Assembly (NCBI RefSeq): GCF_900110025.1
Contig: NZ_FOCE01000013.1
Span: 1-64,000 of the forward strand
Direction: 5' to 3'
Source: Gemmobacter aquatilis
GTDB taxonomy: Bacteria > Pseudomonadota > Alphaproteobacteria > Rhodobacterales > Rhodobacteraceae
Length of the DNA: 64,000 nt
Shown here: in pieces, positions 1-64,000 of the stretch
Layout: each line of letters starts with the position of its first letter
How positions within the stretch are numbered: position 1 is the first letter of the stretch
Program-made: the position numbers and the translations under genes
The notes under the pieces: model-generated
What the model saw: only the letters and a program-made list of their open reading frames with translations
Databases searched by the model: none
Told to the model about the DNA's origin: nothing

Positions 1-305
1 ACAGTCTCTCGACTGCGCACATCATTCTGTTCTGTGCTTAGTTACCGAAGTAACGAAGCCGCAAAACAGTGAAGCTGTCACCTACATCATCGCCGAAGCT
101 AGTAGGCCGATATGCAAGCATCCAATCGCCGAAACGACCAAACCGCCCACATATCTCTTCAATATTCCATCAATGTCAAAGAGCATGAAGTCAAAAACAC
201 AGCACCGCGCCAATCCTTTGGCGCGCCGCCAAGCCGCAACTCCTACCAGCTTCCCTCTCGGTCCGCCGCCCCGCCCCGTCCAGTCTTCCAACCGTCCGTT
301 TCGGT
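1..305 (-). other. Probable 16S rRNA operon leader (transcribed leftwards out of the window)
   Basis: Read on the minus strand, this stretch has the look of a Rhodobacterales rRNA leader: no credible coding, moderate GC, a boxA-like element at 174-185, then a tract rich in short stems running off the left edge. An rRNA-type promoter lies just upstream at 306-341. The 16S gene itself is not in the window, so the call rests on boxA plus promoter layout. Short reading frames on both strands here look like chance. Confidence 0.6.
174..185 (-). promoter_or_regulatory. boxA antitermination element
   Basis: Minus-strand TGCTCTTTGACA differs at one position from the classical boxA TGCTCTTTAACA, the RNA site bound by NusB-S10 in rRNA leaders. 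It lies about 120 nt downstream of a strong-looking promoter, the expected position. Confidence 0.65.
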
Positions 306-341
306 GAGGCGGTATCTAGGCCCACCAACCAAAACCCGCAA
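306..341 (-). promoter_or_regulatory. rrn P: Putative rRNA operon promoter
   Basis: On the minus strand TTGCGG (336-341) and TAGATA (313-318) are separated by exactly 17 nt and followed by a GC-rich discriminator (CCGCCTCACCG). This fits a sigma-70-type promoter driving the leader at 1-305. Confidence 0.55.
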
Positions 342-435
342 GAGAAAAAATGCAGAAACCACCAAAAAACTTCCAGAGCCCCTGAAATTCCCAACATATT
401 GACGCCAAATGACATTCCAGCACGATAGGTAGGGA

Positions 436-475
436 CACCCCTCGCCAGCACCTAAATCTTGTGTGACGAGGGGTG
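436..475 (-). terminator. Hairpin downstream of the DUF475 gene
   Basis: CACCCCTCG (436-444) pairs with CGAGGGGTG (467-475) across a 22-nt loop, directly after the stop codon of the gene ending at 481. There is no U-run, so it may be a weak terminator or a processing stem that separates this gene from the rRNA promoter. Confidence 0.35.
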
Positions 476-480
476 CAGTC

Positions 481-1539
481 TCACTCCGCAGCAGCTTCGC
501 GGCGATTCCAGCGGATCGAGGACCAAAGGGCGACACCGATCAGCCCCGCGCCGCCAAGCCCGGTGATCACCTCGGGGATATGCACGAGTGTCTGGAAGTA
601 CATGATCACCGCAAGGATCAGGATCGCGTAGAACGCGCCATGTTCCAGGTAGCGGTATTGCGCCAGCGTTCCCCGCTCAACCAGCATGATGGTCATGGAG
701 CGGACATACATCGCCCCGATACCCAGACCGATCGCGATGACGAAAAGGTTCTGGCTGAGGGCAAAGGCGCCGATCACGCCATCGAAGGAGAAGCTCGCAT
801 CCAGAACTTCGAGATAGAGGAAGGCACCAAGCCCGCCTTGCGCCGCAGCCCGCGTGCTTTCCTGCGACTTGTCGAGAAAGCCGCCCAGAACCTCGACCAG
901 CAGGAAGGTCAGAAGGCCATAAATCGCGGAATAGACAAAGACATCGCGCTCAGCGCCTTCCAGCAGCCGCGAAAACAGCAGCGCCACGGTCAGCACGAAG
1001 GCAATTTCGACCCCCTTCACGCTGGCATATTGCGAGATGCGACTTTCCAACCAGTGGATCCAGTGGACATCCTTTTCTTCGTCAAAAAAGTAGCCCAAGG
1101 CCACCATCATCAGAAAGGTTCCGCCGAAAGCTGCAATGGGCAGATGCGCCTCATTCATGATGCGGGCATACTCTTCGGGCTGGGTGGCGGCCATCACCAT
1201 CGCAGTCCACGGACCGACATTGGCGGCGATCACCACGATCAGCAGCGGGAAAACGATCCGCATGCCGAAGACGGCGATGATGATCCCCCATGTCAGGAAG
1301 CGGTGCTGCCAGACGGGGGTCATGTCTTTCAGCTTGTTGGCGTTGACGATCGCGTTGTCGAAGGACAGCGATATTTCCAGAACCGCCAGAACGGCACAGA
1401 TGAAAAAGATCGTCAGGGTGCCGCCGATGGTACCGGTCGATTGCCACCCAAGAAGGGCCGCAAGTGCGAGGCCGATCACCGTGCTGATCAACGCCCATTT
1501 CAGATAGGAAATCAGGGATTTTTCGGTAGCGTAATCCAT
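481..1539 (-). CDS. DUF475 / TerC-like integral membrane protein
   Basis: This gene encodes a polytopic inner-membrane protein of about 352 residues, starting at MDYATEKSL. An in-frame ATG 63 nt further upstream adds a tail unlike the family and is not preferred. Around eight to nine hydrophobic segments are visible, with the family's SFDNAIVNANKL stretch near residue 80-90, whose Asp-Asn pair recalls the TerC metal/tellurite-resistance superfamily. A second FSFDGVIGAFAL stretch suggests an internal repeat. Function is unknown; a role in metal homeostasis is inferred from TerC similarity only. It stands alone, convergent on the rRNA promoter. Confidence 0.85.
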   Translation of the reverse strand: MDYATEKSLISYLKWALISTVIGLALAALLGWQSTGTIGGTLTIFFICAVLAVLEISLSFDNAIVNANKLKDMTPVWQHRFLTWGIIIAVFGMRIVFPLLIVVIAANVGPWTAMVMAATQPEEYARIMNEAHLPIAAFGGTFLMMVALGYFFDEEKDVHWIHWLESRISQYASVKGVEIAFVLTVALLFSRLLEGAERDVFVYSAIYGLLTFLLVEVLGGFLDKSQESTRAAAQGGLGAFLYLEVLDASFSFDGVIGAFALSQNLFVIAIGLGIGAMYVRSMTIMLVERGTLAQYRYLEHGAFYAILILAVIMYFQTLVHIPEVITGLGGAGLIGVALWSSIRWNRREAAAE

Positions 1540-1639
1540 CACAGGGCCTCCACTGTGAGATTCTGCATAGTAGAACGGGAGCGCGCGAGGCGCGTCTGGC
1601 ATGAGGGCATGAGAAATGCTTCACCGGCTTGCTTTAGCT

Positions 1640-2270
1640 GGCGGTGCCGACATCGCAAGAGCGCCGAAAACTCTCGCCAGAGGGGCCCGGTCACCGAACG
1701 GTGCAGCCAGAAGGGCTGGCCACGCCTCCAATCACCACGATAGCCCCAAATTGTCAATCTTTGTAGGGTTTCGACGCACAGCATCAAGGCAAGCGCGGCA
1801 TCCATGTAACCATGGTGCCCCGCTTGTCTTCAGAATCATCTGCCTTAGAAGCGCCGCCGCGCCATGCCCAAAATCGGCTCCACCCGCGCGAAAGGCCGCC
1901 CGCAACGCGACCGCGGCCATCAGCGTATCAGTTTCGGACTTATTCCCGGCCAGCGCCACGCCATCCAAAAGGCGTACCAAGGACATACACCCGCTAAATC
2001 TTTCAGATGGAAGTCATCAAGCGTTAGCCAAGTCGCCAAACTCTGACTGCGGTCGATCATATGGGCCAGATCAAGACCACGGACCGCCTCCAGCTCCGCC
2101 AGTTCATTCGGGATCGGGAACAGCCGAGAGACCAATCGTTCCGACGCCCAGACTGCGCAGCATCACGGCAGGTCGAGATCGCCACGTCTGCCACTGGCGC
2201 GCCCTGCCCAGGAAAGCCTGAGCATGAAAACGGGCGCAGCCTCGACAGCTGCACCCGCTCCACCTCAGAT
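1640..2270 (-). pseudogene. Degenerate coding remnants, unrecognised
   Basis: This 630-bp stretch has no intact gene, but protein-like segments on the minus strand fall in different frames. About 2135-2000 reads NELAELEAVRGLDLAHM, and about 1986-1800 reads a helix-rich segment ending SGAPWLHG. They overlap at a frame change near 1990-1920. This looks like a hypothetical gene broken by frameshifts. I do not recognise the family. It could also be non-coding DNA with chance open frames. Confidence 0.3.
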
Positions 2271-2275
2271 CACGC

Positions 2276-5310
<3,035 letters not shown>

Positions 5311-5573
5311 TGGTTGGCACAGCCCACCTCATGGATCACCTCAAGATCGGCCCGCGCCATCAGGCCCTGCAACGGGCTGATACGGAAACCCTGCTGCAAC
5401 ATGCATGAGTGGCGCCTTTGGGCGCGCTGCAAGGTTTCATGAAGATGAGGCCGGGGGCGGGCACGTCGATCCTGCCCGCCCCTGCGCAAGGGGCAGGCTC
5501 GTGCAAAAGCCATGAACATCTGAAAGGGGCTATTCTGCCAGATTGGCCACGGGAGGTACCCGGGCCAATCGCA
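5311..5573. other. Intergenic, no feature recognised
   Basis: Between the broken pobA and the cupin gene I see no convincing gene, RNA or clear terminator. The short frames on both strands lack recognisable motifs. Confidence 0.4.
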
Positions 5574-5927
5574 TCATTTCAGCTTGATGCAGAAGTGTTT
5601 TCTGACGGGCTTTTCGATCTTCCAAGTTCCTTTGAAACCAGGCTCGACGGTAAAGGCGTCACCGGGATGCAGCGTTACGGGGGCACTGCCGTCTGGCGTG
5701 ATGGTGATCTGGCCCTCGATCAGGTGAACGAACTCGTAGAACTTGTAGCTGGCGTGCCATGTGCCTGTCGTTGCTTCCCAAGTGCCGCTGATGACACTGC
5801 CGTCAATCGACGTGTGCTGGACCCATGTCTTCATGGTCGGATTGCCCTCGACCTTGGTCCAGCCCTCCAGATCGGTCAGCAGTGGCTCGGGGCCGGGCGT
5901 GGGAAAGCGGAAAACCATGTCGCTCAT
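5574..5927 (-). CDS. Cupin domain protein (DUF861 type)
   Basis: A single-domain cupin of 117 residues. The start MSDMVFRF is chosen because AAGGATTG precedes it; a longer frame to 6005 lacks a site. The beta-barrel motifs include HASYKFYEFVHLIEGQITIT and LHPGDAFTVEPGFKGTW, typical of the EutQ/ureidoglycine-aminohydrolase-like Cupin_3 family. It is small and soluble, with no signal peptide. The substrate is unknown. It is divergent from the GNAT gene over a 207-bp gap. Confidence 0.8.
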   Translation of the reverse strand: MSDMVFRFPTPGPEPLLTDLEGWTKVEGNPTMKTWVQHTSIDGSVISGTWEATTGTWHASYKFYEFVHLIEGQITITPDGSAPVTLHPGDAFTVEPGFKGTWKIEKPVRKHFCIKLK

Positions 5928-6134
5928 TTCAATCCTTCCAGATTTTGCGTAGGTCACTGTTCTTTCGTATTTCTCAGAAGGTCGGCTGGCAAGAACCAAC
6001 GACAAGCAGCGGGCGTGCCCTGCCGTTATCCGTTGCCTGACGCTGTGCGATATCTGACTGCCACAGACGCGATGAATCGTCTATGCACGCAATGAATTGC
6101 GCATGGTGCGGGTAGCAAAGGGACAAGGACAAAA

Positions 6135-6728
6135 ATGGAGATCCGGACAGCGAAAGCGTCGGACGCCGGGCATCTGGTCCGGTTCATCAACATGGCGGCG
6201 GACGATCTGCCGCTGCATTTCTGGCAACGATCCGTTGGCCCCGAAGGCGATCCCTGGGTTTATGGCAAAGAACGTGCCGCGCGCGAGACTGGGAGTTTTT
6301 CGTATCGGAACGCATGGCTAGCCGAACTGAACGGCGATGTAGCCGCATGCCTGTTGGGCTATCCGTCCGAGGATGCGCCAGGACCGTTGGACCCCGACAC
6401 ACCCGCAATCTTCGTCCCTCTGCTAGAGCTTGAAGCACTCGCGCCGGGGTCCTGGTATTTGAACGTGCTTGCGACCTATGACCAGTTCCGCGGCAAGGGC
6501 TGCGGCAGCGCGCTTTTGGACTATGCCGAAGATGTAGCACGCCGCGCAGGCCACAGGAGCATCAGCCTGATCGCCGCAGACACACATCAGAATGCGCTTC
6601 GCCTTTATGCAGCCCGAGGGTACCGCGAAGTTGCCAGACGTTCGGTTGTCAAAGGGGACTGGCAGGTCGATGCAGAGGAATGGATCCTGTTTGCAAAATC
6701 CGTGGATTCCGACACGTCAGAGCCGTAA
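6135..6728 (+). CDS. GNAT family N-acetyltransferase
   Basis: Predicted acetyl-CoA-dependent N-acyltransferase of 197 residues. It begins MEIRTAKASDAGHLVRFI, a typical GNAT opening. The acetyl-CoA pyrophosphate loop FRGKGCGSALLDYAEDVAR lies at about residues 120-138, followed by the LRLYAARGYREVAR motif of the last strands. AAGGACAAAA precedes the ATG. The acceptor cannot be predicted. It is a single gene with no operon partner. Confidence 0.85.
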   Translation: MEIRTAKASDAGHLVRFINMAADDLPLHFWQRSVGPEGDPWVYGKERAARETGSFSYRNAWLAELNGDVAACLLGYPSEDAPGPLDPDTPAIFVPLLELEALAPGSWYLNVLATYDQFRGKGCGSALLDYAEDVARRAGHRSISLIAADTHQNALRLYAARGYREVARRSVVKGDWQVDAEEWILFAKSVDSDTSEP

Positions 6729-6859
6729 TGGCGCGGGTGCACTTTTCAGCTGTCGCATCCCAGCACCCAAGGTGCCGCGCATATATCACAGCCTCAGCCA
6801 TGCGAAGCCGGAAGCGGGCCTTCAGATCAAAGCGGTCGAGTTGCGGCTTTGGGCCGACC

Positions 6860-7055
6860 TTACTCTGCGAGATCATCCAAGCTTACGCCGAGGGTACCGG
6901 CCAAGGCGCGTAGTGTTGCTACAGAGCCTCGCTTGCGGTCGCTTGCGATCTCAACGACCGTAACGTGGTTCACGCCTACCTTTGCTGCCAGTGTTGCCTG
7001 CGTCAGACCGCAGGCGGTCATGTTCTTCACAGGGGATCGTCGTCACCTCGTTCAT
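6860..7055 (-). pseudogene. Broken XRE/Cro-type regulator (antitoxin-like)
   Basis: The minus strand carries a clear XRE helix-turn-helix ending at a TAA at 6860-6862: LTQATLAAKVGVNHVTVVEI, then KRGSVATLRALAGTLGVSLDDLAE. An upstream start at 7055 reads MNEVTTIPCEEHDRL, which resembles the N-terminus of the same antitoxin-like family, but lies in a different frame. The linker normally found between the two parts is missing. The gene therefore looks internally deleted and frameshifted. A short product could still start at a GTG near 7027 or the ATG at 7021. Confidence 0.6.
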
Positions 7056-7252
7056 GTCATGCCCTGTCAGTCATAGATGCCGCCGTGGCCCGATATCAAG
7101 GACGGCCACGCTGTTGCGCAAGGTCGGCGGCACATGCACTGCCTGGAACCCGCGTAGCCACCTCGCGGGTGGCCGCGCTACTGTTTCACAATGGTGAATT
7201 GACGACTCGTCCGATCCGCCCCACCTTTTAAAGATCAAGGGGGGATCCAGCA

Positions 7253-7552
7253 GTGTGCCAGATGTTCGCGGGGCAAGACCCCGCCCGCTATGAATATGTC
7301 ACTCGTCGTCTGCGACTGAACGGTCAGTCCACCAGCATCCGTCTGGAACGTGCCTTTTGGGGCATCGTGGACCAGATGGCCAGCAAAGACGGGACCACGA
7401 CGCCTGCATTCCTATCAAAACTGCATTCCGAAGTGTTGCAGCAGCACGGCGAGGCGACGAACTTCACGTCGCTTTTGCGCTGCGCCTGCACCATCCATCT
7501 GGGCGAGTATGATCAGGTGCCACAAACGGATAGCCGCTTTGCAGCCGAATAA
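7253..7552 (+). CDS. Ribbon-helix-helix domain protein
   Basis: A 99-residue protein with the RLRLNGQSTSIRLERAFW core of the alphaproteobacterial RHH_4 family (Arc/MetJ-like DNA-binding fold with an extended helix). It starts at GTG 7253 behind AAGGGGGG at 7238-7245; an ATG at 7262 is possible. A C-terminal FTSLLRCACTIHL fits the family's conserved tail, usually SALRVFVL. It probably binds DNA, but neither target nor partner is apparent. Confidence 0.75.
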   Translation: MCQMFAGQDPARYEYVTRRLRLNGQSTSIRLERAFWGIVDQMASKDGTTTPAFLSKLHSEVLQQHGEATNFTSLLRCACTIHLGEYDQVPQTDSRFAAE

Positions 7553-7644
7553 GCAGAAAAGCGGTCTGTAGTAGTCCGCTACTACCCACGTGCAAAGTTG
7601 GTTCTCTAACCTTACCAAAATCGACTGCGATGTTGGGAGGGTAC

Positions 7645-8040
7645 ATGGCCAAGGCAATTCATTCGATGATCCGCGTGCTGGACGAAGCGCGCTCATTGGC
7701 CTTTTACGAACAGGCTTTTGGCCTGAAGGTGGCCGAACGGCTGGATTTCGACAGCTTCACGCTGATCTATCTGTCCAACCCCGAAAGCACGTTTGAAGTG
7801 GAGCTGACGGTTAACAAGGGCCGGGCGGAACCCTATGCGTTGGGCGACGGCTACGGTCACCTCGCCGTCTCGGTTGCCGATGTTGACGCCGAACATGCGA
7901 GGCTGACCGCTGCGGGCCTTGCGCCGCGCAAACTGGTTGACTTTGCCCCCGCGGGCAGCGTCATCGCCCGCTTCTTCTTCATCGCCGATCCGGATGGCTA
8001 CCAGATCGAGGTCTTGCAACGGGGCGGCAGGTATCTCTGA
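7645..8040 (+). CDS. VOC family (lactoylglutathione lyase-like) protein
   Basis: Vicinal-oxygen-chelate metalloprotein of 131 residues starting MAKAIHSMIRV after GGGAGGGTAC. It has the expected paired beta-alpha-beta-beta-beta repeats: first half SLAFYEQAFGLKVAERLDF, second half GYGHLAVSVADVDAEHARL and FFIADPDGYQIEVLQ. Metal ligand candidates are His10, Glu in FEVEL, His in GHLAV and Glu in QIEVL, as in glyoxalase I. It lies 35 bp ahead of the Tat-exported dehydrogenase pair and may be cotranscribed, perhaps detoxifying an aldehyde product (inference). Confidence 0.8.
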   Translation: MAKAIHSMIRVLDEARSLAFYEQAFGLKVAERLDFDSFTLIYLSNPESTFEVELTVNKGRAEPYALGDGYGHLAVSVADVDAEHARLTAAGLAPRKLVDFAPAGSVIARFFFIADPDGYQIEVLQRGGRYL

Positions 8041-8075
8041 CGCTTCTACGCCGACGACAATCAAGGGAGGATCAC

Positions 8076-8597
8076 ATGACTAAATTGCAAAGGACAGGTC
8101 TCACCCGCCGCGCACTGCTTGGGAGGGCAGTCGCAGCCGGGGCGCTGACGGTCACAGGGGTGGGCTTCATTGCTGCCCCAAATGCCGCCTGGGCGCTGGA
8201 AGTGACGGTGATTACGCCTGCGCAGATGGCGACGCTGTTGCAGATGGCGCGCGACATCTACCCGCATGATCAGGTGCCGGATCAGTTCTATGCCGTCGCC
8301 GTCAAGGGCTATGACGCGGAAGACAAGAAAGACTTCGTCGCCACCGGGATCGCCGAACTTGATGCCGCGGCCCAAGCGCAGGGCCATGCGGATTACGTCA
8401 GCATCGGCTGGGAGGAAGACCGCGTAAAAGTTCTTCAAGCCATTGAATCTTCACCGTTCTTCCAAGCCATTCGCGGCGGTCTGGTGACTGGGCTTTATAA
8501 CCAGAAAGAGGTCTGGCCGATCTTTGGCTACCAGGGGGAAAGCTTCTCTCAGGGCGGTTACATCAACCGCGGCTTCGACGACATCAACTGGCTTTAA
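8076..8597 (+). CDS. Gluconate 2-dehydrogenase subunit 3 family protein, Tat-exported
   Basis: Small subunit of a membrane or periplasmic GMC-type dehydrogenase, 173 residues. It opens with a twin-arginine signal (LTRRALLGRAVAAGALTVTG) ending near AWA at residue 35-40. The rest fits the DUF1028-like gluconate/sorbitol dehydrogenase subunit 3 family (MARDIYPHDQVPDQFYAVAV, FFQAIRGGLVTGLYNQKEVW, GGYINRGFDDINW). In this family the subunit carries the Tat signal that takes the flavoprotein across the membrane as a hitchhiker. The flavoprotein gene follows after 15 bp. A homologous pair lies at 44918-47101. Confidence 0.85.
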   Translation: MTKLQRTGLTRRALLGRAVAAGALTVTGVGFIAAPNAAWALEVTVITPAQMATLLQMARDIYPHDQVPDQFYAVAVKGYDAEDKKDFVATGIAELDAAAQAQGHADYVSIGWEEDRVKVLQAIESSPFFQAIRGGLVTGLYNQKEVWPIFGYQGESFSQGGYINRGFDDINWL

Positions 8598-8612
8598 GGG
8601 GGGGACCGACAC

Positions 8613-10181
8613 ATGGCAACGTTTGATCTGAACGACGACAGCGTCGTCGTCATCATCGGAACCGGGGCGGGGGGCGGCGTCCTTGCGAATGAATTGGCGC
8701 AAAAGGGCGTCAAGGTCGTGGCATTGGAAGCCGGAGGCCGTTACCTGCCGGAGGACTACATCAACGACGAATGGGAAAGCTTCGGTCAGCTTGCCTGGCT
8801 GGACACGCGGACAACCTCGGGCGACTGGCGGGTGGCCAAGGATTTCTCGGGGCTGCCGGCCTGGATCGTCAAGGCTGTCGGCGGTACCACCACCCATTGG
8901 GCTGGCGCGTCGATCCGCTTTCAGGACCATGAATGGAAGGCGCTGACAACCTATGGCCCGGTCGAGGGGGCGAACCTGCTCGACTGGCCGATCGACGGGG
9001 CCGAAATGGCACCCTGGTATGAAAAGGCCGAAACCAAGCTGGGTGTTACGCGCACCGGCGACCGCGCGGGGCTGCCGGGCAACAACAACTACAAGGTGTT
9101 CGAAAAGGGCGCCAAGGCCCTTGGCTACAAAGAGGTCCACACCGGCCGCATGGCGATCAACTCCTCCGAGTATGACGGGCGGATGGCTTGCCAGCAGACC
9201 GGGTTCTGCTTTCAGGGCTGCAAATGGGGCGCAAAATGGTCTGCCGCCTACACAGACATCCCCGCTGGCGAAGCAACTGGCAACCTTGAGGTGCGCGACC
9301 GCAGCCACGCCGCGCGCATCCTGCACAACGACGAAGGCAAGGTTACCGGCGTCGAGTATTTCGACAAGGATGGCAACCTTCAGATGCAGAAGGCCCGCAT
9401 CGTCTGCGTCGCTGGCAACACCATCGAAAGCCCGCGTCTTCTGCTGAACTCGGCCTCGCCCATGTTCCCGAACGGGCTGGCCAATTCGTCCGACCAGGTC
9501 GGGCGCAACTACATGCGGCACGTCACCGGATCGGTCTATGCGATCTTCGACAAACCCGTCCGCATGTGGCGCGGCACCACCATGGCCGGCATTGTTCAGG
9601 ACGAAGCGCGCCATGATCCCGCGCGCGGCTTTGTCGGCGGGTATGAGCTGGAAACCCTCTCCCTTGGTCTGCCGTTCATGGCGGCCTTCCTGAACCCGGG
9701 CGGCTGGGGGCGCAGCTTCACCACTGCACTCGACCACTACGAGAACATGGCCGGGATGTGGATTGTCGGCGAGGACATTCCGCAGGCCGACAACCGTGTT
9801 ACGCTTTCCGCCGATGCCAAGGACCAGTTCGGCCTGCCGGCACCGAACGTGCATTACTCGGACCACCCCAACGACGTGGCGATGCGCAATCACGCCTACA
9901 AACAGGGCATCGCGATGTATGAGGCGGTCGGTGCCACCCGCGCCTTCCCGACCCCGCCCTACCCGTCAACCCACAACCTTGGCACCAACCGCATGTCGGA
10001 ACGGCCTGAGGACGGTGTTTGCAACAAATGGGGCCAGACCCACGACATTGCGAACCTGTTCATCTCGGACGGCTCGCAGTTCACCACCGGGGCAGCGGAA
10101 AACCCGACGCTGACCATTGTGGCACTGGCCATTCGGCAAGCTGACCACATCGCCAGGGAAATGAGCGCGGGAAGCATCTGA
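8613..10181 (+). CDS. GMC family oxidoreductase (flavoprotein dehydrogenase subunit)
   Basis: FAD-dependent alcohol/polyol dehydrogenase of 522 residues. The ADP-binding loop VVIIGTGAGGGVLANELAQK is at residues 10-30. The C-terminal GMC part has STHNLGTNRMSE and the FAD-closing GAAENPTLTIVALAIR. It carries no signal of its own, consistent with Tat hitchhiking on the preceding subunit. A CQQTGFCFQGCKWG motif (three Cys near residue 195) recalls the [3Fe-4S]-binding Cys region of FAD-glucose dehydrogenases. No cytochrome c subunit follows. The substrate is unknown; the paralogue at 44918 looks roughly half identical by eye. Confidence 0.88.
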   Translation: MATFDLNDDSVVVIIGTGAGGGVLANELAQKGVKVVALEAGGRYLPEDYINDEWESFGQLAWLDTRTTSGDWRVAKDFSGLPAWIVKAVGGTTTHWAGASIRFQDHEWKALTTYGPVEGANLLDWPIDGAEMAPWYEKAETKLGVTRTGDRAGLPGNNNYKVFEKGAKALGYKEVHTGRMAINSSEYDGRMACQQTGFCFQGCKWGAKWSAAYTDIPAGEATGNLEVRDRSHAARILHNDEGKVTGVEYFDKDGNLQMQKARIVCVAGNTIESPRLLLNSASPMFPNGLANSSDQVGRNYMRHVTGSVYAIFDKPVRMWRGTTMAGIVQDEARHDPARGFVGGYELETLSLGLPFMAAFLNPGGWGRSFTTALDHYENMAGMWIVGEDIPQADNRVTLSADAKDQFGLPAPNVHYSDHPNDVAMRNHAYKQGIAMYEAVGATRAFPTPPYPSTHNLGTNRMSERPEDGVCNKWGQTHDIANLFISDGSQFTTGAAENPTLTIVALAIRQADHIAREMSAGSI

Positions 10182-10195
10182 GCCGGTATCGCAGT

Positions 10196-10229
10196 TTTCG
10201 GCGCGCGAGGGAAACCTCGCGCGCCGAAA
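10196..10229 (+). terminator. Intrinsic terminator hairpin after GMC gene
   Basis: A perfect 15-bp stem (10196-10210 with 10215-10229, arm TTTCGGCGCGCGAGG) closes a GAAA tetraloop 14 bp after the GMC stop. The 3' side ends AAACA rather than in a T-run, so termination may rely on the very stable stem; on the minus strand it would also end in U-like context. Confidence 0.6.
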
Positions 10230-10611
10230 CACGTTGGAGCGCGGTCTGCTTCCAGTTGCCGCTTTTCGGATGCTGCGCTGCTGCGAGGTGTAATTAGCCA
10301 ATGCTCGCCTTGGGGTGAGGCTGTGTGGAGATTTTCGGCTGTGGCAGCCTCCCGCAAGGCAGCGGGGATGCGCTTGGCGGGGTTCATCCAGGGTACGGAT
10401 CGGGGCCAGTCAGTGCTTTTTCCAGATCGTCTGGACGGCTGGATCGACGAGGACAGTCGGCACGACCAGAGCCCGGTCCCGGTCCCGGCCCTGCCGGGAT
10501 GTGCCATCGGCTTTTCTTTTGAGTCCAGAAGGGTCGGCTGGAGGAGGACAAATCTCTCCCAAGGCCCTCGATGTAACTTTACTGCGCGGTGAATATGACC
10601 AAGCGACTGAT

Positions 10612-10629
10612 TTTGCATCGAGATGCAAA
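10612..10629. promoter_or_regulatory. Palindromic operator candidate
   Basis: TTTGCATC-GA-GATGCAAA is a perfect 8+8 bp inverted repeat in AT-rich DNA about 140 bp ahead of hipB. It could bind HipB or another dimeric regulator. Confidence 0.4.
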
Positions 10630-10652
10630 TTTAAACAGCCATGATCAGGCTA

Positions 10653-10723
10653 TATGGGCATTAAACTGGCCGTAGCTTGACAAAAGCTCCAGGAAGAGTA
10701 GGCTGATCCGTTAAATGCCCATA
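10653..10723. promoter_or_regulatory. Inverted repeats flanking the hipBA promoter
   Basis: TATGGGCATT (10653-10662) recurs as its reverse complement AATGCCCATA (10714-10723), 51 bp apart and 45 bp before hipB. HipB proteins bind several spaced palindromic operators and autoregulate, so these arms are candidates for HipB binding. The sequence is not the E. coli TATCC-N8-GGATA site. Confidence 0.45.
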
Positions 10724-10767
10724 AAGCGCTCTTGCGCTCGTTATACTACCCAGAGAGGCTCTCTCAG

Positions 10768-11100
10768 ATGAAACGAATTAGGAGCTACTCAAGGGTTACG
10801 ACAGAAGCGCTGTCCCTCTTTGGCAAGTTGATCAAGACGACACGGCTGGAACGTGGCCAGACATCAGAGGAGGTTGCTGATCGGGCAGGCATAAGCCGCA
10901 CGACCTTGCGCAACATCGAAAACGGCAGCGCAGGAACCGAAATTGGCGCAGCCTTCGAAGTCGCAGCACTTCTTGGAATCCGTCTTTTTGACCCCGATCC
11001 ATCTTCCCTTGCGCTGCATACGGCACGCCTTGATGAAAAGCTGACATTGCTGCCGAAGGCCGTGCGCGCGCCTACCGCGGAGATAGATGATGACTTCTGA
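10768..11100 (+). CDS. hipB: HipB-like XRE antitoxin/repressor
   Basis: Helix-turn-helix antitoxin of about 110 residues, start MKRIRSYS; a longer frame from 10732 is less likely. The HTH reads LIKTTRLERGQTSEEVADRAGISRTTLRNIENG in two steps (about residues 20-52), followed by a C-terminal tail ending in acidic EIDDDF. The tail is longer than in E. coli HipB. The gene overlaps hipA by 14 bp, so translation is coupled. It should neutralise HipA and repress the operon. Confidence 0.85.
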   Translation: MKRIRSYSRVTTEALSLFGKLIKTTRLERGQTSEEVADRAGISRTTLRNIENGSAGTEIGAAFEVAALLGIRLFDPDPSSLALHTARLDEKLTLLPKAVRAPTAEIDDDF

Positions 11101-12400
11101 CTCCGTGCAAAACAAAGGGGCCTTTGTCTGGATATGGCTGCCAGGCGAAACCGACCCGGTCGTCGCGGGCCGGCTCGCGCTAGATCAGGACCGCTATGTC
11201 TTCAACTACGGTGCCAGCTATCTGGCCCGCAGCGACGCGATCCCGATTTATGAGCCCGAGCTTCCGCTTGGCCGGGGACTGATTGAACCGCCGGCCGGGT
11301 TGTCAATGGCCAGCAGCATTCGCGACGGATCCCCTGATGCCTGGGGACGTCGTGTGATCATCAACCGTCTGATCGGGGCAAAGGCTGCGGAAGCAGCCGG
11401 CCTGTCGGAACTCACCTTCCTGCTACAGTCGGGTTCGGATCGCATCGGCGCTCTGGATTTCCAGGAGTCCGCGACAAACTATGTGCCGCGCCTTAAGGCA
11501 AGCGCGCCTTACGAAGAGCTTCTCGAGGCCGCGGCCATGATCGAGAAGGGAGTGCCGCTTACCCCGACTCTCGACCTCGCGCTTAATCATGGCACCTCGA
11601 TCGGAGGTGCCCGTCCCAAGGCATTGATCGACGACGGTGATCGCAAACTGATCGCAAAGTTTTCGGCAAGCGCCGATATCTATAACGTGGTGAAGGCTGA
11701 GTTCATTGCCATGAAGCTGGCTTCAGCCTCAGGCCTGAACGTAGCACCCGTCTCCTTGATCCGCGCGGCAGGCAAGGACGTTTTGCTGATCGAGCGTTTC
11801 GACCGCGTAAAGGCCGCGAACGGCTGGCACCGGCGGGCGATGGTCTCAGCCCTTACAATCTTCGGTCTTGACGAGATGATGGCGCGCTATGCTTCCTATG
11901 CCGACCTTGCCGAGATCATCCGGCACAGGTTCACCGATCCGAAAGACACCCTGAGAGAGCTTTTCGCGCGGATCTGCTTCAACATCCTTTGTGGCAACAC
12001 CGATGACCACGCGCGTAACCATTCCGCATACTGGGACGGCAAGATGCTGTCGCTGACGCCTGCCTATGACATTTGTCCGCAAGGTCGAACGGGCTCCGAG
12101 GCCACTCAGGCGATGCTGATCACGGGTGACAACCGACGCAGCACGCTGGCCAGTTGCCTGGCTGCGGCTCCAGCTTTCCTGCTGGACGCGGACAAGGCGA
12201 CAAAGATCATGCTTCAGCAAATCACTACGATCGCGAACCATTGGGCTCGCGTCTGTGATGAGGCGAAGCTGGGCCAGACCGACCGCAGCCTTTTTGCGGG
12301 CCGTCAGTTCCTGAACACTTATTGCGCTCAAGACCTCGGCAGAGAAGCCGCCGTTTTGCGCGAGACGTTCGAGGCCGCGCACGCAAAAATCCTGGCCTGA
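11087..12400 (+). CDS. hipA: HipA family serine/threonine kinase toxin
   Basis: A 437-residue type II toxin kinase. N-terminal HipA_N region (about 15-120) holds GRLALDQDRYVFNYGASYL and the SSIRDGSPDAWGRRVI element. Kinase core motifs are present: IGGARPKALI (P-loop-like), LLIERFDRV, the catalytic FNILCGNTDDHARNHS and metal-binding LTPAYDICP. All key residues (Asp and Asn of the NTDDH loop, Asp of YDICP) are intact, so the kinase should be active. E. coli HipA phosphorylates glutamyl-tRNA synthetase; the target here is not known. Confidence 0.92.
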   Translation: MMTSDSVQNKGAFVWIWLPGETDPVVAGRLALDQDRYVFNYGASYLARSDAIPIYEPELPLGRGLIEPPAGLSMASSIRDGSPDAWGRRVIINRLIGAKAAEAAGLSELTFLLQSGSDRIGALDFQESATNYVPRLKASAPYEELLEAAAMIEKGVPLTPTLDLALNHGTSIGGARPKALIDDGDRKLIAKFSASADIYNVVKAEFIAMKLASASGLNVAPVSLIRAAGKDVLLIERFDRVKAANGWHRRAMVSALTIFGLDEMMARYASYADLAEIIRHRFTDPKDTLRELFARICFNILCGNTDDHARNHSAYWDGKMLSLTPAYDICPQGRTGSEATQAMLITGDNRRSTLASCLAAAPAFLLDADKATKIMLQQITTIANHWARVCDEAKLGQTDRSLFAGRQFLNTYCAQDLGREAAVLRETFEAAHAKILA

Positions 12401-12454
12401 GCGCAGAGATTACGCGCTTTTACAACCCGCATCCACTCGCAGCGGCACGCTTTT

Positions 12455-12480
12455 GGCCCCGGTCTTTCGACCGGGCCTTT
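12455..12480 (+). terminator. Terminator after hipA
   Basis: CCCGGTC (12458-12464) and GACCGGG (12469-12475) form a stem with a TTTC loop followed by CCTTT, 55 bp beyond the hipA stop. Confidence 0.55.
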
Positions 12481-12647
12481 GCTTTGGCGATCAATCGCCG
12501 CAGCGGGTGTTGGGGCGGGACCTGATGCGGCTAGCCGCACAAAAGCAGTGCCCGCATAGGAGCGGTTGAACGCATCCATGCCGTTAAATCGGGGATACGC
12601 GAGGTGGGGAATAAAATGCGCGAAGCAGGTCACGTTGATTGCATTCA

Positions 12648-13412
12648 TCAAACGCGCTGACGACCACCGTCAACCACAACATCAGATCCGTTCACAAAAT
12701 CACCTGCCTCCGAACAGAGATAGATCGCCGCATTGGCCACGTCGGCGATCCGGCCAAGGCTGCCCAGCGGCACCGAAGACAGGGGGCCCGCATCGGGATA
12801 CAGACGGCGCACCCCTTCTGTGTCCCCGATGGGGCCGGGCGCGATCGTGTTGCAGCGGATCCCGTCCGGCCCCCATTCGACCGCCAGCGTGCGCACAAGC
12901 GACATGACCCCCGCCTTGGCCGCAGCGGCATGCGCGCAACCGGGCCAACCGTCCAGCGCCCGCATGGTGGTGATCGCGATGAAGCGCCCGCCGTGGGGTG
13001 AGGCTTTCAGCGCAGGATAGGCGGCCTTGGCCGAATGAAACGTGCCGTGCAGATCAATGTCGATCACCGTGCGCCATGCATTGAAGGACATGTCGGAAAA
13101 GGGCAGGATGAAGTTCCCCGCCGCATTCGCCACCATGATGTCCAGCCCGCCAAAGCGGGCCACGGCCATATCGACCATGGCCTGCATCGCCCCGTCCTCA
13201 CGCACATCGGCTACAGCGGCAAGCGCCGCGCCTCCCTCGGCCCGGATGGCACCAGCCGCCGCCTCAAGCCGTTCGGCATTGCGGCTGGCGATCACCACCC
13301 GCGCGCCAACCCGGGCAAGTGCCCGGGCAATACCGAAGCCGATCCCGCTGCCACCGCCGGTGATCAGGGCCGTGCGACCGGCAAGGGCAGTCTGGCTGAA
13401 GGTCATCTGCAA
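12648..13412 (-). CDS. SDR oxidoreductase, 2,4-dienoyl-CoA reductase-like
   Basis: A 254-residue short-chain dehydrogenase/reductase. The NAD(P) loop TGGGSGIGFGIARALA and the following ASRN, typical of NADPH preference, are at residues 18-45; NAAGNFI follows near 95. The usual catalytic Tyr is missing: the active-site stretch reads GCAHAAAAKAG, which matches the 2,4-dienoyl-CoA reductase subfamily (QVHAGSAKA in the peroxisomal enzyme) rather than a classical alcohol dehydrogenase. LAVEWGPDGIRCNTIAPGPI also fits that subfamily. A beta-oxidation auxiliary role is therefore likely. It lies downstream of the ABM gene, in the same direction. Confidence 0.8.
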   Translation of the reverse strand: MQMTFSQTALAGRTALITGGGSGIGFGIARALARVGARVVIASRNAERLEAAAGAIRAEGGAALAAVADVREDGAMQAMVDMAVARFGGLDIMVANAAGNFILPFSDMSFNAWRTVIDIDLHGTFHSAKAAYPALKASPHGGRFIAITTMRALDGWPGCAHAAAAKAGVMSLVRTLAVEWGPDGIRCNTIAPGPIGDTEGVRRLYPDAGPLSSVPLGSLGRIADVANAAIYLCSEAGDFVNGSDVVVDGGRQRV

Positions 13413-13463
13413 CCCGTAGAATTGAAGGCGCAGAGCGCATTGCCGCCCTGTGCCATGTGGCGA

Positions 13464-13820
13464 TTACTTGGTGAAACCGTCAAACGGGGTCAGGTAGACC
13501 GCGCCGAACCCGTCAAGGATGGCCCGCGCCTCGGGCGAAGGCACCCCGTAGACAACGAAGCTTTGAACCCGCGCCAGAGCCCCGAACGCCTCGGCAAAGC
13601 GCGAGAAGGTCTGGGTGACGTGGGTAACCACCGCCGCGGAATCCCGATAATGTTCAAGGATGTGGATGGAGGACTGGTCAGCCGACACGTTGTATTCATA
13701 GGCCATGGAGCCTGCCTCGGCCCGCGTCGCCTCGACCAGGGGTGACACGACGGCCTTGAAATCGGCGAATCTTTCCGGTTCGACCGCGAACACGCAAACC
13801 CAATAGATATCTTCTTTCAT
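13464..13820 (-). CDS. Antibiotic biosynthesis monooxygenase (ABM) domain protein
   Basis: A 118-residue protein of the dimeric alpha+beta barrel ABM/YgiN-like family, start MKEDIYWVCVFAVEPERF behind GGGGGAGATT. Typical features are the FADFKAVVSPLVEATRAEAGSMAYEY segment in two parts and HILEHYRDSAAVVTHV. Family members are cofactor-independent oxygenases or small accessory proteins. In this operon it may act on a quinone-like or ketone intermediate (inference). Its promoter region carries two TGTC-N8-GACA-type operator copies shared with the island. Confidence 0.75.
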   Translation of the reverse strand: MKEDIYWVCVFAVEPERFADFKAVVSPLVEATRAEAGSMAYEYNVSADQSSIHILEHYRDSAAVVTHVTQTFSRFAEAFGALARVQSFVVYGVPSPEARAILDGFGAVYLTPFDGFTK

Positions 13821-13900
13821 TTCGGAATCTCCCCCTTCCCGCGCGGTCAAGCCCACCCGGTCATGGCTATATCCGCCGTCAGGACGGCGCTTTTCTCAAC

Positions 13901-13976
13901 TGTCCCTTCTGCGACATCCGTCCTGAGACAGGTTGCACCGGCCCGCTGCGCAAGGGCTGCCGTCTCCTGCGCGACA
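13901..13976. promoter_or_regulatory. Two island operators (TGTC-N8-GACA) in a divergent promoter
   Basis: Copies are TGTCCCTTCTGCGACA (13901-13916) and CGTCTCCTGCGCGACA (13961-13976), 60 bp apart, with an extra half-site-like TGAGACAGG at 13924-13932. They lie between the leftward ABM/SDR unit and the rightward SDR gene. The same motif precedes 17466, 21303/21577, 27549/27905 and 35594, and is the probable binding site of the AcoR-like activators. Confidence 0.6.
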
Positions 13977-14131
13977 GGAGCGGCACCGGGGAATGCCGCA
14001 TTTGATGCAATTGCCGGGCGCGCGGGCGCGTGTTGGGCTGCACGCAGGGAGGGTTCGGCGCCCGGCGGGCATGCGCCGGAACAGACAGGCGCCGACACCT
14101 GCTGACCACGACCCATGAACAGGAGGAAGAC

Positions 14132-14923
14132 ATGGCGCAGTCGCAGTTTTCGTTGGAAGGCAAGATCGCATTGGTGACCGGCGGCGGTCGCGGCATTGGC
14201 GCAGGCATCGCGCAATGCCTCGCGCAGGCCGGGGCCGATGTGGTGATCGCGGATTACACGATGGAGCTGGCCGAAACCGGCGCGCAGACCATCGCCGCCC
14301 TGGGCAAGCGCACCGCCGCACTGCAGGTCGATGTGCGCGAGCCCGACAGTGTCGCCGCCATGGTGGAAGCGGTCGAAAAGCAGTTCGGTCGGCTGGACAT
14401 CGCAATGAACAACGCCGGGGTCGTCAGCCTGGGCGGGGTGGAGGAGCTGACGCTGGAGCAGTGGGATGACGTGATCGACATCAACCTGCGCGGCGTGTTC
14501 CTGTGCTGTCAGGCCGAGATCAGGGTGATGCGCAAGCAGAAGTTCGGGCGGATCATCAACACCGCCTCGATCGCGGGCAAGGTGGGCTTTCCGCAGTTGT
14601 GCCACTACAGCGCGTCGAAATTCGGGGTGATCGGCATGACCAATGCGATTGCCAAAGAGGTGGCGAAAGACGGGATCACCGTCAATGCCCTGTGCCCCGG
14701 CATCGTGGGCACCGGCATGTGGCGCGGCGAAACCGGCCTGTCGGGCAAATGGGCGCTGCCGGGGGAAACCGAGGAAGCCTCGTGGGCGCGCCACCAGCAG
14801 ATCTTCCTGCCGCAAGGCGAGGCGCAGACGCCCGAGGATATGGGGCAGATGGTGGTCTATCTCGCCTCTGCCCCGCATGTGACGGGGCAGGCGCTGGCGG
14901 TGGATGGCGGCTTCTCGCTGTAA
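14132..14923 (+). CDS. SDR family NAD(P)-dependent oxidoreductase
   Basis: A classical SDR of 263 residues, start MAQSQFSLEG behind AGGAGGAAG. It has TGGGRGIGAGIAQCLA (cofactor loop), NNAGV, catalytic Ser in NTASIAG, and the YSASK Tyr-Lys pair. Asp in VVIADYT after strand 2 indicates NAD(H) preference. NALCPGIVGTGMW and DMGQMVVYLAS complete the fold. It probably oxidises a secondary alcohol to the ketone that feeds the luciferase-like monooxygenase further on (inference from context). It is transcribed alone, with a strong terminator after it. Confidence 0.88.
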   Translation: MAQSQFSLEGKIALVTGGGRGIGAGIAQCLAQAGADVVIADYTMELAETGAQTIAALGKRTAALQVDVREPDSVAAMVEAVEKQFGRLDIAMNNAGVVSLGGVEELTLEQWDDVIDINLRGVFLCCQAEIRVMRKQKFGRIINTASIAGKVGFPQLCHYSASKFGVIGMTNAIAKEVAKDGITVNALCPGIVGTGMWRGETGLSGKWALPGETEEASWARHQQIFLPQGEAQTPEDMGQMVVYLASAPHVTGQALAVDGGFSL

Positions 14924-14937
14924 GTGCCTGAAAGACC

Positions 14938-14964
14938 AAGGCCGCCCGTGGGGGCGGCCTTTTT
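14938..14964. terminator. Bidirectional terminator
   Basis: AAGGCCGCCC (14938-14947) pairs with GGGCGGCCTT (14952-14961) around GTGG, with a T-run to 14964. It separates the convergent SDR (+) and AcoR-like regulator (-). Confidence 0.85.
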
Positions 14965-14982
14965 CGGCACAGGCCTGCCGGA

Positions 14983-16866
14983 TCAGCTTTCCTCGCGCGC
15001 CTTCTGGATCTGGATCTTGCGATACAGCGTCGCGCGCGACACCCCCAGATACTTCGCCGTCAAAGAGACATTGCCGCCGTTGTAGCGCAGCGCCGCCTCG
15101 ATCTTCGAGGCCTCGGATTGTGACCGCGCCGTCAGATCCTTGCGCGCGATCTCGTCCACGATGTCATCGGGCAAATGATCCAGCCGCACGGATTTACCCT
15201 CGGCCAGCGCAATCGCGTGGCGCAGGGCAAGGCGCACCTGACGCAGGTTGCCGGGCCAGTAATAGTTCAGCAGCACAAGGCGCGCCTCTTCCTCCAGCTC
15301 AAGCGCCGGCTTCCCAAGCGCCGCCCGCTCCATCTGAAACAGGCCGCGGATCGTTCCGGCAAGGTCCGGGTTGCTGCGCAGCGGCGCAAGCGAGATCGCG
15401 CCCCCCTTCAGGCGGTGCAACAGATCGGCGCGCAGCTTGCCCTCCTTGACCATCACCTCAAGATCCAGCGCCGTGATAACGATGATCCCCAGCCCGTTCG
15501 CCCCGGACTGGCGATCATGTTCCAGCAGCGCCAAAAGTGCGGCCTGCCCTGCCGGTCCAAGTTCGTTGAACCGGTCGAAGATCAGGCAGGCTTTCGGACG
15601 CGTCAGGCAGGCCTGCAACACACCGCTGGTTTCCAGCTCACGGTCCAGCGTGGCGCAATCTATCAGCACCAGTTCGCCCTCCTCGCCCGAACAGCGGCGG
15701 GCGACGGTCTGGGCAAACACCGTCTTGCCCGTGCCCGTCTCACCATGGACAATCAGCGGCAGACCCGCTGACAGCAGCCGCTGCGCCCGGTCCATCGCCT
15801 GTGCCATGATCGGATCGATGCGCAGATCGCCCGGCGCCGGATCGGCATTGCGCACCGGAACAATTGCCGGGCGGGCCGAGGCGGCCCCTTTGCCCTGGCT
15901 GCGCGCCACACGCCCCGTGCGTGTTTCGGGGATCGACAGGACCGCCTGCAATGTCCGCCCCTGATAGGACAGGCTGATCGGGCGATCCGGGCGCATGTCA
16001 GACAGCGCCGCATCCAGATCAAACAGCGTTTCGGCCGAGTCGCCGATCAGGTGCTGGATCGGACAGCCCAGCAATCTGGCCACATGCGAACTCCCATCCA
16101 GAATGCGGCCCGTGTCGTCCAGCGCAAGGCGGCCTTCTTCGGCCAGATCCATGGTTTCGGCGCTGTTCACCAGGCGCAGTTGTACATTGCCCCGGTGCAT
16201 CCTGCCGAAATAGGCATTCTCGATCCGCCGCGCCGAGCGTTCGACGATATTGCGCACGACATTGTTCATCCGCGCATCCACTTCGGCGCGGGCCGAGGTC
16301 ACGTTGATGACGCTTTCAATCGCCCCCTGCCGGCCGAAAACCGGCGCGGTCAGGCAGGTCAGTGCCTGCGTCGCAGCGCCATAATGCTGGCTGCCAACGA
16401 TGGAGACTGACTGGCCCACCCGCAGGCAGGTGCCCACGCCATTCGTGCCCTGCCGCTCTTCCGTCCAGACGGACCCCGGAATGACACCAGAACCTGCAAG
16501 CTCGCCAAGATACTGGTAGTCACACCGGAACAGCAGCATCGCCCCCTGTGGCGAGGCGAGCGAGACCAGATATTCGCTGTCCACCAGACGCGAGAACAGC
16601 CGCTCCACCTCGGGTTCCGCGATGCGCAGAAACTCCTCGCGCTCGTCCAGCAGCAGGCGCAGTTCGGTATGGCCCAGCACCTCGGCCCGCGGCACGCGAT
16701 CAGGCAGCAGATTATAGTCGGCAAGGCAGCGCTTCCACGATTCGGCCACCACATCGGGCAACCGCGCCGCATCGCCCAGCCCCCGCGCCCGGCGGATACT
16801 GTCGATCTCTTGCCAGACGGGGTCCGCCGGTCTGATTTCGTCACTCGTTTTCATGTCCCACATCAT
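14983..16866 (-). CDS. AcoR-like transcriptional activator with degenerate sigma-54 AAA+ domain (paralogue 1)
   Basis: A 627-residue regulator starting MMWDMKTSDE or at the MKTSDE ATG (16854). Layout: GAF-type sensor (about 70-230, with the AcoR hallmark TNGVGTCLRVGQSVSIVGSQHY in two halves), PAS-like segment (about 240-310), AAA+ domain (about 350-570), and Fis-type HTH at the C-terminus (NVSLTAKYLGVSRATLYRKI). Walker A GETGTGKT is intact, but the GAFTGA sigma-54 contact loop is absent, and Walker B reads CLIFDRFNEL with Arg where the catalytic Glu belongs. It probably activates without sigma-54. Its likely targets are the TGTC-N8-GACA sites. Confidence 0.85.
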   Translation of the reverse strand: MMWDMKTSDEIRPADPVWQEIDSIRRARGLGDAARLPDVVAESWKRCLADYNLLPDRVPRAEVLGHTELRLLLDEREEFLRIAEPEVERLFSRLVDSEYLVSLASPQGAMLLFRCDYQYLGELAGSGVIPGSVWTEERQGTNGVGTCLRVGQSVSIVGSQHYGAATQALTCLTAPVFGRQGAIESVINVTSARAEVDARMNNVVRNIVERSARRIENAYFGRMHRGNVQLRLVNSAETMDLAEEGRLALDDTGRILDGSSHVARLLGCPIQHLIGDSAETLFDLDAALSDMRPDRPISLSYQGRTLQAVLSIPETRTGRVARSQGKGAASARPAIVPVRNADPAPGDLRIDPIMAQAMDRAQRLLSAGLPLIVHGETGTGKTVFAQTVARRCSGEEGELVLIDCATLDRELETSGVLQACLTRPKACLIFDRFNELGPAGQAALLALLEHDRQSGANGLGIIVITALDLEVMVKEGKLRADLLHRLKGGAISLAPLRSNPDLAGTIRGLFQMERAALGKPALELEEEARLVLLNYYWPGNLRQVRLALRHAIALAEGKSVRLDHLPDDIVDEIARKDLTARSQSEASKIEAALRYNGGNVSLTAKYLGVSRATLYRKIQIQKAREES

Positions 16867-16920
16867 GCCCCTCCCAAGACATTGGATGCGAAAGCCGTTC
16901 CCTCGGGGTGCGGCTTGTCC

Positions 16921-17466
16921 TTATGCGTAAGCGCGACCCGCCAGCTTGGCGGGCCCCCCGTTGATCCAGATCAGCGGATCGCATTCACCCGCGCCACTGC
17001 CATCTGCCAGCCGGACCCCGTCAATCCGCCCAATGAAGACCGTCTGATCTTCATAACTCTGTGCGGTGGCCACTGAACAAAAGAAGCTTGCCGTCGCCGT
17101 TGCCAGATAGGGCAGCCCCCCCAGACCGGCGCGCCACGTCCCGTTGGTGAATCGTGAGGCCCGCAGATCGCTGCGGCTGAACTTGTCGAGCAGCTCGATA
17201 TCCTTGCTGGTGATCTGGTTCAGACAATACATCTGGCTGTCCCGGATCGCCGGATAGGCCGAGGCCGCGTGGCTGACCGCAACGATCATCGACGGCAGGT
17301 GCGACGAAAACGGCACTGCCGTCGTGACGGCAAGCCCGTGATAGCGCCCCTCGGGATCGCGCGTTGTCAGAAGCGAGATGTTGACGGCCGTGCCGCGCAG
17401 GCTTTTTCGCAGAGTCTCCGAAAACGCGGCATCGGTATCGCAATAGACGCCTGTCACGTCATCCAC
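16921..17466 (-). CDS. Flavin reductase (FMN-dependent, HpaC-like)
   Basis: A 181-residue flavin reductase-domain protein supplying reduced flavin to a two-component monooxygenase. Diagnostic segments are the GLAVTTAVPFSSHLPSMIVAV flavin-binding strand (read in two halves), HAASAYPAIRDS and the CSVATAQSYEDQTVFIG barrel strand ending in PLIWINGG. The flavin-site TS/TT-x(2)-PFSS motif is intact. Just upstream lies an operator (17572-17607). A second flavin reductase lies at 20773-21303; two reductases for one monooxygenase suggests different inducers or a second oxygenase. Confidence 0.85.
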   Translation of the reverse strand: MDDVTGVYCDTDAAFSETLRKSLRGTAVNISLLTTRDPEGRYHGLAVTTAVPFSSHLPSMIVAVSHAASAYPAIRDSQMYCLNQITSKDIELLDKFSRSDLRASRFTNGTWRAGLGGLPYLATATASFFCSVATAQSYEDQTVFIGRIDGVRLADGSGAGECDPLIWINGGPAKLAGRAYA

Positions 17467-17571
17467 CTCGTTGTTCGAAGAATCTCACGCAGATCGCCAT
17501 CACGAAGTCCCTCCCTCCGGACAGAGATTACCGGGATCGGTGGGCCAAAGCCTATGCCTCAGATGCGAAAG

Positions 17572-17607
17572 GCGCCCGTCTCAAACTGTCTCACCTGAGA
17601 CGGGCGC
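17572..17607. promoter_or_regulatory. Composite operator upstream of the first flavin reductase
   Basis: Arms GCGCCCGTCTCA (17572-17583) and TGAGACGGGCGC (17596-17607) form a perfect 12-bp inverted repeat with a 12-nt spacer. The core matches both island motifs: TGTC-N8-GACG at 17587-17602, and CGTCTCA-N12-TGAGACG at 17577-17602 as seen at 41604 and 50942. It could also fold as a stem after the CoA-transferase gene, but no T-run follows. Confidence 0.6.
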
Positions 17608-17671
17608 GGTGTCTCAGGCTGGGCAGAGGTGGCGCGCATTGCGGTGCGCCTGCCCTATGGCCTGCCTTGGC

Positions 17672-18856
17672 TCAGATCACGACTTTCGCCGCGATCAGTT
17701 CCTCCACCCGCGCCGCGCCAAGCCCGAAACGCGCCAGCACCTCGCGGCTGTGTTCGCCGATGGCGGGCGGCGGCAGATGCACCGCGCCGGGCGTGCGGCC
17801 CAGTTTCACGGCAATGCCCGGCCCGCGATAATCGCCACATTCGACCGTCATTTCCCGCGTGGCGGTGTGGGCTTGCGCCAGGGCCTCTTCAACCTTCAGC
17901 ACTGGCGCGCAGGGCACACCCAGATCCATCAGCCGCTGAAACAGGGCCATGCCGTCATGCGGCGCCAGCAACGGGATCAACCGGGCGCGCAGGCTGTCAC
18001 GGTTCACCACGCGGTCGCCATTGGTCAAGAAGGGGGCTTCGCTGGCAAGCCCCGCCTCGCCCAACTCGCGGCACAGGTTGCGGAACTGCCGGTCATTGCC
18101 CACGGCCAGAAACAGCGGCACGGTGCCGGTGGGGAACAGGTCATAAGGCACGATATTGGGGTGGCCATTGCCGGTGCGGATCGCCTTGCCACCGTTCAGC
18201 ACATTGGCGGCATGGGGGTGCAGCATGGCGATCGCCGTATCATACAGCGTCACCTCCACCATCTGCCCCTTGCCGGACCGGTTGCGTTCCAGCAGGGCCA
18301 GCAGGATGCCCATGCAGCCATACATGCCGGTGCAGGTGTCCACGATCGGAATCCCGATCCGGCAGGCGTCATCAGCGGGATTGCCATTCACCGCCATCAG
18401 CCCCGACATGGCCTGAAGCGCCGCGTCATAGCCGGGCAACCCGCCAAATTCCCCAGTTTCGCCAAAGCCCGAGACCCGGCAATGCACCAGATGCGGAAAG
18501 CGCCGGGTGATTTCGGACAGGTCGGACAGACCCCATTTCGCCCAGGTGCTGGCCTTGAAATTCTCGATGAAGACATCCGCCGTTTCCAGCATCTGGAACA
18601 TCAGCGCCAGCCCCTCGGGCTGCGTCAGATCGACGGCCACATCCTTCTTGTTGCGATTCAGCCCCAGATAATAGGGAGCCACCCCATCGACGAAAGGCGG
18701 GCCGAACCGACGGGTGTCATCGCCGTCGAACGCCTCGACCTTGATGACCTCGGCGCCATGATCGCCCAGCAACTGCCCGGCAAAGGGCCCGGCCAGCACA
18801 CGCGAAGCATCGACGACGACAGTGCCTTCAAGGCAGCCGGAAGGGGGCGCAAACAT
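17672..18856 (-). CDS. Class III CoA-transferase (CaiB/BaiF family)
   Basis: A 394-residue family III CoA-transferase that moves CoA from an acyl-CoA to a free acid. Family marks: VVVDASRVLAGPFAGQLLGD near the N-terminus, NRNKKDVAVDLTQPEGL, and the catalytic Asp in GYDAALQAMSGLM (about 165-178). GIPIVDTCTGMYGCMGIL follows. It should activate the acid released by ring opening or aldehyde oxidation. It is the third gene of the leftward LLM-ribB-CoA transferase unit. Confidence 0.92.
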   Translation of the reverse strand: MFAPPSGCLEGTVVVDASRVLAGPFAGQLLGDHGAEVIKVEAFDGDDTRRFGPPFVDGVAPYYLGLNRNKKDVAVDLTQPEGLALMFQMLETADVFIENFKASTWAKWGLSDLSEITRRFPHLVHCRVSGFGETGEFGGLPGYDAALQAMSGLMAVNGNPADDACRIGIPIVDTCTGMYGCMGILLALLERNRSGKGQMVEVTLYDTAIAMLHPHAANVLNGGKAIRTGNGHPNIVPYDLFPTGTVPLFLAVGNDRQFRNLCRELGEAGLASEAPFLTNGDRVVNRDSLRARLIPLLAPHDGMALFQRLMDLGVPCAPVLKVEEALAQAHTATREMTVECGDYRGPGIAVKLGRTPGAVHLPPPAIGEHSREVLARFGLGAARVEELIAAKVVI

Positions 18857-18916
18857 GGAAACCTCGTTTCACGAAAGAAGACGCGCGGGCCTGTGGCCCG
18901 CGCGGCAGGGATGCGA

Positions 18917-19588
18917 TCACAGATCGCCGCGCTGGCGCCGCCAGTCGATCATCTCGGCCACCGAGATTTTCAACAGGCCGTGGCGTTCGGCGAAGACGTC
19001 GATCTGATCGCCTGCCATCATCGAGCCATCGCGGTTGACCATCTCGCACAGCACGCCCACCGGCACATGCCCCGCCAGGCGCACCAGATCGAAGGCCGCC
19101 TCTGTATGGCCTTCGCGCGTCAACACGCCGCCCTCCCGCGCGCGCAGCGGAAAGATATGGCCGGGGCGGCGCAGGGCCGTCGGGTCGGCAATCTCGGCGG
19201 ACAGCGTGTGAAAGCTGAGCGTGCGGTCCTTGGCCGAAACCCCGGTGCCGCAGGCCTTCGCATCGCAGGTGACGGTAAAGGCCGTTGCATGCGGATCGTC
19301 ATTGTTGGCCACCATCGGCGGAAGGTGAAGCGCATCGGCACGGGTGCCACTCATCGCGGCACACAGAATGCCGGTCGAGTGGTTGACCATGAAAGCCACC
19401 ATTTCAGGCGTAATGGTGGCCGCCGATGCGATCAGATCGCCCTCGTTTTCCCGCGAGTCGTCATCGACCACAATCACCATCCCGCCTGCGGCGATGATGT
19501 CGATTGCCAGGCTGACGCGCTTGTCGGGCTGGGTGTCTGAAAAATATCCTGCCTGGTCAGACGCCAGGATCACCTTGTCGATGTTCAT
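18917..19588 (-). CDS. ribB: 3,4-dihydroxy-2-butanone-4-phosphate synthase
   Basis: RibB, 223 residues, single-domain form without the GTP cyclohydrolase II part. It converts ribulose 5-phosphate to the four-carbon precursor of riboflavin. Motifs: the acidic loop VDDDSRENEGDLI, VNHSTGILCAAM, and the His/Glu site REGGVLTREGHTEAAFDLVR in two parts. The start follows GGGAGGAAGAA. A RibB gene embedded between a flavin monooxygenase and a CoA-transferase is unusual for a housekeeping gene. It probably boosts flavin supply during induction (inference). Confidence 0.95.
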   Translation of the reverse strand: MNIDKVILASDQAGYFSDTQPDKRVSLAIDIIAAGGMVIVVDDDSRENEGDLIASAATITPEMVAFMVNHSTGILCAAMSGTRADALHLPPMVANNDDPHATAFTVTCDAKACGTGVSAKDRTLSFHTLSAEIADPTALRRPGHIFPLRAREGGVLTREGHTEAAFDLVRLAGHVPVGVLCEMVNRDGSMMAGDQIDVFAERHGLLKISVAEMIDWRRQRGDL

Positions 19589-19617
19589 TTCTTCCTCCCG
19601 CCGATGGTGGTTGCAGA

Positions 19618-20706
19618 TCAGCCCGCGTTGATCACGGGCAGAACGTCTTCAGCCAGACGACGCATGGTCAGACGCTCGCGCTCGCGGTTCTTGCCCGACC
19701 CGTCCATCGCCGCTTTCAGCAGAGTGTTCCACGGTCCAGACCGCTCGCGCAGCGACATGATCTTGTCGATCACGGTCTTGCGCGACCCGTAGATCACCGA
19801 AGCTTTCACGATGGATTCGACGGTCACTTCATCATCGGCCATGGTCGGGATCGGCTTGATCACGGCGGTGTAGCTCGCCACTTTCAGTACTTTCCACAGA
19901 TAGTCGAAGTAGTAGAAGTCCGACCCGGCCGGATCCAGCAGCCAGTCTTCGGCCTGCGCATCGCTGTCTGCGATCAGGATGTTGCGGGCAACCGACCAAT
20001 CCTTGCCATCGGCCTTCTTGCCAACCGCATCGCACCCTTCGACATATTTGTGCCAGTGGTTGATCACGGTGCTTTCCGGAGAGAAGTTCGCGGTGATCGG
20101 CTTCCAGCCCTGCTTGATCGCATGGGCGACCGAGTTGCCATCGGGCGACATCGACGACAGCGAGATCGGCGGGAAGGGCTTTTGCAGCGGCTTCTGCATG
20201 TAGCCGACACCCAGTTCCGGGATGATGTTGTCGGTCAGCTTGATGTGCCAGTGCTTGCCCTTGATGTCATAGGGCGGGTCTTGCGACCAGATCTGCTTGA
20301 TCATGCCGATGGATTCGGCAAATTTCTCGGCGCGGACGGTGCCGTCCAGCACATCGAACAGTTCCATATCCGAGGCCAGACCGCCCGGCCCGATGCCCAT
20401 GTTGAAACGGCCGTTTGACATGTGGTCGAACTGCGCAGCTTGGCCTGCAACCTGCGCCGGATGGTGGTTCGGCAGGCAGATCACGCCCGTCCCGAAGCGG
20501 ATGTTCTTGGTCTGGGGGATCAGCGAGGCCATGAACATCATCGGCGCGGTGATCGGTTCGGTCGTGGCCGAATAGTGTTCGCCGATCCAGACTTCCGAAA
20601 AGCCCAGTTGATCGGCATAGACGATCTTCTCGGTGTTTTCGGCAAGAACGTCAGACATGGGCTTGTCTGACGGGTGCAGCGGCATGTGGAAAAGTCCGAT
20701 ATCCAA
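19618..20706 (-). CDS. LLM class flavin-dependent monooxygenase (luciferase-like, type II BVMO-like)
   Basis: A 362-residue bacterial-luciferase-fold oxygenase. It uses a TTG start (20706) behind GGGAGG; the next ATG is eight codons in and would cut the first barrel strand. Features: MDIGLFHMPLHPSDKP opening, FSEVWIGEHYS, TKNIRFGTGVICLPNHHP, and the MGIGPGG loop followed by a long insertion. The layout resembles diketocamphane and limonene monooxygenases, which need reduced FMN from a separate reductase. Two such reductases flank it. I infer ring-opening or hydroxylation of an alicyclic ketone or terpenoid; the substrate is unproven. Confidence 0.85.
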   Translation of the reverse strand: MDIGLFHMPLHPSDKPMSDVLAENTEKIVYADQLGFSEVWIGEHYSATTEPITAPMMFMASLIPQTKNIRFGTGVICLPNHHPAQVAGQAAQFDHMSNGRFNMGIGPGGLASDMELFDVLDGTVRAEKFAESIGMIKQIWSQDPPYDIKGKHWHIKLTDNIIPELGVGYMQKPLQKPFPPISLSSMSPDGNSVAHAIKQGWKPITANFSPESTVINHWHKYVEGCDAVGKKADGKDWSVARNILIADSDAQAEDWLLDPAGSDFYYFDYLWKVLKVASYTAVIKPIPTMADDEVTVESIVKASVIYGSRKTVIDKIMSLRERSGPWNTLLKAAMDGSGKNRERERLTMRRLAEDVLPVINAG

Positions 20707-20772
20707 GGTATCCTCCCAAGGTTGGTATATTCGCCCTGACCGGGCGGTTTGCAGATCCGGCGCAGGCCGGTG

Positions 20773-21303
20773 TCAGGTCTTCACAGGGGCGCAGACAGAA
20801 ACCCGCGCGCCATTCAGCCAGACGAGCGGCGCAGGCGACTGCGCCGGGGGGTCGGGCAGGATCACGTCTTCGACCTGCCCGAAAAACACGGTATGGGTGC
20901 CGAAATCATGCGCTGCGACGACGCGGCACAGATGGGCTGACAACGCGCCGTTCAGCACCGGCAGCCCCTCGATCCCACAGGACCAATGCTCCACCAGAAA
21001 ACGGCGGTCGCGCATGTCGCTGCGGGAAAACGCCTCCAGCAAACCGGCATGACATTCGGCCATGAGGTTGAGCGAGAACCACCCCGACGCATGGATCACC
21101 GAATGGATCGAGGCCGAGCGATTGACCGCCACCATCATCGAAGGCGGCTCCATCGACAGCGAGCTGGCACTGGTGACGGCCATGCCGTGCCAAGCTCCGG
21201 CCCCGTCGCGTGAAGCCACGACGGAGACGCTGGCGGCAACGGCGCGCAGGCTGGCACGGAACGTCTCGCTCACGGGTCGGCTGACCTCGGTATGGGCTGT
21301 CAT
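20773..21303 (-). CDS. Flavin reductase (second copy)
   Basis: A flavin reductase-domain protein of 176 residues, start MTAHTEVSRPVSETF behind GGGAGG; longer frames upstream cross the divergent promoter. It shares the GMAVTSASSLSMEPPSMMVAV flavin strand (in two halves), RSASIHSVIHASGWFSLNLM and TVFFGQVEDVIL-PLVWLNGARV with the copy at 16921. It is immediately upstream of and codirectional with the LLM monooxygenase (67-bp gap), so it is the best candidate partner. Confidence 0.87.
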   Translation of the reverse strand: MTAHTEVSRPVSETFRASLRAVAASVSVVASRDGAGAWHGMAVTSASSLSMEPPSMMVAVNRSASIHSVIHASGWFSLNLMAECHAGLLEAFSRSDMRDRRFLVEHWSCGIEGLPVLNGALSAHLCRVVAAHDFGTHTVFFGQVEDVILPDPPAQSPAPLVWLNGARVSVCAPVKT

Positions 21304-21436
21304 GGCGCGGGCCTCCCGGGCTGTCTTGCTGTATCTGTCGGGTGGATTCGTTGAAGCCACCCGGATTGCCTCCATAATTCTCAATCCCTTACGCTCTGGA
21401 TACTGGCCCAGATGCGGTATCGCGGGCCGTCCGCCC

Positions 21437-21452
21437 TGTCTCAGATTTGACA
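21437..21452. promoter_or_regulatory. Island operator TGTC-N8-GACA
   Basis: TGTCTCAGATTTGACA lies in the 273-bp divergent region between the flavin reductase/LLM operon (-) and the ALDH operon (+). A further GCGACAG half-site follows at 21461-21467. Confidence 0.55.
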
Positions 21453-21576
21453 ATTGCGGCGCGACAGTCCGCAGGCGCAAACAGCGCAGGAATGCCGGGT
21501 GAACCGGCGCTGTCGCGGGTGGGATGATGCAGGCCCGGACCCGCAGGAACCCACCCGCTCAGGAGGAGAATGCGCA

Positions 21577-23031
21577 ATGGCACTGGCAGAATATCCGCGG
21601 ATCGAAATCATCATCGGCGGCAAGCGGATCGGCCCCGAGGGCCGCGTGACCCGTCCGGTGATCAACCCGGCCACCGGAGCGGAACTGGGCACGATGCCCG
21701 CCATCACGCCGGCAGAGCTGGAACAGGCCGTGCAGGTTTCTCAGGCCGCCTTCAATGGCTGGAAGGATCGCGCGGCGCTGGATCGCAGCGCCATCCTGCG
21801 GCGTTTTGCCGATCTTCTGCGCCGCGACGAGGCGCAGATCGCCCGCGACATCACGCTGGACATGGGCAAACCGCTGGCCGAGGCATTGGCCGAAGTGCGG
21901 TCGGCCGCCGATTATGTCGACTGGCACGCCGAAGAAGGGCGCCGCGTCTATGGTCGCATCATCCCCGCCCGCATCGCCGGGGTGCAACAGCTTGTCACGC
22001 GTGAACCCGTCGGCGTCTGCCTTGCCATCGCACCGTGGAACTTCCCGCTGTCGCAATCCATCCGCAAGGTGGCCAATGCGCTGGCCGCCGGGTGCAGCCT
22101 GCTGCTGAAGGGGGCAACCGAAACACCCTCGGCCATCATGGCGATTGCCAACCGGCTGGAGGAAGCCGGGCTGCCCGACGGCGTGCTGAACATCCTGTGG
22201 GGCGATTCCGCGCTGATCGCCGACACGCTTCTGGCGCATCCGCTGGTCAAGAAGATCAGCTTCACCGGCTCGGTTCCTGTCGGCAAGCATCTGGCCGCAC
22301 TGGCCGGGCGCCACATGAAGCGCGCCACGATGGAGCTGGGCGGCCATGCGCCGGTGTTGGTGTTTGACGATGTGGATGCCGAAGCGGTGGCCCGCGCCTT
22401 GACCGCGAACAAGCTGCGCAATGCCGGGCAGGTCTGCATCTCGCCCACGCGGTTCTATGTGCAGGACGGGGCCTATGACCGCTTCCTGCCCGCGCTGGTC
22501 GCCGCATTTGAAAAGATCACCGTCGGCAATGGGCTGGATGCGGCAACGCAGATGGGGCCGCTGTGCCACCCGGGCCGTGTGGCGGCGATGGAGACACTGG
22601 TGGCCGATGCCCGCGAAAACGGCGCCCATGTTGCAACGGGCGGAAAACGGCTTGGCAACGAGGGGTATTTCTACGCCCCGACCATTGTCGAAACCCCGGA
22701 TGACCGCATTGCCCTGATGAACGAAGAACCCTTCGGCCCCATCGCCGTGGTGTCGCGCTTCAAGGCCGATGAGGACGGATTGCGCCGCGCCAATGGTCTG
22801 CCCTTCGGTCTGGCCTCTTACGTCTTCACCAATTCGCTGAAACGCGCCGACCGCGCGGCGGCGGGCCTTCAGGCGGGCATGGTCAGCATCAACCATTTCG
22901 GCCTCGCGCTGGCCGAAACGCCGTTCGGCGGCATCAATGACAGCGGCTATGGCAGCGAAGGTGGGATGGAAAGCTTTGAGGGCTATCTGAACACCAAATT
23001 CGTCAGCCGCATGTCGAACCCGGTGGTGTGA
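21577..23031 (+). CDS. NAD(P)-dependent aldehyde dehydrogenase (succinate-semialdehyde type)
   Basis: An ALDH of 484 residues, start [10 protein letters not shown] behind AGGAGGAGA. The catalytic machinery is complete: Asn in [11 protein letters not shown], general base Glu in TMELGGHAP and nucleophile Cys in [24 protein letters not shown] is the cofactor segment. It resembles gabD-like enzymes, which oxidise semialdehydes. It begins an operon with the fused hydratase/dehydrogenase and a thiolase (4-bp overlaps each), so its product acid is probably activated and degraded by beta-oxidation. Confidence 0.93.
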
Positions 23032-25118
23032 CCCAGATGCCGGTGCAGTATGAACTTTCGGGCGATGTCGCCATCATCACCTTCGACAACCCGCCGCTGA
23101 ACGTGTTCGGGCAGGCGATGCGCGCCGGCCTGCTGGCCGCCCTTGAACAGGCCGAGGCGGATCGCCCCGCGCGCCTGATCCTGACCGGCAAGGGCCGCGC
23201 TTTCGTGGCCGGGGCGGATGCGCGCGAATTTGACGGCCCGCCGCTGGCGCCGCAGTTGAATGACGTGCTGGCGCGGCTGGTCGCCCTGCCCTTTCCGACC
23301 CTTGCAGCGATCCATGGCGCGGCGCTGGGGGGTGGGCTGGAAATCGCGCTGTCCTGCCGGTTTCGTATCGCCAGCCCGTCGGCGACGCTCGGCCTGCCCG
23401 AGGTGACGCTGGGCCTTGTGCCCGGCGCGGGCGGCACACAGCGGCTGCCCCGGCTGATCGGACTGGCGGCCGCGCTCGATCTGGTGGGGCAAGGGCGCAG
23501 CGTTCCGGCCCCCGAGGCCGCAAGGCTGGGCATCATCGACCTGATTGCCGATGATCCGCTGGCCGCCGCGCAGGGCATCGACGACCAGACCCTGCGCCGC
23601 GCCATCCCCGCCGATTACCGCCCCGCCCCCGCCGCAGATGACGCCGCCGTGGCCGCAGCCCATGCGCAGGCGCACAAACGCGCGCCCGGTCAGACATCCC
23701 CCCATCTGGCGATCGACCTCGTGGCCGCAGCCGCCACCCAGCCGCTCGATTCCACCCTCGCGCGGGAACGGCAAACCTTCATTGATCTGCGCGGATCCGA
23801 TCAGGCCCGCGCCCTGCGCCACATCTTCTTCGCCGAACGCGCCGCCTTGTCGCAGGGCAAGGCCTGGCCCGCCCCGGTGCAAGACATCCGCAGCGCCGTG
23901 GTGGTGGGCGGCGGCAATATGGGCGCCGCCATCGCCTATGCTTTCCTGTCGGCAGGTCTGTCCGTGACCGTGGTGGAGACGGGCGACGAGGCGCGCAGCC
24001 GCGCCGAGGCGAATGTCGGCAAGCTGATCGCCCAAGGCCTGCACCGCGGCGCGCTGACCGAAGCGAAGGCCGGGGCCTTGCGCGACCGGCTGTCCTTTGT
24101 CACCGGCTATGCCGATCTGCCCCCGGCTGATCTGGCGATCGAAGCCGCGTTCGAGGATATGGAGGTCAAGCGCGGCATCTTCGCCGCCCTGCAAGACGCC
24201 CTGCCCGAAACCACGATCCTTGCCACCAACACCTCTTATCTGGATGTGAATGTTCTGGCGCAGGGCATCCGCAATCCGGGCCGGTTTCTGGGCCTGCATT
24301 TCTTCGCCCCCGCCCATGTGATGAAACTGCTGGAAATCGTGCGCGGCGACCTGACATCGGGCGAAACGTTGGGCGCGGCCTTCGGGCTGGCCCGGCAGGT
24401 GAAGAAGATGCCCGTTCTGGCGGGCGTCTGCGACGGGTTCATCGGCAACCGCATTCTCAGCCGCTATCGTCAGGCCGCCGATGTGCTGCTGATCGAAGGC
24501 GCCCTGCCCGCAGAGGTCGATGCCGCGATGCGCGGCTTCGGCATGGCGATGGGGCCTTACGAGGCGCAGGACATGTCGGGGCTCGATATCGCCTATGCCA
24601 ACCGCCGCCGCCAGAACCTGCGCAACCGCAGCGACAAACGCTATGTGCCCATCGCCGATCATCTGGTGGAACGCCTGCACCGGCTTGGCCGCAAGACCGC
24701 CGCTGGCTGGTATGATTACACCGAAGACGGCAAGCCCCTGCCCTCCGAGGAAGTGACGCTCTGCATCCTCGCCGCCAGTCAGGAGGCCGGCATTGCGCGG
24801 CAACCGTTCGCAGCCGAGGCCATCGCACAGCGCCTGCTGCTGGCCATGATCGCCGAGGCGGTGGACATTCTGGCCGAAGGCATCGCCGCAACCCCGCGCG
24901 ACATCGACCTTGTGCTGGTGCATGGTTATGGCTTCCCGCGCTGGCGTGGTGGGCTGATGCACCATGCCGACCGGCTGACCCCGGCCCAGGTGCTGCACGA
25001 CATCGCGCATCTGGCGACGACAGACCCACTGTCCTGGCCCGTGCCGCCGCTGCTGCATCGGCTGGTGGCCGAAGGCCGGACATTCGACACCCTGAACCAG
25101 ACCGGAGACAAGGCATGA
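23028..25118 (+). CDS. Fused enoyl-CoA hydratase / 3-hydroxyacyl-CoA dehydrogenase (FadB/FadJ-like)
   Basis: A 696-residue bifunctional beta-oxidation enzyme. N-terminal crotonase domain (1-190): [20 protein letters not shown] oxyanion region and [20 protein letters not shown] with the acid/base Glu. Then a 3-hydroxyacyl-CoA dehydrogenase (about 285-690): [20 protein letters not shown] for NAD, catalytic His in [18 protein letters not shown], and two C-terminal helical domains. It starts at GTG 23028, overlapping the ALDH stop by 4 bp; ATG 23037 is an alternative. It hydrates enoyl-CoA and oxidises the product to the 3-ketoacyl-CoA used by the next gene. Confidence 0.93.
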
Positions 25119-26320
25119 CCGCCGTTTACCTGTGCGATTACATCCGCACCCCCATCGGTCGCCACGGCGGCGCCCTGTCGCGGATGCGCGCCGATGATCT
25201 TGGCGCAGTGCCCCTGGCAGCGCTGCTGCACCGCAACCCGACGCTCGATCCCGCCGCCATCGAGGAGGTCTGGCTAGGCTGCGCCAATCAGGCGGGCGAA
25301 GACAACCGCAACGTCGCCCGCATGTCCAGCCTTCTGGCCGGGCTGCCGGACCGCGTGCCGGGCGTCACGCTCAACCGGCTTTGCGGCTCGGGGCTGGAAG
25401 CCGTGCTGACCGCCGCCCGCACCATCAAGGCGGGCGAGATGGATCTGGCAATCGCCGGTGGCGTGGAAAGCATGAGCCGCGCCCCCTTCGTGATGCTGAA
25501 ATCCGAAACCGCCTTTTCGCGCAGCATTGCGGTCGAAGATACCACCATCGGCTGGCGCTTCATCAATCCGAAGATGCAGGCGCAATATGGCACGGATTCC
25601 ATGCCCGGAACGGCGGAAAACCTTGCGACCGAACTGGGCATCAACCGCGACGATCAGGATGCCTTCGCCCTGCGTTCGCAGCAGAAGACCGGCGTCGCCA
25701 TGGCCTCGGGTCGGCTGGCGCAAGAGATCGTCCCGGTTTCTGTGCCGCTGGGCCGCGGCAAGGTGCAAGAGGTGACGCAGGATGAACATCCGAGGGCGGA
25801 AACCAGCGCGGCAGATCTGGCCAAGCTGCGGCCCATCGTCCGGCCCGACGGCACAGTGACCGCCGGAAACGCCTCGGGCGTGAATGACGGCGCGGCGGCG
25901 CTGATCCTCGCGTCGGAGCGCGCGGTGAAGGCACATGGGTTGCGCCCCATTGCCCGGGTGGTTGCAGGGGCCTCTGCCGGTGTTGCGCCGCGCATCATGG
26001 GCTATGGCCCGGTGCCCGCCATCCGCAAACTGCTGGAGCGGGAGGGCCTGACCCCCGACGACATCGACCTGTTCGAGCTGAACGAGGCTTTCGCAGCGCA
26101 GGTTCTGGCCTGCCTGCGCGGGCTGCGCATCGCCGATGATGACCCGCGCGTGAACCCCAATGGCGGCGCCATCGCTCTTGGTCATCCGCTTGGCATGTCG
26201 GGTGCGCGGATCGCGGGCAGTGCCGCAATGGAGCTTTCGCAGCGCAAGGCCCGCCGGACAGTCGTATCAATGTGCGTAGGCGTCGGGCAGGGCGTCGCGC
26301 TGCTGCTGGAAGGGCTCTGA
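25115..26320 (+). CDS. Thiolase, 3-oxoadipyl-CoA/acetyl-CoA acyltransferase
   Basis: A 401-residue thiolase with the acylated Cys in [13 protein letters not shown], the His in [16 protein letters not shown] and the second Cys in [15 protein letters not shown]. Length and the [24 protein letters not shown] segment resemble PcaF/PaaJ 3-oxoadipyl-CoA thiolases. It overlaps the preceding gene by ATGA. It could serve both this pathway and the beta-ketoadipate branch at 36-40 kb, which lacks its own thiolase. Confidence 0.9.
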
Positions 26321-26344
26321 AACCTCCCGGCCTTCCCTGTCGTC

Positions 26345-26379
26345 AAAGCCCCCGCAGCGCCAGCTTGCGGGGGCTTTTT
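26345..26379 (+). terminator. Terminator of the ALDH-fad-thiolase operon
   Basis: AAAGCCCCCGCA (26345-26356) pairs with TGCGGGGGCTTT (26366-26377), followed by TTT, 25 bp after the thiolase stop. Confidence 0.9.
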
Positions 26380-26398
26380 GCTTGCCGGAACGCCGTGC

Positions 26399-26437
26399 AA
26401 AAAAATGCCAAGGCGCGAGGGAGAGCGCGCCTTGGCA
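26399..26437 (-). terminator. Terminator of the alcohol dehydrogenase gene
   Basis: TGCCAAGGCGCG (26406-26417) pairs with CGCGCCTTGGCA (26426-26437). On the minus strand a T7 run (26399-26405) follows. It ends the gene at 26485-27549 and stands back to back with the plus-strand terminator. Confidence 0.9.
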
Positions 26438-26484
26438 ATCTGCGGTGCAGGTGGAGCGGCGGAGGAGGCGCCGCCCGCGCCCCT

Positions 26485-27549
26485 TCAGCGCCGCAGGTCG
26501 ATCAGGATCTTCAACTGGGTGCCGGCCGGATCCAGCAGGGCGTCAAACCCATCGACGATCACGCTGTCCAGCGTCACCGTCTTGGTCACCACCTTGCGGG
26601 CCGGGATCTGCCCCGAGGCGATCAGCCGCATCACGCGCGGCCACATCTGCGACGTGTAGGCCCAGGAGCCGCGCAGGTCGATGTCCTTGTAGACGACGTT
26701 GAACCAGTTCACTGGCGCCTCGCCCGCATGAAGCCCGATCTGCACCACGACGCCGCGCTTGCGCACCGCATCGACACAGGCCTGCAAGGCCAGCGTGTTA
26801 CCCACACATTCCAGCGCCACATCGCAGCCCACGCCGCCTTCGGTCGCGGCGCGGATCACGTCGCCCACGTTCTGCTCGCGCGGGTTGATCGTCACCACAT
26901 CGGGGATGATCTCTTTCGCAATCGCCAGACGGGTGGCGTTGGGGTCCGACACGAACAGTTGCACGGCGCCTGCGGCCCGGGCGGCCAGCAGTGTCAGCAG
27001 ACCGATCGGCCCCGCCCCGGTCACCAGCACCGAGTCGCCGGGCTTCACCCCGCCACGGTCCACGCCATAGACGGCCACGGCGGTCGGTTCGACCAGCGCC
27101 GCATCCTCGTCCGTCAGGTCATCCGGTACCTTGTAGACGTTGTAACCTTTCAGCAGGCTCGATTCCGCCATGCCGCCGCCGATCCAGCTCAGCCCGGCCA
27201 GCCGCATCTGATCCGACAGGTTGAAATGGCCGCGATCCACATAATAGTCGCCGCTGCGCGGGGTGATGAAGGGCTGCACCGACACGCGGTCGCCGACCTT
27301 CACATGGGTCACATCGCGGCCGACCCTGGTAACGGTGCCGCCATATTCGTGGCCCAGCACTTGCACGACACCGGCGCCCGAGGAATCCTTGGGCACAAAG
27401 ATCGGGCCATAGGCATATTCGTGCAGATCGGTGCCGCAAATGCCCGCAAAACGGTTCTCGATCACCACCTCGTCGGCGGCGGGTTCGGTCGGCAGCGGAA
27501 TGTCTTCGACGCGCAGGTCTTTCGCTGCGTGAAAGCGCAGTGCCTTCAT
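26485..27549 (-). CDS. Zinc-dependent medium-chain alcohol dehydrogenase (2,3-butanediol/threonine dehydrogenase-like)
   Basis: A 354-residue MDR protein. Catalytic zinc site: Cys in AGICGTDLHEY and the GHEYGG pair. NAD-binding motif VLVTGAGPIGLLTLLAARAAG lies near 165-185. The structural-zinc lobe has lost its four Cys (PRSGDYYVDRGHFNLSDQM), so it binds probably one zinc. Best resemblance is to butanediol or L-threonine dehydrogenases; the true alcohol is unknown. It is divergent from the acyl-CoA dehydrogenase and shares the operator at 27684-27699. Confidence 0.88.
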   Translation of the reverse strand: MKALRFHAAKDLRVEDIPLPTEPAADEVVIENRFAGICGTDLHEYAYGPIFVPKDSSGAGVVQVLGHEYGGTVTRVGRDVTHVKVGDRVSVQPFITPRSGDYYVDRGHFNLSDQMRLAGLSWIGGGMAESSLLKGYNVYKVPDDLTDEDAALVEPTAVAVYGVDRGGVKPGDSVLVTGAGPIGLLTLLAARAAGAVQLFVSDPNATRLAIAKEIIPDVVTINPREQNVGDVIRAATEGGVGCDVALECVGNTLALQACVDAVRKRGVVVQIGLHAGEAPVNWFNVVYKDIDLRGSWAYTSQMWPRVMRLIASGQIPARKVVTKTVTLDSVIVDGFDALLDPAGTQLKILIDLRR

Positions 27550-27683
27550 CGGTGTTTCCTCCCTTGGAATGACTGTGTGCCACCGCGCGTTTCAAAGCGT
27601 GATCCGGGGAAGAGCTGAACCGCAGGCACGCAAACGGCAGTGGCACAGCCGACAGTTAAGGGCGCCGCCCAGCCCCGGACAAC

Positions 27684-27699
27684 TGTCTCTTGTGCGACA
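27684..27699. promoter_or_regulatory. Island operator TGTC-N8-GACA
   Basis: TGTCTCTTGTGCGACA is flanked by AAC on the left and G on the right. This is the best-conserved copy, identical over the 16-bp core to the site at 35792-35807. It lies between the leftward alcohol dehydrogenase and rightward acyl-CoA dehydrogenase. Confidence 0.65.
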
Positions 27700-27770
27700 G
27701 GCGGCAGACGGCAGCCTGCCGCAAACGCCCAGTTCTTTTTCTGATTTCCGGTTGGTATCCAACCTCTTGC

Positions 27771-27830
27771 CAGCAGGTTGCCAACGCCTGCGTCACAGGC
27801 CAGCAGGCAGCCCATGCCTGCGTCACAGGA
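27771..27830. repeat. Tandem 30-bp repeat in divergent promoter
   Basis: Two adjacent 30-bp units (27771-27800 and 27801-27830) match at 25 of 30 positions; the shared end GCCTGCGTCACAGG recurs at exactly 30-bp spacing, about three helical turns. This looks like a pair of activator sites upstream of the acyl-CoA dehydrogenase gene. Confidence 0.6.
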
Positions 27831-27904
27831 TTGACCCGCCGCGACCCGTGTCAGCCGCAATGGGTTCCGACACGCACCCTGACCACGGAAGGACAAGCAG
27901 CGCC

Positions 27905-29065
27905 ATGAGCCTCGACCCCGAAACGCTATCGCAATTCCTCGACACGCTGGATCGCTTCGTCAAGGAACGCCTGATCCCGAACGAAGAACGCGTGTCGGAC
28001 GAGGATGCCATCCCCGCCGAGCTGGTTCAGGACATCCGCGACATGGGGCTTTTTGGCCTTTCCATCCCCGAAGAATACGGCGGGCTTGGCCTGACCATGG
28101 CCGAAGAGGTGCAGGCCGCGTTCGTTCTGGGGCAAACCTCGCCCGCCTTCCGCTCGCTCGTCGGCACCAACAACGGCATCGGCAGCCAGGGGATCATCAT
28201 CGACGGCACGCCCGAGCAGAAGGCGGCCTACCTGCCCAAACTTGCCACCGGCGAGATGATCGCCTCTTTCGCGCTGACCGAACCCGAGGCCGGGTCGGAT
28301 GCCGGTTCCCTGCGCACCTCTGCCCGCAAGGACGGGGATCACTACATCCTGAACGGCACCAAGCGCTTCATCACCAACGCGCCGCGCGCGGGCCTGTTCA
28401 CCGTCTTTGCCCGCACCGATCCCAGTTCGAAAACCTCTGCCGGTGTGACCGCGTTTCTGGTCGAGGCCGGAACGCCCGGCCTGTCGCTGGGTGCCAAGGA
28501 TCGCAAGATGGGCCAGAAAGGCTCGCACACCTGCGACGTGATCCTGCAGGATTGCCGTGTGCCCGCCAGCGCGATCATCGGCGGCCCGGCCCGCGAGGGG
28601 CAAGGCTTCAAGACCGCCATGAAGGTGCTGGACCGGGGCCGCTTGCACATCAGCGCCGTCTGCACCGGCGCGGCGGAACGCCTGATCCGCGACAGTCTGG
28701 CCTATGCGATGGCGCGCAAGCAGTTCGGCGAACCCATCGCCGAAAAGCAGCTGGTGCAGGCCATGCTGGCCGACAGCCAGACCGAGGCCTTCGCCGCCCG
28801 CTGCATGATCGAGGAAACCGCGCGCCGCAAGGATGCCGGCCAGAACGTCTCGACCGAGGCCGCCTGCTGCAAGATGTATGCCAGCGAAATGGTGGGCCGC
28901 GTGGCCGACCGGGCGGTGCAGATCCATGGCGGGGCGGGTTACGTCGCCGATTACGGGATCGAACGCTTCTACCGCGATGTGCGCCTGTTCCGCATCTACG
29001 AGGGCACGACCCAGATCCAGCAACTGGTCATCGCCCGCAACATGATCCGCGCGGCCAGCCAGTAA
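27905..29065 (+). CDS. Acyl-CoA dehydrogenase
   Basis: A 386-residue FAD enzyme introducing the alpha-beta double bond into an acyl-CoA. Start MSLDPETLSQ behind GGAAGGACAAG. Family marks: FALTEPEAGSDAGSLRTSA, the KMGQKGSHTCDVILQDCRVP strand, and the catalytic base in FRIYEGTTQIQQLVIAR near the C-terminus. It is a short/medium-chain-type tetramer by length. Its product would enter the fused hydratase at 23028. It precedes the second AcoR-like regulator by 87 bp. Confidence 0.93.
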   Translation: MSLDPETLSQFLDTLDRFVKERLIPNEERVSDEDAIPAELVQDIRDMGLFGLSIPEEYGGLGLTMAEEVQAAFVLGQTSPAFRSLVGTNNGIGSQGIIIDGTPEQKAAYLPKLATGEMIASFALTEPEAGSDAGSLRTSARKDGDHYILNGTKRFITNAPRAGLFTVFARTDPSSKTSAGVTAFLVEAGTPGLSLGAKDRKMGQKGSHTCDVILQDCRVPASAIIGGPAREGQGFKTAMKVLDRGRLHISAVCTGAAERLIRDSLAYAMARKQFGEPIAEKQLVQAMLADSQTEAFAARCMIEETARRKDAGQNVSTEAACCKMYASEMVGRVADRAVQIHGGAGYVADYGIERFYRDVRLFRIYEGTTQIQQLVIARNMIRAASQ

Positions 29066-29152
29066 CCACGACGCCCCCAGATTCCTGATGCGTTTCCGGG
29101 CAGACCTGTCATAAACTGGCAGTCTGCATCGGAACCATTGCAAGGGGGGGTA

Positions 29153-30937
29153 ATGGGGCTGCGCGCGACAGGAGAGGTGCAAGACCTTCAGCGCCGCTTC
29201 GGCACTCTGCCAGGCGCCAGCCTGCCTGCGTTTGTCGAAGACAGCTGGCTCCGCTGTCTGGACTCTCACCACATCCTGCCGGACTGCCGACGCAGGCCGA
29301 CCATCCTGACGCAATCGGAACTGCATATGGCCGTGGATCGGGAAGAAGACCTGATCCGCGCCGCCCTGCCCGAAATCGACCGGCTGTTTCACCACCTTGT
29401 GCAGGATGACTATCTGGTGTCGCTGGCGGCACCCGATGGGGTGAAGCTGGTGTTCCGCTGCGCGCCCGCGATGCTGGAGGATCTGGGCGCCGCAGGCGTG
29501 GCGCCCGGCTCGATCTGGACCGAAGAAACCGAAGGCACAAACGGCATCGGCACCGGCCTGAAACTGGGCCGCGCGCTGTCCATCGTCGGCGGCCAGCATT
29601 TCCATGTGTCTCTGAAGGCGCTGACCTGCACGGTGGCCCCGATCCGGGGCGCCGAGGGGCGGGTGGAGGGGATGGTCAACATCTCGTCACATCAGATCGA
29701 AACGCCACGCACCGCCAGCCTGTTGCGCGGCCTGGCCGAACGATCGGCACAGCGCATCGAAGCGCAGCTTTTCCGCAGGCGGCAGCGCGGGCAGCGCCTT
29801 GTCACCCTGTCGCGGCAGGCGGATTTCGCGGATCCGGCGACCATGGCCATGCTGGCGCTGGACGATCTGGGGCGGGTGGTGGCTGCGACCTCCACCGCCG
29901 CGATGCTGCTCGGGCAGGCGTATCCGCCCTTGGCAGGCGGCTGGATCGACCAGATTCTGGCGCCGGGCAGCCTGATGCGGGCCGACGACCTGCCGCCCGG
30001 TGCGGTCACCGACGGCGCCGGGGGGATATTTGCCCGATGGGAGGTGCCGGGCCATGCCCGCCCGCCAACAGCGCGTCCCCCCGCGCCGCCCCGGATGATC
30101 GCAGCCCCATCGCCCGACCCGCGCCACAGCCAGATCATGGCCCGCGCGCGGCGCCTGATCGACGCCGGGCAACCGCTTGTGATCTGTGGGGAAAGCGGCG
30201 TTGGAAAAACCCACTTCGCCCGTGCCGTGTCCGGCGCGGTGCAACAGGATGCCCGCCGCGTTGTCCTGCTCAACGGGGCAGGCGATCCCGGCCAGAACAT
30301 CGCAACGGTTCAGAGCCTGACCGGGGCGCAGGATTTCACGCTGATCCTCGATCAGGTCGAAGAACTGCCCGGCCCGGTGCAACAGGCGCTTCTGGCCTTG
30401 CTGGAGGATGACGCGGCACTGGCGCCGCAGGGCATCGCGCTGATGACCGTCGCCGCCCAACCGCTTTTGCAACTTGTCGCGGCGGGAACGCTGCGGGCCG
30501 ATCTGGCGCACCGGCTGGCCGGCACCACGCTGGAACTGCCGCCCCTGCGCAGCGCCCCGGCGCTGGGTCAGATCATCGCGGCGGTGTTTCACCGCGAGGC
30601 CGAGGCCCTGTCGCGCGACGATCTTGAGCTGGCCCCCGATGTGCTGACCCTTCTGGTCAACCACCACTGGCCCGGCAACCTGCGCGAATTGACCAAGGCC
30701 CTGCGCCATGCCGTCGTCCTTGCCGAAACACAGGTCACGGCCTGCGACCTGCCTGATGACTTGCTTGCCCAAAGCCACGGCCATGATCTGCGCGCGCGAT
30801 CCCAACAGGAAAGCGCGCGGATCGAAGCGGCGCTGCGCCACAATCGCGGCAATGTGGCCGAAACCGCCCGCTATCTCGGGATGTCCCGTGCCACGCTGTA
30901 CCGCAAGATCAAGGTGCCGCGCCCACCCAAAGGCTGA
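29153..30937 (+). CDS. AcoR-like activator with degenerate AAA+ domain (paralogue 2)
   Basis: A 594-residue regulator, start MGLRATGEV behind AAGGGGGG. It is collinear with the regulator at 14983: GAF domain with TNGIGTGLKLGRALSIVGGQHF, PAS-like middle, AAA+ with intact Walker A GESGVGKT, and Fis-type HTH NVAETARYLGMSRATLYRKI. The recognition helix SRATLYRKI is identical to paralogue 1, so both should read the same operator. The GAFTGA loop is missing, and Walker B reads LILDQVEEL with Gln for the catalytic Glu. Sigma-54-independent action is expected. Confidence 0.85.
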   Translation: MGLRATGEVQDLQRRFGTLPGASLPAFVEDSWLRCLDSHHILPDCRRRPTILTQSELHMAVDREEDLIRAALPEIDRLFHHLVQDDYLVSLAAPDGVKLVFRCAPAMLEDLGAAGVAPGSIWTEETEGTNGIGTGLKLGRALSIVGGQHFHVSLKALTCTVAPIRGAEGRVEGMVNISSHQIETPRTASLLRGLAERSAQRIEAQLFRRRQRGQRLVTLSRQADFADPATMAMLALDDLGRVVAATSTAAMLLGQAYPPLAGGWIDQILAPGSLMRADDLPPGAVTDGAGGIFARWEVPGHARPPTARPPAPPRMIAAPSPDPRHSQIMARARRLIDAGQPLVICGESGVGKTHFARAVSGAVQQDARRVVLLNGAGDPGQNIATVQSLTGAQDFTLILDQVEELPGPVQQALLALLEDDAALAPQGIALMTVAAQPLLQLVAAGTLRADLAHRLAGTTLELPPLRSAPALGQIIAAVFHREAEALSRDDLELAPDVLTLLVNHHWPGNLRELTKALRHAVVLAETQVTACDLPDDLLAQSHGHDLRARSQQESARIEAALRHNRGNVAETARYLGMSRATLYRKIKVPRPPKG

Positions 30938-30952
30938 GGCGCGGCCCCCGGC

Positions 30953-31933
30953 TTATCCCGCCTTGCGCCGCATGTAGAACGCAGCGGCGATGACGATCAC
31001 CACGCCCTTGATGATGATCTGCATCTGGATCGGCAGGCCCAGCTGCAACACCGCGTTGAACACCACGATCAGGATCGCCGCCCCCACCAGACCCCCGGCA
31101 ATGGTGCCCCGGCCGCCCGACAGCGCAACCCCGCCCATCACCGCCGCCACGATCGAGTCAATCTCGAACCCGCGGCCCACCCAGTTGTCCACGATGCCCA
31201 CGAAGCCCGACAGGATCAGCCCGGCCAGCGCCGCCAGCACGCCCGAGATGACATAGCACAGGATCGTCACCCCATCGGCCGGGATGCCCAGCAGCCGCGC
31301 CGTCACCGGATTGCCGCCGGTGATATAGACCTTGCGCCCGAAGGTGCTTTTGGCCAGCAGCACCGAAAAGATCACCGCCAGCACCGCCGTGATGATCAGG
31401 TTATAGGGCACGCCATAGATCGCCCCCGACCCGAGGATGCGAAACACCGGCGGCACATTGCCCGAGGGCGCCCCCTGCGTCCAGGCCGACCGCATCCCCT
31501 GCAGCACGATCATCGTCGCCAGCGTGGCCAGAAAGGGCGAGACATTGCGCTTCGCCACCAGCAGCCCGTTCACCAGCCCGGTGCCCAGACCGATCGCCAG
31601 CGCCAGCGCGAAGATGACCGGCGCATCTCCGTCCTGCCCGCTGAAGCTGGTGGCCACAACCGCCGCCGTCGCCATGACCGAGGCGACCGAAAGATCCAGC
31701 CCACGCACCAGAATGACGAACACCTGCCCGATCACCACCATGCCCAGCGGCGCCGCCTGCAACAACATGTTCGACACATTGCCGCCGCTCAGAAAAGACG
31801 GCGAGATCGCCGCCGACAGGACGATCATCACCAGCAGCGACAGATGCAACGCATAGCGCTGCAGCCAGGCCCGGGTGGCCTCGGCCCCGGATGCCATGCC
31901 GGACAGATTGGGTTCAACCGCGTGTGACATCAA
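30953..31933 (-). CDS. ABC sugar-type transporter permease (RbsC-like) 2
   Basis: A 326-residue permease with about eight to ten hydrophobic segments and the BPD_transp_2 family signature (VRGLDLSVASVMATAAVVAT, NGLLVAKRNVSPFLATLATM, GRKVYITGGNPVTARLLGI). It overlaps the next permease gene by 4 bp. With it, it forms the membrane channel of a heterodimeric carbohydrate-class importer. The operon's operator suggests the solute is the island's substrate rather than a sugar (inference). Confidence 0.92.
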   Translation of the reverse strand: MMSHAVEPNLSGMASGAEATRAWLQRYALHLSLLVMIVLSAAISPSFLSGGNVSNMLLQAAPLGMVVIGQVFVILVRGLDLSVASVMATAAVVATSFSGQDGDAPVIFALALAIGLGTGLVNGLLVAKRNVSPFLATLATMIVLQGMRSAWTQGAPSGNVPPVFRILGSGAIYGVPYNLIITAVLAVIFSVLLAKSTFGRKVYITGGNPVTARLLGIPADGVTILCYVISGVLAALAGLILSGFVGIVDNWVGRGFEIDSIVAAVMGGVALSGGRGTIAGGLVGAAILIVVFNAVLQLGLPIQMQIIIKGVVIVIAAAFYMRRKAG

Positions 31934-32907
31934 AGCTTCCTCTTCTTCTCGACATAGACCGACACGGCGATGATCACGATCAGCCCTTGCACGATCAGCT
32001 GGTAATGAGACGAAATATCCATGTAGTTCAGGACGTTGTTCAGAAGGGAGACAAGATAGACCCCCAGCAGCGTGCCGATCACGCCGCCGCGCCCCCCGGC
32101 CAGCAGGGTGCCCCCCACCACAACCGGGGTGATCGAGGTCAGGGTGAAATTGGCGCCGGTATAGGGCTGCCCCACCCCAAAGCGCGACACGAGGAAGATC
32201 GCCGTCAGCGCCGCCATGAAGCCGGAAAAGGCATAGACGAACAGCAGCACCTTCGCCCGCGGCAAGCCCATCAACTGCGCCCCCACCGCATCGTCGCCAA
32301 TCGCATAGACATAGCGCCCGAAGCGGGCATAGCGCAGGAAGAAAGCCGTGCCCAGAAACAGTGCCACGGTGATCACCGCGCCCACCGGCAGCCCCAGAAA
32401 GCGGCCATAGGCCAGCACGTCAAAGCCCAGCGGCATCTTGCCTGCGGGGCCCATGGTATACAGCAGCGTCACCCCCTGCAGGGCCGCCCCCATGCCCAGC
32501 GTCACGATCAGCGGATGCACCTTCAGCCAGATCACCGCCGCCGCGTTCAGCAGTCCGACACAGATCCCCAGCGCCAGCACGATCATGATCGCCGGAAAGA
32601 CCATCGCTGGATCGCCGTTGGTGATCCCCGACAGCAGCACGCTGGCAAGGCTGATCAACGAGCCGACCGACAGATCGATGCCGCCCGTCAGGACCGTCAA
32701 CGTCTGGCCAAGGCTGACGATGGCCAGTGTCACCGATTGCTCCAGAATATTCATGATGTTGTTCACCGAGGCGAACCGATCCGAAACCAGCACCCCCACG
32801 ATGGCCAACACCACCAGCAGGCCGACCACGATGATCTGGCTGCCGTTGCGTCGCAGAAATTCGCTTTGCGCGCGTGTCCTGATGACTGTCATGCCGCCCT
32901 CCCTCAA
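31930..32907 (-). CDS. ABC sugar-type transporter permease (RbsC-like) 1
   Basis: A 325-residue BPD_transp_2 permease: TVLTGGIDLSVGSLISLASVLLSG in two parts, LGMGAALQGVTLLYTMGPAG and YVYAIGDDAVGAQLMGLP. It is codirectional with the ATPase upstream (4-bp overlap) and the second permease downstream. It acts in the inner membrane. Confidence 0.92.
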   Translation of the reverse strand: MREGGMTVIRTRAQSEFLRRNGSQIIVVGLLVVLAIVGVLVSDRFASVNNIMNILEQSVTLAIVSLGQTLTVLTGGIDLSVGSLISLASVLLSGITNGDPAMVFPAIMIVLALGICVGLLNAAAVIWLKVHPLIVTLGMGAALQGVTLLYTMGPAGKMPLGFDVLAYGRFLGLPVGAVITVALFLGTAFFLRYARFGRYVYAIGDDAVGAQLMGLPRAKVLLFVYAFSGFMAALTAIFLVSRFGVGQPYTGANFTLTSITPVVVGGTLLAGGRGGVIGTLLGVYLVSLLNNVLNYMDISSHYQLIVQGLIVIIAVSVYVEKKRKL

Positions 32908-34394
32908 GCCGCGATCTTCTGGGTGGCAACCTGCATGATCCGCTCTTCGCTGATCTGGTCGCCGCTAAGTTCTCCGCCAATCATCCCCTCGCGCATGACC
33001 ACCACCCGGTCCGCCATGCCGATCACCTCGGGCAGTTCCGAGCTGATCATCAGCACGGCGATGCCCTTGGCCGCCATCTCGCGCATGATCCGATAGATCT
33101 CGGCCTTGGCGCCGACATCGACGCCCCGTGTCGGCTCGTCCAGGATCAGCACCTTGCGGCAGGTCCGCGCCCAGCGCGACACCAGCACTTTCTGCTGATT
33201 GCCGCCCGACATGGTGACGACGGGGTTCTGCGGGCCCCGGCAGGCGATCTGATAGGCCGTGATTTCAGCCCGCGCGATGGCATCCTCCTGCCGCCGGTCC
33301 ACAAGGCCCCAGCGGCTGACCGCATCCAGATCGGCGGCGGTGATGTTGCTGGCAACATCCAGCAGCATGGCCAGCCCCTGCCCCTTGCGGTCTTCGGTCA
33401 GCAGCCCGATGCCCTGCGCGATGGCTTTGGCCGGGGTCATCTTGCGGAACGTCTGCCCGCCGATCACCACCTCGCCCTCCGTCATCTCCAGCCCGCCAAA
33501 GATCGCCAGCGCCAGTTCGGTCCGCCCCGATCCCACCATGCCCGCCAGCGCCGTCACCTCGCCCGCGCGCAGGCTGATCGACGCACCGCGCACCCGACCC
33601 GCAGCCACGACGCCCCGCGCTTCCAGCACCACCGCGCCAATCGTGGCAGGATCGGCCTTGGGCGGGAAAAGTTCCTGCATGTCGCGCCCGACCATCAACG
33701 ACACCAGCCGGTCCCGGTCCACCTCGGCGGTGGGGTGGCTGGCCACGAACTGCCCGTCTTTCAACACGGTCACGCGGTCGCAGATTTCAAAGATTTCTTC
33801 CAGCCGGTGCGAGATGTAGATGATCCCCACCCCATCGGCCCGCAGCGCCTGCAGCCGCTGGAACAGCAGCTCCACCTCTTTGCCAGAGATCACCGCCGTC
33901 GGTTCATCCAGGATCAGCAGCTTGACCTTGTGGACCATCGCCTTGGCGATTTCGACCATCTGCTGATCGGCCACGCTCAGCTCCACCACACGGCGATCCG
34001 GGTCGATATCGACGCCCAGCCGGTGCAGCAGTTCCACCGCATCCTTGCGCGTCTGGCGATGATCAACCAGCCCGAAAGCCCCGCGCCGCTCGTGCCCGAT
34101 GAAGATGTTCTCGGCCACCGTCATATGCGGGAACAGGACGAATTCCTGATAGATCACATGGATGCCCGCAGCCTTGGCCGCGCCCGGCGTGGCCCAATGG
34201 GCAATCTCGCCATCAAATTCGATCTGGCCCTCGTCCGGCTGATAAACCCCGGCGATGATCTTGGTCAGCGTCGATTTTCCGGCACCGTTCTCGCCCACCA
34301 GCGCATGGATCTCCCCGGCCCGCACATCCAGTTGCATGCCCGACAGCGCCTTCACGCCCGGAAACGATTTCGAGACATTTGATAAAGTCAGCAT
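32904..34394 (-). CDS. Sugar-type ABC transporter ATP-binding protein (double ABC, RbsA/MglA-like)
   Basis: A 496-residue protein with two tandem ABC domains. Domain 1 has Walker A GENGAGKSTL (about 35-44), ELSVADQQMVEIAKAM as a divergent signature, and LLILDEPTAVI. Domain 2 has GMVGSGRTEL, a degenerate P-loop as in RbsA, then TMSGGNQQKVLVSRWA and LILDEPTRGVDVG. This asymmetry is normal for the family. It powers the two permeases. Confidence 0.93.
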   Translation of the reverse strand: MLTLSNVSKSFPGVKALSGMQLDVRAGEIHALVGENGAGKSTLTKIIAGVYQPDEGQIEFDGEIAHWATPGAAKAAGIHVIYQEFVLFPHMTVAENIFIGHERRGAFGLVDHRQTRKDAVELLHRLGVDIDPDRRVVELSVADQQMVEIAKAMVHKVKLLILDEPTAVISGKEVELLFQRLQALRADGVGIIYISHRLEEIFEICDRVTVLKDGQFVASHPTAEVDRDRLVSLMVGRDMQELFPPKADPATIGAVVLEARGVVAAGRVRGASISLRAGEVTALAGMVGSGRTELALAIFGGLEMTEGEVVIGGQTFRKMTPAKAIAQGIGLLTEDRKGQGLAMLLDVASNITAADLDAVSRWGLVDRRQEDAIARAEITAYQIACRGPQNPVVTMSGGNQQKVLVSRWARTCRKVLILDEPTRGVDVGAKAEIYRIMREMAAKGIAVLMISSELPEVIGMADRVVVMREGMIGGELSGDQISEERIMQVATQKIAA

Positions 34395-34457
34395 TTTTCC
34401 CTCCCCGAAAACAAGCCGGGGCCCTGCGCAGGCCCCGGCGTCCGGTGTGCCGCCGGA

Positions 34458-35594
34458 TTATTGCGGGTAGTCGATCGAGAAGGTGGTCGGGTCGTAATCC
34501 GGCCCCATCCCCCCCGTCACCAGCAGATCGGCCGGGCCATTCGCAATGACCATCTCGTCAATGCGCAGCCTGGTGTCGATCGACGGCGTGGTGTCGCCCT
34601 CGGTCACGGCGATCTGGCTGTTGATCTCGCTGATGCAGGGCACCTGCGCCCCTTCCAGAACCTTCAGCGCGGTCTTGATCGACTCGCCCGCCATCGCCGG
34701 CGGATAGCCCACTTCCAGCAGCGGCACCTTGTGTTTCAGCGCCAGTTGCATCGGCCCGTTCACATCGGCCGTGGTATGGGGCGGAATGGTGCCATCGGCC
34801 CAACCCGCCTCGACAAAGGCTTCGATGGACCCGGGGGTCATCAATCCATGCGCCGACCAGACGGCATCAATGTCCTGACCATATTTCTGGATCATCGACT
34901 GCATGACCTGCTTGGCCTTCACCGGGCTCCAGTCGCCATAGACCGTTTCGACGATCTTGATGTCGGGATACTGGTTGAACACCTGCATGGCGGTTTTCAT
35001 GCGGATTTCCGACGGGCTGGAGCCAGCCTGCCCGCCCATCATCACCACATTGCCCTTGCCGCCCAGCTTTTCCACAATCCACTGCGCGAACAACCGGCCC
35101 GAGATCGCATCCGACGCGGTGACGAAGGTCACGAAGTTGTCGGATTCAATGCGGCGGTCCACCATGACAACCGGGATGCCGGATTCCATCACGCGGGTCA
35201 CCGCCGGGTCCAGCGCCTGTGCGGTATTGGCCGACACGATCAGCAGATCGACGCCGCGCGACACCAGATCCTGAATGTCGGCCACCTGCTTGCTGTCGTC
35301 ATGGCCCGCGTCGGTGATGATCAGCTTGGCGATCCGATCCTTGTTTTCGGCGGCGGCCTTCATCATCGAATGCACCGCGACCACCCGCCAGCTGTCGCCC
35401 AGACCGGCATTGGAAAAGCCGATCGTATAGGGGCCATCCTTCTTGTATTGCGAGGTGTCCTTGAAACAGACATCCTGCGCCGGGTTGAACAGGAAGGTGC
35501 GCGGCGCGCCGGTATAGGTATTGTCGGCCAGCGCCCCCGTCGCAACGGTGCACAGCAGAACAGGCGCGGCGAACCGCGTGAACAGGTTTTTCAT
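34458..35594 (-). CDS. Periplasmic sugar-type substrate-binding protein
   Basis: A 378-residue peripla_BP_4 protein with a Sec signal (MKNLFTRFAAPVLLCTVATGALA). The mature part has YTIGFSNAGLGDSWRVVAVHSM, DAGHDDSKQVADIQDLVSRGVDLLIVS in two halves, and PVVMVDRRIESDN. Two Cys occur in the mature chain. It leads the importer operon; the promoter region carries the island operator at 35792-35807. The solute cannot be read from sequence. Confidence 0.9.
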   Translation of the reverse strand: MKNLFTRFAAPVLLCTVATGALADNTYTGAPRTFLFNPAQDVCFKDTSQYKKDGPYTIGFSNAGLGDSWRVVAVHSMMKAAAENKDRIAKLIITDAGHDDSKQVADIQDLVSRGVDLLIVSANTAQALDPAVTRVMESGIPVVMVDRRIESDNFVTFVTASDAISGRLFAQWIVEKLGGKGNVVMMGGQAGSSPSEIRMKTAMQVFNQYPDIKIVETVYGDWSPVKAKQVMQSMIQKYGQDIDAVWSAHGLMTPGSIEAFVEAGWADGTIPPHTTADVNGPMQLALKHKVPLLEVGYPPAMAGESIKTALKVLEGAQVPCISEINSQIAVTEGDTTPSIDTRLRIDEMVIANGPADLLVTGGMGPDYDPTTFSIDYPQ

Positions 35595-35997
35595 CTTTCC
35601 TCCAACTGTTTCAAACGCTGGATGTGAAGATCCTCCTTCTTCACCCAGCGCGATCTGTTTCCCCAGGTCGGGCAACGCCCAAGGTTTGCTCGATCCGAAG
35701 CGCCCCAGCCAAACGGACCACGTTCCGCCTGAACTCTGTGCTGACTCCGGATTGCCTCTTTTGGATAGGGCTTCGTCTGCCGTCGGGAAACTGTCTCTTG
35801 TGCGACATGCCCTGCGGCACGGACCGGCGCAAATGACCCGGCCTGACAAGCGGGCTCAGAATGGATGGCAAGGCTCTGCAGATTGCACCCAATCGACCCA
35901 TTTGCTCGGACAGGCCGTAAACAGCATGCGTGGTTGCGCAATCAGGTGCCAAAGCCGCCACCAAGCTTGAAATCAGCTGGTGGGACTTGGCGCGGTG
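35595..35997. other. Intergenic with island operator, otherwise empty
   Basis: A 400-bp gap between the enol-lactonase gene and the binding-protein gene, both leftward. It holds the operator at 35792-35807; 200 bp separate it from the start codon. Nothing else was recognised. Confidence 0.5.
35792..35807. promoter_or_regulatory. Island operator TGTC-N8-GACA
   Basis: TGTCTCTTGTGCGACA, preceded by AAC, is identical in its core to the copy at 27684-27699, placing the ABC importer in the same regulon. Confidence 0.65.
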
Positions 35998-36798
35998 TTA
36001 CTGGGGGCGCCCGGCCCCGGCGGGCAAGGCAAGGCGCAAGATCGCCAGATAGCCTACCGGGTCTTCGATACAAGGCAGATGCCCGACCCCGGGCAGGCAG
36101 GTCAGCACCGCCTGTGGAATCATACCCGCTGTGGCCTGCACCAGCGCCGGGGGCGTGGCCCCGTCTTCGGCACCGGCAATCAGGTGGACCGGCATCTGCA
36201 GTTCCCGGCAGCGCGCGGTCAGATCGGTAACCGACAGCGCATCGCAACAGCCCAGATAGCAGGTCAGATCGCAGCGCGACAGCATGGCCCGCCAGCCCGC
36301 CAGCGCCCCCGGATGTGCTGCCCGCCAGGCCGTGGAAAACCAGCGCTCCAGAACTGCATCCGCCATCAGGGCGATACCGCCCTGTTCTAGCGCCGCGATC
36401 CGGTCTTGCCACATCGCGACCGTGCCGATGCGTGCCGCAGTATTCGACAGCACCAGACGCCGCACCCGCCTAGGATGGTTCAGCGCCAATGACAGCGCAA
36501 TCTGCCCGCCGATCGACAGGCCCAACACATCGGCCGCCGCCACGTCATAACCGTCCAACACCGCCCGCGCATGGGCCTCCAGTGCTTCGATCCGGTAAGG
36601 GCGTGGCGCGGTTTCCGACAAGCCATGTCCCGGCTTGTCAAAACGGATCACCCGGAAATCCTGCGACAGACCGGGCATCACCGCATCCCACATCCGCAGA
36701 TCGGTTCCCAGCGAGTTGATCAGAAGCAGCGGCGGCGCTGTGGCCGGGCCATCCGCGCGGCTATGAAGCCAGATGCCGTTTGATCGGATCATGCGCAT
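35998..36798 (-). CDS. pcaD: Alpha/beta hydrolase, 3-oxoadipate enol-lactonase-like
   Basis: A 266-residue hydrolase, start MRMIRSNGIW behind AAAGGGGAC. Triad: nucleophile Ser in LGLSIGGQIAL, Asp near HLIAGAEDGATPP and His in PGVGHLPCIEDP. LLLINSLGTDLRMWDAVMP at the oxyanion region and RFDKPGHGLSE match PcaD. It should open 3-oxoadipate enol-lactone, consistent with the cycloisomerase and dioxygenase nearby. It is divergent from the LysR gene and shares the palindromic operator at 36871-36894. Confidence 0.85.
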   Translation of the reverse strand: MRMIRSNGIWLHSRADGPATAPPLLLINSLGTDLRMWDAVMPGLSQDFRVIRFDKPGHGLSETAPRPYRIEALEAHARAVLDGYDVAAADVLGLSIGGQIALSLALNHPRRVRRLVLSNTAARIGTVAMWQDRIAALEQGGIALMADAVLERWFSTAWRAAHPGALAGWRAMLSRCDLTCYLGCCDALSVTDLTARCRELQMPVHLIAGAEDGATPPALVQATAGMIPQAVLTCLPGVGHLPCIEDPVGYLAILRLALPAGAGRPQ

Positions 36799-36870
36799 GT
36801 CAGTCCCCTTTGCCGTGCTGCGGCACAAAACCGCGACACAGCCACGCTGGCAATGCACGCGGCCATGTGA

Positions 36871-36894
36871 TGCAATACCTGAAAGGTATCGCAG
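36871..36894. promoter_or_regulatory. LysR-type operator ATACCT-N3-AGGTAT
   Basis: ATACCTGAAAGGTAT (36875-36889) is a perfect inverted repeat in the 142-bp divergent region between pcaD-like and LysR genes. TGCAATACCTGAAAGGT recurs at 40728-40744 upstream of the dioxygenase, so one regulator probably controls both. Confidence 0.65.
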
Positions 36895-36940
36895 CCTGAT
36901 ATATCAGACCCGAAACAGTCGTTTCCGGGGAGGGAACGGG

Positions 36941-37833
36941 ATGGAGTTCAAGCGCCTGAAATACTTTCTGGCCGTCGCCGAAGAACTGCACCTCGGTCGC
37001 GCCGCCACCCGGCTGGACATGGCGCAGCCGCCGTTGTCGCGGCAGATCGCCGCGTTGGAGGCCGATCTCGGCGTGCAGCTTTTCGACCGCAGCCGCAGCC
37101 AGATTCGGCTGACGCAAGCCGGATTGGTGTTGCAGGATCACGCGCGGCAAATCCTGTCGCGTCTGGATGCCGCCTACCGCGAAACCCGGCTGGGGGGCAC
37201 CGGCGGCGGGGGGCGCTTGCGGATCGCTTTTGTCGGCTCGGCCTCGCACGGGGTGCTGCCGACGCTGATCAAGTCCTACCGTTCGTTCTACCCGAATGTG
37301 GAACTGGCGCTGTCGGCGATGAACAATGCCGAACTGTCGCACGCGCTGATTGCCCGCGACATTGACGTGGCGGTGGCCCGCCCCGCCCTGAACGATGACG
37401 AATTCCGCCGCGAATTGCTGTGCCGGGAAAAGCTGATCCTGGCCCTGCCCGATAATTCGCATCTGGCCAGCTGCCCGAGATCCGCTTTGCCGATCTGGCC
37501 GATCAGGAGTTTGTCCTTTACCCACGCCGACCCCGCCCCGGCTATGCCGATCTGGTGCTGGAGATTTGCGCGCGTGAAGGCTTCAAACCGGCCAAGCTGG
37601 AACTGACGCAGGATTTTCAAAGCGCGATCTCGCTGGTGTCGGTGGGCGTGGGCCTGTCGGTGGTGCCGGAATCGGTGTCCAGCACACAGCGGCCGGGCGT
37701 AGTTTACCGGCCCTATCTCGGCGACAATCCCGGCACGGCGCTGACCGTCCACGCCCGGCTGGACAATCGCGCGCCACAGGTGATGAACTTTCTGGAGATC
37801 ACCCGGAAATTCGCCCGCAAAGCCCCGACCTAG
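36941..37833 (+). pseudogene. LysR-type regulator (CatR/CbnR-like), frameshifted
   Basis: Starts MEFKRLKYFLAVAEELHLGR with a complete winged HTH (AATRLDMAQPPLSRQIAALE). The effector domain runs to about 37470 (LILALPDNSHLA), then the frame changes. LPEIRFADLADQEFVLYP continues in another frame to a TAG at 37831. The total length of 893 bp is one short of a 297-residue LysR, so a single base is missing near 37470-37476. It is either a recent pseudogene or a sequence error. The natural targets would be the ATACCT-N3-AGGTAT sites. Confidence 0.85.
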
Positions 37834-37842
37834 GCCTTTGGG

Positions 37843-38456
37843 CTAGGTCGGGCGCGGATCGTCGCGGAAGGTCGTGGCCTGCACCGAGGGCCGCGCGGTG
37901 AACGCCGCGTGCCTCGCCGCCAGACGCGGGCGACCACTGCGCCATACCTCTGCCTCAAAGCGGAAATCCAGATAGCACAGCGCGACACCGATGCTCAGAT
38001 GCCCGATGTCGAAGGCGCGTGCTTCTATCGCGGGCACATGGCGCTCCAGCCAGTCGGCCACGCGGTTCATCTTGGTGCGATAGACCGCGATCATGTCCTC
38101 CGACCGCAGCGCAGCGGGCCGCAACCGCGCCTCGACCAGCCAGGGCAGGGCCACATCTAACAGGCCGGTGCCCAAAGCCTCGTCCCGCTCGGAAGCCAGA
38201 TCTTCGGGGAACAGGCAGGGCCGGCCCGATCGGCCCAGCGGCAGATCACATGGCTGTCGAACAGCACGCTGCCATCTTCCAGCTCCAGCGTCGGGATCTT
38301 GGACAGCGGGTTCAGCGCCATCAACCCAGGATGGGGGATCAGCGGATCGGCATGAGTGCGGACAGTTTCGACCTGCCCGGCCAGGCCCTTTTCATGCAGG
38401 GCGACCATTACCTTGCGCACATAGGGCGAGCGAGGCGACCAATGCAGCAGCGGCAT
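37843..38456 (-). pseudogene. Glutathione S-transferase family protein, frameshifted
   Basis: N-terminal thioredoxin-fold part starts MPLLHWSPRSPYVRKVMVAL and includes NPLSKIPTLELEDGSVLFDS. Just after SHVICRWAD the frame shifts near 38215; LFPEDLASERDEALGTGLLD continues in the second frame through the helical C-domain. The 614-bp span is one base short of a 204-residue GST. Maleylacetate or chlorocatechol pathway clusters often carry such a GST. The frameshift may be real or a sequencing slip in a GC-rich run. Confidence 0.8.
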
Positions 38457-38458
38457 GT

Positions 38459-39634
38459 TCACCCCTTCCGTGCCAGCGACCGCAGCGCGGCCTCGTTGAT
38501 CGTCACCCCAAGGCCGGGGCCGGGCGGGCAATGGATGTGGAAATCCTTAAAGGTCACCTCGCCATTGGTCAGATCGGTTTTCACGATGCGCGGCCCGAAA
38601 TGTTCACAGCCCCATTCCAGACGCGGCAGGGTGGAAAACACCGCCAGATGCGCGGCGGCCCCCAGCCCGGTTTCCAGCAGGCAACCGCCATACAGCTCCA
38701 TCCCGCAGGCCGAGGCAATCGCGGCGGCGCGCTTGAGCTCCATCAACCCGCCGCTTTTCACCAGTTTGAGCGAATAGACCGACCCTGCCGCCGCCATCGC
38801 CTGCGCCACGATCTCGGGGCCGGTAAAGGCCGCCTCGTCGGTCATGATGGGAATGGGGCTGCGGGCGGCCACCCGGGCAGTTGCTGCGACAAGGCCGGGC
38901 AGCAGCGGCTGTTCGATCAGCACTACGCCCAATTCGGCAAGCTGCGGCAAGTAACGGATGGCGGTCGCCTCCGACCAGCCCTGATTGACATCACAGACAA
39001 TGTCGCACCCCGGCAGGGCCGCCACGATGAGGGCAAGGCGCGCCATGTCGTCGGCGGGGCTGTGAAAGCCCAGCTTGATCTTGAACCGGCGATGCTCGCG
39101 GGCGGCCAGCTTGGCCCGCGCCTCCTCGATCTCCTGATCGGCATCGCCAGAGGCCAGCGCCCAAAGCACTTCGATCCTGTCGCGCAGCGCGCCGCCCAGA
39201 AACTGGCTGGCTGGCAGGCCCAGCGATTTGCCCGCCGCGTCGAACAGCGCGGCATCCACCCCGGCACGGGCGGCATTGTTACGGCTGGCCGCCTTCTGCA
39301 TCGCCAACTGGTTCGCCTCGAACGACAGAACCGACCGGCCCAGCACAGCAGGCGCCAGATAGGTGTCGATGTTGGCCTTGATCGCCTCGACGCTTTCCTC
39401 TGCCCAACGCGGCCCGCCGAGAGTAGCGGCCTCGCCATAGCCCACGGTGCCATCCGCCAAAGCGGCTTTGACGATAACGTAGGACTGGACGGTGATCTCG
39501 GTATTCGACAGGCGGTGCCGCCGCGTGGTGGGCACGTCCACAATGACCGTTTCCACGGCGACAACCTCGCGCCCTCGGGCAAACTCGCCCACGGCGATCA
39601 GAGAGCTTAGGGCGGCAATACCCGGCTTGTTCAT
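38459..39634 (-). CDS. Muconate/chloromuconate cycloisomerase (enolase superfamily)
   Basis: A 391-residue enolase-superfamily enzyme. Catalytic KxK reads FKIKLGF, metal ligands are Asp in CDVNQGW, Glu in LIEQPLL and Asp in MTDEAAF, and the second base Lys is in SLKLVKSGG. The IEQP and TDEA spacing fits muconate lactonising enzymes. It converts cis,cis-muconate to muconolactone. It lies between the dioxygenase and the GST, 2 bp before the latter. A muconolactone isomerase (CatC) is not present. Confidence 0.9.
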   Translation of the reverse strand: MNKPGIAALSSLIAVGEFARGREVVAVETVIVDVPTTRRHRLSNTEITVQSYVIVKAALADGTVGYGEAATLGGPRWAEESVEAIKANIDTYLAPAVLGRSVLSFEANQLAMQKAASRNNAARAGVDAALFDAAGKSLGLPASQFLGGALRDRIEVLWALASGDADQEIEEARAKLAAREHRRFKIKLGFHSPADDMARLALIVAALPGCDIVCDVNQGWSEATAIRYLPQLAELGVVLIEQPLLPGLVAATARVAARSPIPIMTDEAAFTGPEIVAQAMAAAGSVYSLKLVKSGGLMELKRAAAIASACGMELYGGCLLETGLGAAAHLAVFSTLPRLEWGCEHFGPRIVKTDLTNGEVTFKDFHIHCPPGPGLGVTINEAALRSLARKG

Positions 39635-39727
39635 GTGGTTGGTCCTTCAAACGCGGCCGGAACAGGCCCACCAGTCAAATATGCGCGCCGCGCGTTCCGG
39701 GTCAGGAGGCGCGGCGCAAGCTTGGCC

Positions 39728-40600
39728 TTACTCGGCCGCCATGCGCGCAGCGTCCGCCCGGGGCAGAGCAAAGTCAAAGCGCAGTGTCAGATCAGTATCG
39801 GCCCCCGCTGGCGTCTTCTTGAACTCTCCGATCAGATCCGCCTTCACCGCAAAAACCGAGTCATTGTCCAGATGTGCGCTTTCCGAGTCGTAGATTTGCG
39901 AGATCAGCGGGCGATAGCCGTCATGCGACACCATCACATGAATATGGCCCGGGCGCATGCAGTGATGCCCCATGAAGCGGATCAACTCACCCGCGGTTTC
40001 ATCGCCGGGGATCGGATAGGGCACCGGGCGAATGGCGCGGAAGGCATAGTGACCGTCCGCGTCGCTTTCAAAGCGGCCACGCAGGTTGTAATCGGGCTGG
40101 TCGGGATCGTGGTTTTCATAAAGGCCGTTCGGCGCATCTTCCCACACGTCGATGATCGCCCCCGCAATTGGGTTGCCCTCGGTGTCGCGGATATAGCCCT
40201 CGACCAGCACGCTTTCCTGCGTGTCGAACGCCTTTTGCACGGTTGAGGCGCCCTTGGGCATCACCGGCGCGTTTTCGCGGAAGAACGGGCCCAGCACAGT
40301 CGAAATGGTCTCGCCGCCGGTGATCGGGTTCGACAGCATGTCTACCAGCACCTCGACGCCCAGAATGTCGCCCAGCAGGATGAATTCCTGCCGCTTGTCC
40401 GAGCAGATCGCCCCGGCGCGGCCCAGATAGTCGCAGGCGGCCAGAAACTCGGCATGGGTCAGGTTCACGTCCTTGCAGAAACCGTGCAGGTGGCGCAGCA
40501 GCGCCTCCATGATTTCACGCTGACGCGGCGTGATCGGCCCACTTTTGCCAAGAGATGAAATCACAACGTCGGTCACGTTGTCGATGGTCACATTACGCAT
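39728..40600 (-). CDS. Intradiol ring-cleavage dioxygenase (catechol/hydroxyquinol 1,2-dioxygenase)
   Basis: A 290-residue non-haem Fe(III) enzyme, start MRNVTIDNV behind GGAGGAGGAAAAC. An N-terminal helical dimerisation part (1-100) is followed by the beta-sandwich. Iron ligands: Tyr in GLYENHD, Tyr in DYNLRGRF, and two His in HCMRPGHIHVMVSHDGY. Length and EFILLGDILGVEVLVDML resemble hydroxyquinol 1,2-dioxygenases, while the neighbouring cycloisomerase argues for catechol as substrate. Regulation is probably by the LysR site at 40731-40745. Confidence 0.88.
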   Translation of the reverse strand: MRNVTIDNVTDVVISSLGKSGPITPRQREIMEALLRHLHGFCKDVNLTHAEFLAACDYLGRAGAICSDKRQEFILLGDILGVEVLVDMLSNPITGGETISTVLGPFFRENAPVMPKGASTVQKAFDTQESVLVEGYIRDTEGNPIAGAIIDVWEDAPNGLYENHDPDQPDYNLRGRFESDADGHYAFRAIRPVPYPIPGDETAGELIRFMGHHCMRPGHIHVMVSHDGYRPLISQIYDSESAHLDNDSVFAVKADLIGEFKKTPAGADTDLTLRFDFALPRADAARMAAE

Positions 40601-40699
40601 GTTTTCCTCCTCCTCCACGGTCGTGGCTGGATGCGGTCCGGCCACGGCCTTGTCTTTCCTGCGCAAGACCTTGCACTGGCACCGAGCGCCGCGCCAGCC

Positions 40700-40721
40700 G
40701 GGCGGGCGGGCGGGCGGGCGG
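40700..40721 (+). repeat. Five GGG tracts with single-C loops (G-quadruplex candidate)
   Basis: GGG runs at 40700, 40704, 40708, 40712 and 40716, then GG at 40720, each one C apart. It lies between the LysR operator and the dioxygenase start, on the template strand for that gene. Confidence 0.5.
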
Positions 40722-40730
40722 TATATTGCA

Positions 40731-40745
40731 ATACCTGAAAGGTTT
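40731..40745 (-). promoter_or_regulatory. LysR-type operator upstream of the dioxygenase
   Basis: ATACCTGAAAGGTTT matches the perfect palindrome at 36875-36889 in 13 of 15 positions, with the flank TGCA also kept. It is 131 bp before the dioxygenase start. Confidence 0.6.
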
Positions 40746-40831
40746 GTCAGGAGCCGATCCGATACCGTTTGCGCATAGCCTTGCGATGGTGCAACGGACC
40801 ACAGACGCACCCGTTTGCAGCCCGCCCGAGA

Positions 40832-40953
40832 TCAATCGAACAGCTTGCCAGAGCCTGCCCAATCCGACGGTTTCACGTCTTCAAAGATGACAGAGATATA
40901 GCTGGCATCGGTCTGGGTGTTGCGCACGATGCTTTCGGTGATCTCCTGCGCTA
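40832..40953 (-). pseudogene. Tautomerase family protein, 3' fragment
   Basis: The minus strand encodes the last 40 residues of a 4-oxalocrotonate tautomerase-like protein (QEITESIVRNTQTDASYISV, then EDVKPSDWAGSGKLFD) ending at TGA 40832. The fragment is joined at 40953/40954 to the terminal repeat of an IS5-type element, so its N-terminus with the catalytic Pro1 is lost. The 5' part is not found on the far side of the element. Confidence 0.75.
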
Positions 40954-41449
40954 GGCTTTGTTGCGCAAATGCGATGACGCGCCCATATTGCCCGACATGC
41001 TGGATCAGATCGCAGACGGCCAGTGCATAGGCATAGTCACCGCAGATGGAGCCTACGACACACGCGCCTGCCACGCCGCCATCGCCGCACGCGGGGCCGC
41101 CGCCGTCATCCCGCCCCGCAAGAACGGCAAGCCATGGAAGGAACTTACGGCGGGGGCGGCCCTGCGCAACGATGCCATTCGCAGTTGCCGCCGCCTTGGC
41201 TGGGCCATCTGGAAGCGCTGGACCGGCTACCATCGACGAAGCTTGCTCGAGGCCAAGGTGCGCTGCTTCAAACTCCTCGGCGAGCGCGTCATGTCCCGCC
41301 ACTTCGACAGGCAGGTCGCCGAGCTTCAGATCAGGGCCGCAATCCTGAACCGCTTCACAGCCCTCGGAACGCCGCTCATGCAGCGCGCAGGATAAGTCTG
41401 TCCAGGGAAAGGGGTCATCCGGCCTTCAGGAGATTTGCGCAACAAAGCC
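40954..41449 (+). mobile_element. IS5-family element remnant (internally deleted)
   Basis: Perfect 17-bp terminal inverted repeats, GGCTTTGTTGCGCAAAT (40954-40970) and ATTTGCGCAACAAAGCC (41433-41449), bound a 496-bp element. The inside holds only the C-terminal half of an IS5-type DDE transposase; a complete element would be about 800-900 bp. No target duplication is seen (left CTA, right GGA), fitting a later deletion or recombination event that also removed the tautomerase 5' end. Confidence 0.85.
40985..41395 (+). pseudogene. IS5-family transposase, C-terminal fragment
   Basis: About 136 residues: GIVTADGAYDTRACHAAIAA holds the second catalytic Asp; VIPPRKNGKPW and the helix with RRLGWAIWKRWTGYHRRSLLE hold the Glu region; RFTALGTPLMQRAG is the end. 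The N-terminal DNA-binding part and first catalytic Asp are missing, so it cannot transpose itself. Confidence 0.85.
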
Positions 41450-41774
41450 GGACAATGGGCTACATCCCTTGGTTCTTGCTGATTGCCTTGACCTTCTGGA
41501 GTAGATTTCCGAGAAATCAGGCCGCATCTATGCCCGAACCAAAGGGCCATGCGAGCGCCCGCGCCGGGGTCGCGGCGAAAGGGGGCGGCACACGCGCCAC
41601 AACTGTCTCACCCTACGCGGAATGAGACGGTTTTGCCCGAAAGCCTGCCCCGGCGCATCGCGTTCATTCCGCACCATCACGCAAAACGGCAGAACGGCGC
41701 CAGGGTTCGCCGCAGGCGGGACGCCGCGTCGTTTCACAGGCGACCGGCGCTGCGGCAAGAGGAGGAGGATTTCC
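41450..41774. other. Intergenic: IS flank, operator, leader of the AhpD-like gene
   Basis: The first 60 bp read, on the minus strand, NLLQKVKAISKNQGM before a stop, possibly the tail of another broken gene. An operator follows at 41604-41629 and then 145 bp of leader before the AhpD-like gene. No other feature was recognised. Confidence 0.35.
41604..41629 (+). promoter_or_regulatory. Operator YGTCTYA-N12-TGAGACR
   Basis: TGTCTCA and TGAGACG separated by 12 bp, 146 bp before the AhpD-like gene. The same spacing occurs at 50942-50967 before the E1 operon, and at 17577-17602. It is the probable binding site of the AcoR-like regulator at 43136. Confidence 0.6.
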
Positions 41775-42116
41775 ATGAGCGAGACTTACGGCGCAGCAGT
41801 CGCCGCCGTTGATCAACGGCTGGCCGCATTGTTCAAGGCGGCACCGGGAACAATGAAACCCTATAGCCAGCTGGTCGGCGCGGCGTCAGCCGACGCGGCG
41901 CTGTCTGGCAAGGTCAAGGAACTGATGGCTCTGTCGATCTCGATTGCGATCCGCTGCGAGGATTGCATCCTGTTTCACCTGCGCGCCGCGCTGCGCCATG
42001 GTGCGGCGCGCGAGGAGGTGATCGAGACGATCTCGGTCGCGATCGAGATGGGCGGCGGGCCCTCGGTCGTCTATGGCGGCAGGGCGCTTGCGGCGCTGGA
42101 GGCGCTGTCAGCATGA
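41775..42116 (+). CDS. Carboxymuconolactone decarboxylase-like / AhpD-type CxxC protein
   Basis: A 113-residue CMD-fold protein, start [11 protein letters not shown] behind GGAGGAGG. It carries the exact AhpD redox signature E-x11-C-x2-C-x3-H (Glu of VKELM, then CEDCILFH), so it is more likely a disulphide reductase/peroxidase-type AhpD than a true muconolactone decarboxylase. Mycobacterial AhpD is reduced by a lipoylated E2 subunit. Here the gene overlaps lipA by ATGA and is coregulated with a lipoyl-domain gene, so electron transfer from dihydrolipoyl groups is a plausible job (inference). Confidence 0.85.
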
Positions 42117-43087
42117 CCACGCCTCTGCCCCCCGTTCTGCGGCATCCCGAAAAGGCACATCGGCCGTCAACGCCCGGTCTGCCCAAGCCCAACTGGATCC
42201 GCGTGCGCGCGCGTTCCGGCAACGGGTTCGACCGGACACAGGCCATTGTCCGCGAAGCTGGTCTGACCACCGTCTGTCAGGAGGCGAGCTGCCCCAATAT
42301 CGGCGAATGCTGGGAACAGGGCCATGCGACCATGATGATCATGGGCGACACCTGCACGCGCGGCTGTGCCTTCTGCAATGTGGCCACAGGTCGCCCCAAG
42401 GCGCTGGACCCGTTCGAGCCGGGCCGCGTGGGCAAGGCGGTCGCCAGTCTTGGGCTGCGGCATGTGGTCATCACCTCGGTTGACCGTGACGATCTGGAAG
42501 ACGGCGGCGCGGCGCATTTCGTCCAGACGATCCGGGCCATCCGCCATATGACCCCCACAACGACGGTCGAGATCCTGACGCCGGATTTCCTGAAATGCGA
42601 CCCGGCGGCGATTGACCGCGTCGTGGATGCAGGCCCCGATGTCTTCAACCACAACCTTGAAACCGTCCCCGGCCTGTATCCGCAGGTCCGGCCCGGTGCG
42701 CGCTATTACCACTCGCTGCGCGTGCTGGACCGGGTCCGTCAGCGCGCGCCGTCGATTTTTACCAAATCAGGGCTGATGGTCGGTCTGGGCGAGGATCGTC
42801 TGGCCGTCCATCAGGTGATGGACGACCTACGGGCCGCCGGCGTCGACTTTCTGACCATCGGGCAATACCTGCAACCCACCCCCAAACACCACCCGGTCGC
42901 CCGCTATGTGACACCCGAGGAATTCGCCGCCTACAGGGCTGTCGCCCTGGGCAAGGGGTTCCTGATGGTGTCGGCCTCTCCGCTCACTCGGTCGAGCTAT
43001 CATGCCGATGCCGATTTCCAGCAACTGCGCGCGGCACGGTCTGCGACCAACATCCGGCTTGGTCGGCAAGGAGATTGCGCGCAATAA
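42113..43087 (+). CDS. lipA: Lipoyl synthase LipA
   Basis: A 324-residue radical-SAM enzyme that inserts two sulphurs into protein-bound octanoyl groups. Both clusters are intact: the auxiliary one in [12 protein letters not shown] and the radical-SAM one in [10 protein letters not shown]. The C-terminal [10 protein letters not shown] holds the conserved Ser-Ser ligand region (RSSYH). It overlaps the AhpD-like gene by 4 bp. Given its place in an inducible operon it is probably a second, dedicated LipA serving the E2 lipoyl domain encoded at 48514. Confidence 0.96.
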
Positions 43088-43135
43088 TCCTGGGGCTTGC
43101 CGGGCCTTCTGATATGGCAATGGGAGGAGAATGAC

Positions 43136-44872
43136 ATGGTTGCCTCGGTTCAGAAGGCAGCGTTGCGCGAACTGCTTGACCTGTCCAAGGCGCGTTCGAC
43201 GCAGAAGCACCGGCTTGCGGTCAGCACGCGCTCGCCGATCCTGCGCCTGCAGAACACCGAGATTTCACAGCGACGCGAGCAGTTCCAGTATCTGATCGGC
43301 GGCGCCGCGTCAGAACTGGATCGCTCGGCTCTGCTGCCCAGCAAGAGCCGCTATTGCCTGCTGGTTTCTGATGCGGAGGGCGTGGTGCTGGAAAGCTATG
43401 CGCCCGAAGGTCTGGAGGTCGAGTTTCAGCGTTGCGGGCTGATGGCGGGCGGCATCTGGAACGAGAAACTGGCCGGGACGAATGGCATCAGCATCGCGCT
43501 GGAGGCCGGTCGTGTGGTGACCGTCTCAGGCGAGGATCACTTCTATCACTGCTTTTCCCGTTTCGCCTGCACCTCGTCGCCACTGTCCGATGCACAGAAC
43601 AACCTCATCGGTTCTGTCACGCTGGTCGGCGCGGCCGGTCGGCGGCATGACGAGATCAGCCTATGCGAGCAATCGTTGCACCGAGCCTCGCGCCAGTTCC
43701 AGACCCGGCTGTTTCGCAACTTCCATTCCGACAAGATGACAGCGCGTCTGATGTCGCGCGACGCGATGACCCGGCGCTGTTTCGAGACAATGGTGGCCTG
43801 CGATGACCGGGGCGTCGTGGTGTTCAACCTGCCGCTCTGGCAGGACGACGCACGCCCCGACCTGCATCAGAATCTGGTCGGGCGGCACCTTTCCGACCTG
43901 CACGATTTCGAGATCAGCCTGCGCGGCCCGGCCCGCGTGCCGCCGCGGCGCTATTACGTCAATCCCGGCACACCGTCTCTGCCTGCGCGGCTGGACAGAA
44001 CCGGCCCGCTGGCAGGTTTTGCCGATCAGGGTGCGGCGATGCGCAAATTGGTCGAGACTGCCCGCAAGCTGGCGGCCTATCGCGTGCCGCTGTTGATCTG
44101 CGGCGCACCCGGCGGCGACAGCCGCGATTTCGCGCAAGCGATCATCGCGGATCTGGGGCTGATCAGCCCGACAGGCGTAACGTTGGATGCGTACAGCCCC
44201 AATGCCTCCGAAGCCCTGGCACAGGCGCTCGACGCCATGAGGTTTCTGGGCGACTACCCGGTCGAGCGGGTCTCGCCGACACTGGTGCTGCAGAATATCG
44301 AACATCTGGACGGACCGGCCCAGATCAGGCTGAAGCAGTTCCTCGAAGCCGAGGACCGGGCCAATGGCGACCGCTATAACGAGGACAGGGCGCTGGTCCT
44401 GTTCACCTCGGACCAGCCCTGGGCACAACTGCGGTCCGGCAGTTCCCTGCAACCCGACCTGCTGTGCCTCATCGGCCAATCGGTGCTGAACCTGCCCCCC
44501 TTGCGGCAGCGCGAGGTCGAGAGGCTGGTCACCGCCCATCTCGCGCGGGATCGCGCCGACCCGCCCACGGTTTCGGCGCAGGCGATGGCGCTTCTGTGCG
44601 CATATGACTGGCCGGGCAACCAGCTAGAGATGCGTGCCGTCCTGCGCGAGGCGCTGATCTGCGGCAATGGCACGACGATCAATGTGATCGACCTGCCCGA
44701 CCGCATCCAGAACCGCCCGGCCACACCCAAGCGCGACTATGTCCGCTATTCCCTGCGCGACGCGCTGAACAGTGCTGACTGGAACGTCACCAAGGCGGCC
44801 CGTCTGCTGGGGATCAGCCGCGCGACGATCAATCGCTGGATCGCTTCCGAAGGATTGCAACGCCCCGAATGA
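43136..44872 (+). CDS. AcoR-like regulator with non-functional ATPase motifs (paralogue 3)
   Basis: A 578-residue regulator, start MVASVQKAAL behind GGGAGGAG. GAF domain with AGTNGISIALEAGRVVTVSG, PAS-like middle, AAA+-like region, then Fis-type HTH NVTKAARLLGISRATINRWI. Walker A reads GAPGGDSRDF without the Lys-Thr/Ser, Walker B reads LVLQNIEHL without acidic residues, and there is no GAFTGA loop. ATP hydrolysis is therefore unlikely. The recognition helix differs from paralogues 1 and 2, matching the different operator spacing (N12 versus N8). It probably controls the E1/lipoyl and AhpD-lipA units. Confidence 0.83.
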   Translation: MVASVQKAALRELLDLSKARSTQKHRLAVSTRSPILRLQNTEISQRREQFQYLIGGAASELDRSALLPSKSRYCLLVSDAEGVVLESYAPEGLEVEFQRCGLMAGGIWNEKLAGTNGISIALEAGRVVTVSGEDHFYHCFSRFACTSSPLSDAQNNLIGSVTLVGAAGRRHDEISLCEQSLHRASRQFQTRLFRNFHSDKMTARLMSRDAMTRRCFETMVACDDRGVVVFNLPLWQDDARPDLHQNLVGRHLSDLHDFEISLRGPARVPPRRYYVNPGTPSLPARLDRTGPLAGFADQGAAMRKLVETARKLAAYRVPLLICGAPGGDSRDFAQAIIADLGLISPTGVTLDAYSPNASEALAQALDAMRFLGDYPVERVSPTLVLQNIEHLDGPAQIRLKQFLEAEDRANGDRYNEDRALVLFTSDQPWAQLRSGSSLQPDLLCLIGQSVLNLPPLRQREVERLVTAHLARDRADPPTVSAQAMALLCAYDWPGNQLEMRAVLREALICGNGTTINVIDLPDRIQNRPATPKRDYVRYSLRDALNSADWNVTKAARLLGISRATINRWIASEGLQRPE

Positions 44873-44917
44873 AAACGGCCAGGCACAGGGCCCGGCCGCA
44901 TCCCGATCTCGCCCGCC

Positions 44918-46495
44918 TCAGATGGTGCGGGCGTTCATCTCCTGCGCGATATATTCGGCCTGACGAATGGCCAGCGCCACGATCGTCAGGGTCGGGTTGC
45001 AGGCGCCCGACGAGGTGAACTGGCTGCCATCCGAGACAAAGAGGTTGCCGATATCGTGCGACTGGCCAAAGCCATTCACGACCCCCTTGGCGGGATCGGC
45101 ATGCATCCGGTTGGTGCCCATATTGTGCGTGGCGGGATAGGCCGGCAGTTCGTAAACATCCGTCGCGCCTACGGCTTCGTAGATCTGCGTCGATGTCTTG
45201 AACATGTGTTCGGTCATCTCGTAGTCGTTGTTATGCGGCGTCTTCGACACGATGGGCACCGGAAGACCGTGCTGATCCTTTTCGGTGCCATGCAGGGTGA
45301 TGGCATTGCGCTCTTGCGCCATATCCTCGCCCAGCACCCAGACCCCCGACATGTGGTCATAGGATTCCAGCGCCTTCGCGACACCGCGCCCCCAACCTGT
45401 GTTGCCGGGTTCGAGGAACGCCGCCATGAACGGCAAGCCCAACGACAAGAACTCGAGGTAGTAGCCGCCACTGAACCCGCGCGCGGGGTCGTGATACACC
45501 TCGTCGCCGACAATCCCCGCAACCGACGTGCCGCGGAACATATGCACCTTTTCCGGCAGAACGGCATAAACCCCGCCGGTGGTGTGGTTCATGTAATTCC
45601 GGCCCACCTGCCCCGAGCTGTTCGCCAGCCCGTCGGGGAACATCGACGAGGCCGAGTTCAGCAAAAGCCGCGGGCTTTCGATGGAATTGCCTGCCACGCA
45701 GACCACCCGCGCCTTTTGCAGATGCTGCTTGCCCGCGGCATCGGCGTAAAGCACGCCGCTCGCCCGGCCATTTGCGTCATGTTCGATGCGCAGCGCCATG
45801 GAATCGGTCCGCACCTCGCACAGGCCGGTATCCTCGGCGCGGGGCAGTTCGGTGTACATGGTGGACCATTTCGCGCCGATGGCGCAGCCCTGCATGCAGA
45901 ACCCGATCTGCTGGCACGAGGGACGGCCATCGCGTTCGACCGAGTTGATCGCCATCGGGCCAGAATTGTAGTCGCTGCGCCCGGTGCGGCGGCAGCCTTC
46001 GGCCAGAACGCGGAAGCCATTGTTCCAGGGCAGGTGCGGCATGCCGGTGGTCTTGCCGGTCACCCCCATCTTCAGTTCGGCCTTTTCATACCAAGGGGTC
46101 ATTTCCTCCAGCGAAACCGGCCAGTCCTCGACATTGGCGCCGTCGATGGCGCCGTAGTGGGTGCGCGTCTTGAATTCGTAGTCCTTGAATCGCAGGGCAA
46201 CCCCCGCCCAGTGGATGGTCGAGCCGCCATAGCCCTTGACGATCCATGCGGGCAGGGTCGGATGGTTCACCGCCCCATGCCAGCCACCGCCCGAATAGCG
46301 CTTGTCGAGCCACGAGATCTTGTTGAACATCGCCCATTCGTCATTCTCGATGTCGCCAAGATCAAACCGCCGGCCGGCCTCCAGCACGACCGATTTGATA
46401 CCCTTCTGGGCCAGCTCGTTCGCAAGGGTGCCGCCCCCTGCGCCAGAGCCAATGATGACGACGACGGAATCGTCGCTGAGATCGAATTTTGCCAT
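44918..46495 (-). CDS. GMC family oxidoreductase (second copy)
   Basis: A 525-residue paralogue of the enzyme at 8613, with VVIIGSGAGGGTLANELAQK, CQQIGFCMQGCAIGAKWS and PATHNMGTNRMHADPAKG. The three Cys are conserved in spacing between the two copies. FSGGYYLEFLSLGLPFMAAF is also shared. No signal peptide; export is expected with the Tat subunit encoded 12 bp upstream. It is last in the leftward E1 operon, so it probably oxidises an alcohol precursor of the 2-oxo or acetoin-type substrate (inference). Confidence 0.88.
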   Translation of the reverse strand: MAKFDLSDDSVVVIIGSGAGGGTLANELAQKGIKSVVLEAGRRFDLGDIENDEWAMFNKISWLDKRYSGGGWHGAVNHPTLPAWIVKGYGGSTIHWAGVALRFKDYEFKTRTHYGAIDGANVEDWPVSLEEMTPWYEKAELKMGVTGKTTGMPHLPWNNGFRVLAEGCRRTGRSDYNSGPMAINSVERDGRPSCQQIGFCMQGCAIGAKWSTMYTELPRAEDTGLCEVRTDSMALRIEHDANGRASGVLYADAAGKQHLQKARVVCVAGNSIESPRLLLNSASSMFPDGLANSSGQVGRNYMNHTTGGVYAVLPEKVHMFRGTSVAGIVGDEVYHDPARGFSGGYYLEFLSLGLPFMAAFLEPGNTGWGRGVAKALESYDHMSGVWVLGEDMAQERNAITLHGTEKDQHGLPVPIVSKTPHNNDYEMTEHMFKTSTQIYEAVGATDVYELPAYPATHNMGTNRMHADPAKGVVNGFGQSHDIGNLFVSDGSQFTSSGACNPTLTIVALAIRQAEYIAQEMNARTI

Positions 46496-46507
46496 GATGT
46501 CTGTTCC

Positions 46508-47101
46508 TTAGCCCTGAACCGCTGCCATGCGCTCTTCGAGGCTCGGCCCCTGGGGAACGAAGGTGATGTCTGAAAAACCGCGGTCGATGTAACCGCCATG
46601 TTCGACCGAAGAGCCCTCGTAGCCGAACAGCGGCCAGACATCCTTGTTGTCATAGATGCCGAAATAGGCCGTCCAGCGCACGGTCTGGAAAAAGCCCTCG
46701 TTCTGGAAATGGCGCAGCAGGCCCTCGCGGGTGTCGGGGTCCGTAATGTCGGTATAGGCGGTGCCGAACAGCGCCTGCGCCTGCTCTTCGATCTTGCCCA
46801 GCCCATCGGTCAGCGCCTTGGCGGCTTCGGCATCGGCTTCGGCATTTTTCAGAACGGTCGCCGCAATCGCCTCGTAATGCGAAAGCTGCAGCAGGTCCGG
46901 GTGGGGGTAGATGTCCTGCAGCATCCGCAGCAGCGTACCCTGCTGGGCCGCGGTCAGCACGCCCGAGGCGGCGAAGGCCCTGCCCCCCAGCATGGCGCCA
47001 GTGGTGATCCCGGCCATGGTCGTGGTCATGAGGAACATGCGTCGGCTCATGCCGGCATGTGTCTCCTTTTTCGGCCGCAGCCTGTGAAACTGTATGGTCA
47101 T
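46508..47101 (-). CDS. Gluconate 2-dehydrogenase subunit 3 family protein, Tat-exported
   Basis: A 197-residue small subunit. The Tat signal reads KKETHAGMSRRMFLMTTTMA and ends near GRAFAAS (residue 45). Start 47101 has GGGAGGACGAC; a start at 47050 would begin directly at MSRRMF. The body (MLQDIYPHPDLLQLSHYEAI, EGLLRHFQNEGFFQTVRW, GGYIDRGFSDITFVP) matches the copy at 8076 but is longer. It should escort the GMC subunit across the membrane. Confidence 0.85.
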   Translation of the reverse strand: MTIQFHRLRPKKETHAGMSRRMFLMTTTMAGITTGAMLGGRAFAASGVLTAAQQGTLLRMLQDIYPHPDLLQLSHYEAIAATVLKNAEADAEAAKALTDGLGKIEEQAQALFGTAYTDITDPDTREGLLRHFQNEGFFQTVRWTAYFGIYDNKDVWPLFGYEGSSVEHGGYIDRGFSDITFVPQGPSLEERMAAVQG

Positions 47102-47132
47102 GTCGTCCTCCCTTGCTGGTTTCTTGCGGCGG

Positions 47133-47831
47133 TCATGCCGCCTTGTGGCCCCGTGTGGTCAGGCTGGTCAGGCGGTCCTCCGCCGCCCGGGCCAGCGCAC
47201 CGGGGAAACTGTGTGGATTGGCCCGTGCGCCCATCAGGTCGGTCAGGGCGATATGGGCCCCGGCCTGCAACCCGGCGCTGTCGGGGAAGGCTGCGCGGTG
47301 CAGCCGGTCCATGATCGGCCAGAGCGCGGGGGCAGGCGGGGTCATCAGCAGCGCGGCATGGATCAGCGCCACCGGCCCCCCTGCCCCGCTGTGCCAGCGC
47401 TGCGCTGTGCCCGCGAGCTTGCGGCCCTGCGCCAGCACGTTCCATTTACCGTCGCAGAAGGCATTCTCGCAGGCGCCTGTGGTGGTCGGGATGTCGAACC
47501 GTGCCAGCGCCTCTGCCAGAGCGCCGCAGATCAGGTGATAGCCATCCTCAAGCCGGAACCCCGGCTGCAGCGGCACCACCAGCGCCAGATTTAGCGTGCA
47601 AGGCCCCTGCGGCACGATCCCGCCACCGCTGCGCCGGTCCACAACGGGCCAACCCGCCCGGTCCGCCTGCGCGACGCCGTCCTGCACCGCCGGGCGGCGG
47701 CGCAGGGCGGCGGGCACCACCAGTGCGGGGGCCGCGCTATGCCATAGCAGAATGGCCGGGCGCCCCTGCTGCAACAGCGCCATTTCCCGGGCGATCCCGT
47801 CAGAGGCCGTTCCGAAGGCTGCGACGATCAT
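47133..47831 (-). CDS. Lipoate-protein ligase A-like protein
   Basis: A 232-residue BPL/LplA/LipB-fold protein with the lipoyl-binding VDRRSGGGIVPQGPCTLNLA segment and the catalytic Lys candidate in GRKLAGTAQRW. It is shorter than E. coli LplA, lacking the accessory domain, like LplJ or octanoyltransferases LipM. It lies between the E2 catalytic gene (4-bp overlap) and the GMC pair. It probably loads lipoate or octanoate onto the stand-alone lipoyl domain; LipA at 42113 would then complete octanoyl to lipoyl. Confidence 0.85.
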   Translation of the reverse strand: MIVAAFGTASDGIAREMALLQQGRPAILLWHSAAPALVVPAALRRRPAVQDGVAQADRAGWPVVDRRSGGGIVPQGPCTLNLALVVPLQPGFRLEDGYHLICGALAEALARFDIPTTTGACENAFCDGKWNVLAQGRKLAGTAQRWHSGAGGPVALIHAALLMTPPAPALWPIMDRLHRAAFPDSAGLQAGAHIALTDLMGARANPHSFPGALARAAEDRLTSLTTRGHKAA

Positions 47832-48517
47832 GGCGCAAAGCTCTCGACCGTCTGGCAGAGATCCGTCAGGAAATCCGCCGCGGGGGCGCCGTCAATGGCA
47901 CGGTGGTCGAAGGTCAGCGACAGACCCGCATAGGGACGCCAGACCAGTCCGCCCTCCTCGCAGACAGCGGTTTCCACCACCCGACCGATCCCCAGGATAC
48001 CGATCTGCGGCGTGTTCAGGATCGGCGTGAACTGCTCCACCCGCGTCAGGCCCAGATTGGACACGGTGAAGGTGCCGCCGGTCATCTCGGCCACGCTCAG
48101 CTTGTTGATCCTGGCCCGTTCCGCAAGATCGCGGCGCGCGGCGCGCAGGTCCGGCAGGGTCATCCTGTCGGCGCCAAAGATCGCGGGCGCAGCCAGCAGG
48201 TTTCCGGGCAGGGCAATCGCCACGCCCAGATCCACAGATTTCGACAGGGTGATCGTGCGGTCCTTCACCGTGCCATTGATGTCGGGATGGCGGCCCAGCG
48301 TCTGCACCACCGCCCCGATCAGCAGGTCCTCGACCGACAGCGACAGACCCTCGTCCCGGAACCGCGCCTTGGCGGCCAGAAGCGCGGTCATGTCGGCGCG
48401 GGCGTGGTGGGTCAACTGTGCCGCGCCCTGCAGCGAGGCCAGCATCTTGTCCGCGATCATCGCCCGCACCCCGCGCAGCGGCACCACGCGGTCGGCGGTA
48501 TCGCCCGTGCCGGTCAT
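47828..48517 (-). CDS. 2-oxoacid dehydrogenase E2 acyltransferase, catalytic domain only
   Basis: A 229-residue CAT-fold acyltransferase. It begins VVPLRGVRAMIADKMLASLQ, has GTFTVSNLGLTRVEQFTPIL and the active site SLTFDHRAIDGAPAADFL (His and Asp intact). There is no lipoyl domain and no peripheral-subunit-binding domain, unlike the usual 400-550-residue E2. The lipoyl domain is encoded by the preceding gene (4-bp overlap). It should move the acetyl or acyl group from the lipoyl arm to CoA. Confidence 0.92.
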   Translation of the reverse strand: MTGTGDTADRVVPLRGVRAMIADKMLASLQGAAQLTHHARADMTALLAAKARFRDEGLSLSVEDLLIGAVVQTLGRHPDINGTVKDRTITLSKSVDLGVAIALPGNLLAAPAIFGADRMTLPDLRAARRDLAERARINKLSVAEMTGGTFTVSNLGLTRVEQFTPILNTPQIGILGIGRVVETAVCEEGGLVWRPYAGLSLTFDHRAIDGAPAADFLTDLCQTVESFAP

Positions 48518-48747
48518 GTGATCGACCCGATCACGTCGCCCTTGGCGACGACGGCATCCTGCTCCTTGAGGATCGACAGCTTGCCGCTGGCCGGGGCGCA
48601 GATCTCGTGCTGCACCTTCGCGGTCATGATCTCGGCAATCAGGGCGCCTTCCCTGACCTGCGCGCCGTCATCGGCCAGCCAGGCGGTGATGACGCTTTCC
48701 TCGTCGCCTTCCCAAAGGTCCGACGGGATGATGATTTCGGTTGCCAT
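48514..48747 (-). CDS. Stand-alone lipoyl domain protein
   Basis: A 77-residue biotinyl/lipoyl domain, start MATEIIIPSDLWEGDEESVI. The lipoylated Lys lies in IAEIMTAKVQHEICAP (about residue 44), in place of the usual ETDKA context; the second half repeat GKLSILKEQDAVVAKGDVIG is intact. Being a free domain, it acts as a diffusing carrier between E1, the separate E2 and an unknown oxidant. It has its own site and overlaps the E2 gene by 4 bp. Confidence 0.92.
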   Translation of the reverse strand: MATEIIIPSDLWEGDEESVITAWLADDGAQVREGALIAEIMTAKVQHEICAPASGKLSILKEQDAVVAKGDVIGSIT

Positions 48748-48818
48748 GTGACAATATCCTTCCTTGGCCACTCCGACATCATCCGGAGTGGCGCTGTTGT
48801 GACTGGAATCTGGGGGGA

Positions 48819-49844
48819 TCAGGCCGGGATGACGGCCCCGCAAAGCTCGCGCGCGGCTGCAACGATCTTGTCCGCATTGGGCAGGCAGTATTGCTCCATC
48901 ACGCGGGCAAAGGGGATCGGCACATCCGGGTAGGCGATGCGCCGGGGCGGCGCCTTCAGATCGGCCAGGTTGGTTTCGGTAACGGTGGCGATGATTTCGC
49001 CCGAGACGCCGAAGCTGTGGTAATCCTCGTCAACGACGATCAGCCGCCCGGTCTTGGCCACACTGGCGCGGATGGTGTCGCGGTCCAGCGGCACCAGCGA
49101 GCGCAGGTCCACCACCTCGGCGCTGATGCCCTGATCCTGCAGGATCCTGGCGGCCTTCAGCCCGTGATGCACCCCCTGCGCAATCGAAACGATGGTCACA
49201 TCGCGCCCCTCGCGGGCAATCCTGGCCTTGCCGATCTCGACCTCATAGGGTTCTTCGGGCACATGGACGATGGCGCCTTTTTCCGTACCCAGCCAGCCCA
49301 TGCCCTGAAGGCCCTTGTGATACATGTAGATCACCGGGTTCGGATCGCGGATCGCCGCCGTCATCAACCCCTTGGCGTCATAGGCGTTTGACGGGCTGAC
49401 CACCTTCATCCCCGGCAGGTGGGCAAAGCTGCCATAAAGGCATTGCGAATGCTGGCCCGCATCCGAATAGCCGCCCCCGGTCGAGGTCATCAGCACCATC
49501 GGCACATTGAACTTGCCACCGGAGAAATAAGTGTTCTTGGCCATCAGGTTATAGATCGCGTCGAAACACACGCCGAAGAAATCGACGAACATCAGTTCGA
49601 CCACAGGGCGCATCCCGTCCTGCGCCGCGCCAACGGCGGCACCGATGAAGCCGGTTTCCGAAATCGGCGTGTCGCGCACGCGCTCCTTGCCGAATTCCTC
49701 GGCCAGACCACGGGTATTGCCGAAGACGCCGCCCAGATCGGCAATATCCTCGCCCATCACGAAGACGCGGGGGTCAATCCGCATTTCCTGTGCGGTGGCC
49801 TCGGCCATGGCACGGGCAATTGTCAGTTTACGTTCGTTGTCCAT
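48819..49844 (-). CDS. acoB: Thiamine-diphosphate dehydrogenase E1 beta subunit (AcoB-like)
   Basis: A 341-residue transketolase-fold beta subunit: VFVMGEDIADLGGVFGNTRG, SETGFIGAAVGAAQDGMRPV and VVDLRSLVPLDRDTI are typical. Length and motifs fit acetoin dehydrogenase or pyruvate dehydrogenase E1 beta. Together with the alpha subunit 21 bp upstream it makes the heterotetramer that transfers an acyl group to the lipoyl arm. The AcoR-type regulator nearby favours an acetoin-like substrate over pyruvate. Confidence 0.92.
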   Translation of the reverse strand: MDNERKLTIARAMAEATAQEMRIDPRVFVMGEDIADLGGVFGNTRGLAEEFGKERVRDTPISETGFIGAAVGAAQDGMRPVVELMFVDFFGVCFDAIYNLMAKNTYFSGGKFNVPMVLMTSTGGGYSDAGQHSQCLYGSFAHLPGMKVVSPSNAYDAKGLMTAAIRDPNPVIYMYHKGLQGMGWLGTEKGAIVHVPEEPYEVEIGKARIAREGRDVTIVSIAQGVHHGLKAARILQDQGISAEVVDLRSLVPLDRDTIRASVAKTGRLIVVDEDYHSFGVSGEIIATVTETNLADLKAPPRRIAYPDVPIPFARVMEQYCLPNADKIVAAARELCGAVIPA

Positions 49845-49865
49845 CTGTTTTCCTCCCTCTCGCGC

Positions 49866-50852
49866 TCAGGCAAACACGGCTGTCAGTGCGTCTTCCGGTT
49901 TCGGATCCGGGCTCTGGCGGGCAAAGGCGATGGCCTCTTCGATCTCGGCGCGGGCCTTGTCTTCGATTTCATCCAGTTCCGCCTCGGTGAAGCCGTGATC
50001 GCTGACCAATAGCCGGCGCAGGTTGGGGATCGGGTCCTTGGCGAACAGCGCATCCTTTTCGCCATCGGGGCGGTAGCCTTCGGCATCGCCCATGAAATGC
50101 CCGGCAAGGCGGTAGGTCTCGACCTCGATCAGGGTCGGGCCTTCGCCCCTGCGCGCGCGCGCGATGGCCTCGCCCGCGACTTCGTAGATCTTCAGCGGAT
50201 CGTTGCCGGGGATGTAATGCCCCGGAATGCCATAGGCGGCGGCGCGGTCGGCGTTGCATTGGATCGCGGTCGAGGCCTCCTTGGCGACGGAAATGCCCCA
50301 GGCATTGTCCTCGACCACCACGATCATCGGCAGTTTCCACACCGCGGCGAGGTTCAGTGTCTCGTGGAACGCGCCCTGATTGGCCGCACCTTCCCCGATG
50401 AAGGACACCGCCACACCCGGCTTGCCCTGAAGCTTGCGCGACAGGGCTGCGCCCGCAGCCGGACCCATGCCCTGCGCGATGATGCCCGAACAGGCAAAGT
50501 TCACCTCGGCATCAAAGATATGCATATGGCCACCGCGACCACCGGACAGGCCCGTGGCCTTGCCGAAGATCTCTGCCGCCATCTTCTTCAGATCCACGCC
50601 CTTGGCGATGGCCTGATGATGCGGGCGGTGCGTCGCCGTGACGATATCATCGGGCGTGAGGTGGGCGCAGACGCCCACGGCGACCGGCTCCTGCCCGTTG
50701 GAGAGATGCATCTCGCCGGGGATCGGCCCGTTCGCCATGTTGAAGACGGGGGTCTTTCCCTCCATGTAGATCTTTTCGATCAGCTCTTCGAAATGACGGC
50801 TGGCGACCATTTTTTCATACATCCAGCCCAATGTGTTCCGCGATGGTGTCAT
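49866..50852 (-). CDS. acoA: Thiamine-diphosphate dehydrogenase E1 alpha subunit (AcoA-like)
   Basis: A 328-residue E1 alpha, start MTPSRNTLGWMYEKMVASRH behind GGGAGGAAAAC; the 15-residue upstream extension is unlikely. The ThDP motif is GEGAANQGAFHETLNLAAVW in which GDG is replaced by GEG, as in many acetoin-type enzymes, closing with DNAWGISV. GGRGGHMHIFD is the phosphate region. First gene of the leftward operon; an operator lies 90-115 bp upstream. Confidence 0.92.
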   Translation of the reverse strand: MTPSRNTLGWMYEKMVASRHFEELIEKIYMEGKTPVFNMANGPIPGEMHLSNGQEPVAVGVCAHLTPDDIVTATHRPHHQAIAKGVDLKKMAAEIFGKATGLSGGRGGHMHIFDAEVNFACSGIIAQGMGPAAGAALSRKLQGKPGVAVSFIGEGAANQGAFHETLNLAAVWKLPMIVVVEDNAWGISVAKEASTAIQCNADRAAAYGIPGHYIPGNDPLKIYEVAGEAIARARRGEGPTLIEVETYRLAGHFMGDAEGYRPDGEKDALFAKDPIPNLRRLLVSDHGFTEAELDEIEDKARAEIEEAIAFARQSPDPKPEDALTAVFA

Positions 50853-50941
50853 GTTTTCCTCCCATGATCCGTCAAAGGATAGGAAGGCGACCCCCATCGG
50901 TCGAAAGGAGTTTGAGCGCGCCCCGCCCCGCAGATCGAAAC

Positions 50942-50967
50942 TGTCTTAACTTCGAGGAAATGAGACA
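50942..50967 (-). promoter_or_regulatory. Operator YGTCTYA-N12-TGAGACR of the E1 operon
   Basis: TGTCTTA (50942-50948) and TGAGACA (50961-50967), separated by 12 bp, preceded by AAC as in the other sites. It is 90 bp ahead of the E1 alpha start. A further GAGACA half-site occurs at 50993-50998. Confidence 0.6.
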
Positions 50968-51240
50968 TCGGCTGATACAGCCGATCCGGGGCGAGACAAT
51001 CCCGAGCCGGGCGCACTGGGGCAGAGGACAGGCGCCGCCATGAGCGACGGGTCGTGCGGCATGTGCTGCGCGATTGGGGGCGTCAAGGCCCAGCGGCCCC
51101 GGCCAGCGTGACGCGGTGCAAGCGACGGGTGCGCGCGACCATCTGGCGCAGTGCCGGGCCTGGCGCTACGTTGCGGCGGATGCTGCGCCGCTGCCGGGCC
51201 GTGACTGCCGTGGCCACGGCCCGGTGCAAACCTGTGGTGG
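50968..51240. other. Intergenic, no gene recognised
   Basis: GC-rich sequence between the E1 operon promoter and the aminotransferase stop codon. A small Cys-rich reading frame from the ATG at 51041 (MSDGSCGMCCAIGG, about 23 codons) exists, but nothing supports expression. Confidence 0.4.
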
Positions 51241-52359
51241 TCAAAGCACCCTGGACAGGGCGCTGAGGAAGCTGTCGTTTTCCTCGGCCAGCGCGATGGT
51301 GACGCGCGCCCAGTCGAGGAAGGGGCTCTCCTGCCAGCCCTTGATAAGGACGCCGTGATGGCGCAGCGCCTCGGCCAGTTCAGTGCTCGGCTGCCCGGTC
51401 TTGAAGAACAGGAAGTTGCCCTGGGTCGGCGCCACCTCGACCCCCATCGCAGTCAGCGCGGCGGTGACACGGTCGCGCTCGGCCCGGATATGGGCGGTTG
51501 TGCGGTGAAGATGCGCGTCATCCGCCAGCGCGGCCAATGCTGCCACCCCGGCCAGCGCATTGACGGCAAAGGGGTTGCGCGTCTTGCGCAGCGCCCGCGC
51601 CATTCCGCTGTCGGAACACAGCCCATAGCCCACGCGCGCGCCCGCCAGCCCATACGCCTTGGAGAAGGTGCGCAGGCTGATCCAGGCATGGCCTGCACGG
51701 TCGAGCAGTTCTGTTGCCTCGAAGGCCAGATCGCCCGACAGATATTCGCGGTAAGCTTCGTCAAACACGATCAGCGTGCCTTCCGGCACGGCGGCCAGCA
51801 GGCGGACCAGTTCGTGCGGCGCAATGGCGGGGCCTGCCGGGTTCGACGGCGAGGAGAAGATCAGGATGCGCACCGGCTGTGCCATCGCGTGAATGAGGCC
51901 GTCCACCGGGAACTGCCAATCGGCCGGAAAGGGTACCTTTTCCACCACGGCCCCGAGGCTCAGGGCGCCGAATTCATGCAGGCCGAAGCTGGGGCAGATG
52001 GTGACCACGCGGTCACCCGGCCGCAGGATGGCGCGGTAGACGGCACCGATCAGATCTTCGGAGCCATTGCCGAGGATGACGGTATCGGCATCGCGGCCGG
52101 TGCGCGCGGCAATCGCATGGCGCAGGGCGGTATCGCCGGCATCCGGGTAGCGCCCGACCCCCGCCGCCGCTGCCCGGATCTGTTCGATCGCGGCGGGCGA
52201 CGGGCCGAAGGGGTTTTCGTTGCTGTCCACCTTGGCCAAGGCATCGCGGCCATAGCGGGCGCGAAACTGATCCAGCGCAAGTCCGGCATTGTAATCGGGC
52301 AGGGCGGCGATTTCGGCGCGGATCAGCGCTGCCGAGGAAGGGGTGGTCATGGGAAACAC
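51241..52359 (-). CDS. hisC: Histidinol-phosphate aminotransferase-like PLP enzyme
   Basis: A 372-residue class I/II fold aminotransferase: LAKVDSNENPFGPSP (the HisC N-ENP motif), ILGNGSEDLI, SSPSNPAGPAI, VFDEAYREY and the PLP Lys in SLRTFSKAYGLAGARVGY. It would interconvert imidazole-acetol or aromatic 2-oxo acids and the amino acids. It stands last in a unit with an FAD-linked hydroxyacid dehydrogenase and a peptide-class binding protein, not with his biosynthesis genes, so a catabolic role is likely (inference). Confidence 0.88.
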   Translation of the reverse strand: MFPMTTPSSAALIRAEIAALPDYNAGLALDQFRARYGRDALAKVDSNENPFGPSPAAIEQIRAAAAGVGRYPDAGDTALRHAIAARTGRDADTVILGNGSEDLIGAVYRAILRPGDRVVTICPSFGLHEFGALSLGAVVEKVPFPADWQFPVDGLIHAMAQPVRILIFSSPSNPAGPAIAPHELVRLLAAVPEGTLIVFDEAYREYLSGDLAFEATELLDRAGHAWISLRTFSKAYGLAGARVGYGLCSDSGMARALRKTRNPFAVNALAGVAALAALADDAHLHRTTAHIRAERDRVTAALTAMGVEVAPTQGNFLFFKTGQPSTELAEALRHHGVLIKGWQESPFLDWARVTIALAEENDSFLSALSRVL

Positions 52360-52383
52360 CTTGTCAAAGTGTGGAGGACTGGG

Positions 52384-53775
52384 TCAAAGAGTGAAGATCT
52401 TGCCGGGGTTCATGATCCCCGACGGGTCGAGCGCCCGTTTGATCTGGCGCATGACATCCAGTGCGGCGCCGTGTTCGGCCTGCATATAGCCCATCTTGCC
52501 CAGGCCCACGCCATGTTCGCCGGTGGCGGTGCCGCCCATGGCCAGCGCGATGGCGATCAGTCTGGCATTGATCTGCCGGGCCACGGCGGTTTCCTGCGCG
52601 TCGTCCGGGTCGAACATCAGCACCAGATGGAAATTGCCGTCACCCGCATGGCCGATCAGCGGGGCGATCAGGTCGGTCTTGTCGATCTCGGCGCGGATTT
52701 CGGCGATGCAATCGGGCAGGCGCGAGATCGGCACGCAGACATCGGTGGAAATGCCCTTGATCCCCGGGCGCAAGGCCCGCGTAGCGTAAAGCGCATTGTG
52801 GCGCAGCCGCCAGAGCCGGTTGGCCGCTTCATGGTTGTCGGCCGCTTCCACATGCAGCGCCCCGGACCCTTGCGCCAGCTCGACGAACAGGGCGGCGTCA
52901 TGGGCCACGGCAGGCGCCGATCCGGTGAGTTCCACCCACAGCGTCGGGCGTTCCGGCAGGGCCACGCCACCATGCGCATTGATCGCCTGCATCTGCAAGG
53001 TATCGGCCAGCTCGATGCGGTTCAGCCCCAGCCCTGATTGCAGCGCTGCCACCACGCAGGTGGTGGCCGATGGCAGATCCTCGAAGGCGCAGAGGATCGA
53101 GCGCGAGGCCTCGGGCCGTCCGAACAGGCGCAGGGTCACTTCGGTGATGATGCCAAGCGTGCCCTCTGCCCCCACGAACAGATGTGTCAGATCGTATCCG
53201 GCTGCGGATTTGCGCGCCCGGCCGCCGGTGCGGATCACTTGCCCGTCGGGCATCACCACGGTCAGGCCCAGCACCAGCTCGCGCATCGAGCCATAGCGCA
53301 CGGTTGTCGTGCCCGAAGCGCGGGTCGAGGCCATGCCGCCCAGCGTGGCATGTGCGCCCAGATCAACCGGGAAGAACAGCCCGGTGGCGCGCAAATGCTC
53401 GTTCAGATTCTGGTGGATCACGCCGCATTGCACGTTGCAATCCATATCCTCGGCGTTCACCGCCAGCACCTTGTCCATGCCCGACAGATCGAAGCTGATG
53501 CCGCCCCGCGGCGCCAGCACCTGCCCTTCGATCGAAGACCCTGCGCCAAAGGGAATGACCGGCGCGCCATGGCGATGGCACAGGGCAACCGCTTCCGCGA
53601 CCTCTTCGGTGGATTGCAGGAACAGGACGGCATCGGGCAGCGCCTGCGGCAGCCAGCTTTCGACAGCGCCGTGCTGGGCACGGACGGCCTCGGCCCGGCT
53701 AAGGCGGCTGCCGAAACGCGCCGCAAGCCCGTCAATCGCAGCCTGCACGCCGGCGCTAGGTTCAGTGTGGGTCAT
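52384..53775 (-). CDS. FAD-binding oxidoreductase, D-lactate/2-hydroxyacid dehydrogenase (GlcD-like)
   Basis: A 463-residue FAD_binding_4 (VAO-type) enzyme, start MTHTEPSAGVQAAI; upstream in-frame extension is not needed. FAD site: PVIPFGAGSSIEGQVLAPRGG and the TTTVRYGSMRELVLGLTVVM region; C-terminal GTATGEHGVGLGKMGYM and ALDPSGIMNPGKIF are family marks. It oxidises a D-2-hydroxy acid to a 2-oxo acid, which the HisC-type enzyme 24 bp downstream could transaminate. Confidence 0.9.
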   Translation of the reverse strand: MTHTEPSAGVQAAIDGLAARFGSRLSRAEAVRAQHGAVESWLPQALPDAVLFLQSTEEVAEAVALCHRHGAPVIPFGAGSSIEGQVLAPRGGISFDLSGMDKVLAVNAEDMDCNVQCGVIHQNLNEHLRATGLFFPVDLGAHATLGGMASTRASGTTTVRYGSMRELVLGLTVVMPDGQVIRTGGRARKSAAGYDLTHLFVGAEGTLGIITEVTLRLFGRPEASRSILCAFEDLPSATTCVVAALQSGLGLNRIELADTLQMQAINAHGGVALPERPTLWVELTGSAPAVAHDAALFVELAQGSGALHVEAADNHEAANRLWRLRHNALYATRALRPGIKGISTDVCVPISRLPDCIAEIRAEIDKTDLIAPLIGHAGDGNFHLVLMFDPDDAQETAVARQINARLIAIALAMGGTATGEHGVGLGKMGYMQAEHGAALDVMRQIKRALDPSGIMNPGKIFTL

Positions 53776-53876
53776 GGTCTTTTCCGGGGTAGGGAAGGGG
53801 GCGGCGGCACGGCGGTGCCCGCCGCATCGCCGGGTCTGCGGGTCGGCATGACACCGGCCCGCAGGATTGCACAGGA

Positions 53877-55430
53877 TCAGGCGTTGAACCACCAGCGTTC
53901 GCCGCAGCGCGCGCCATCCAGTTCCCAGTCATTGGCGATGTCGCCATGGCCGATCTTGTCGCTGGTGGCATCCAGGAAATCGGCCCAGATCGGCGCCACA
54001 AGCCCGGCATCTTCCCAGATCAGGCTCTGGCATTCCCAATACAGTTCCTTGCGGCGGGTCTCGTCGGCTTCGCTGCGGGCGGCGGCCAGTGCCTTGTTGA
54101 ACGCCTCGTTATCCCAGCTGCTTTCGTTCCAGCTTCCGATGCTTTCGCGCGAATAGGCCAGCGTCAGCATCGCATCCTCGTTCACGCGGCCCGACCAGCG
54201 GGTCGCAAACATCGCACGCTTGCCCCAGATATTGGACCAGTAGCCATCATCCGGCTCGCGCTTGACATCAATGGTGATCCCGGCGCGGGCGGCCTGTTCG
54301 GCATAAAGCTGCGCCATGTTGGTGGCCCCGGTGAAGGGCGTCTCTGCCACATGCAGCGGCACGGTCAGCCCGGCCACCCCGGCCTTTTCCAGCAGCGCCT
54401 TGGCCTTTTCCGGGTCATAGGCATGCTGCGCGAGATTGGGGTTGTGATAGGCATAGGCCTGCGAGATCGGCTGGTCATTGGCGATGGAGCCATAGCCGCC
54501 CTGGATCTTGGACAGCACCTCTTCCCGGTCGATGGCCAGTTTCATCGCCAGCCGTACATCGCGGTCCTTGAACAGGGGGTCGGTGGTGTTCATCGCAAAA
54601 CCCTGGTGCATCTTGCCCTGGGTCTGGATCAGCTTCATGCCCGGCATCGCCTGCAACAGCGGCGCGGTTGTGGTATCGACAAAGCCCATGGCGTCGATCT
54701 GGCCGGTTTGCAGGGCGGTCGTGCGGGCGTTGATATCGGCGATGCAATGCAGCTCGATCGCATCGAAATGCGCGCGGCCCTCTTTCCAGTAGTTCGGGTT
54801 CTTGCGCACGACGCTGCGCAGGCCCGGCTCGTAGGCTTCCAGGATGTAGCCGCCGGTGCCGATGCCCTTGTCAAAGTCGCGGTCTTCGGCCGGCACAATC
54901 AGCATGTTGATCATCGACAGGATGGCCGGGAAGCCCGCATTCGGCCCCTCCAACGTGACCTTGACCTCCAGCGGGGCGCTGACGGTGATGTCCTTGACCG
55001 CAGCCATCAGCGATTTCGCCTCGGAAATCGTGTCGGGGCCGCGGTGCAGGTTCAGGGACCAGACGACATCCTCGGCGGTCAGGGGTTTGCCAGTGCTGAA
55101 CGTGACACCCGGGCGGATCTTGAAGGTCCATTCCGACATGTCGGCATTCGGACCCCATTCGGTCGCCAGTTCCGGCACCAGCACACCGCCGGGGCCGATT
55201 TCGATCAGGCAGTTCCGCAGCTGATATTGCAGATGCATCATGAAGCGGTATTCGTTGACCTGCGGGTCAAGCGTGTCTGCCGTGCTGAAATCTGAGATCC
55301 CGAGCCGGAAGGTGCCGCCGGATTGCGGAGTGTTCTGTGCGAAGGCGGGACGCAGGTTCAGCCCAAGCGTGGCGGCGGACATCGCCCCCATGCCCAGCAG
55401 AACGGAACGACGGGTGGTGTAAAGGGCCAT
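53877..55430 (-). CDS. ABC transporter solute-binding protein, dipeptide class (SBP_bac_5), Tat signal
   Basis: A 517-residue periplasmic binding protein beginning MALYTTRRSVLLGMGAMSAA with a twin-arginine-like signal ending at AFAQ. Family marks: DTLDPQVNEYRFMMHLQYQL, WTFKIRPGVTFSTGKPLTAEDVVWSLN in two parts, and GTGGYILEAYEPG. It leads the operon with the FAD enzyme and aminotransferase. The matching permeases and ATPase are probably those at 58951-62398, separated from it by the divergent LysR-Rieske unit. Confidence 0.9.
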   Translation of the reverse strand: MALYTTRRSVLLGMGAMSAATLGLNLRPAFAQNTPQSGGTFRLGISDFSTADTLDPQVNEYRFMMHLQYQLRNCLIEIGPGGVLVPELATEWGPNADMSEWTFKIRPGVTFSTGKPLTAEDVVWSLNLHRGPDTISEAKSLMAAVKDITVSAPLEVKVTLEGPNAGFPAILSMINMLIVPAEDRDFDKGIGTGGYILEAYEPGLRSVVRKNPNYWKEGRAHFDAIELHCIADINARTTALQTGQIDAMGFVDTTTAPLLQAMPGMKLIQTQGKMHQGFAMNTTDPLFKDRDVRLAMKLAIDREEVLSKIQGGYGSIANDQPISQAYAYHNPNLAQHAYDPEKAKALLEKAGVAGLTVPLHVAETPFTGATNMAQLYAEQAARAGITIDVKREPDDGYWSNIWGKRAMFATRWSGRVNEDAMLTLAYSRESIGSWNESSWDNEAFNKALAAARSEADETRRKELYWECQSLIWEDAGLVAPIWADFLDATSDKIGHGDIANDWELDGARCGERWWFNA

Positions 55431-55621
55431 CTGGCTTTCTCCCTGTTGACGGCGCCCCTTCTCTGGAGGCCCCGGATCGGTGGATGGTCGGCAGGCGGGT
55501 TGCAGTGATTGCGATTATGTATGATCTTAATAGCCTAAGACCTGTATCGCTGGCCCACAAATCATTACCGCTGTATACTTGTTAAGCTTGGCTAAACAAT
55601 CATCCTGGATGGAGCTTAAAA
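55431..55621. promoter_or_regulatory. Divergent AT-rich promoter region
   Basis: The most AT-rich stretch of this segment (55500-55615) separates the leftward binding-protein operon from the rightward LysR gene. CTTGTTAAGCTTGGCTAAACAA near 55577-55600 is a loose T-N11-A-type LysR site; TTTAGATT-like AT tracts recur ahead of the Rieske gene at 56545. Confidence 0.4.
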
Positions 55622-56554
55622 ATGAGCACGGGCCTTCCGCCGCTGCGCGCCTTGCAGGCATTCGAGGCATTCGGTCGCGCGGGCACCGTTCACGGCGCCG
55701 CCCGCAGCCTTGGCGTGACCCCCGGCGCCATCAGCCAGCAATTGCGGCTGCTTGAAGACCATGCCGGGCTGCCGCTGCTGCTGCGCGAGGGGCGGCGCAT
55801 CACGATGACCCCGGTGGCGCGCATCTATCACGAGATGATTTCGCAGGGATTCGACCGGCTGGCCCGCGCGCAGGAATTCGTCTCGGCGCAGCGCATGTCC
55901 GAGGATCTGACGGTGACCGGCCTGCCAACCCTGCTGCAGAAATGGCTGAACCCGATGATCCACCGCTTTCAGGCCGCCGCGCCCGACACCACCCTGCGAA
56001 TCGTCGCCACCCACCGCGAGACCGAACCGCAGTTGATGGATCTGACCTTCCGCCTCACCTACGGGCTGGCCGCAACCCATTATCCGCATTCGCGCGCGCT
56101 GTTCACCGATGTCTGCTTTCCCGCCTGCTCGCCAGAATTTCTGGCCCGCCATCCCGAGGCTCGGACCAGCGCGGGGCTGGCCCGTCTGCCGTTGATCGGG
56201 ATCGACTGGGGCATGGATGAATCGGTGGCGCCGCATTGGTCGCACTGGTTCACGGCGCAAGGCACCCCGCTTGCCAGTCCAATGCGGACGGTTGCCGTCT
56301 ATTCGCTGTCAAGTCTGGCGCTGGAAGCAGCGGCGGCAGGTCAGGGGGTGGTGTTGGCGCAAGCAGCCTTTGCCGGACCGGATCTCGATTCCGGGCGGCT
56401 GGTGCGGCTGTCGGACGAGGTGCTGACGATGCCCGAAGCCTATTTCATCTGCTGGGGGCTGACGACCATGACCCACAAGCCTGCGCGCGATTTTCTGAAC
56501 TGGATTCTGTCGGAAACCAAGGCGAAACGCGATATGAGATGTAAGAAAATCTAA
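55622..56554 (+). CDS. LysR family regulator (GcvA-like)
   Basis: A 310-residue LTTR with winged HTH in AFEAFGRAGTVHGAARSLGV, then TPGAISQQLRLLEDHAGLPL, and the GcvA-like effector-domain opening LPTLLQKWLNPMIHRFQAA. It is intact, ending in a basic tail. It is divergent from the binding-protein operon and 86 bp upstream of the Rieske oxygenase, so it probably regulates both. Confidence 0.88.
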   Translation: MSTGLPPLRALQAFEAFGRAGTVHGAARSLGVTPGAISQQLRLLEDHAGLPLLLREGRRITMTPVARIYHEMISQGFDRLARAQEFVSAQRMSEDLTVTGLPTLLQKWLNPMIHRFQAAAPDTTLRIVATHRETEPQLMDLTFRLTYGLAATHYPHSRALFTDVCFPACSPEFLARHPEARTSAGLARLPLIGIDWGMDESVAPHWSHWFTAQGTPLASPMRTVAVYSLSSLALEAAAAGQGVVLAQAAFAGPDLDSGRLVRLSDEVLTMPEAYFICWGLTTMTHKPARDFLNWILSETKAKRDMRCKKI

Positions 56555-56640
56555 ACAATCGACCAGTCTTTCTCGACTGGGCAGCCGTCATTTGTCTGCG
56601 CATAATCCTTAGGCAAACAACGCCACATAGGGATGTAGCC

Positions 56641-57681
56641 ATGTTTCTCAAGAACGCCTGGTATGTCGCAGCCTGGAGCAGCGAGATCGACAACAGCCTG
56701 CGGCAGATTCTGGTCCTGGGGGAAAAGATCTGCGTCTTCCGCACCACGCAGGGCGAGGTGATCGCCCTGGAAGACGCCTGCCCGCATCGCAAGCTGCCGC
56801 TGTCCAAGGGCCGGATCAAGGGCGACACCGTTGAGTGCGGCTATCACGGCCTGACCTTCGATTGCGCTGGCCAATGCGTCTGGGCGCCCGGCGGTGGCCG
56901 CATCCCCTCGGCGGCCAAGGTGCGCGCCTATCCGGTGCATGAGAAATATGGTCTGGTCTGGATCTGGATGGGCAATGCCGCCATGGCGGATGCCGATGAC
57001 ATCATCGACATTCCGAATTTCGACAGCCCCGACTGGGGCATCAACCGCGGTGCGGCGATGGAGTTGCAGTGCAACTATCTGCTGATGACCGACAACCTGC
57101 TGGACCCGACGCATGTCGCCTGGGTGCATGAGACCAGCTTTGCCCAAGCCGCCACCAAGGACACGCCGCTGAAGGTGACGCGCACCGATGATGGCGTGAT
57201 CGTCCACCGCTGGATGATGGATGTGGCCCCGGCGCCCTTCTATGCCAAGATCATCGAGTTCGAAGGCAACTGCGACCGCTTGCAGCATTACGAGGTGCGC
57301 TATCCGTGCAGCGCGCTGATCCGGGCGATCTTCACCCCGGCCGGCACCGGCGGGCCGGAGGGCACACTGCACGAGAAGACCTTTGTCATGGACAGCTACA
57401 ACTTCATGACCCCTTCGACCGAGACGGAAACCCGCTACTACTGGTTCCAGCTGCGCAACATCCGCCCCGACGATGCCGAACTGTCGGCGATGATGAGCGA
57501 GGATGTGCGCCACGCCTTCGAGGAAGACCGCGCGGTGCTGAACGAGGTGCAGATCGGGCTGCGCGAAAAGACCTCGCCGCATATTGATCTGTCGATCGAC
57601 GCGGGCCAACTGCGCTTCCGCCGCCAGCTTGAGGCGATGATCGCCGAAGAACAGGCGGTTGACGCCAAGATGCAGGCCTGA
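56641..57681 (+). CDS. Rieske non-haem iron oxygenase, large subunit (VanA-like)
   Basis: A 346-residue ring-hydroxylating or demethylating oxygenase. Rieske cluster ligands are CPHRKLPLSKG and CGYHGL (C-x-H ... C-x2-H, about 47-70). Mononuclear iron site NLLDPTHVAWVHETSF holds Asp and two His. Length and motifs resemble vanillate O-demethylase and the homotrimeric N- or O-demethylases. Electrons should come from the next gene. Given HutF and HisC nearby, an N-methylated or ring-substituted imidazole substrate is possible but unproven. Confidence 0.9.
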   Translation: MFLKNAWYVAAWSSEIDNSLRQILVLGEKICVFRTTQGEVIALEDACPHRKLPLSKGRIKGDTVECGYHGLTFDCAGQCVWAPGGGRIPSAAKVRAYPVHEKYGLVWIWMGNAAMADADDIIDIPNFDSPDWGINRGAAMELQCNYLLMTDNLLDPTHVAWVHETSFAQAATKDTPLKVTRTDDGVIVHRWMMDVAPAPFYAKIIEFEGNCDRLQHYEVRYPCSALIRAIFTPAGTGGPEGTLHEKTFVMDSYNFMTPSTETETRYYWFQLRNIRPDDAELSAMMSEDVRHAFEEDRAVLNEVQIGLREKTSPHIDLSIDAGQLRFRRQLEAMIAEEQAVDAKMQA

Positions 57682-57684
57682 GCC

Positions 57685-58866
57685 ATGGCCGAGACATTTC
57701 GGCGGTTCCGGGTGGCGCGCAAGCACCCGGAAAGCAGCGTCATCACCTCATTCCATCTGGTGCCCGCCGATGGCGGCGCGCTCTGGCCTGCGCGGCCAGG
57801 GCAATATCTGACCCTGCGCATCCCCGGCCCCGAAGGCCCGGTGCTGCGCACCTATTCGCTGTCGAATGCCGTTGATGCCCCGGATTGCCACCGAATTTCG
57901 GTGAAGCGCGAGGCGGGGCTGAACGGCAGGCCCGATGGCATCGGGTCGGTCTGGCTGCATGACCGGCTGGCCGAGGGCGCCGAGATCGAGATCGCAGCCC
58001 CGCGCGGCGCGTTCTTTCTGGACGAAGACAGCACGCGCCCCGTGCTGCTGCTGGCGGGCGGGGTCGGGCTGACGCCGCTGTTGTCGATGCTGCATCGTCT
58101 GGCACAGGGCAATCGCAAGGTCTGGCTGGTTCATGCGGTGGAAAACGGCGCGGTGCAGCCGCTGCGCGCCGAAGTGGCGGCGCTGGCTGCCGCTGCCGCC
58201 GGGCGGATCACCATCTGCAATGTGCTGCGCAGCCCCGCGCCGGGGGATCACGCCGATGCCACAGGGGCGGTGGATGCCGCACTGCTGCAATCCTTGCTGC
58301 CGCTGGATGATTATCAGGTCTATCTCTGCGGGCCTGTGCCCTTCATGGTGGCGATGTGGCGGCTGCTGACCGGCCTGGGCATTGTCCCGGAACGGATTGC
58401 CTATGAATTCTTCGGCCCCGGCGGCTCGCTGCCGAAACTGGCCGCCGACCAGGCTGCCCCGCCCCCGCCTGCGATCCCGCGCATTCCGGTGAATGCCCCG
58501 AAATCGCTAAATAAGCTGGATTTCCTGACCGATCCCGATGTGCGGAAGGCTGCGGAACCGGTGGCCCGCAAAGGCCAGCCCCCGGCGATGCCGCCTGCCG
58601 ATGCCGAGAGCGGAGACGAGGTGGTCTTTGCCCGGTCTGGCGTGACGGTGGCGTGGAACAGCGGTGTGAGCTCCATCCTAGAACTGGCCGAAAGCGCGGG
58701 GCTGGACCCGGCCTTCGTCTGCCGGTCCGGCATCTGCAATTCCTGCCGCTGCGGGCTGAAGGAGGGGCAGGTGGACTATTTCAGTGATCCGCTGGACCCG
58801 CCCGGCCCCGGTCAGGCGCTGATCTGCTGTTCCCGCCCCAATGGCCGCGTGGTGCTGGACCTCTAG
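57685..58866 (+). CDS. Oxygenase reductase: FAD/NAD domain fused to C-terminal 2Fe-2S ferredoxin
   Basis: A 393-residue reductase. FAD contact is RTYSLSNA, NAD site LLAGGVGLTPLLSMLHR, and YLCGPVPFMVAM. A Pro/Ala-rich linker (about 255-305) leads to a plant-type 2Fe-2S domain with CRSGICNSCRCGL and the fourth Cys in LICCSRP. This FNR-first order matches class IA reductases and the Hmp-type FNR part rather than VanB proper. It follows the Rieske gene by 3 bp and should transfer electrons from NAD(P)H to it. Confidence 0.9.
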   Translation: MAETFRRFRVARKHPESSVITSFHLVPADGGALWPARPGQYLTLRIPGPEGPVLRTYSLSNAVDAPDCHRISVKREAGLNGRPDGIGSVWLHDRLAEGAEIEIAAPRGAFFLDEDSTRPVLLLAGGVGLTPLLSMLHRLAQGNRKVWLVHAVENGAVQPLRAEVAALAAAAAGRITICNVLRSPAPGDHADATGAVDAALLQSLLPLDDYQVYLCGPVPFMVAMWRLLTGLGIVPERIAYEFFGPGGSLPKLAADQAAPPPPAIPRIPVNAPKSLNKLDFLTDPDVRKAAEPVARKGQPPAMPPADAESGDEVVFARSGVTVAWNSGVSSILELAESAGLDPAFVCRSGICNSCRCGLKEGQVDYFSDPLDPPGPGQALICCSRPNGRVVLDL

Positions 58867-58885
58867 GCGCCTTCCGGGCGAAATC

Positions 58886-58917
58886 AAAAGGGCGGCCCCG
58901 CAAAGGGCCGCCCTTTT
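58886..58917. terminator. Bidirectional terminator
   Basis: AAAAGGGCGGCCC (58886-58898) pairs with GGGCCGCCCTTTT (58905-58917) around CGCAAA, with T and A runs on either strand. It separates the reductase (+) from the ABC ATPase (-). Confidence 0.9.
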
Positions 58918-58950
58918 TCATGCCCGGCAGGGCCGTGCCGTGCGGGGCGG

Positions 58951-60564
58951 TCAGCCCGCCGCCCGCCGCTGTTCCAGCACCTGGGTCAGCCAGTCCGGGT
59001 CCATCTCGGGCACCGAGGACAGAAGCAGGTCGGTATAGGCTTCGTGCTGTGGCGAGAAGATGCGGGCCTTGTCGCCCTGTTCCACCACCCGGCCGTGCTG
59101 CATCACCACCACATGATCGGCAATCGCCCGCACGGTTGCCAGATCATGGGTGATGAACAGATAGCTGATGCCGCGCTCGCGCTGGATGCGGTCCAGCAGC
59201 CGCAGGATGCCCTCGGCCACCAGTTGGTCCAAGGCGCTGGTCACCTCGTCGCAGATGATCAGCTCCGGCTCGGCGGCCAAGGCGCGGGCGATGCAGACAC
59301 GCTGCTTCTGCCCGCCCGAAAGCTCGCCCGGCAGCCGCTCGATGAAGCGATCCGGGTCCAGCTCGATCTCGGTCAGCAATTCGCGGATGCGGGCCTCTTT
59401 CGCGCGGCCCTTCAGGCCCAGATAGAACTCCAGCGGGCGGCCCAGCACTTCGCGGATGCGCTGGCGCGGGTTCAGCGCGGTATCGGCCATCTGGTGGATC
59501 ATCTGCATCCGCTGCAACAGCTTGCGCGGCCGCCCGCCAACGGTGGTGGGCAATACCGCGCCGTCAAACGTCACCTTGCCGGTGGTGGGCGACAACAGCC
59601 CCATCACCACCCGCGCCGTGGTGGATTTGCCGGAACCGCTTTCCCCCACCACAGCCACGGTGCGCCCGCGCGGCACCGCAAGCGACACGTTGTCCAGCAC
59701 CTTCTGCGTGCCATAGGAGGCATCCACCGCGTCGATCTGCAACAGGGGCGGGCCTGCTGGCGCCGGACCCCGCGGCGCGGGCTGGAATTCCCGCACCGCC
59801 CAGAGCGAGCGAGTATAAGCCTCGCGCGGGTGGGCCAGCATCTCGCGCACCGGGGCGTCTTCGACCTCTTCGCCCTTCAGCAGCACCTTCACCCGGTCAG
59901 CCATCTGGGCGACCACCGCAAGGTCATGGGTGATATAGATCGCCGCTGCGCCATGGTTGCGCACGATGTCGCGGATCGCGGCCAGCACTTCGATCTGTGT
60001 CGTCACATCCAGCGCGGTCGTGGGTTCATCGAAGATGATGAGGTCGGGCTTGCAGGCCATGGCCATCGCCGTCATCGCGCGCTGCAACTGCCCGCCAGAC
60101 ACCTGATGCGGAAAGCGGAAGCCGATCTGATCCGGGTCGGGCAGCCGCATTTCGGCATAGAGCCGCACCGCCTCGGCCTCGGCCTGCGCCCGCGGCATCA
60201 CGCCATGGCGCACCGGCGCTTCGCAATGCTGGCGGATCAGCCGCCAGGCGGGGTTGAAGGCCGCCGCCGAGGATTGCGCCACATAGGCGATGCGCCGCCC
60301 GCGCAGATGGCGCAACACCTGCGCGCTGGCGCCGACCAGTTCCTGCCCGTCAAAGCGGATAGAACCGCCCGCGATACGGCAACCGGGGCGAACATGGCCC
60401 ATGGCGGTCAGGCCAAGGGTCGATTTGCCCGCGCCGCTTTCGCCGATCAGGCCCAGCACCTCGCCCCGCGCGAGATCAAGGTTCACGCCCTTGACGATCT
60501 TGTGCCAGTCGTCGCCGGAACGGCCTTCGATCCACAGATCGCGAATTTCCAGAAGTTTGGTCAT
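58951..60564 (-). CDS. Dipeptide-class ABC transporter ATPase, fused double domain (DppD-DppF type)
   Basis: A 537-residue protein with two complete ABC domains. Domain 1: Walker A GESGAGKSTL, signature VSGGQLQRAM, Walker B LIIFDEPTTALD. Domain 2: GESGSGKSTT, LSGGQKQRV, LIICDEVTSALD. Both look active. Each ends with the oligopeptide-transporter region (PREAYTRSLW; HEAYTDLLLSSVP). It supplies energy for the permeases encoded immediately upstream (3-bp gap). Confidence 0.94.
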   Translation of the reverse strand: MTKLLEIRDLWIEGRSGDDWHKIVKGVNLDLARGEVLGLIGESGAGKSTLGLTAMGHVRPGCRIAGGSIRFDGQELVGASAQVLRHLRGRRIAYVAQSSAAAFNPAWRLIRQHCEAPVRHGVMPRAQAEAEAVRLYAEMRLPDPDQIGFRFPHQVSGGQLQRAMTAMAMACKPDLIIFDEPTTALDVTTQIEVLAAIRDIVRNHGAAAIYITHDLAVVAQMADRVKVLLKGEEVEDAPVREMLAHPREAYTRSLWAVREFQPAPRGPAPAGPPLLQIDAVDASYGTQKVLDNVSLAVPRGRTVAVVGESGSGKSTTARVVMGLLSPTTGKVTFDGAVLPTTVGGRPRKLLQRMQMIHQMADTALNPRQRIREVLGRPLEFYLGLKGRAKEARIRELLTEIELDPDRFIERLPGELSGGQKQRVCIARALAAEPELIICDEVTSALDQLVAEGILRLLDRIQRERGISYLFITHDLATVRAIADHVVVMQHGRVVEQGDKARIFSPQHEAYTDLLLSSVPEMDPDWLTQVLEQRRAAG

Positions 60565-60567
60565 GGC

Positions 60568-61425
60568 TCAGTCCTTCAAGCCGCTGGACAGGTGCAGCAC
60601 CCAGTCCACCACCAGATTGACCGCAACCGTCAGGATGGCGATTGCCGTCGCAGGCAGCAGGGGGGCCAGGCCGAAAGTGGCGGTTTGCCAGGTTGCGAAA
60701 TTGGCAAAGGAAATCAGTCGCGCACTTTCCCGCACCATGGACCCCCAATCCGCCGTCGGCGGTTGCAGACCCAGCCCGAGGAAGCTGAGCGCCGAGATGA
60801 ACAGGAAGACGAAACAGAACCGCAGCCCGAATTCCGCGATCAGCGGTGCCGAGGCATTGGGCAGGATTTCGCGGCGGATGATCCAGCCCAGACCCTCGCC
60901 GCGCATCCGGGCGACCTCGATATAATCCATGGTCAGGATGCCCTGCGCGACGGCGCGCGACAGGCGGAACACCCGCGTGCTGTCCAGCGCCGCGATCACA
61001 AGCACCAGTGCCGTGGCCGAGGCGCCGGTGATCGTCAGGATCAGCAGCGCAAAGATCAGCGACGGGATCGCCATCAGCACGTCGATCAGCCGCGACAGCG
61101 CGGTGTCGACCCAGCCGCCGACGGTGGCGGCCAGCAACCCCAGCGCCGCCCCGATCAGGAAGGCAAGGCAGGTGGTGATCAGCGCCAGCCCCACCGTATT
61201 GCGTGCGCCATAGATCAGCCGCGACATCACATCGCGGCCGAGCGCGTCGGTTCCCAGATAATAGGGTGCGATCCACGGCTGATAGGCGGCACCGGCCACC
61301 TCGGATTCGCCATAGGGCGCGATCAGCGGGGCGAACAGCGCGAGGATGGCATAGATCACGATCAGCGCCAGCCCGATCCGGGCCGACAGCGGCGCGCCGC
61401 GCAGGTGGAAAAGCCAGTTGGTCAC
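60568..61425 (-). CDS. Dipeptide-class ABC transporter permease (DppC-like)
   Basis: A 285-residue permease with an N-terminal segment, the HYLGTDALGRDVMSRLIYGA-like motif (here YYLGTDALGRDVMSRLIYG) and five further membrane spans. EVARMRGEGLGWIIRREILPNA is the EAA loop that contacts the ATPase. It follows the partner permease gene by 4 bp. Confidence 0.93.
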   Translation of the reverse strand: MTNWLFHLRGAPLSARIGLALIVIYAILALFAPLIAPYGESEVAGAAYQPWIAPYYLGTDALGRDVMSRLIYGARNTVGLALITTCLAFLIGAALGLLAATVGGWVDTALSRLIDVLMAIPSLIFALLILTITGASATALVLVIAALDSTRVFRLSRAVAQGILTMDYIEVARMRGEGLGWIIRREILPNASAPLIAEFGLRFCFVFLFISALSFLGLGLQPPTADWGSMVRESARLISFANFATWQTATFGLAPLLPATAIAILTVAVNLVVDWVLHLSSGLKD

Positions 61426-61429
61426 AACG

Positions 61430-62398
61430 TCACCTCGGATGCAGCAGGCGGGGATTCGACAGGATGCCGATCACATCCGCCACAAGGTTCAGCAGGATGT
61501 AGGTTGCGGCAAAGATCAGGCAGGCGGCCTGCACCACCGGCATGTCGCGCTTGGCCACGCTGTCAACCAGCAACTGCCCAAGACCAGGATAGACAAAGAC
61601 CACCTCGACCAGCACCACGCCGACGATCAGATAGGCGAGGTTCAGCGCAACCACCGTCACGATGGGCGCCACCGCATTGGGCAGCGCATGGATGGCGATC
61701 ACCCACCAGCGCTTCATGCCCTTCAGCTCGGCCATCTCGATATAGGGCAGGGCCAGCAGGTTGACGATCGCCGCCCGCGTCATCCGCATCATATGTGCGG
61801 TGACGATCAATACCATGGTCAGGGCGGGCAGGAAGCTGACATAAAGCCGCTCGCCCAGGCTCATGGCGGGGGTCACGCCAGCGAGGCTGGGGAACCAGCC
61901 CAACTGCACCGCGAAGATCAGGATCAGGATATAAGCGACAAAGAATTCCGGGAAGGAAATCACCGCGAGGGTGGAGCTGGAGATCCAGCGATCCAGCAGC
62001 GATCCGCGATACAGCGCGGCGATCAGCCCGAGCAGGATCGACATGGGCACGGCGATCAAGGCCGCATATGCGGCAAGGAAGAAGGTGTTGAAGGCGCGGT
62101 CGCCGATCAGATCTGTGATCGGGCGCCGGGTGACCAGCGACTGGCCGAAATCGCCTTGCACCGCATTGCCCAGCCAGGTGACATAGCGCCAGAGCGGTGG
62201 ATCGTTCAGCCCGAACTGGGCGTTGAAGGCGGCGATGGTCTCTGGCGTGGCCGATTGGCCCAGCACCTCGGTCGCGATGCTACCGGGCAGCAGCTCGACC
62301 GCCCAGAAGATCACTGCCGAAACCACGATGAGCGTGAGCACCCCGATGGCGAGTCTTTTGAGGACAAGTTTGGGGATCGGTGATAGCTTGAGTGCCAT
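61430..62398 (-). CDS. Dipeptide-class ABC transporter permease (DppB-like)
   Basis: A 322-residue permease: VLKRLAIGVLTLIVVSAVIF first span, DPPLWRYVTWLGNAVQGDFG periplasmic loop typical of DppB, and EMAELKGMKRWWVIAIHALPNA as the EAA loop. First gene of the leftward importer operon. Its ATG has no clear purine-rich site; instead a GTCTAGAC palindrome begins two bases before it. Confidence 0.93.
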   Translation of the reverse strand: MALKLSPIPKLVLKRLAIGVLTLIVVSAVIFWAVELLPGSIATEVLGQSATPETIAAFNAQFGLNDPPLWRYVTWLGNAVQGDFGQSLVTRRPITDLIGDRAFNTFFLAAYAALIAVPMSILLGLIAALYRGSLLDRWISSSTLAVISFPEFFVAYILILIFAVQLGWFPSLAGVTPAMSLGERLYVSFLPALTMVLIVTAHMMRMTRAAIVNLLALPYIEMAELKGMKRWWVIAIHALPNAVAPIVTVVALNLAYLIVGVVLVEVVFVYPGLGQLLVDSVAKRDMPVVQAACLIFAATYILLNLVADVIGILSNPRLLHPR

Positions 62399-62400
62399 TT

Positions 62401-62432
62401 GTCTAGACTTTGACCATGATATGAATATTCAT
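62401..62432. promoter_or_regulatory. GntR/HutC-type operator and adjacent palindrome
   Basis: GTCTAGAC (62401-62408) fits the GntR-family consensus GTMTAKAC exactly, and lies 2 bp from the importer start codon. ATGAATATTCAT (62421-62432) is a perfect 12-bp palindrome beside it. Binding by the GntR protein encoded divergently would block initiation of the importer operon. Confidence 0.55.
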
Positions 62433-62557
62433 AATGACGAAGAATATGTGCCAGTCCAGAAAAATCGGCGGGATTTGTCATATAGAGGTTGAAATGCTTC
62501 GGCTTCTGCTTGCCAACCGGGCAGGCTGTGTGTGCCGTGAGCGGATAATGTGGTGAA

Positions 62558-63241
62558 ATGACTTATCGAGACATCAAGGCTGATATTCTGGAGCGGATAT
62601 TGAACGGCACCTGGCCGCCGGGCAGCGCCGTGCCGAACGAACAGGATCTGGCAGTTGAATATGGCGCGGCGCGGGCGACGGTGAACCGCGCCATGCGCGA
62701 ACTCGTCGATGAGGGATTCGTTGAAAGGAAGCGCAAGGCGGGCACCCGGGTTCGTCTGACCCCGGTGCGTCAGGTGCGATTCGAGATCCCGTTGATCCGC
62801 AAGGAGATCGAGGAACAGGGCGCCGCCTACCGCTATGCGCTGATCCGGTCCGAGGTGATGCTGGCGCCCGACTGGTTGCGCGCCAGGCTGAACCTGAAGC
62901 CGGGGACCGAGGTGCTGCATCTGGTTTGCATGCATTTCGCCGATGGCAGGCCCTATCAGCTTGAGGATCGCTGGATCAACCTTGCCGCCACGCCGCAGGG
63001 CCGCGACTTTGATTTCTCGACTGTCGGCCCCAATGAGTGGCTGGTGCAGCAGGTGCCGTTTTCCGATGTGGAGATCAGCTTTTCGGCAACCGCCGCTGAT
63101 CCCGAACAGGCGATGCTGCTGAACTGCCACGCGGGCGATGCCCTGTTCCGGGTAGAGCGGCAGACCACATGGCAGGATCAGGTGGTCACCTATGTCAGCC
63201 TGATCTACCGCCGCGACCATCGGATGACGACCCGCTACTGA
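62558..63241 (+). CDS. GntR family regulator, HutC-like (UTRA domain)
   Basis: A 227-residue repressor. Winged HTH at 1-70 (DIKADILERILNGTWPPGSA, then NEQDLAVEYGAARATVNRAMRELV) and a UTRA ligand domain at 80-225 (LHLVCMHFADGRPYQLEDRWI). Histidine-utilisation repressors HutC belong here, and the convergent gene is hutF. The ligand is probably urocanate or a relative (inference). Confidence 0.88.
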   Translation: MTYRDIKADILERILNGTWPPGSAVPNEQDLAVEYGAARATVNRAMRELVDEGFVERKRKAGTRVRLTPVRQVRFEIPLIRKEIEEQGAAYRYALIRSEVMLAPDWLRARLNLKPGTEVLHLVCMHFADGRPYQLEDRWINLAATPQGRDFDFSTVGPNEWLVQQVPFSDVEISFSATAADPEQAMLLNCHAGDALFRVERQTTWQDQVVTYVSLIYRRDHRMTTRY

Positions 63242-63258
63242 AGCGGGCCGCCGCTGTT

Positions 63259-64000
63259 TCAGGCCTCGGCCCGCAGGCTTTGCACTGCGGCGACATAGGC
63301 GCTGCGGATCGCGTCGCGGCGGATATGGCGACCGTCCTGCACCATATGGCGGCCTGCCGACCACACATCGCGCACCATGCCGCTGTCGCCGGCAAAGGCA
63401 AAGCTGTCGGGGATGAAATCGCCCTGCAATCCGGTCAGATCCGGGTGATCCATGTCGAAGGCCAGCAGATCGGCCCATTCCCCAACGGCAATGGCGCCTG
63501 CGCCGCGCCCGGCCGCCTGTGCCCCGCCGCGCGAGATCGCATCCATCAGGCGCCGCCCGGTGGACAGATCGGGGGTGGCAAAGGCCGCGCGGCTGTGGTC
63601 GCGCAGGCGCTGGCTGGTATCCAGTTGCCGCAGTTCTTCGGCCAGCGAGATGCGGATATTGCTGTCCGACCCGAGGGAGATCGCCCCGCCTGCCTCGGCC
63701 CAGCGGATGCCGTCAAAGATGCCGTCGCCGAGGCTCGCCTCGGTCAGCGGGCACAGGCCTGCCACCGCGCCGCTGCGGGCAAGGGCGATGGTTTCCGCAG
63801 GCAACATGCGGGTGCAATGGATCAGGCACCATTGCGGCGACAAGTCCAGATTGCCCAATGCCCATTCGACCGGGCGCGCGCCGGTGGCGCCCAGCACCTC
63901 GTCCACCTCGGCCTGCTGTTCGGCCAGATGCATGTGAACCGGGCCGTCGCCCGCCAGCGCCACGGTGGCCGCCAGATCGCGCGCCGCCACCGCGCGCAGC
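63259..64000 (-). CDS. hutF: Formimidoylglutamate deiminase HutF, C-terminal part (cut by window end)
   Basis: 247 residues of an amidohydrolase-superfamily enzyme; the N-terminal half lies beyond 64000. Visible: metal/substrate His in GPVHMHLAEQQAEVDEV, His in WCLIHCTRM, catalytic Asp in SLGSDSNIRISLAEELR, and GEWADLLAFDMDHPDL near the end. GDSGMVRDVWSAGRHMVQDG closes the composite beta domain. It deiminates N-formimino-L-glutamate to N-formylglutamate, the five-step histidine pathway branch. Confidence 0.9.
   Translation of the reverse strand, partial: LRAVAARDLAATVALAGDGPVHMHLAEQQAEVDEVLGATGARPVEWALGNLDLSPQWCLIHCTRMLPAETIALARSGAVAGLCPLTEASLGDGIFDGIRWAEAGGAISLGSDSNIRISLAEELRQLDTSQRLRDHSRAAFATPDLSTGRRLMDAISRGGAQAAGRGAGAIAVGEWADLLAFDMDHPDLTGLQGDFIPDSFAFAGDSGMVRDVWSAGRHMVQDGRHIRRDAIRSAYVAAVQSLRAEA

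Follow-up and report, generated by a model that had tools for sequence, protein, structure and literature searches.

Known lipoyl-dependent systems

Dihydrolipoamide dehydrogenase (E3 or Lpd) is, to our knowledge, taken to be the oxidant that serves all lipoyl complexes, and the housekeeping E3 serves the glycine-cleavage H protein in trans. A literature search, which covered few subscription journals, found no proposal of AhpD in place of E3. The cluster described here, located in a window of 64 kb (the whole stretch of DNA analysed), has in common with the acetoin dehydrogenase complex (AcoA, AcoB, AcoC and AcoL) an AcoR-type regulator and lipoylation genes, and its E1 alpha and beta are 42-46% identical to those of the acetoin-type locus L288, which shows the gene order acoABC-ahpD-LipL-like and the E2 of which exceeds the curated acetoin-dehydrogenase cut-off. 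The E2 of the cluster is instead divided between two free proteins, AcoL is absent, and the catalytic part is of the 2-oxoacid_dh type, whereas that of L288 is of the alpha/beta-hydrolase type. Judging from the kinship of E1 and regulator, acetoin may be the substrate.

Stand-alone lipoyl proteins are likewise represented by the H protein and by LbpA of the sHdr system, for which E3 is expected from a shared pool, as passages of PMC6067878 suggest for bacterial LbpA. Unlike these proteins, the carrier of the cluster is encoded with E1 and an E2 acyltransferase, and would take part in acyl-CoA formation. AhpDs of known type exchange electrons with lipoylated E2/Lpd, according to parts of PMC8945050 and PMC10460364; those of M. 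tuberculosis and Corynebacterium, coupled to SucB, Lpd and NADH, share with the window's protein the CMD/AhpD superfamily, the E-x11-C-x2-C-x3-H motif and an association with a lipoyl E2, whereas the window's gene is remote in sequence and tied to an E1-E2 operon and an operator-like site.

Gene content of the locus

An earlier note on this DNA had described E1 alpha/beta, a lipoyl protein of 77 residues and an E2 of 229 residues as encoded together, and an AhpD-like gene with an exact redox motif as overlapping lipA. All of these genes were found (Table 1); the overlap is 4 nt, on the strand opposite to the E1-E2 genes, and the motif reads E49-x11-C61-x2-C64-x3-H68.

Table 1. Genes and operator-like sites of the cluster, with positions in the window.
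Feature	Positions	Strand	Match
Operator-like palindrome TGTCTCA-N12-TGAGACG, 5' of ahpD-lipA-regulator operon	41604..41629	+	13/14 positions
AhpD-like CMD protein, 113 aa, E49/C61/C64/H68	41775..42116	+	PF02627 62.6 bits
lipA, lipoyl synthase	42113..43087	+	TIGR00510 374 bits, above cut-off
AcoR/DhaR-like activator, 578 aa, without GAFTGA motif	43136..44872	+	
GMC oxidoreductase, kin of fructose/glucose dehydrogenase large subunit	44918..46495	-	PF00732, PF05199
Small Tat-signal (SRRMFLM) protein	46508..47101	-	
LipL-like lipoyl/octanoyl transferase (predicted), 232 aa, conserved C126 and K138	47133..47831	-	PF21948
E2 acyltransferase catalytic domain as a free protein (229 aa), with D204-H205...D209-G210	47828..48517	-	PF00198 209 bits
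Stand-alone lipoyl carrier (77 aa); lipoyl lysine K44 within MTAKV	48514..48747	-	PF00364 40.8 bits
E1 beta	48819..49844	-	PF02779, PF02780
E1 alpha	49866..50852	-	PF00676 244 bits
Operator-like palindrome, 5' of E1 alpha operon	50942..50967	-	13/14 positions

The E1 pair is of the ThDP type. The free E2 aligns to positions 4-227 of the 232 of the PF00198 profile, its sole match in the domain search at E 0.001, at which neither a lipoyl nor a peripheral-subunit-binding domain was matched, just as the note had claimed; the locus thus encodes no E2 polypeptide carrying both domains. H205 of the E2 is invariant in alignment A1 and conserved in at least 97% across 89 sequences, and K44 of the carrier is invariant in 8 sequences and conserved in at least 97% of 85. 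The E2 and lipoyl matches fall in separate frames in 84 of 88 related loci, a sample that includes 80 loci from genome contigs (the best 80 of 115 relatives), and the split arrangement is therefore not a product of chance. In the same sample, the 84 split loci carry a gene for the LipL-like transferase in 80 cases and a relative of the regulator gene in 67.

The lipA of the cluster is the second copy in this genome, the other being located on contig C12. The LipL-like protein, which belongs to the LplA/LipB fold (PF21948), aligns with the LipL amidotransferase BH3822 (2p5i) in the Cys and Lys region: C126 corresponds to a conserved Cys of the latter, which we take to be catalytic, and C126 and K138 are each conserved in at least 97% of 78 sequences. 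It differs from LipL in being shorter, in being encoded beside its presumed carrier, and in scoring far below both NCBIfam LipL-type cut-offs (38.6 and 37.6 bits against 400 and 450); its activity is a predicted one. Apparent ring-cleavage genes, judged by eye, lie nearby in the window.

A palindrome common to the two operons

Both the ahpD operon and the E1 alpha operon are preceded by a palindrome with the consensus TGTCTCA-N12/13-TGAGACA (Table 1). Exact matches to TGTCT-N15-GAGAC number two in the 64 kb against 0.07 expected, and one of them is the site before ahpD. In eight of the nine ahpD-bearing relatives, a site agrees with the consensus at 14/14 positions before ahpD and at 13-14/14 before E1 alpha, with spacers of equal length at both sites (N13 in L037 and L048, N12 in the other six); in the ninth, L083, neither site attains 12/14. 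No site at 12/14 or better precedes any of the E1 beta (82), E2 (88), lpl (80) or gmc (38) genes. A simple scan found no sigma-54 -24/-12 elements 5' of ahpD, E1 alpha or the regulator gene. The note had asserted without evidence that the two units are coregulated; the common site now supports this, and the two operons appear, from their upstream sequences, to be switched on together, with the regulator presumably binding at the putative operator.

The AhpD-like protein and the supply of E3

The protein has the AhpD fold with the E-x11-C-x2-C-x3-H motif, and its nearest solved structure is 5dik. As the motif is carried by all listed AhpD relatives except an interrupted copy (L150), it tells little by itself and was given no weight. 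M. tuberculosis AhpD contributed no chain to the 13 sequence matches at E up to 1 and gave E 0.5 or worse in a fold comparison; recognisable sequence orthology between the two was not found. On the other hand, the 10 cassette-borne ahpD copies form one clade in a tree whose group 'other' includes two members later found to be E2-linked (L141 and L152), and all 10 copies retain the CxxC. Among 394 genomes of the family, only the window's own and G082 carry a gene more than 70% identical to ahpD, and in G082 the cassette lies 5 kb from it on the same contig; in a plasmid collection, 36 records were matched by ahpD, and the three at 78% or more all carry a free E2. We consider it real that this subfamily tracks the split-E2 cassette.

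The note had also stated that the cluster lacks dihydrolipoamide dehydrogenase, and indeed no full-length E3 is encoded on the 84.8-kb contig of the window (C19), where the sole Pyr_redox_2 match, at 23853-24035, is partial. No dedicated E3 was found, and E3-like genes lie on contigs C14 and C25. Each of 20 genomes that were compared, of which 12 have a linked ahpD and 8 do not, holds at least two such genes elsewhere; identity to the E3 of C25 is 67-100% for one of them and 41-44% for another. The idea that genomes with a linked AhpD have lost E3 altogether is thereby rejected. The 84 split loci comprise 12 with linked lpd, nine with ahpD, none with both and 63 with neither, after exclusion of weak CMD matches in L086 and of E3 matches below 45% identity, such as one at 29% in L109. 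Since 75 of the 84 lack it, ahpD is dispensable to this cassette type. Given the E3-like genes elsewhere, 'E3-less' applies to the locus and not to the cell.

These counts bear on two readings. The first is the strong form of what the note proposed: AhpD would be the main oxidant of the carrier in place of E3. Electrons would then avoid NAD+ and end at peroxide or some other acceptor, and the exchange of lpd and ahpD in position would mirror an exchange in function. The note had looked to conserved linkage without lpd for support, and none of the nine ahpD-bearing loci has lpd, although 63 cassettes carry neither gene; it had named an lpd regularly linked to the cluster in relatives as counter-evidence, and such an lpd does occur in 12 loci, none of them with ahpD. 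In L059, an lpd that exceeds its curated cut-off occupies the place of the window's ahpD, behind a 14/14 palindrome, making lpd-lipA-regulator the mirror of ahpD-lipA-regulator. Nevertheless, the mutual exclusion is not significant, as only 1.3 co-occurrences were expected by chance (Fisher p 0.35). All 20 genomes keep E3-like genes, and bulk flux to peroxide as terminal acceptor would be wasteful; we regard this reading as unlikely. In the second, which we also consider unlikely, E3 in trans reoxidises all of the carrier, and the AhpD-like protein acts apart from it, for instance as a lyase- or isomerase-type CMD enzyme that converts an intermediate of the pathway, or in general oxidative-stress defence. 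The 63 cassettes with neither gene fit this reading, the CMD superfamily includes true decarboxylases, ring-cleavage genes are apparently near, and passages of PMC9676059 weigh a CMD protein beside acetoin genes as a possible lyase. It is made doubtful by the CxxC kept in all cassette copies, by the rejection of a PcaC (4-carboxymuconolactone decarboxylase) identity at 22.7 bits against a cut-off of 155.7, and by the associations described below.

AhpD-like genes behind other E1-E2 operons

AhpD-like genes recur behind E1-E2 operons at the place where relatives carry lpd. In five of 40 loci of the family, the first gene behind pdhC is a CMD gene, interrupted in one case and the only CMD gene of its stretch in all five. 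Within 1.4 kb behind pdhC, lpd is present in none of these 40 loci, but in 18 of 20 loci from other Alphaproteobacteria. The loci compared are mostly the best-scoring ones, 20 being taken from 116 matches in the class and 40 from 70 in the family, and the query pdhC, from the ahpD-linked locus L202, could favour ahpD-bearing relatives. Among the 40 is the locus from the genome that holds the window, with no CMD behind its pdhC. In L183 and L184 an AhpD-like gene follows the E2 of a 2-oxoacid complex left without class assignment, as the L183 proteins fall below all NCBIfam cut-offs; a branched-chain (BCKDH) identity judged by eye was dropped accordingly. Another E1-E2 is followed by such a gene in L309, and acetoin-type E2s are in L288, L289 and eight plasmid regions; no lpd was found by BLAST in the stretches compared around these acetoin-type operons. 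The 16 plasmid regions were hand-picked from the tops of two lists, so that the ratio of nine E1-E2-linked to seven not is no estimate of frequency. Among 160 genomes of another order, only two have the acetoin-type E2, namely G1058 (with ahpD, and the source of the query) and G1123/L293 (without). In 72 of the 82 short stretches compared, no E1 or E2 gene was seen beside the AhpD relative; the superfamily overall is thus not bound to lipoyl complexes.

Association with at least three other E1-E2 kinds argues for a tie to the common lipoyl group rather than to one substrate, and hence against a role apart from the carrier. The PDH comparison and the acetoin-type operons also favour replacement of E3. 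That proposal of the note therefore stands in part, backed by the cassette-specific subfamily, the common site and this recurrence, and is countered by the E3-like genes in 20/20 genomes.

Asp or Glu before the second Cys was seen in 29 of 33 E1-E2-linked AhpDs versus 10 of 79 unlinked. In wider stretches one of seven Asp-bearing 'unlinked' proteins (L310) proved linked, against none of three Gly controls, which revises the counts, with kinship ignored, to 30/34 versus 9/78. The residue was rejected as a mark of lipoyl-linked AhpDs and is a weak lead only, because kinship was ignored and the E2-linked proteins of L183 and L184 have Gly. H132 of M. tuberculosis AhpD (numbered from a PDB title) presumably occupies the place of the window's Asp63.

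Proposed mechanism

We favour, with a probability of about 0.5, a catabolic, acetoin-dehydrogenase-like split-E2 system in which AhpD is the dedicated thiol-disulfide partner of the carrier and the housekeeping E3 acts in trans; a dedicated redox partner of this kind is the most likely role of AhpD. From the observed gene content, conservation, common site and recurrent AhpD/E1-E2 linkage, we infer the following reactions and an electron flow via AhpD. The periplasmic GMC dehydrogenase would probably prepare the substrate. E1 alpha/beta would make an acyl adduct on ThDP and from it acylate the lipoyl group that the LipL-like transferase and the dedicated LipA would have installed on K44 of the carrier; the free E2 domain would then transfer the acyl group to CoA. 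The C61/C64 disulfide of AhpD would then accept electrons from the dihydrolipoyl K44 and pass them to peroxide, a peroxidase or another acceptor, while the housekeeping E3 would continue to serve the carrier. Among the genes of the cluster, none was recognised by eye as encoding a peroxiredoxin.

In this system the usually joined carrier and catalytic domains of an acyl-CoA-making enzyme are separate proteins, and even under this weaker form the soluble trio of lipoyl protein, AhpD and E3 should allow lipoyl-to-AhpD electron transfer to be measured directly. A more far-reaching view is attractive, if rather improbable: AhpD-like proteins with CxxC would form a further and widespread kind of oxidant for dihydrolipoyl groups, taken up time and again where lpd would otherwise lie, be the complex of the pyruvate, acetoin-type, split-E2 or another 2-oxoacid kind. 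Carriers would then turn over without NAD+, and electrons would go to peroxide or a thiol pool. If this is the case, a regulated, recurrent partner in the place of E3 would alter the view of acyl-CoA flux, NADH yield and links to peroxide defence, and would account for the 'carboxymuconolactone decarboxylase family' genes annotated next to E1-E2 operons.

GMC oxidoreductase and Tat-signal protein

The GMC oxidoreductase matches 7w2j at E 4.4e-45, and its gene occurs in 38 of the 84 split loci (sample including the best 80 of 115 relatives). The small Tat-signal protein had no Pfam or NCBIfam match, and modelling gave it a structure of poor quality (pLDDT 67), to which nothing in the PDB corresponded at E 0.001. 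It is probably the partner subunit of the GMC enzyme: its relative in L038 is annotated as of the gluconate 2-dehydrogenase subunit 3 family, and R20 and R21 are conserved in at least 97% of 40 sequences.

Organisation of the split cassette

The window, on an 84.8-kb contig of the 3.96-Mb genome, carries two convergent units: a plus-strand ahpD-lipA-regulator unit and a minus-strand unit running from E1 alpha to a GMC dehydrogenase (see table). Pfam and NCBIfam models agreed with the earlier note that the E2 protein lacks lipoyl and subunit-binding domains, and the absence of E3 beside the cluster extends to the whole contig, which carries no full-length E3. The regulator was closest to DhaR among NCBIfam models, yet well under that model's cut-off, and has no GAFTGA motif. 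A second lipA, unlinked to the cassette, lies elsewhere in the genome.

Genes of the two convergent units
Product	Coordinates	Strand	Remark
AhpD-like CMD protein	41775-42116	+	
LipA	42113-43087	+	4-nt overlap with ahpD-like gene
AcoR/DhaR-like regulator	43136-44872	+	
E1 alpha	50852-49866	-	
E1 beta	49844-48819	-	
Lipoyl protein, 77 aa	48747-48514	-	
E2 catalytic protein, 229 aa	48517-47828	-	
LipL-like transferase	47831-47133	-	
Twin-arginine small protein	47101-46508	-	
GMC dehydrogenase	46495-44918	-	

Judging from the protein families, E1 would load an acyl group onto the free carrier's lipoyl moiety, E2 would form acyl-CoA, and the dihydrolipoyl carrier would then be reoxidised. The substrate is likely an acetoin-like ketol or a 2-oxoacid, and the GMC/Tat pair, with a large subunit of the FDH/GDH type, likely oxidises an alcohol in the periplasm. 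By eye, a PQQ-type alcohol dehydrogenase-like family recurs near cassettes of relatives (L093, L097, L100, L102, L104 and L105), and a cytochrome-c-like gene is common to four loci (L097, L100, L102 and L105); such neighbours would suit an alcohol-oxidising step ahead of the complex. Genes for aromatic ring cleavage, and a Rieske-type oxygenase accompanied by a reductase, were also recognised by eye at 35998-40810 and 56641-58866 and place the cassette in catabolic surroundings. A transposase-like remnant (40958-41395, by eye), immediately left of the ahpD operon, separates it from an intradiol-dioxygenase-like gene (39728-40810).

Conservation of the cassette and its putative operator

Genome contigs were scanned with the free-E2 alignment, and the best 80 of 115 loci, together with 8 plasmid loci, had their neighbourhoods mapped by BLAST; by record titles, this sample covers Alphaproteobacteria, Gammaproteobacteria and one Acidovorax contig. 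Lipoyl and E2 matches lay in separate frames in 84 of these 88 loci. Among the 84 split loci we found E1 beta in 82, the LipL-like gene in 80, E1 alpha in 79, the regulator in 67, the Tat protein in 39, GMC in 38, lpd in 12, ahpD in nine and lipA in seven; 63 had neither lpd nor ahpD. The lipoyl lysine K44 and the E2 active-site H205 are invariant or almost so. The LipL-like protein keeps C126, aligned with a conserved cysteine of BH3822, and K138; LipL is described as taking octanoyl groups off GcvH and placing them on lipoyl domains (PMC6067878).

The proposal that the two units are coregulated gained support from a shared putative operator, the palindrome TGTCTCA-N12-TGAGACA, which precedes both at 13 of 14 positions. 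Its core pattern occurs twice in the 64 kb (0.07 expected; at least two in 1 of 100 shuffles). Eight of nine ahpD-bearing relatives have the site before ahpD (14/14) and before E1 alpha (13-14/14), with a spacer of 13 at both places in L037 and L048 and of 12 at both in the other six, an equality expected if one regulator reads both sites. In L083, which has ahpD, neither site reaches 12/14, and TGTCTCA-N4-TGAGACA precedes ahpD. When spacers of 9-14 were allowed, E1 alpha was preceded by a site of at least 12/14 at 44 of 78 loci; the corresponding counts were 4 of 64 for the regulator, 1 of 39 for the Tat protein, 1 of 12 for lpd, and none for E1 beta (82), E2 (88), lpl (80), gmc (38) and lipA (7); 36 of 3000 random 300-bp windows reached this score, some presumably overlapping true sites. 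The single lpd case, L059, has the site ahead of lpd-lipA-regulator, its lpd passing the curated cut-off and occupying the place of ahpD in the window. Two more operator-like sites in the window (13892 and 17577, both 12/14) are possibly chance, possibly further regulon members.

The AhpD-like protein and the supply of E3

The motif E49-C61-C64-H68 is exactly as the earlier note had read it, and is common to almost all relatives of the protein. The closest solved structures are 5dik, 7y4r (RclX) and 1vke/1p8c; M. tuberculosis AhpD is remote. All 10 cassette copies fall in one clade (support 100/98). Across 394 family genomes, identity above 70% was found only in the window's genome and in G082, where a cassette gene shares the contig, and the next matches listed reach at most 53%. 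Among plasmids, 36 records match, and the three at 78% or above all carry a free E2. These comparative data favour a dedicated partnership between carrier and AhpD-like protein, to which we give a probability of about 0.52. That the protein has no link to the carrier is unlikely. Most AhpD relatives have no E1/E2 neighbour (found in 10 of 82 short stretches).

Electron exchange between AhpDs and both lipoylated E2 and Lpd has been reported, with the AhpDs supplying peroxidases; the direction described is NADH-Lpd-E2-AhpD-peroxidase (PMC8945050, PMC10460364). The earlier note had AhpD reoxidising the carrier in place of E3. The term E3-less fits the locus and its contig, but each of the 20 genomes surveyed, whether ahpD is linked (12) or not (8), has at least two E3-like genes, those of the window's genome lying on two other contigs (C25 and C14), so that a split carrier need not lack E3; E3 from elsewhere was likewise suggested for LbpA (PMC6067878). 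Linkage of lpd in relatives, named beforehand as evidence against such a system, occurs at the 12 split loci, none of which has ahpD, a non-overlap within chance. We consider it rather improbable that AhpD is the carrier's main oxidant. Free lipoyl carriers are known, as are acetoin-type complexes and lipoyl-linked AhpDs; in the literature searched, we recognised no description of the three combined, of the shared site or of the recurrent ahpD position. A CMD gene beside acetoin genes is on record (PMC9676059), the relevant part of that report giving it no lipoyl-partner reading.

AhpD-like genes beside other lipoyl complexes

An ahpD-like gene lies directly 3' of pdhC in 5 of 40 pdh loci of the family (L218, L228, L229, L231 and L239), and searches through AhpD added L200, L202, L290, L291 and L292. 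The chance of at least five in 40 is ~1e-8, calculated from seven CMD matches in one genome with 3800 genes assumed and ignoring kinship and query origin. The 9-13-kb pdh stretches hold no second CMD gene. The copy of genome G006 (L229, L150) has an in-frame stop and is decaying or misassembled. Within the family, lpd follows pdhC in none of the 40 operons (L203-L262, including the comparison set); at 20 other alphaproteobacterial pdh loci, lpd lies within 1.4 kb after pdhC in 18 and CMD in none. The PDH-linked copies, including L152, form their own clade (99/96), well apart from the cassette clade and with unlinked copies in between, which suggests at least two recruitments.

Other complexes show similar linkage. 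An ahpD-like gene follows the E2 of a 2-oxoacid complex in L183 and L184 (NCBIfam models, run for L183, claim none of its complex proteins), another E1-E2 on a Methylovirgula plasmid, and an acetoin-type E2 with an alpha/beta-hydrolase domain in L288 (acoABC-ahpD-LipL-like), L289 and, after a gap, L310. The E2s of L288, L289 and L296 exceed the acetoin-dehydrogenase cut-off; L293, an acetoin-type operon without CMD, is a counter-example. An ahpD-like gene likewise comes directly after an acetoin-type E2 gene on plasmids of Tritonibacter, Nitratireductor, Rhizobium (2), Shinella (2), Sinorhizobium and Roseateles, the annotated ones having both in a sugar-ABC/E1/E2/CMD/FGGY-kinase cluster. Plasmids of rhizobia and relatives (L294-L298, L303-L305) conserve a cluster in which genes for a sugar ABC transporter are followed by those for E1 alpha and beta, an acetoin-type E2, CMD and an FGGY kinase, mostly with two SDRs behind; it possibly represents an uncharacterised sugar or polyol pathway via a lipoyl complex. 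The E2 of L298 is annotated as two pieces, and E1-E2-CMD of the unannotated L305 were recognised by BLAST. In Salinivibrio (L301), an ahpD-like gene adjoins gcvT of glycine cleavage, another lipoyl system.
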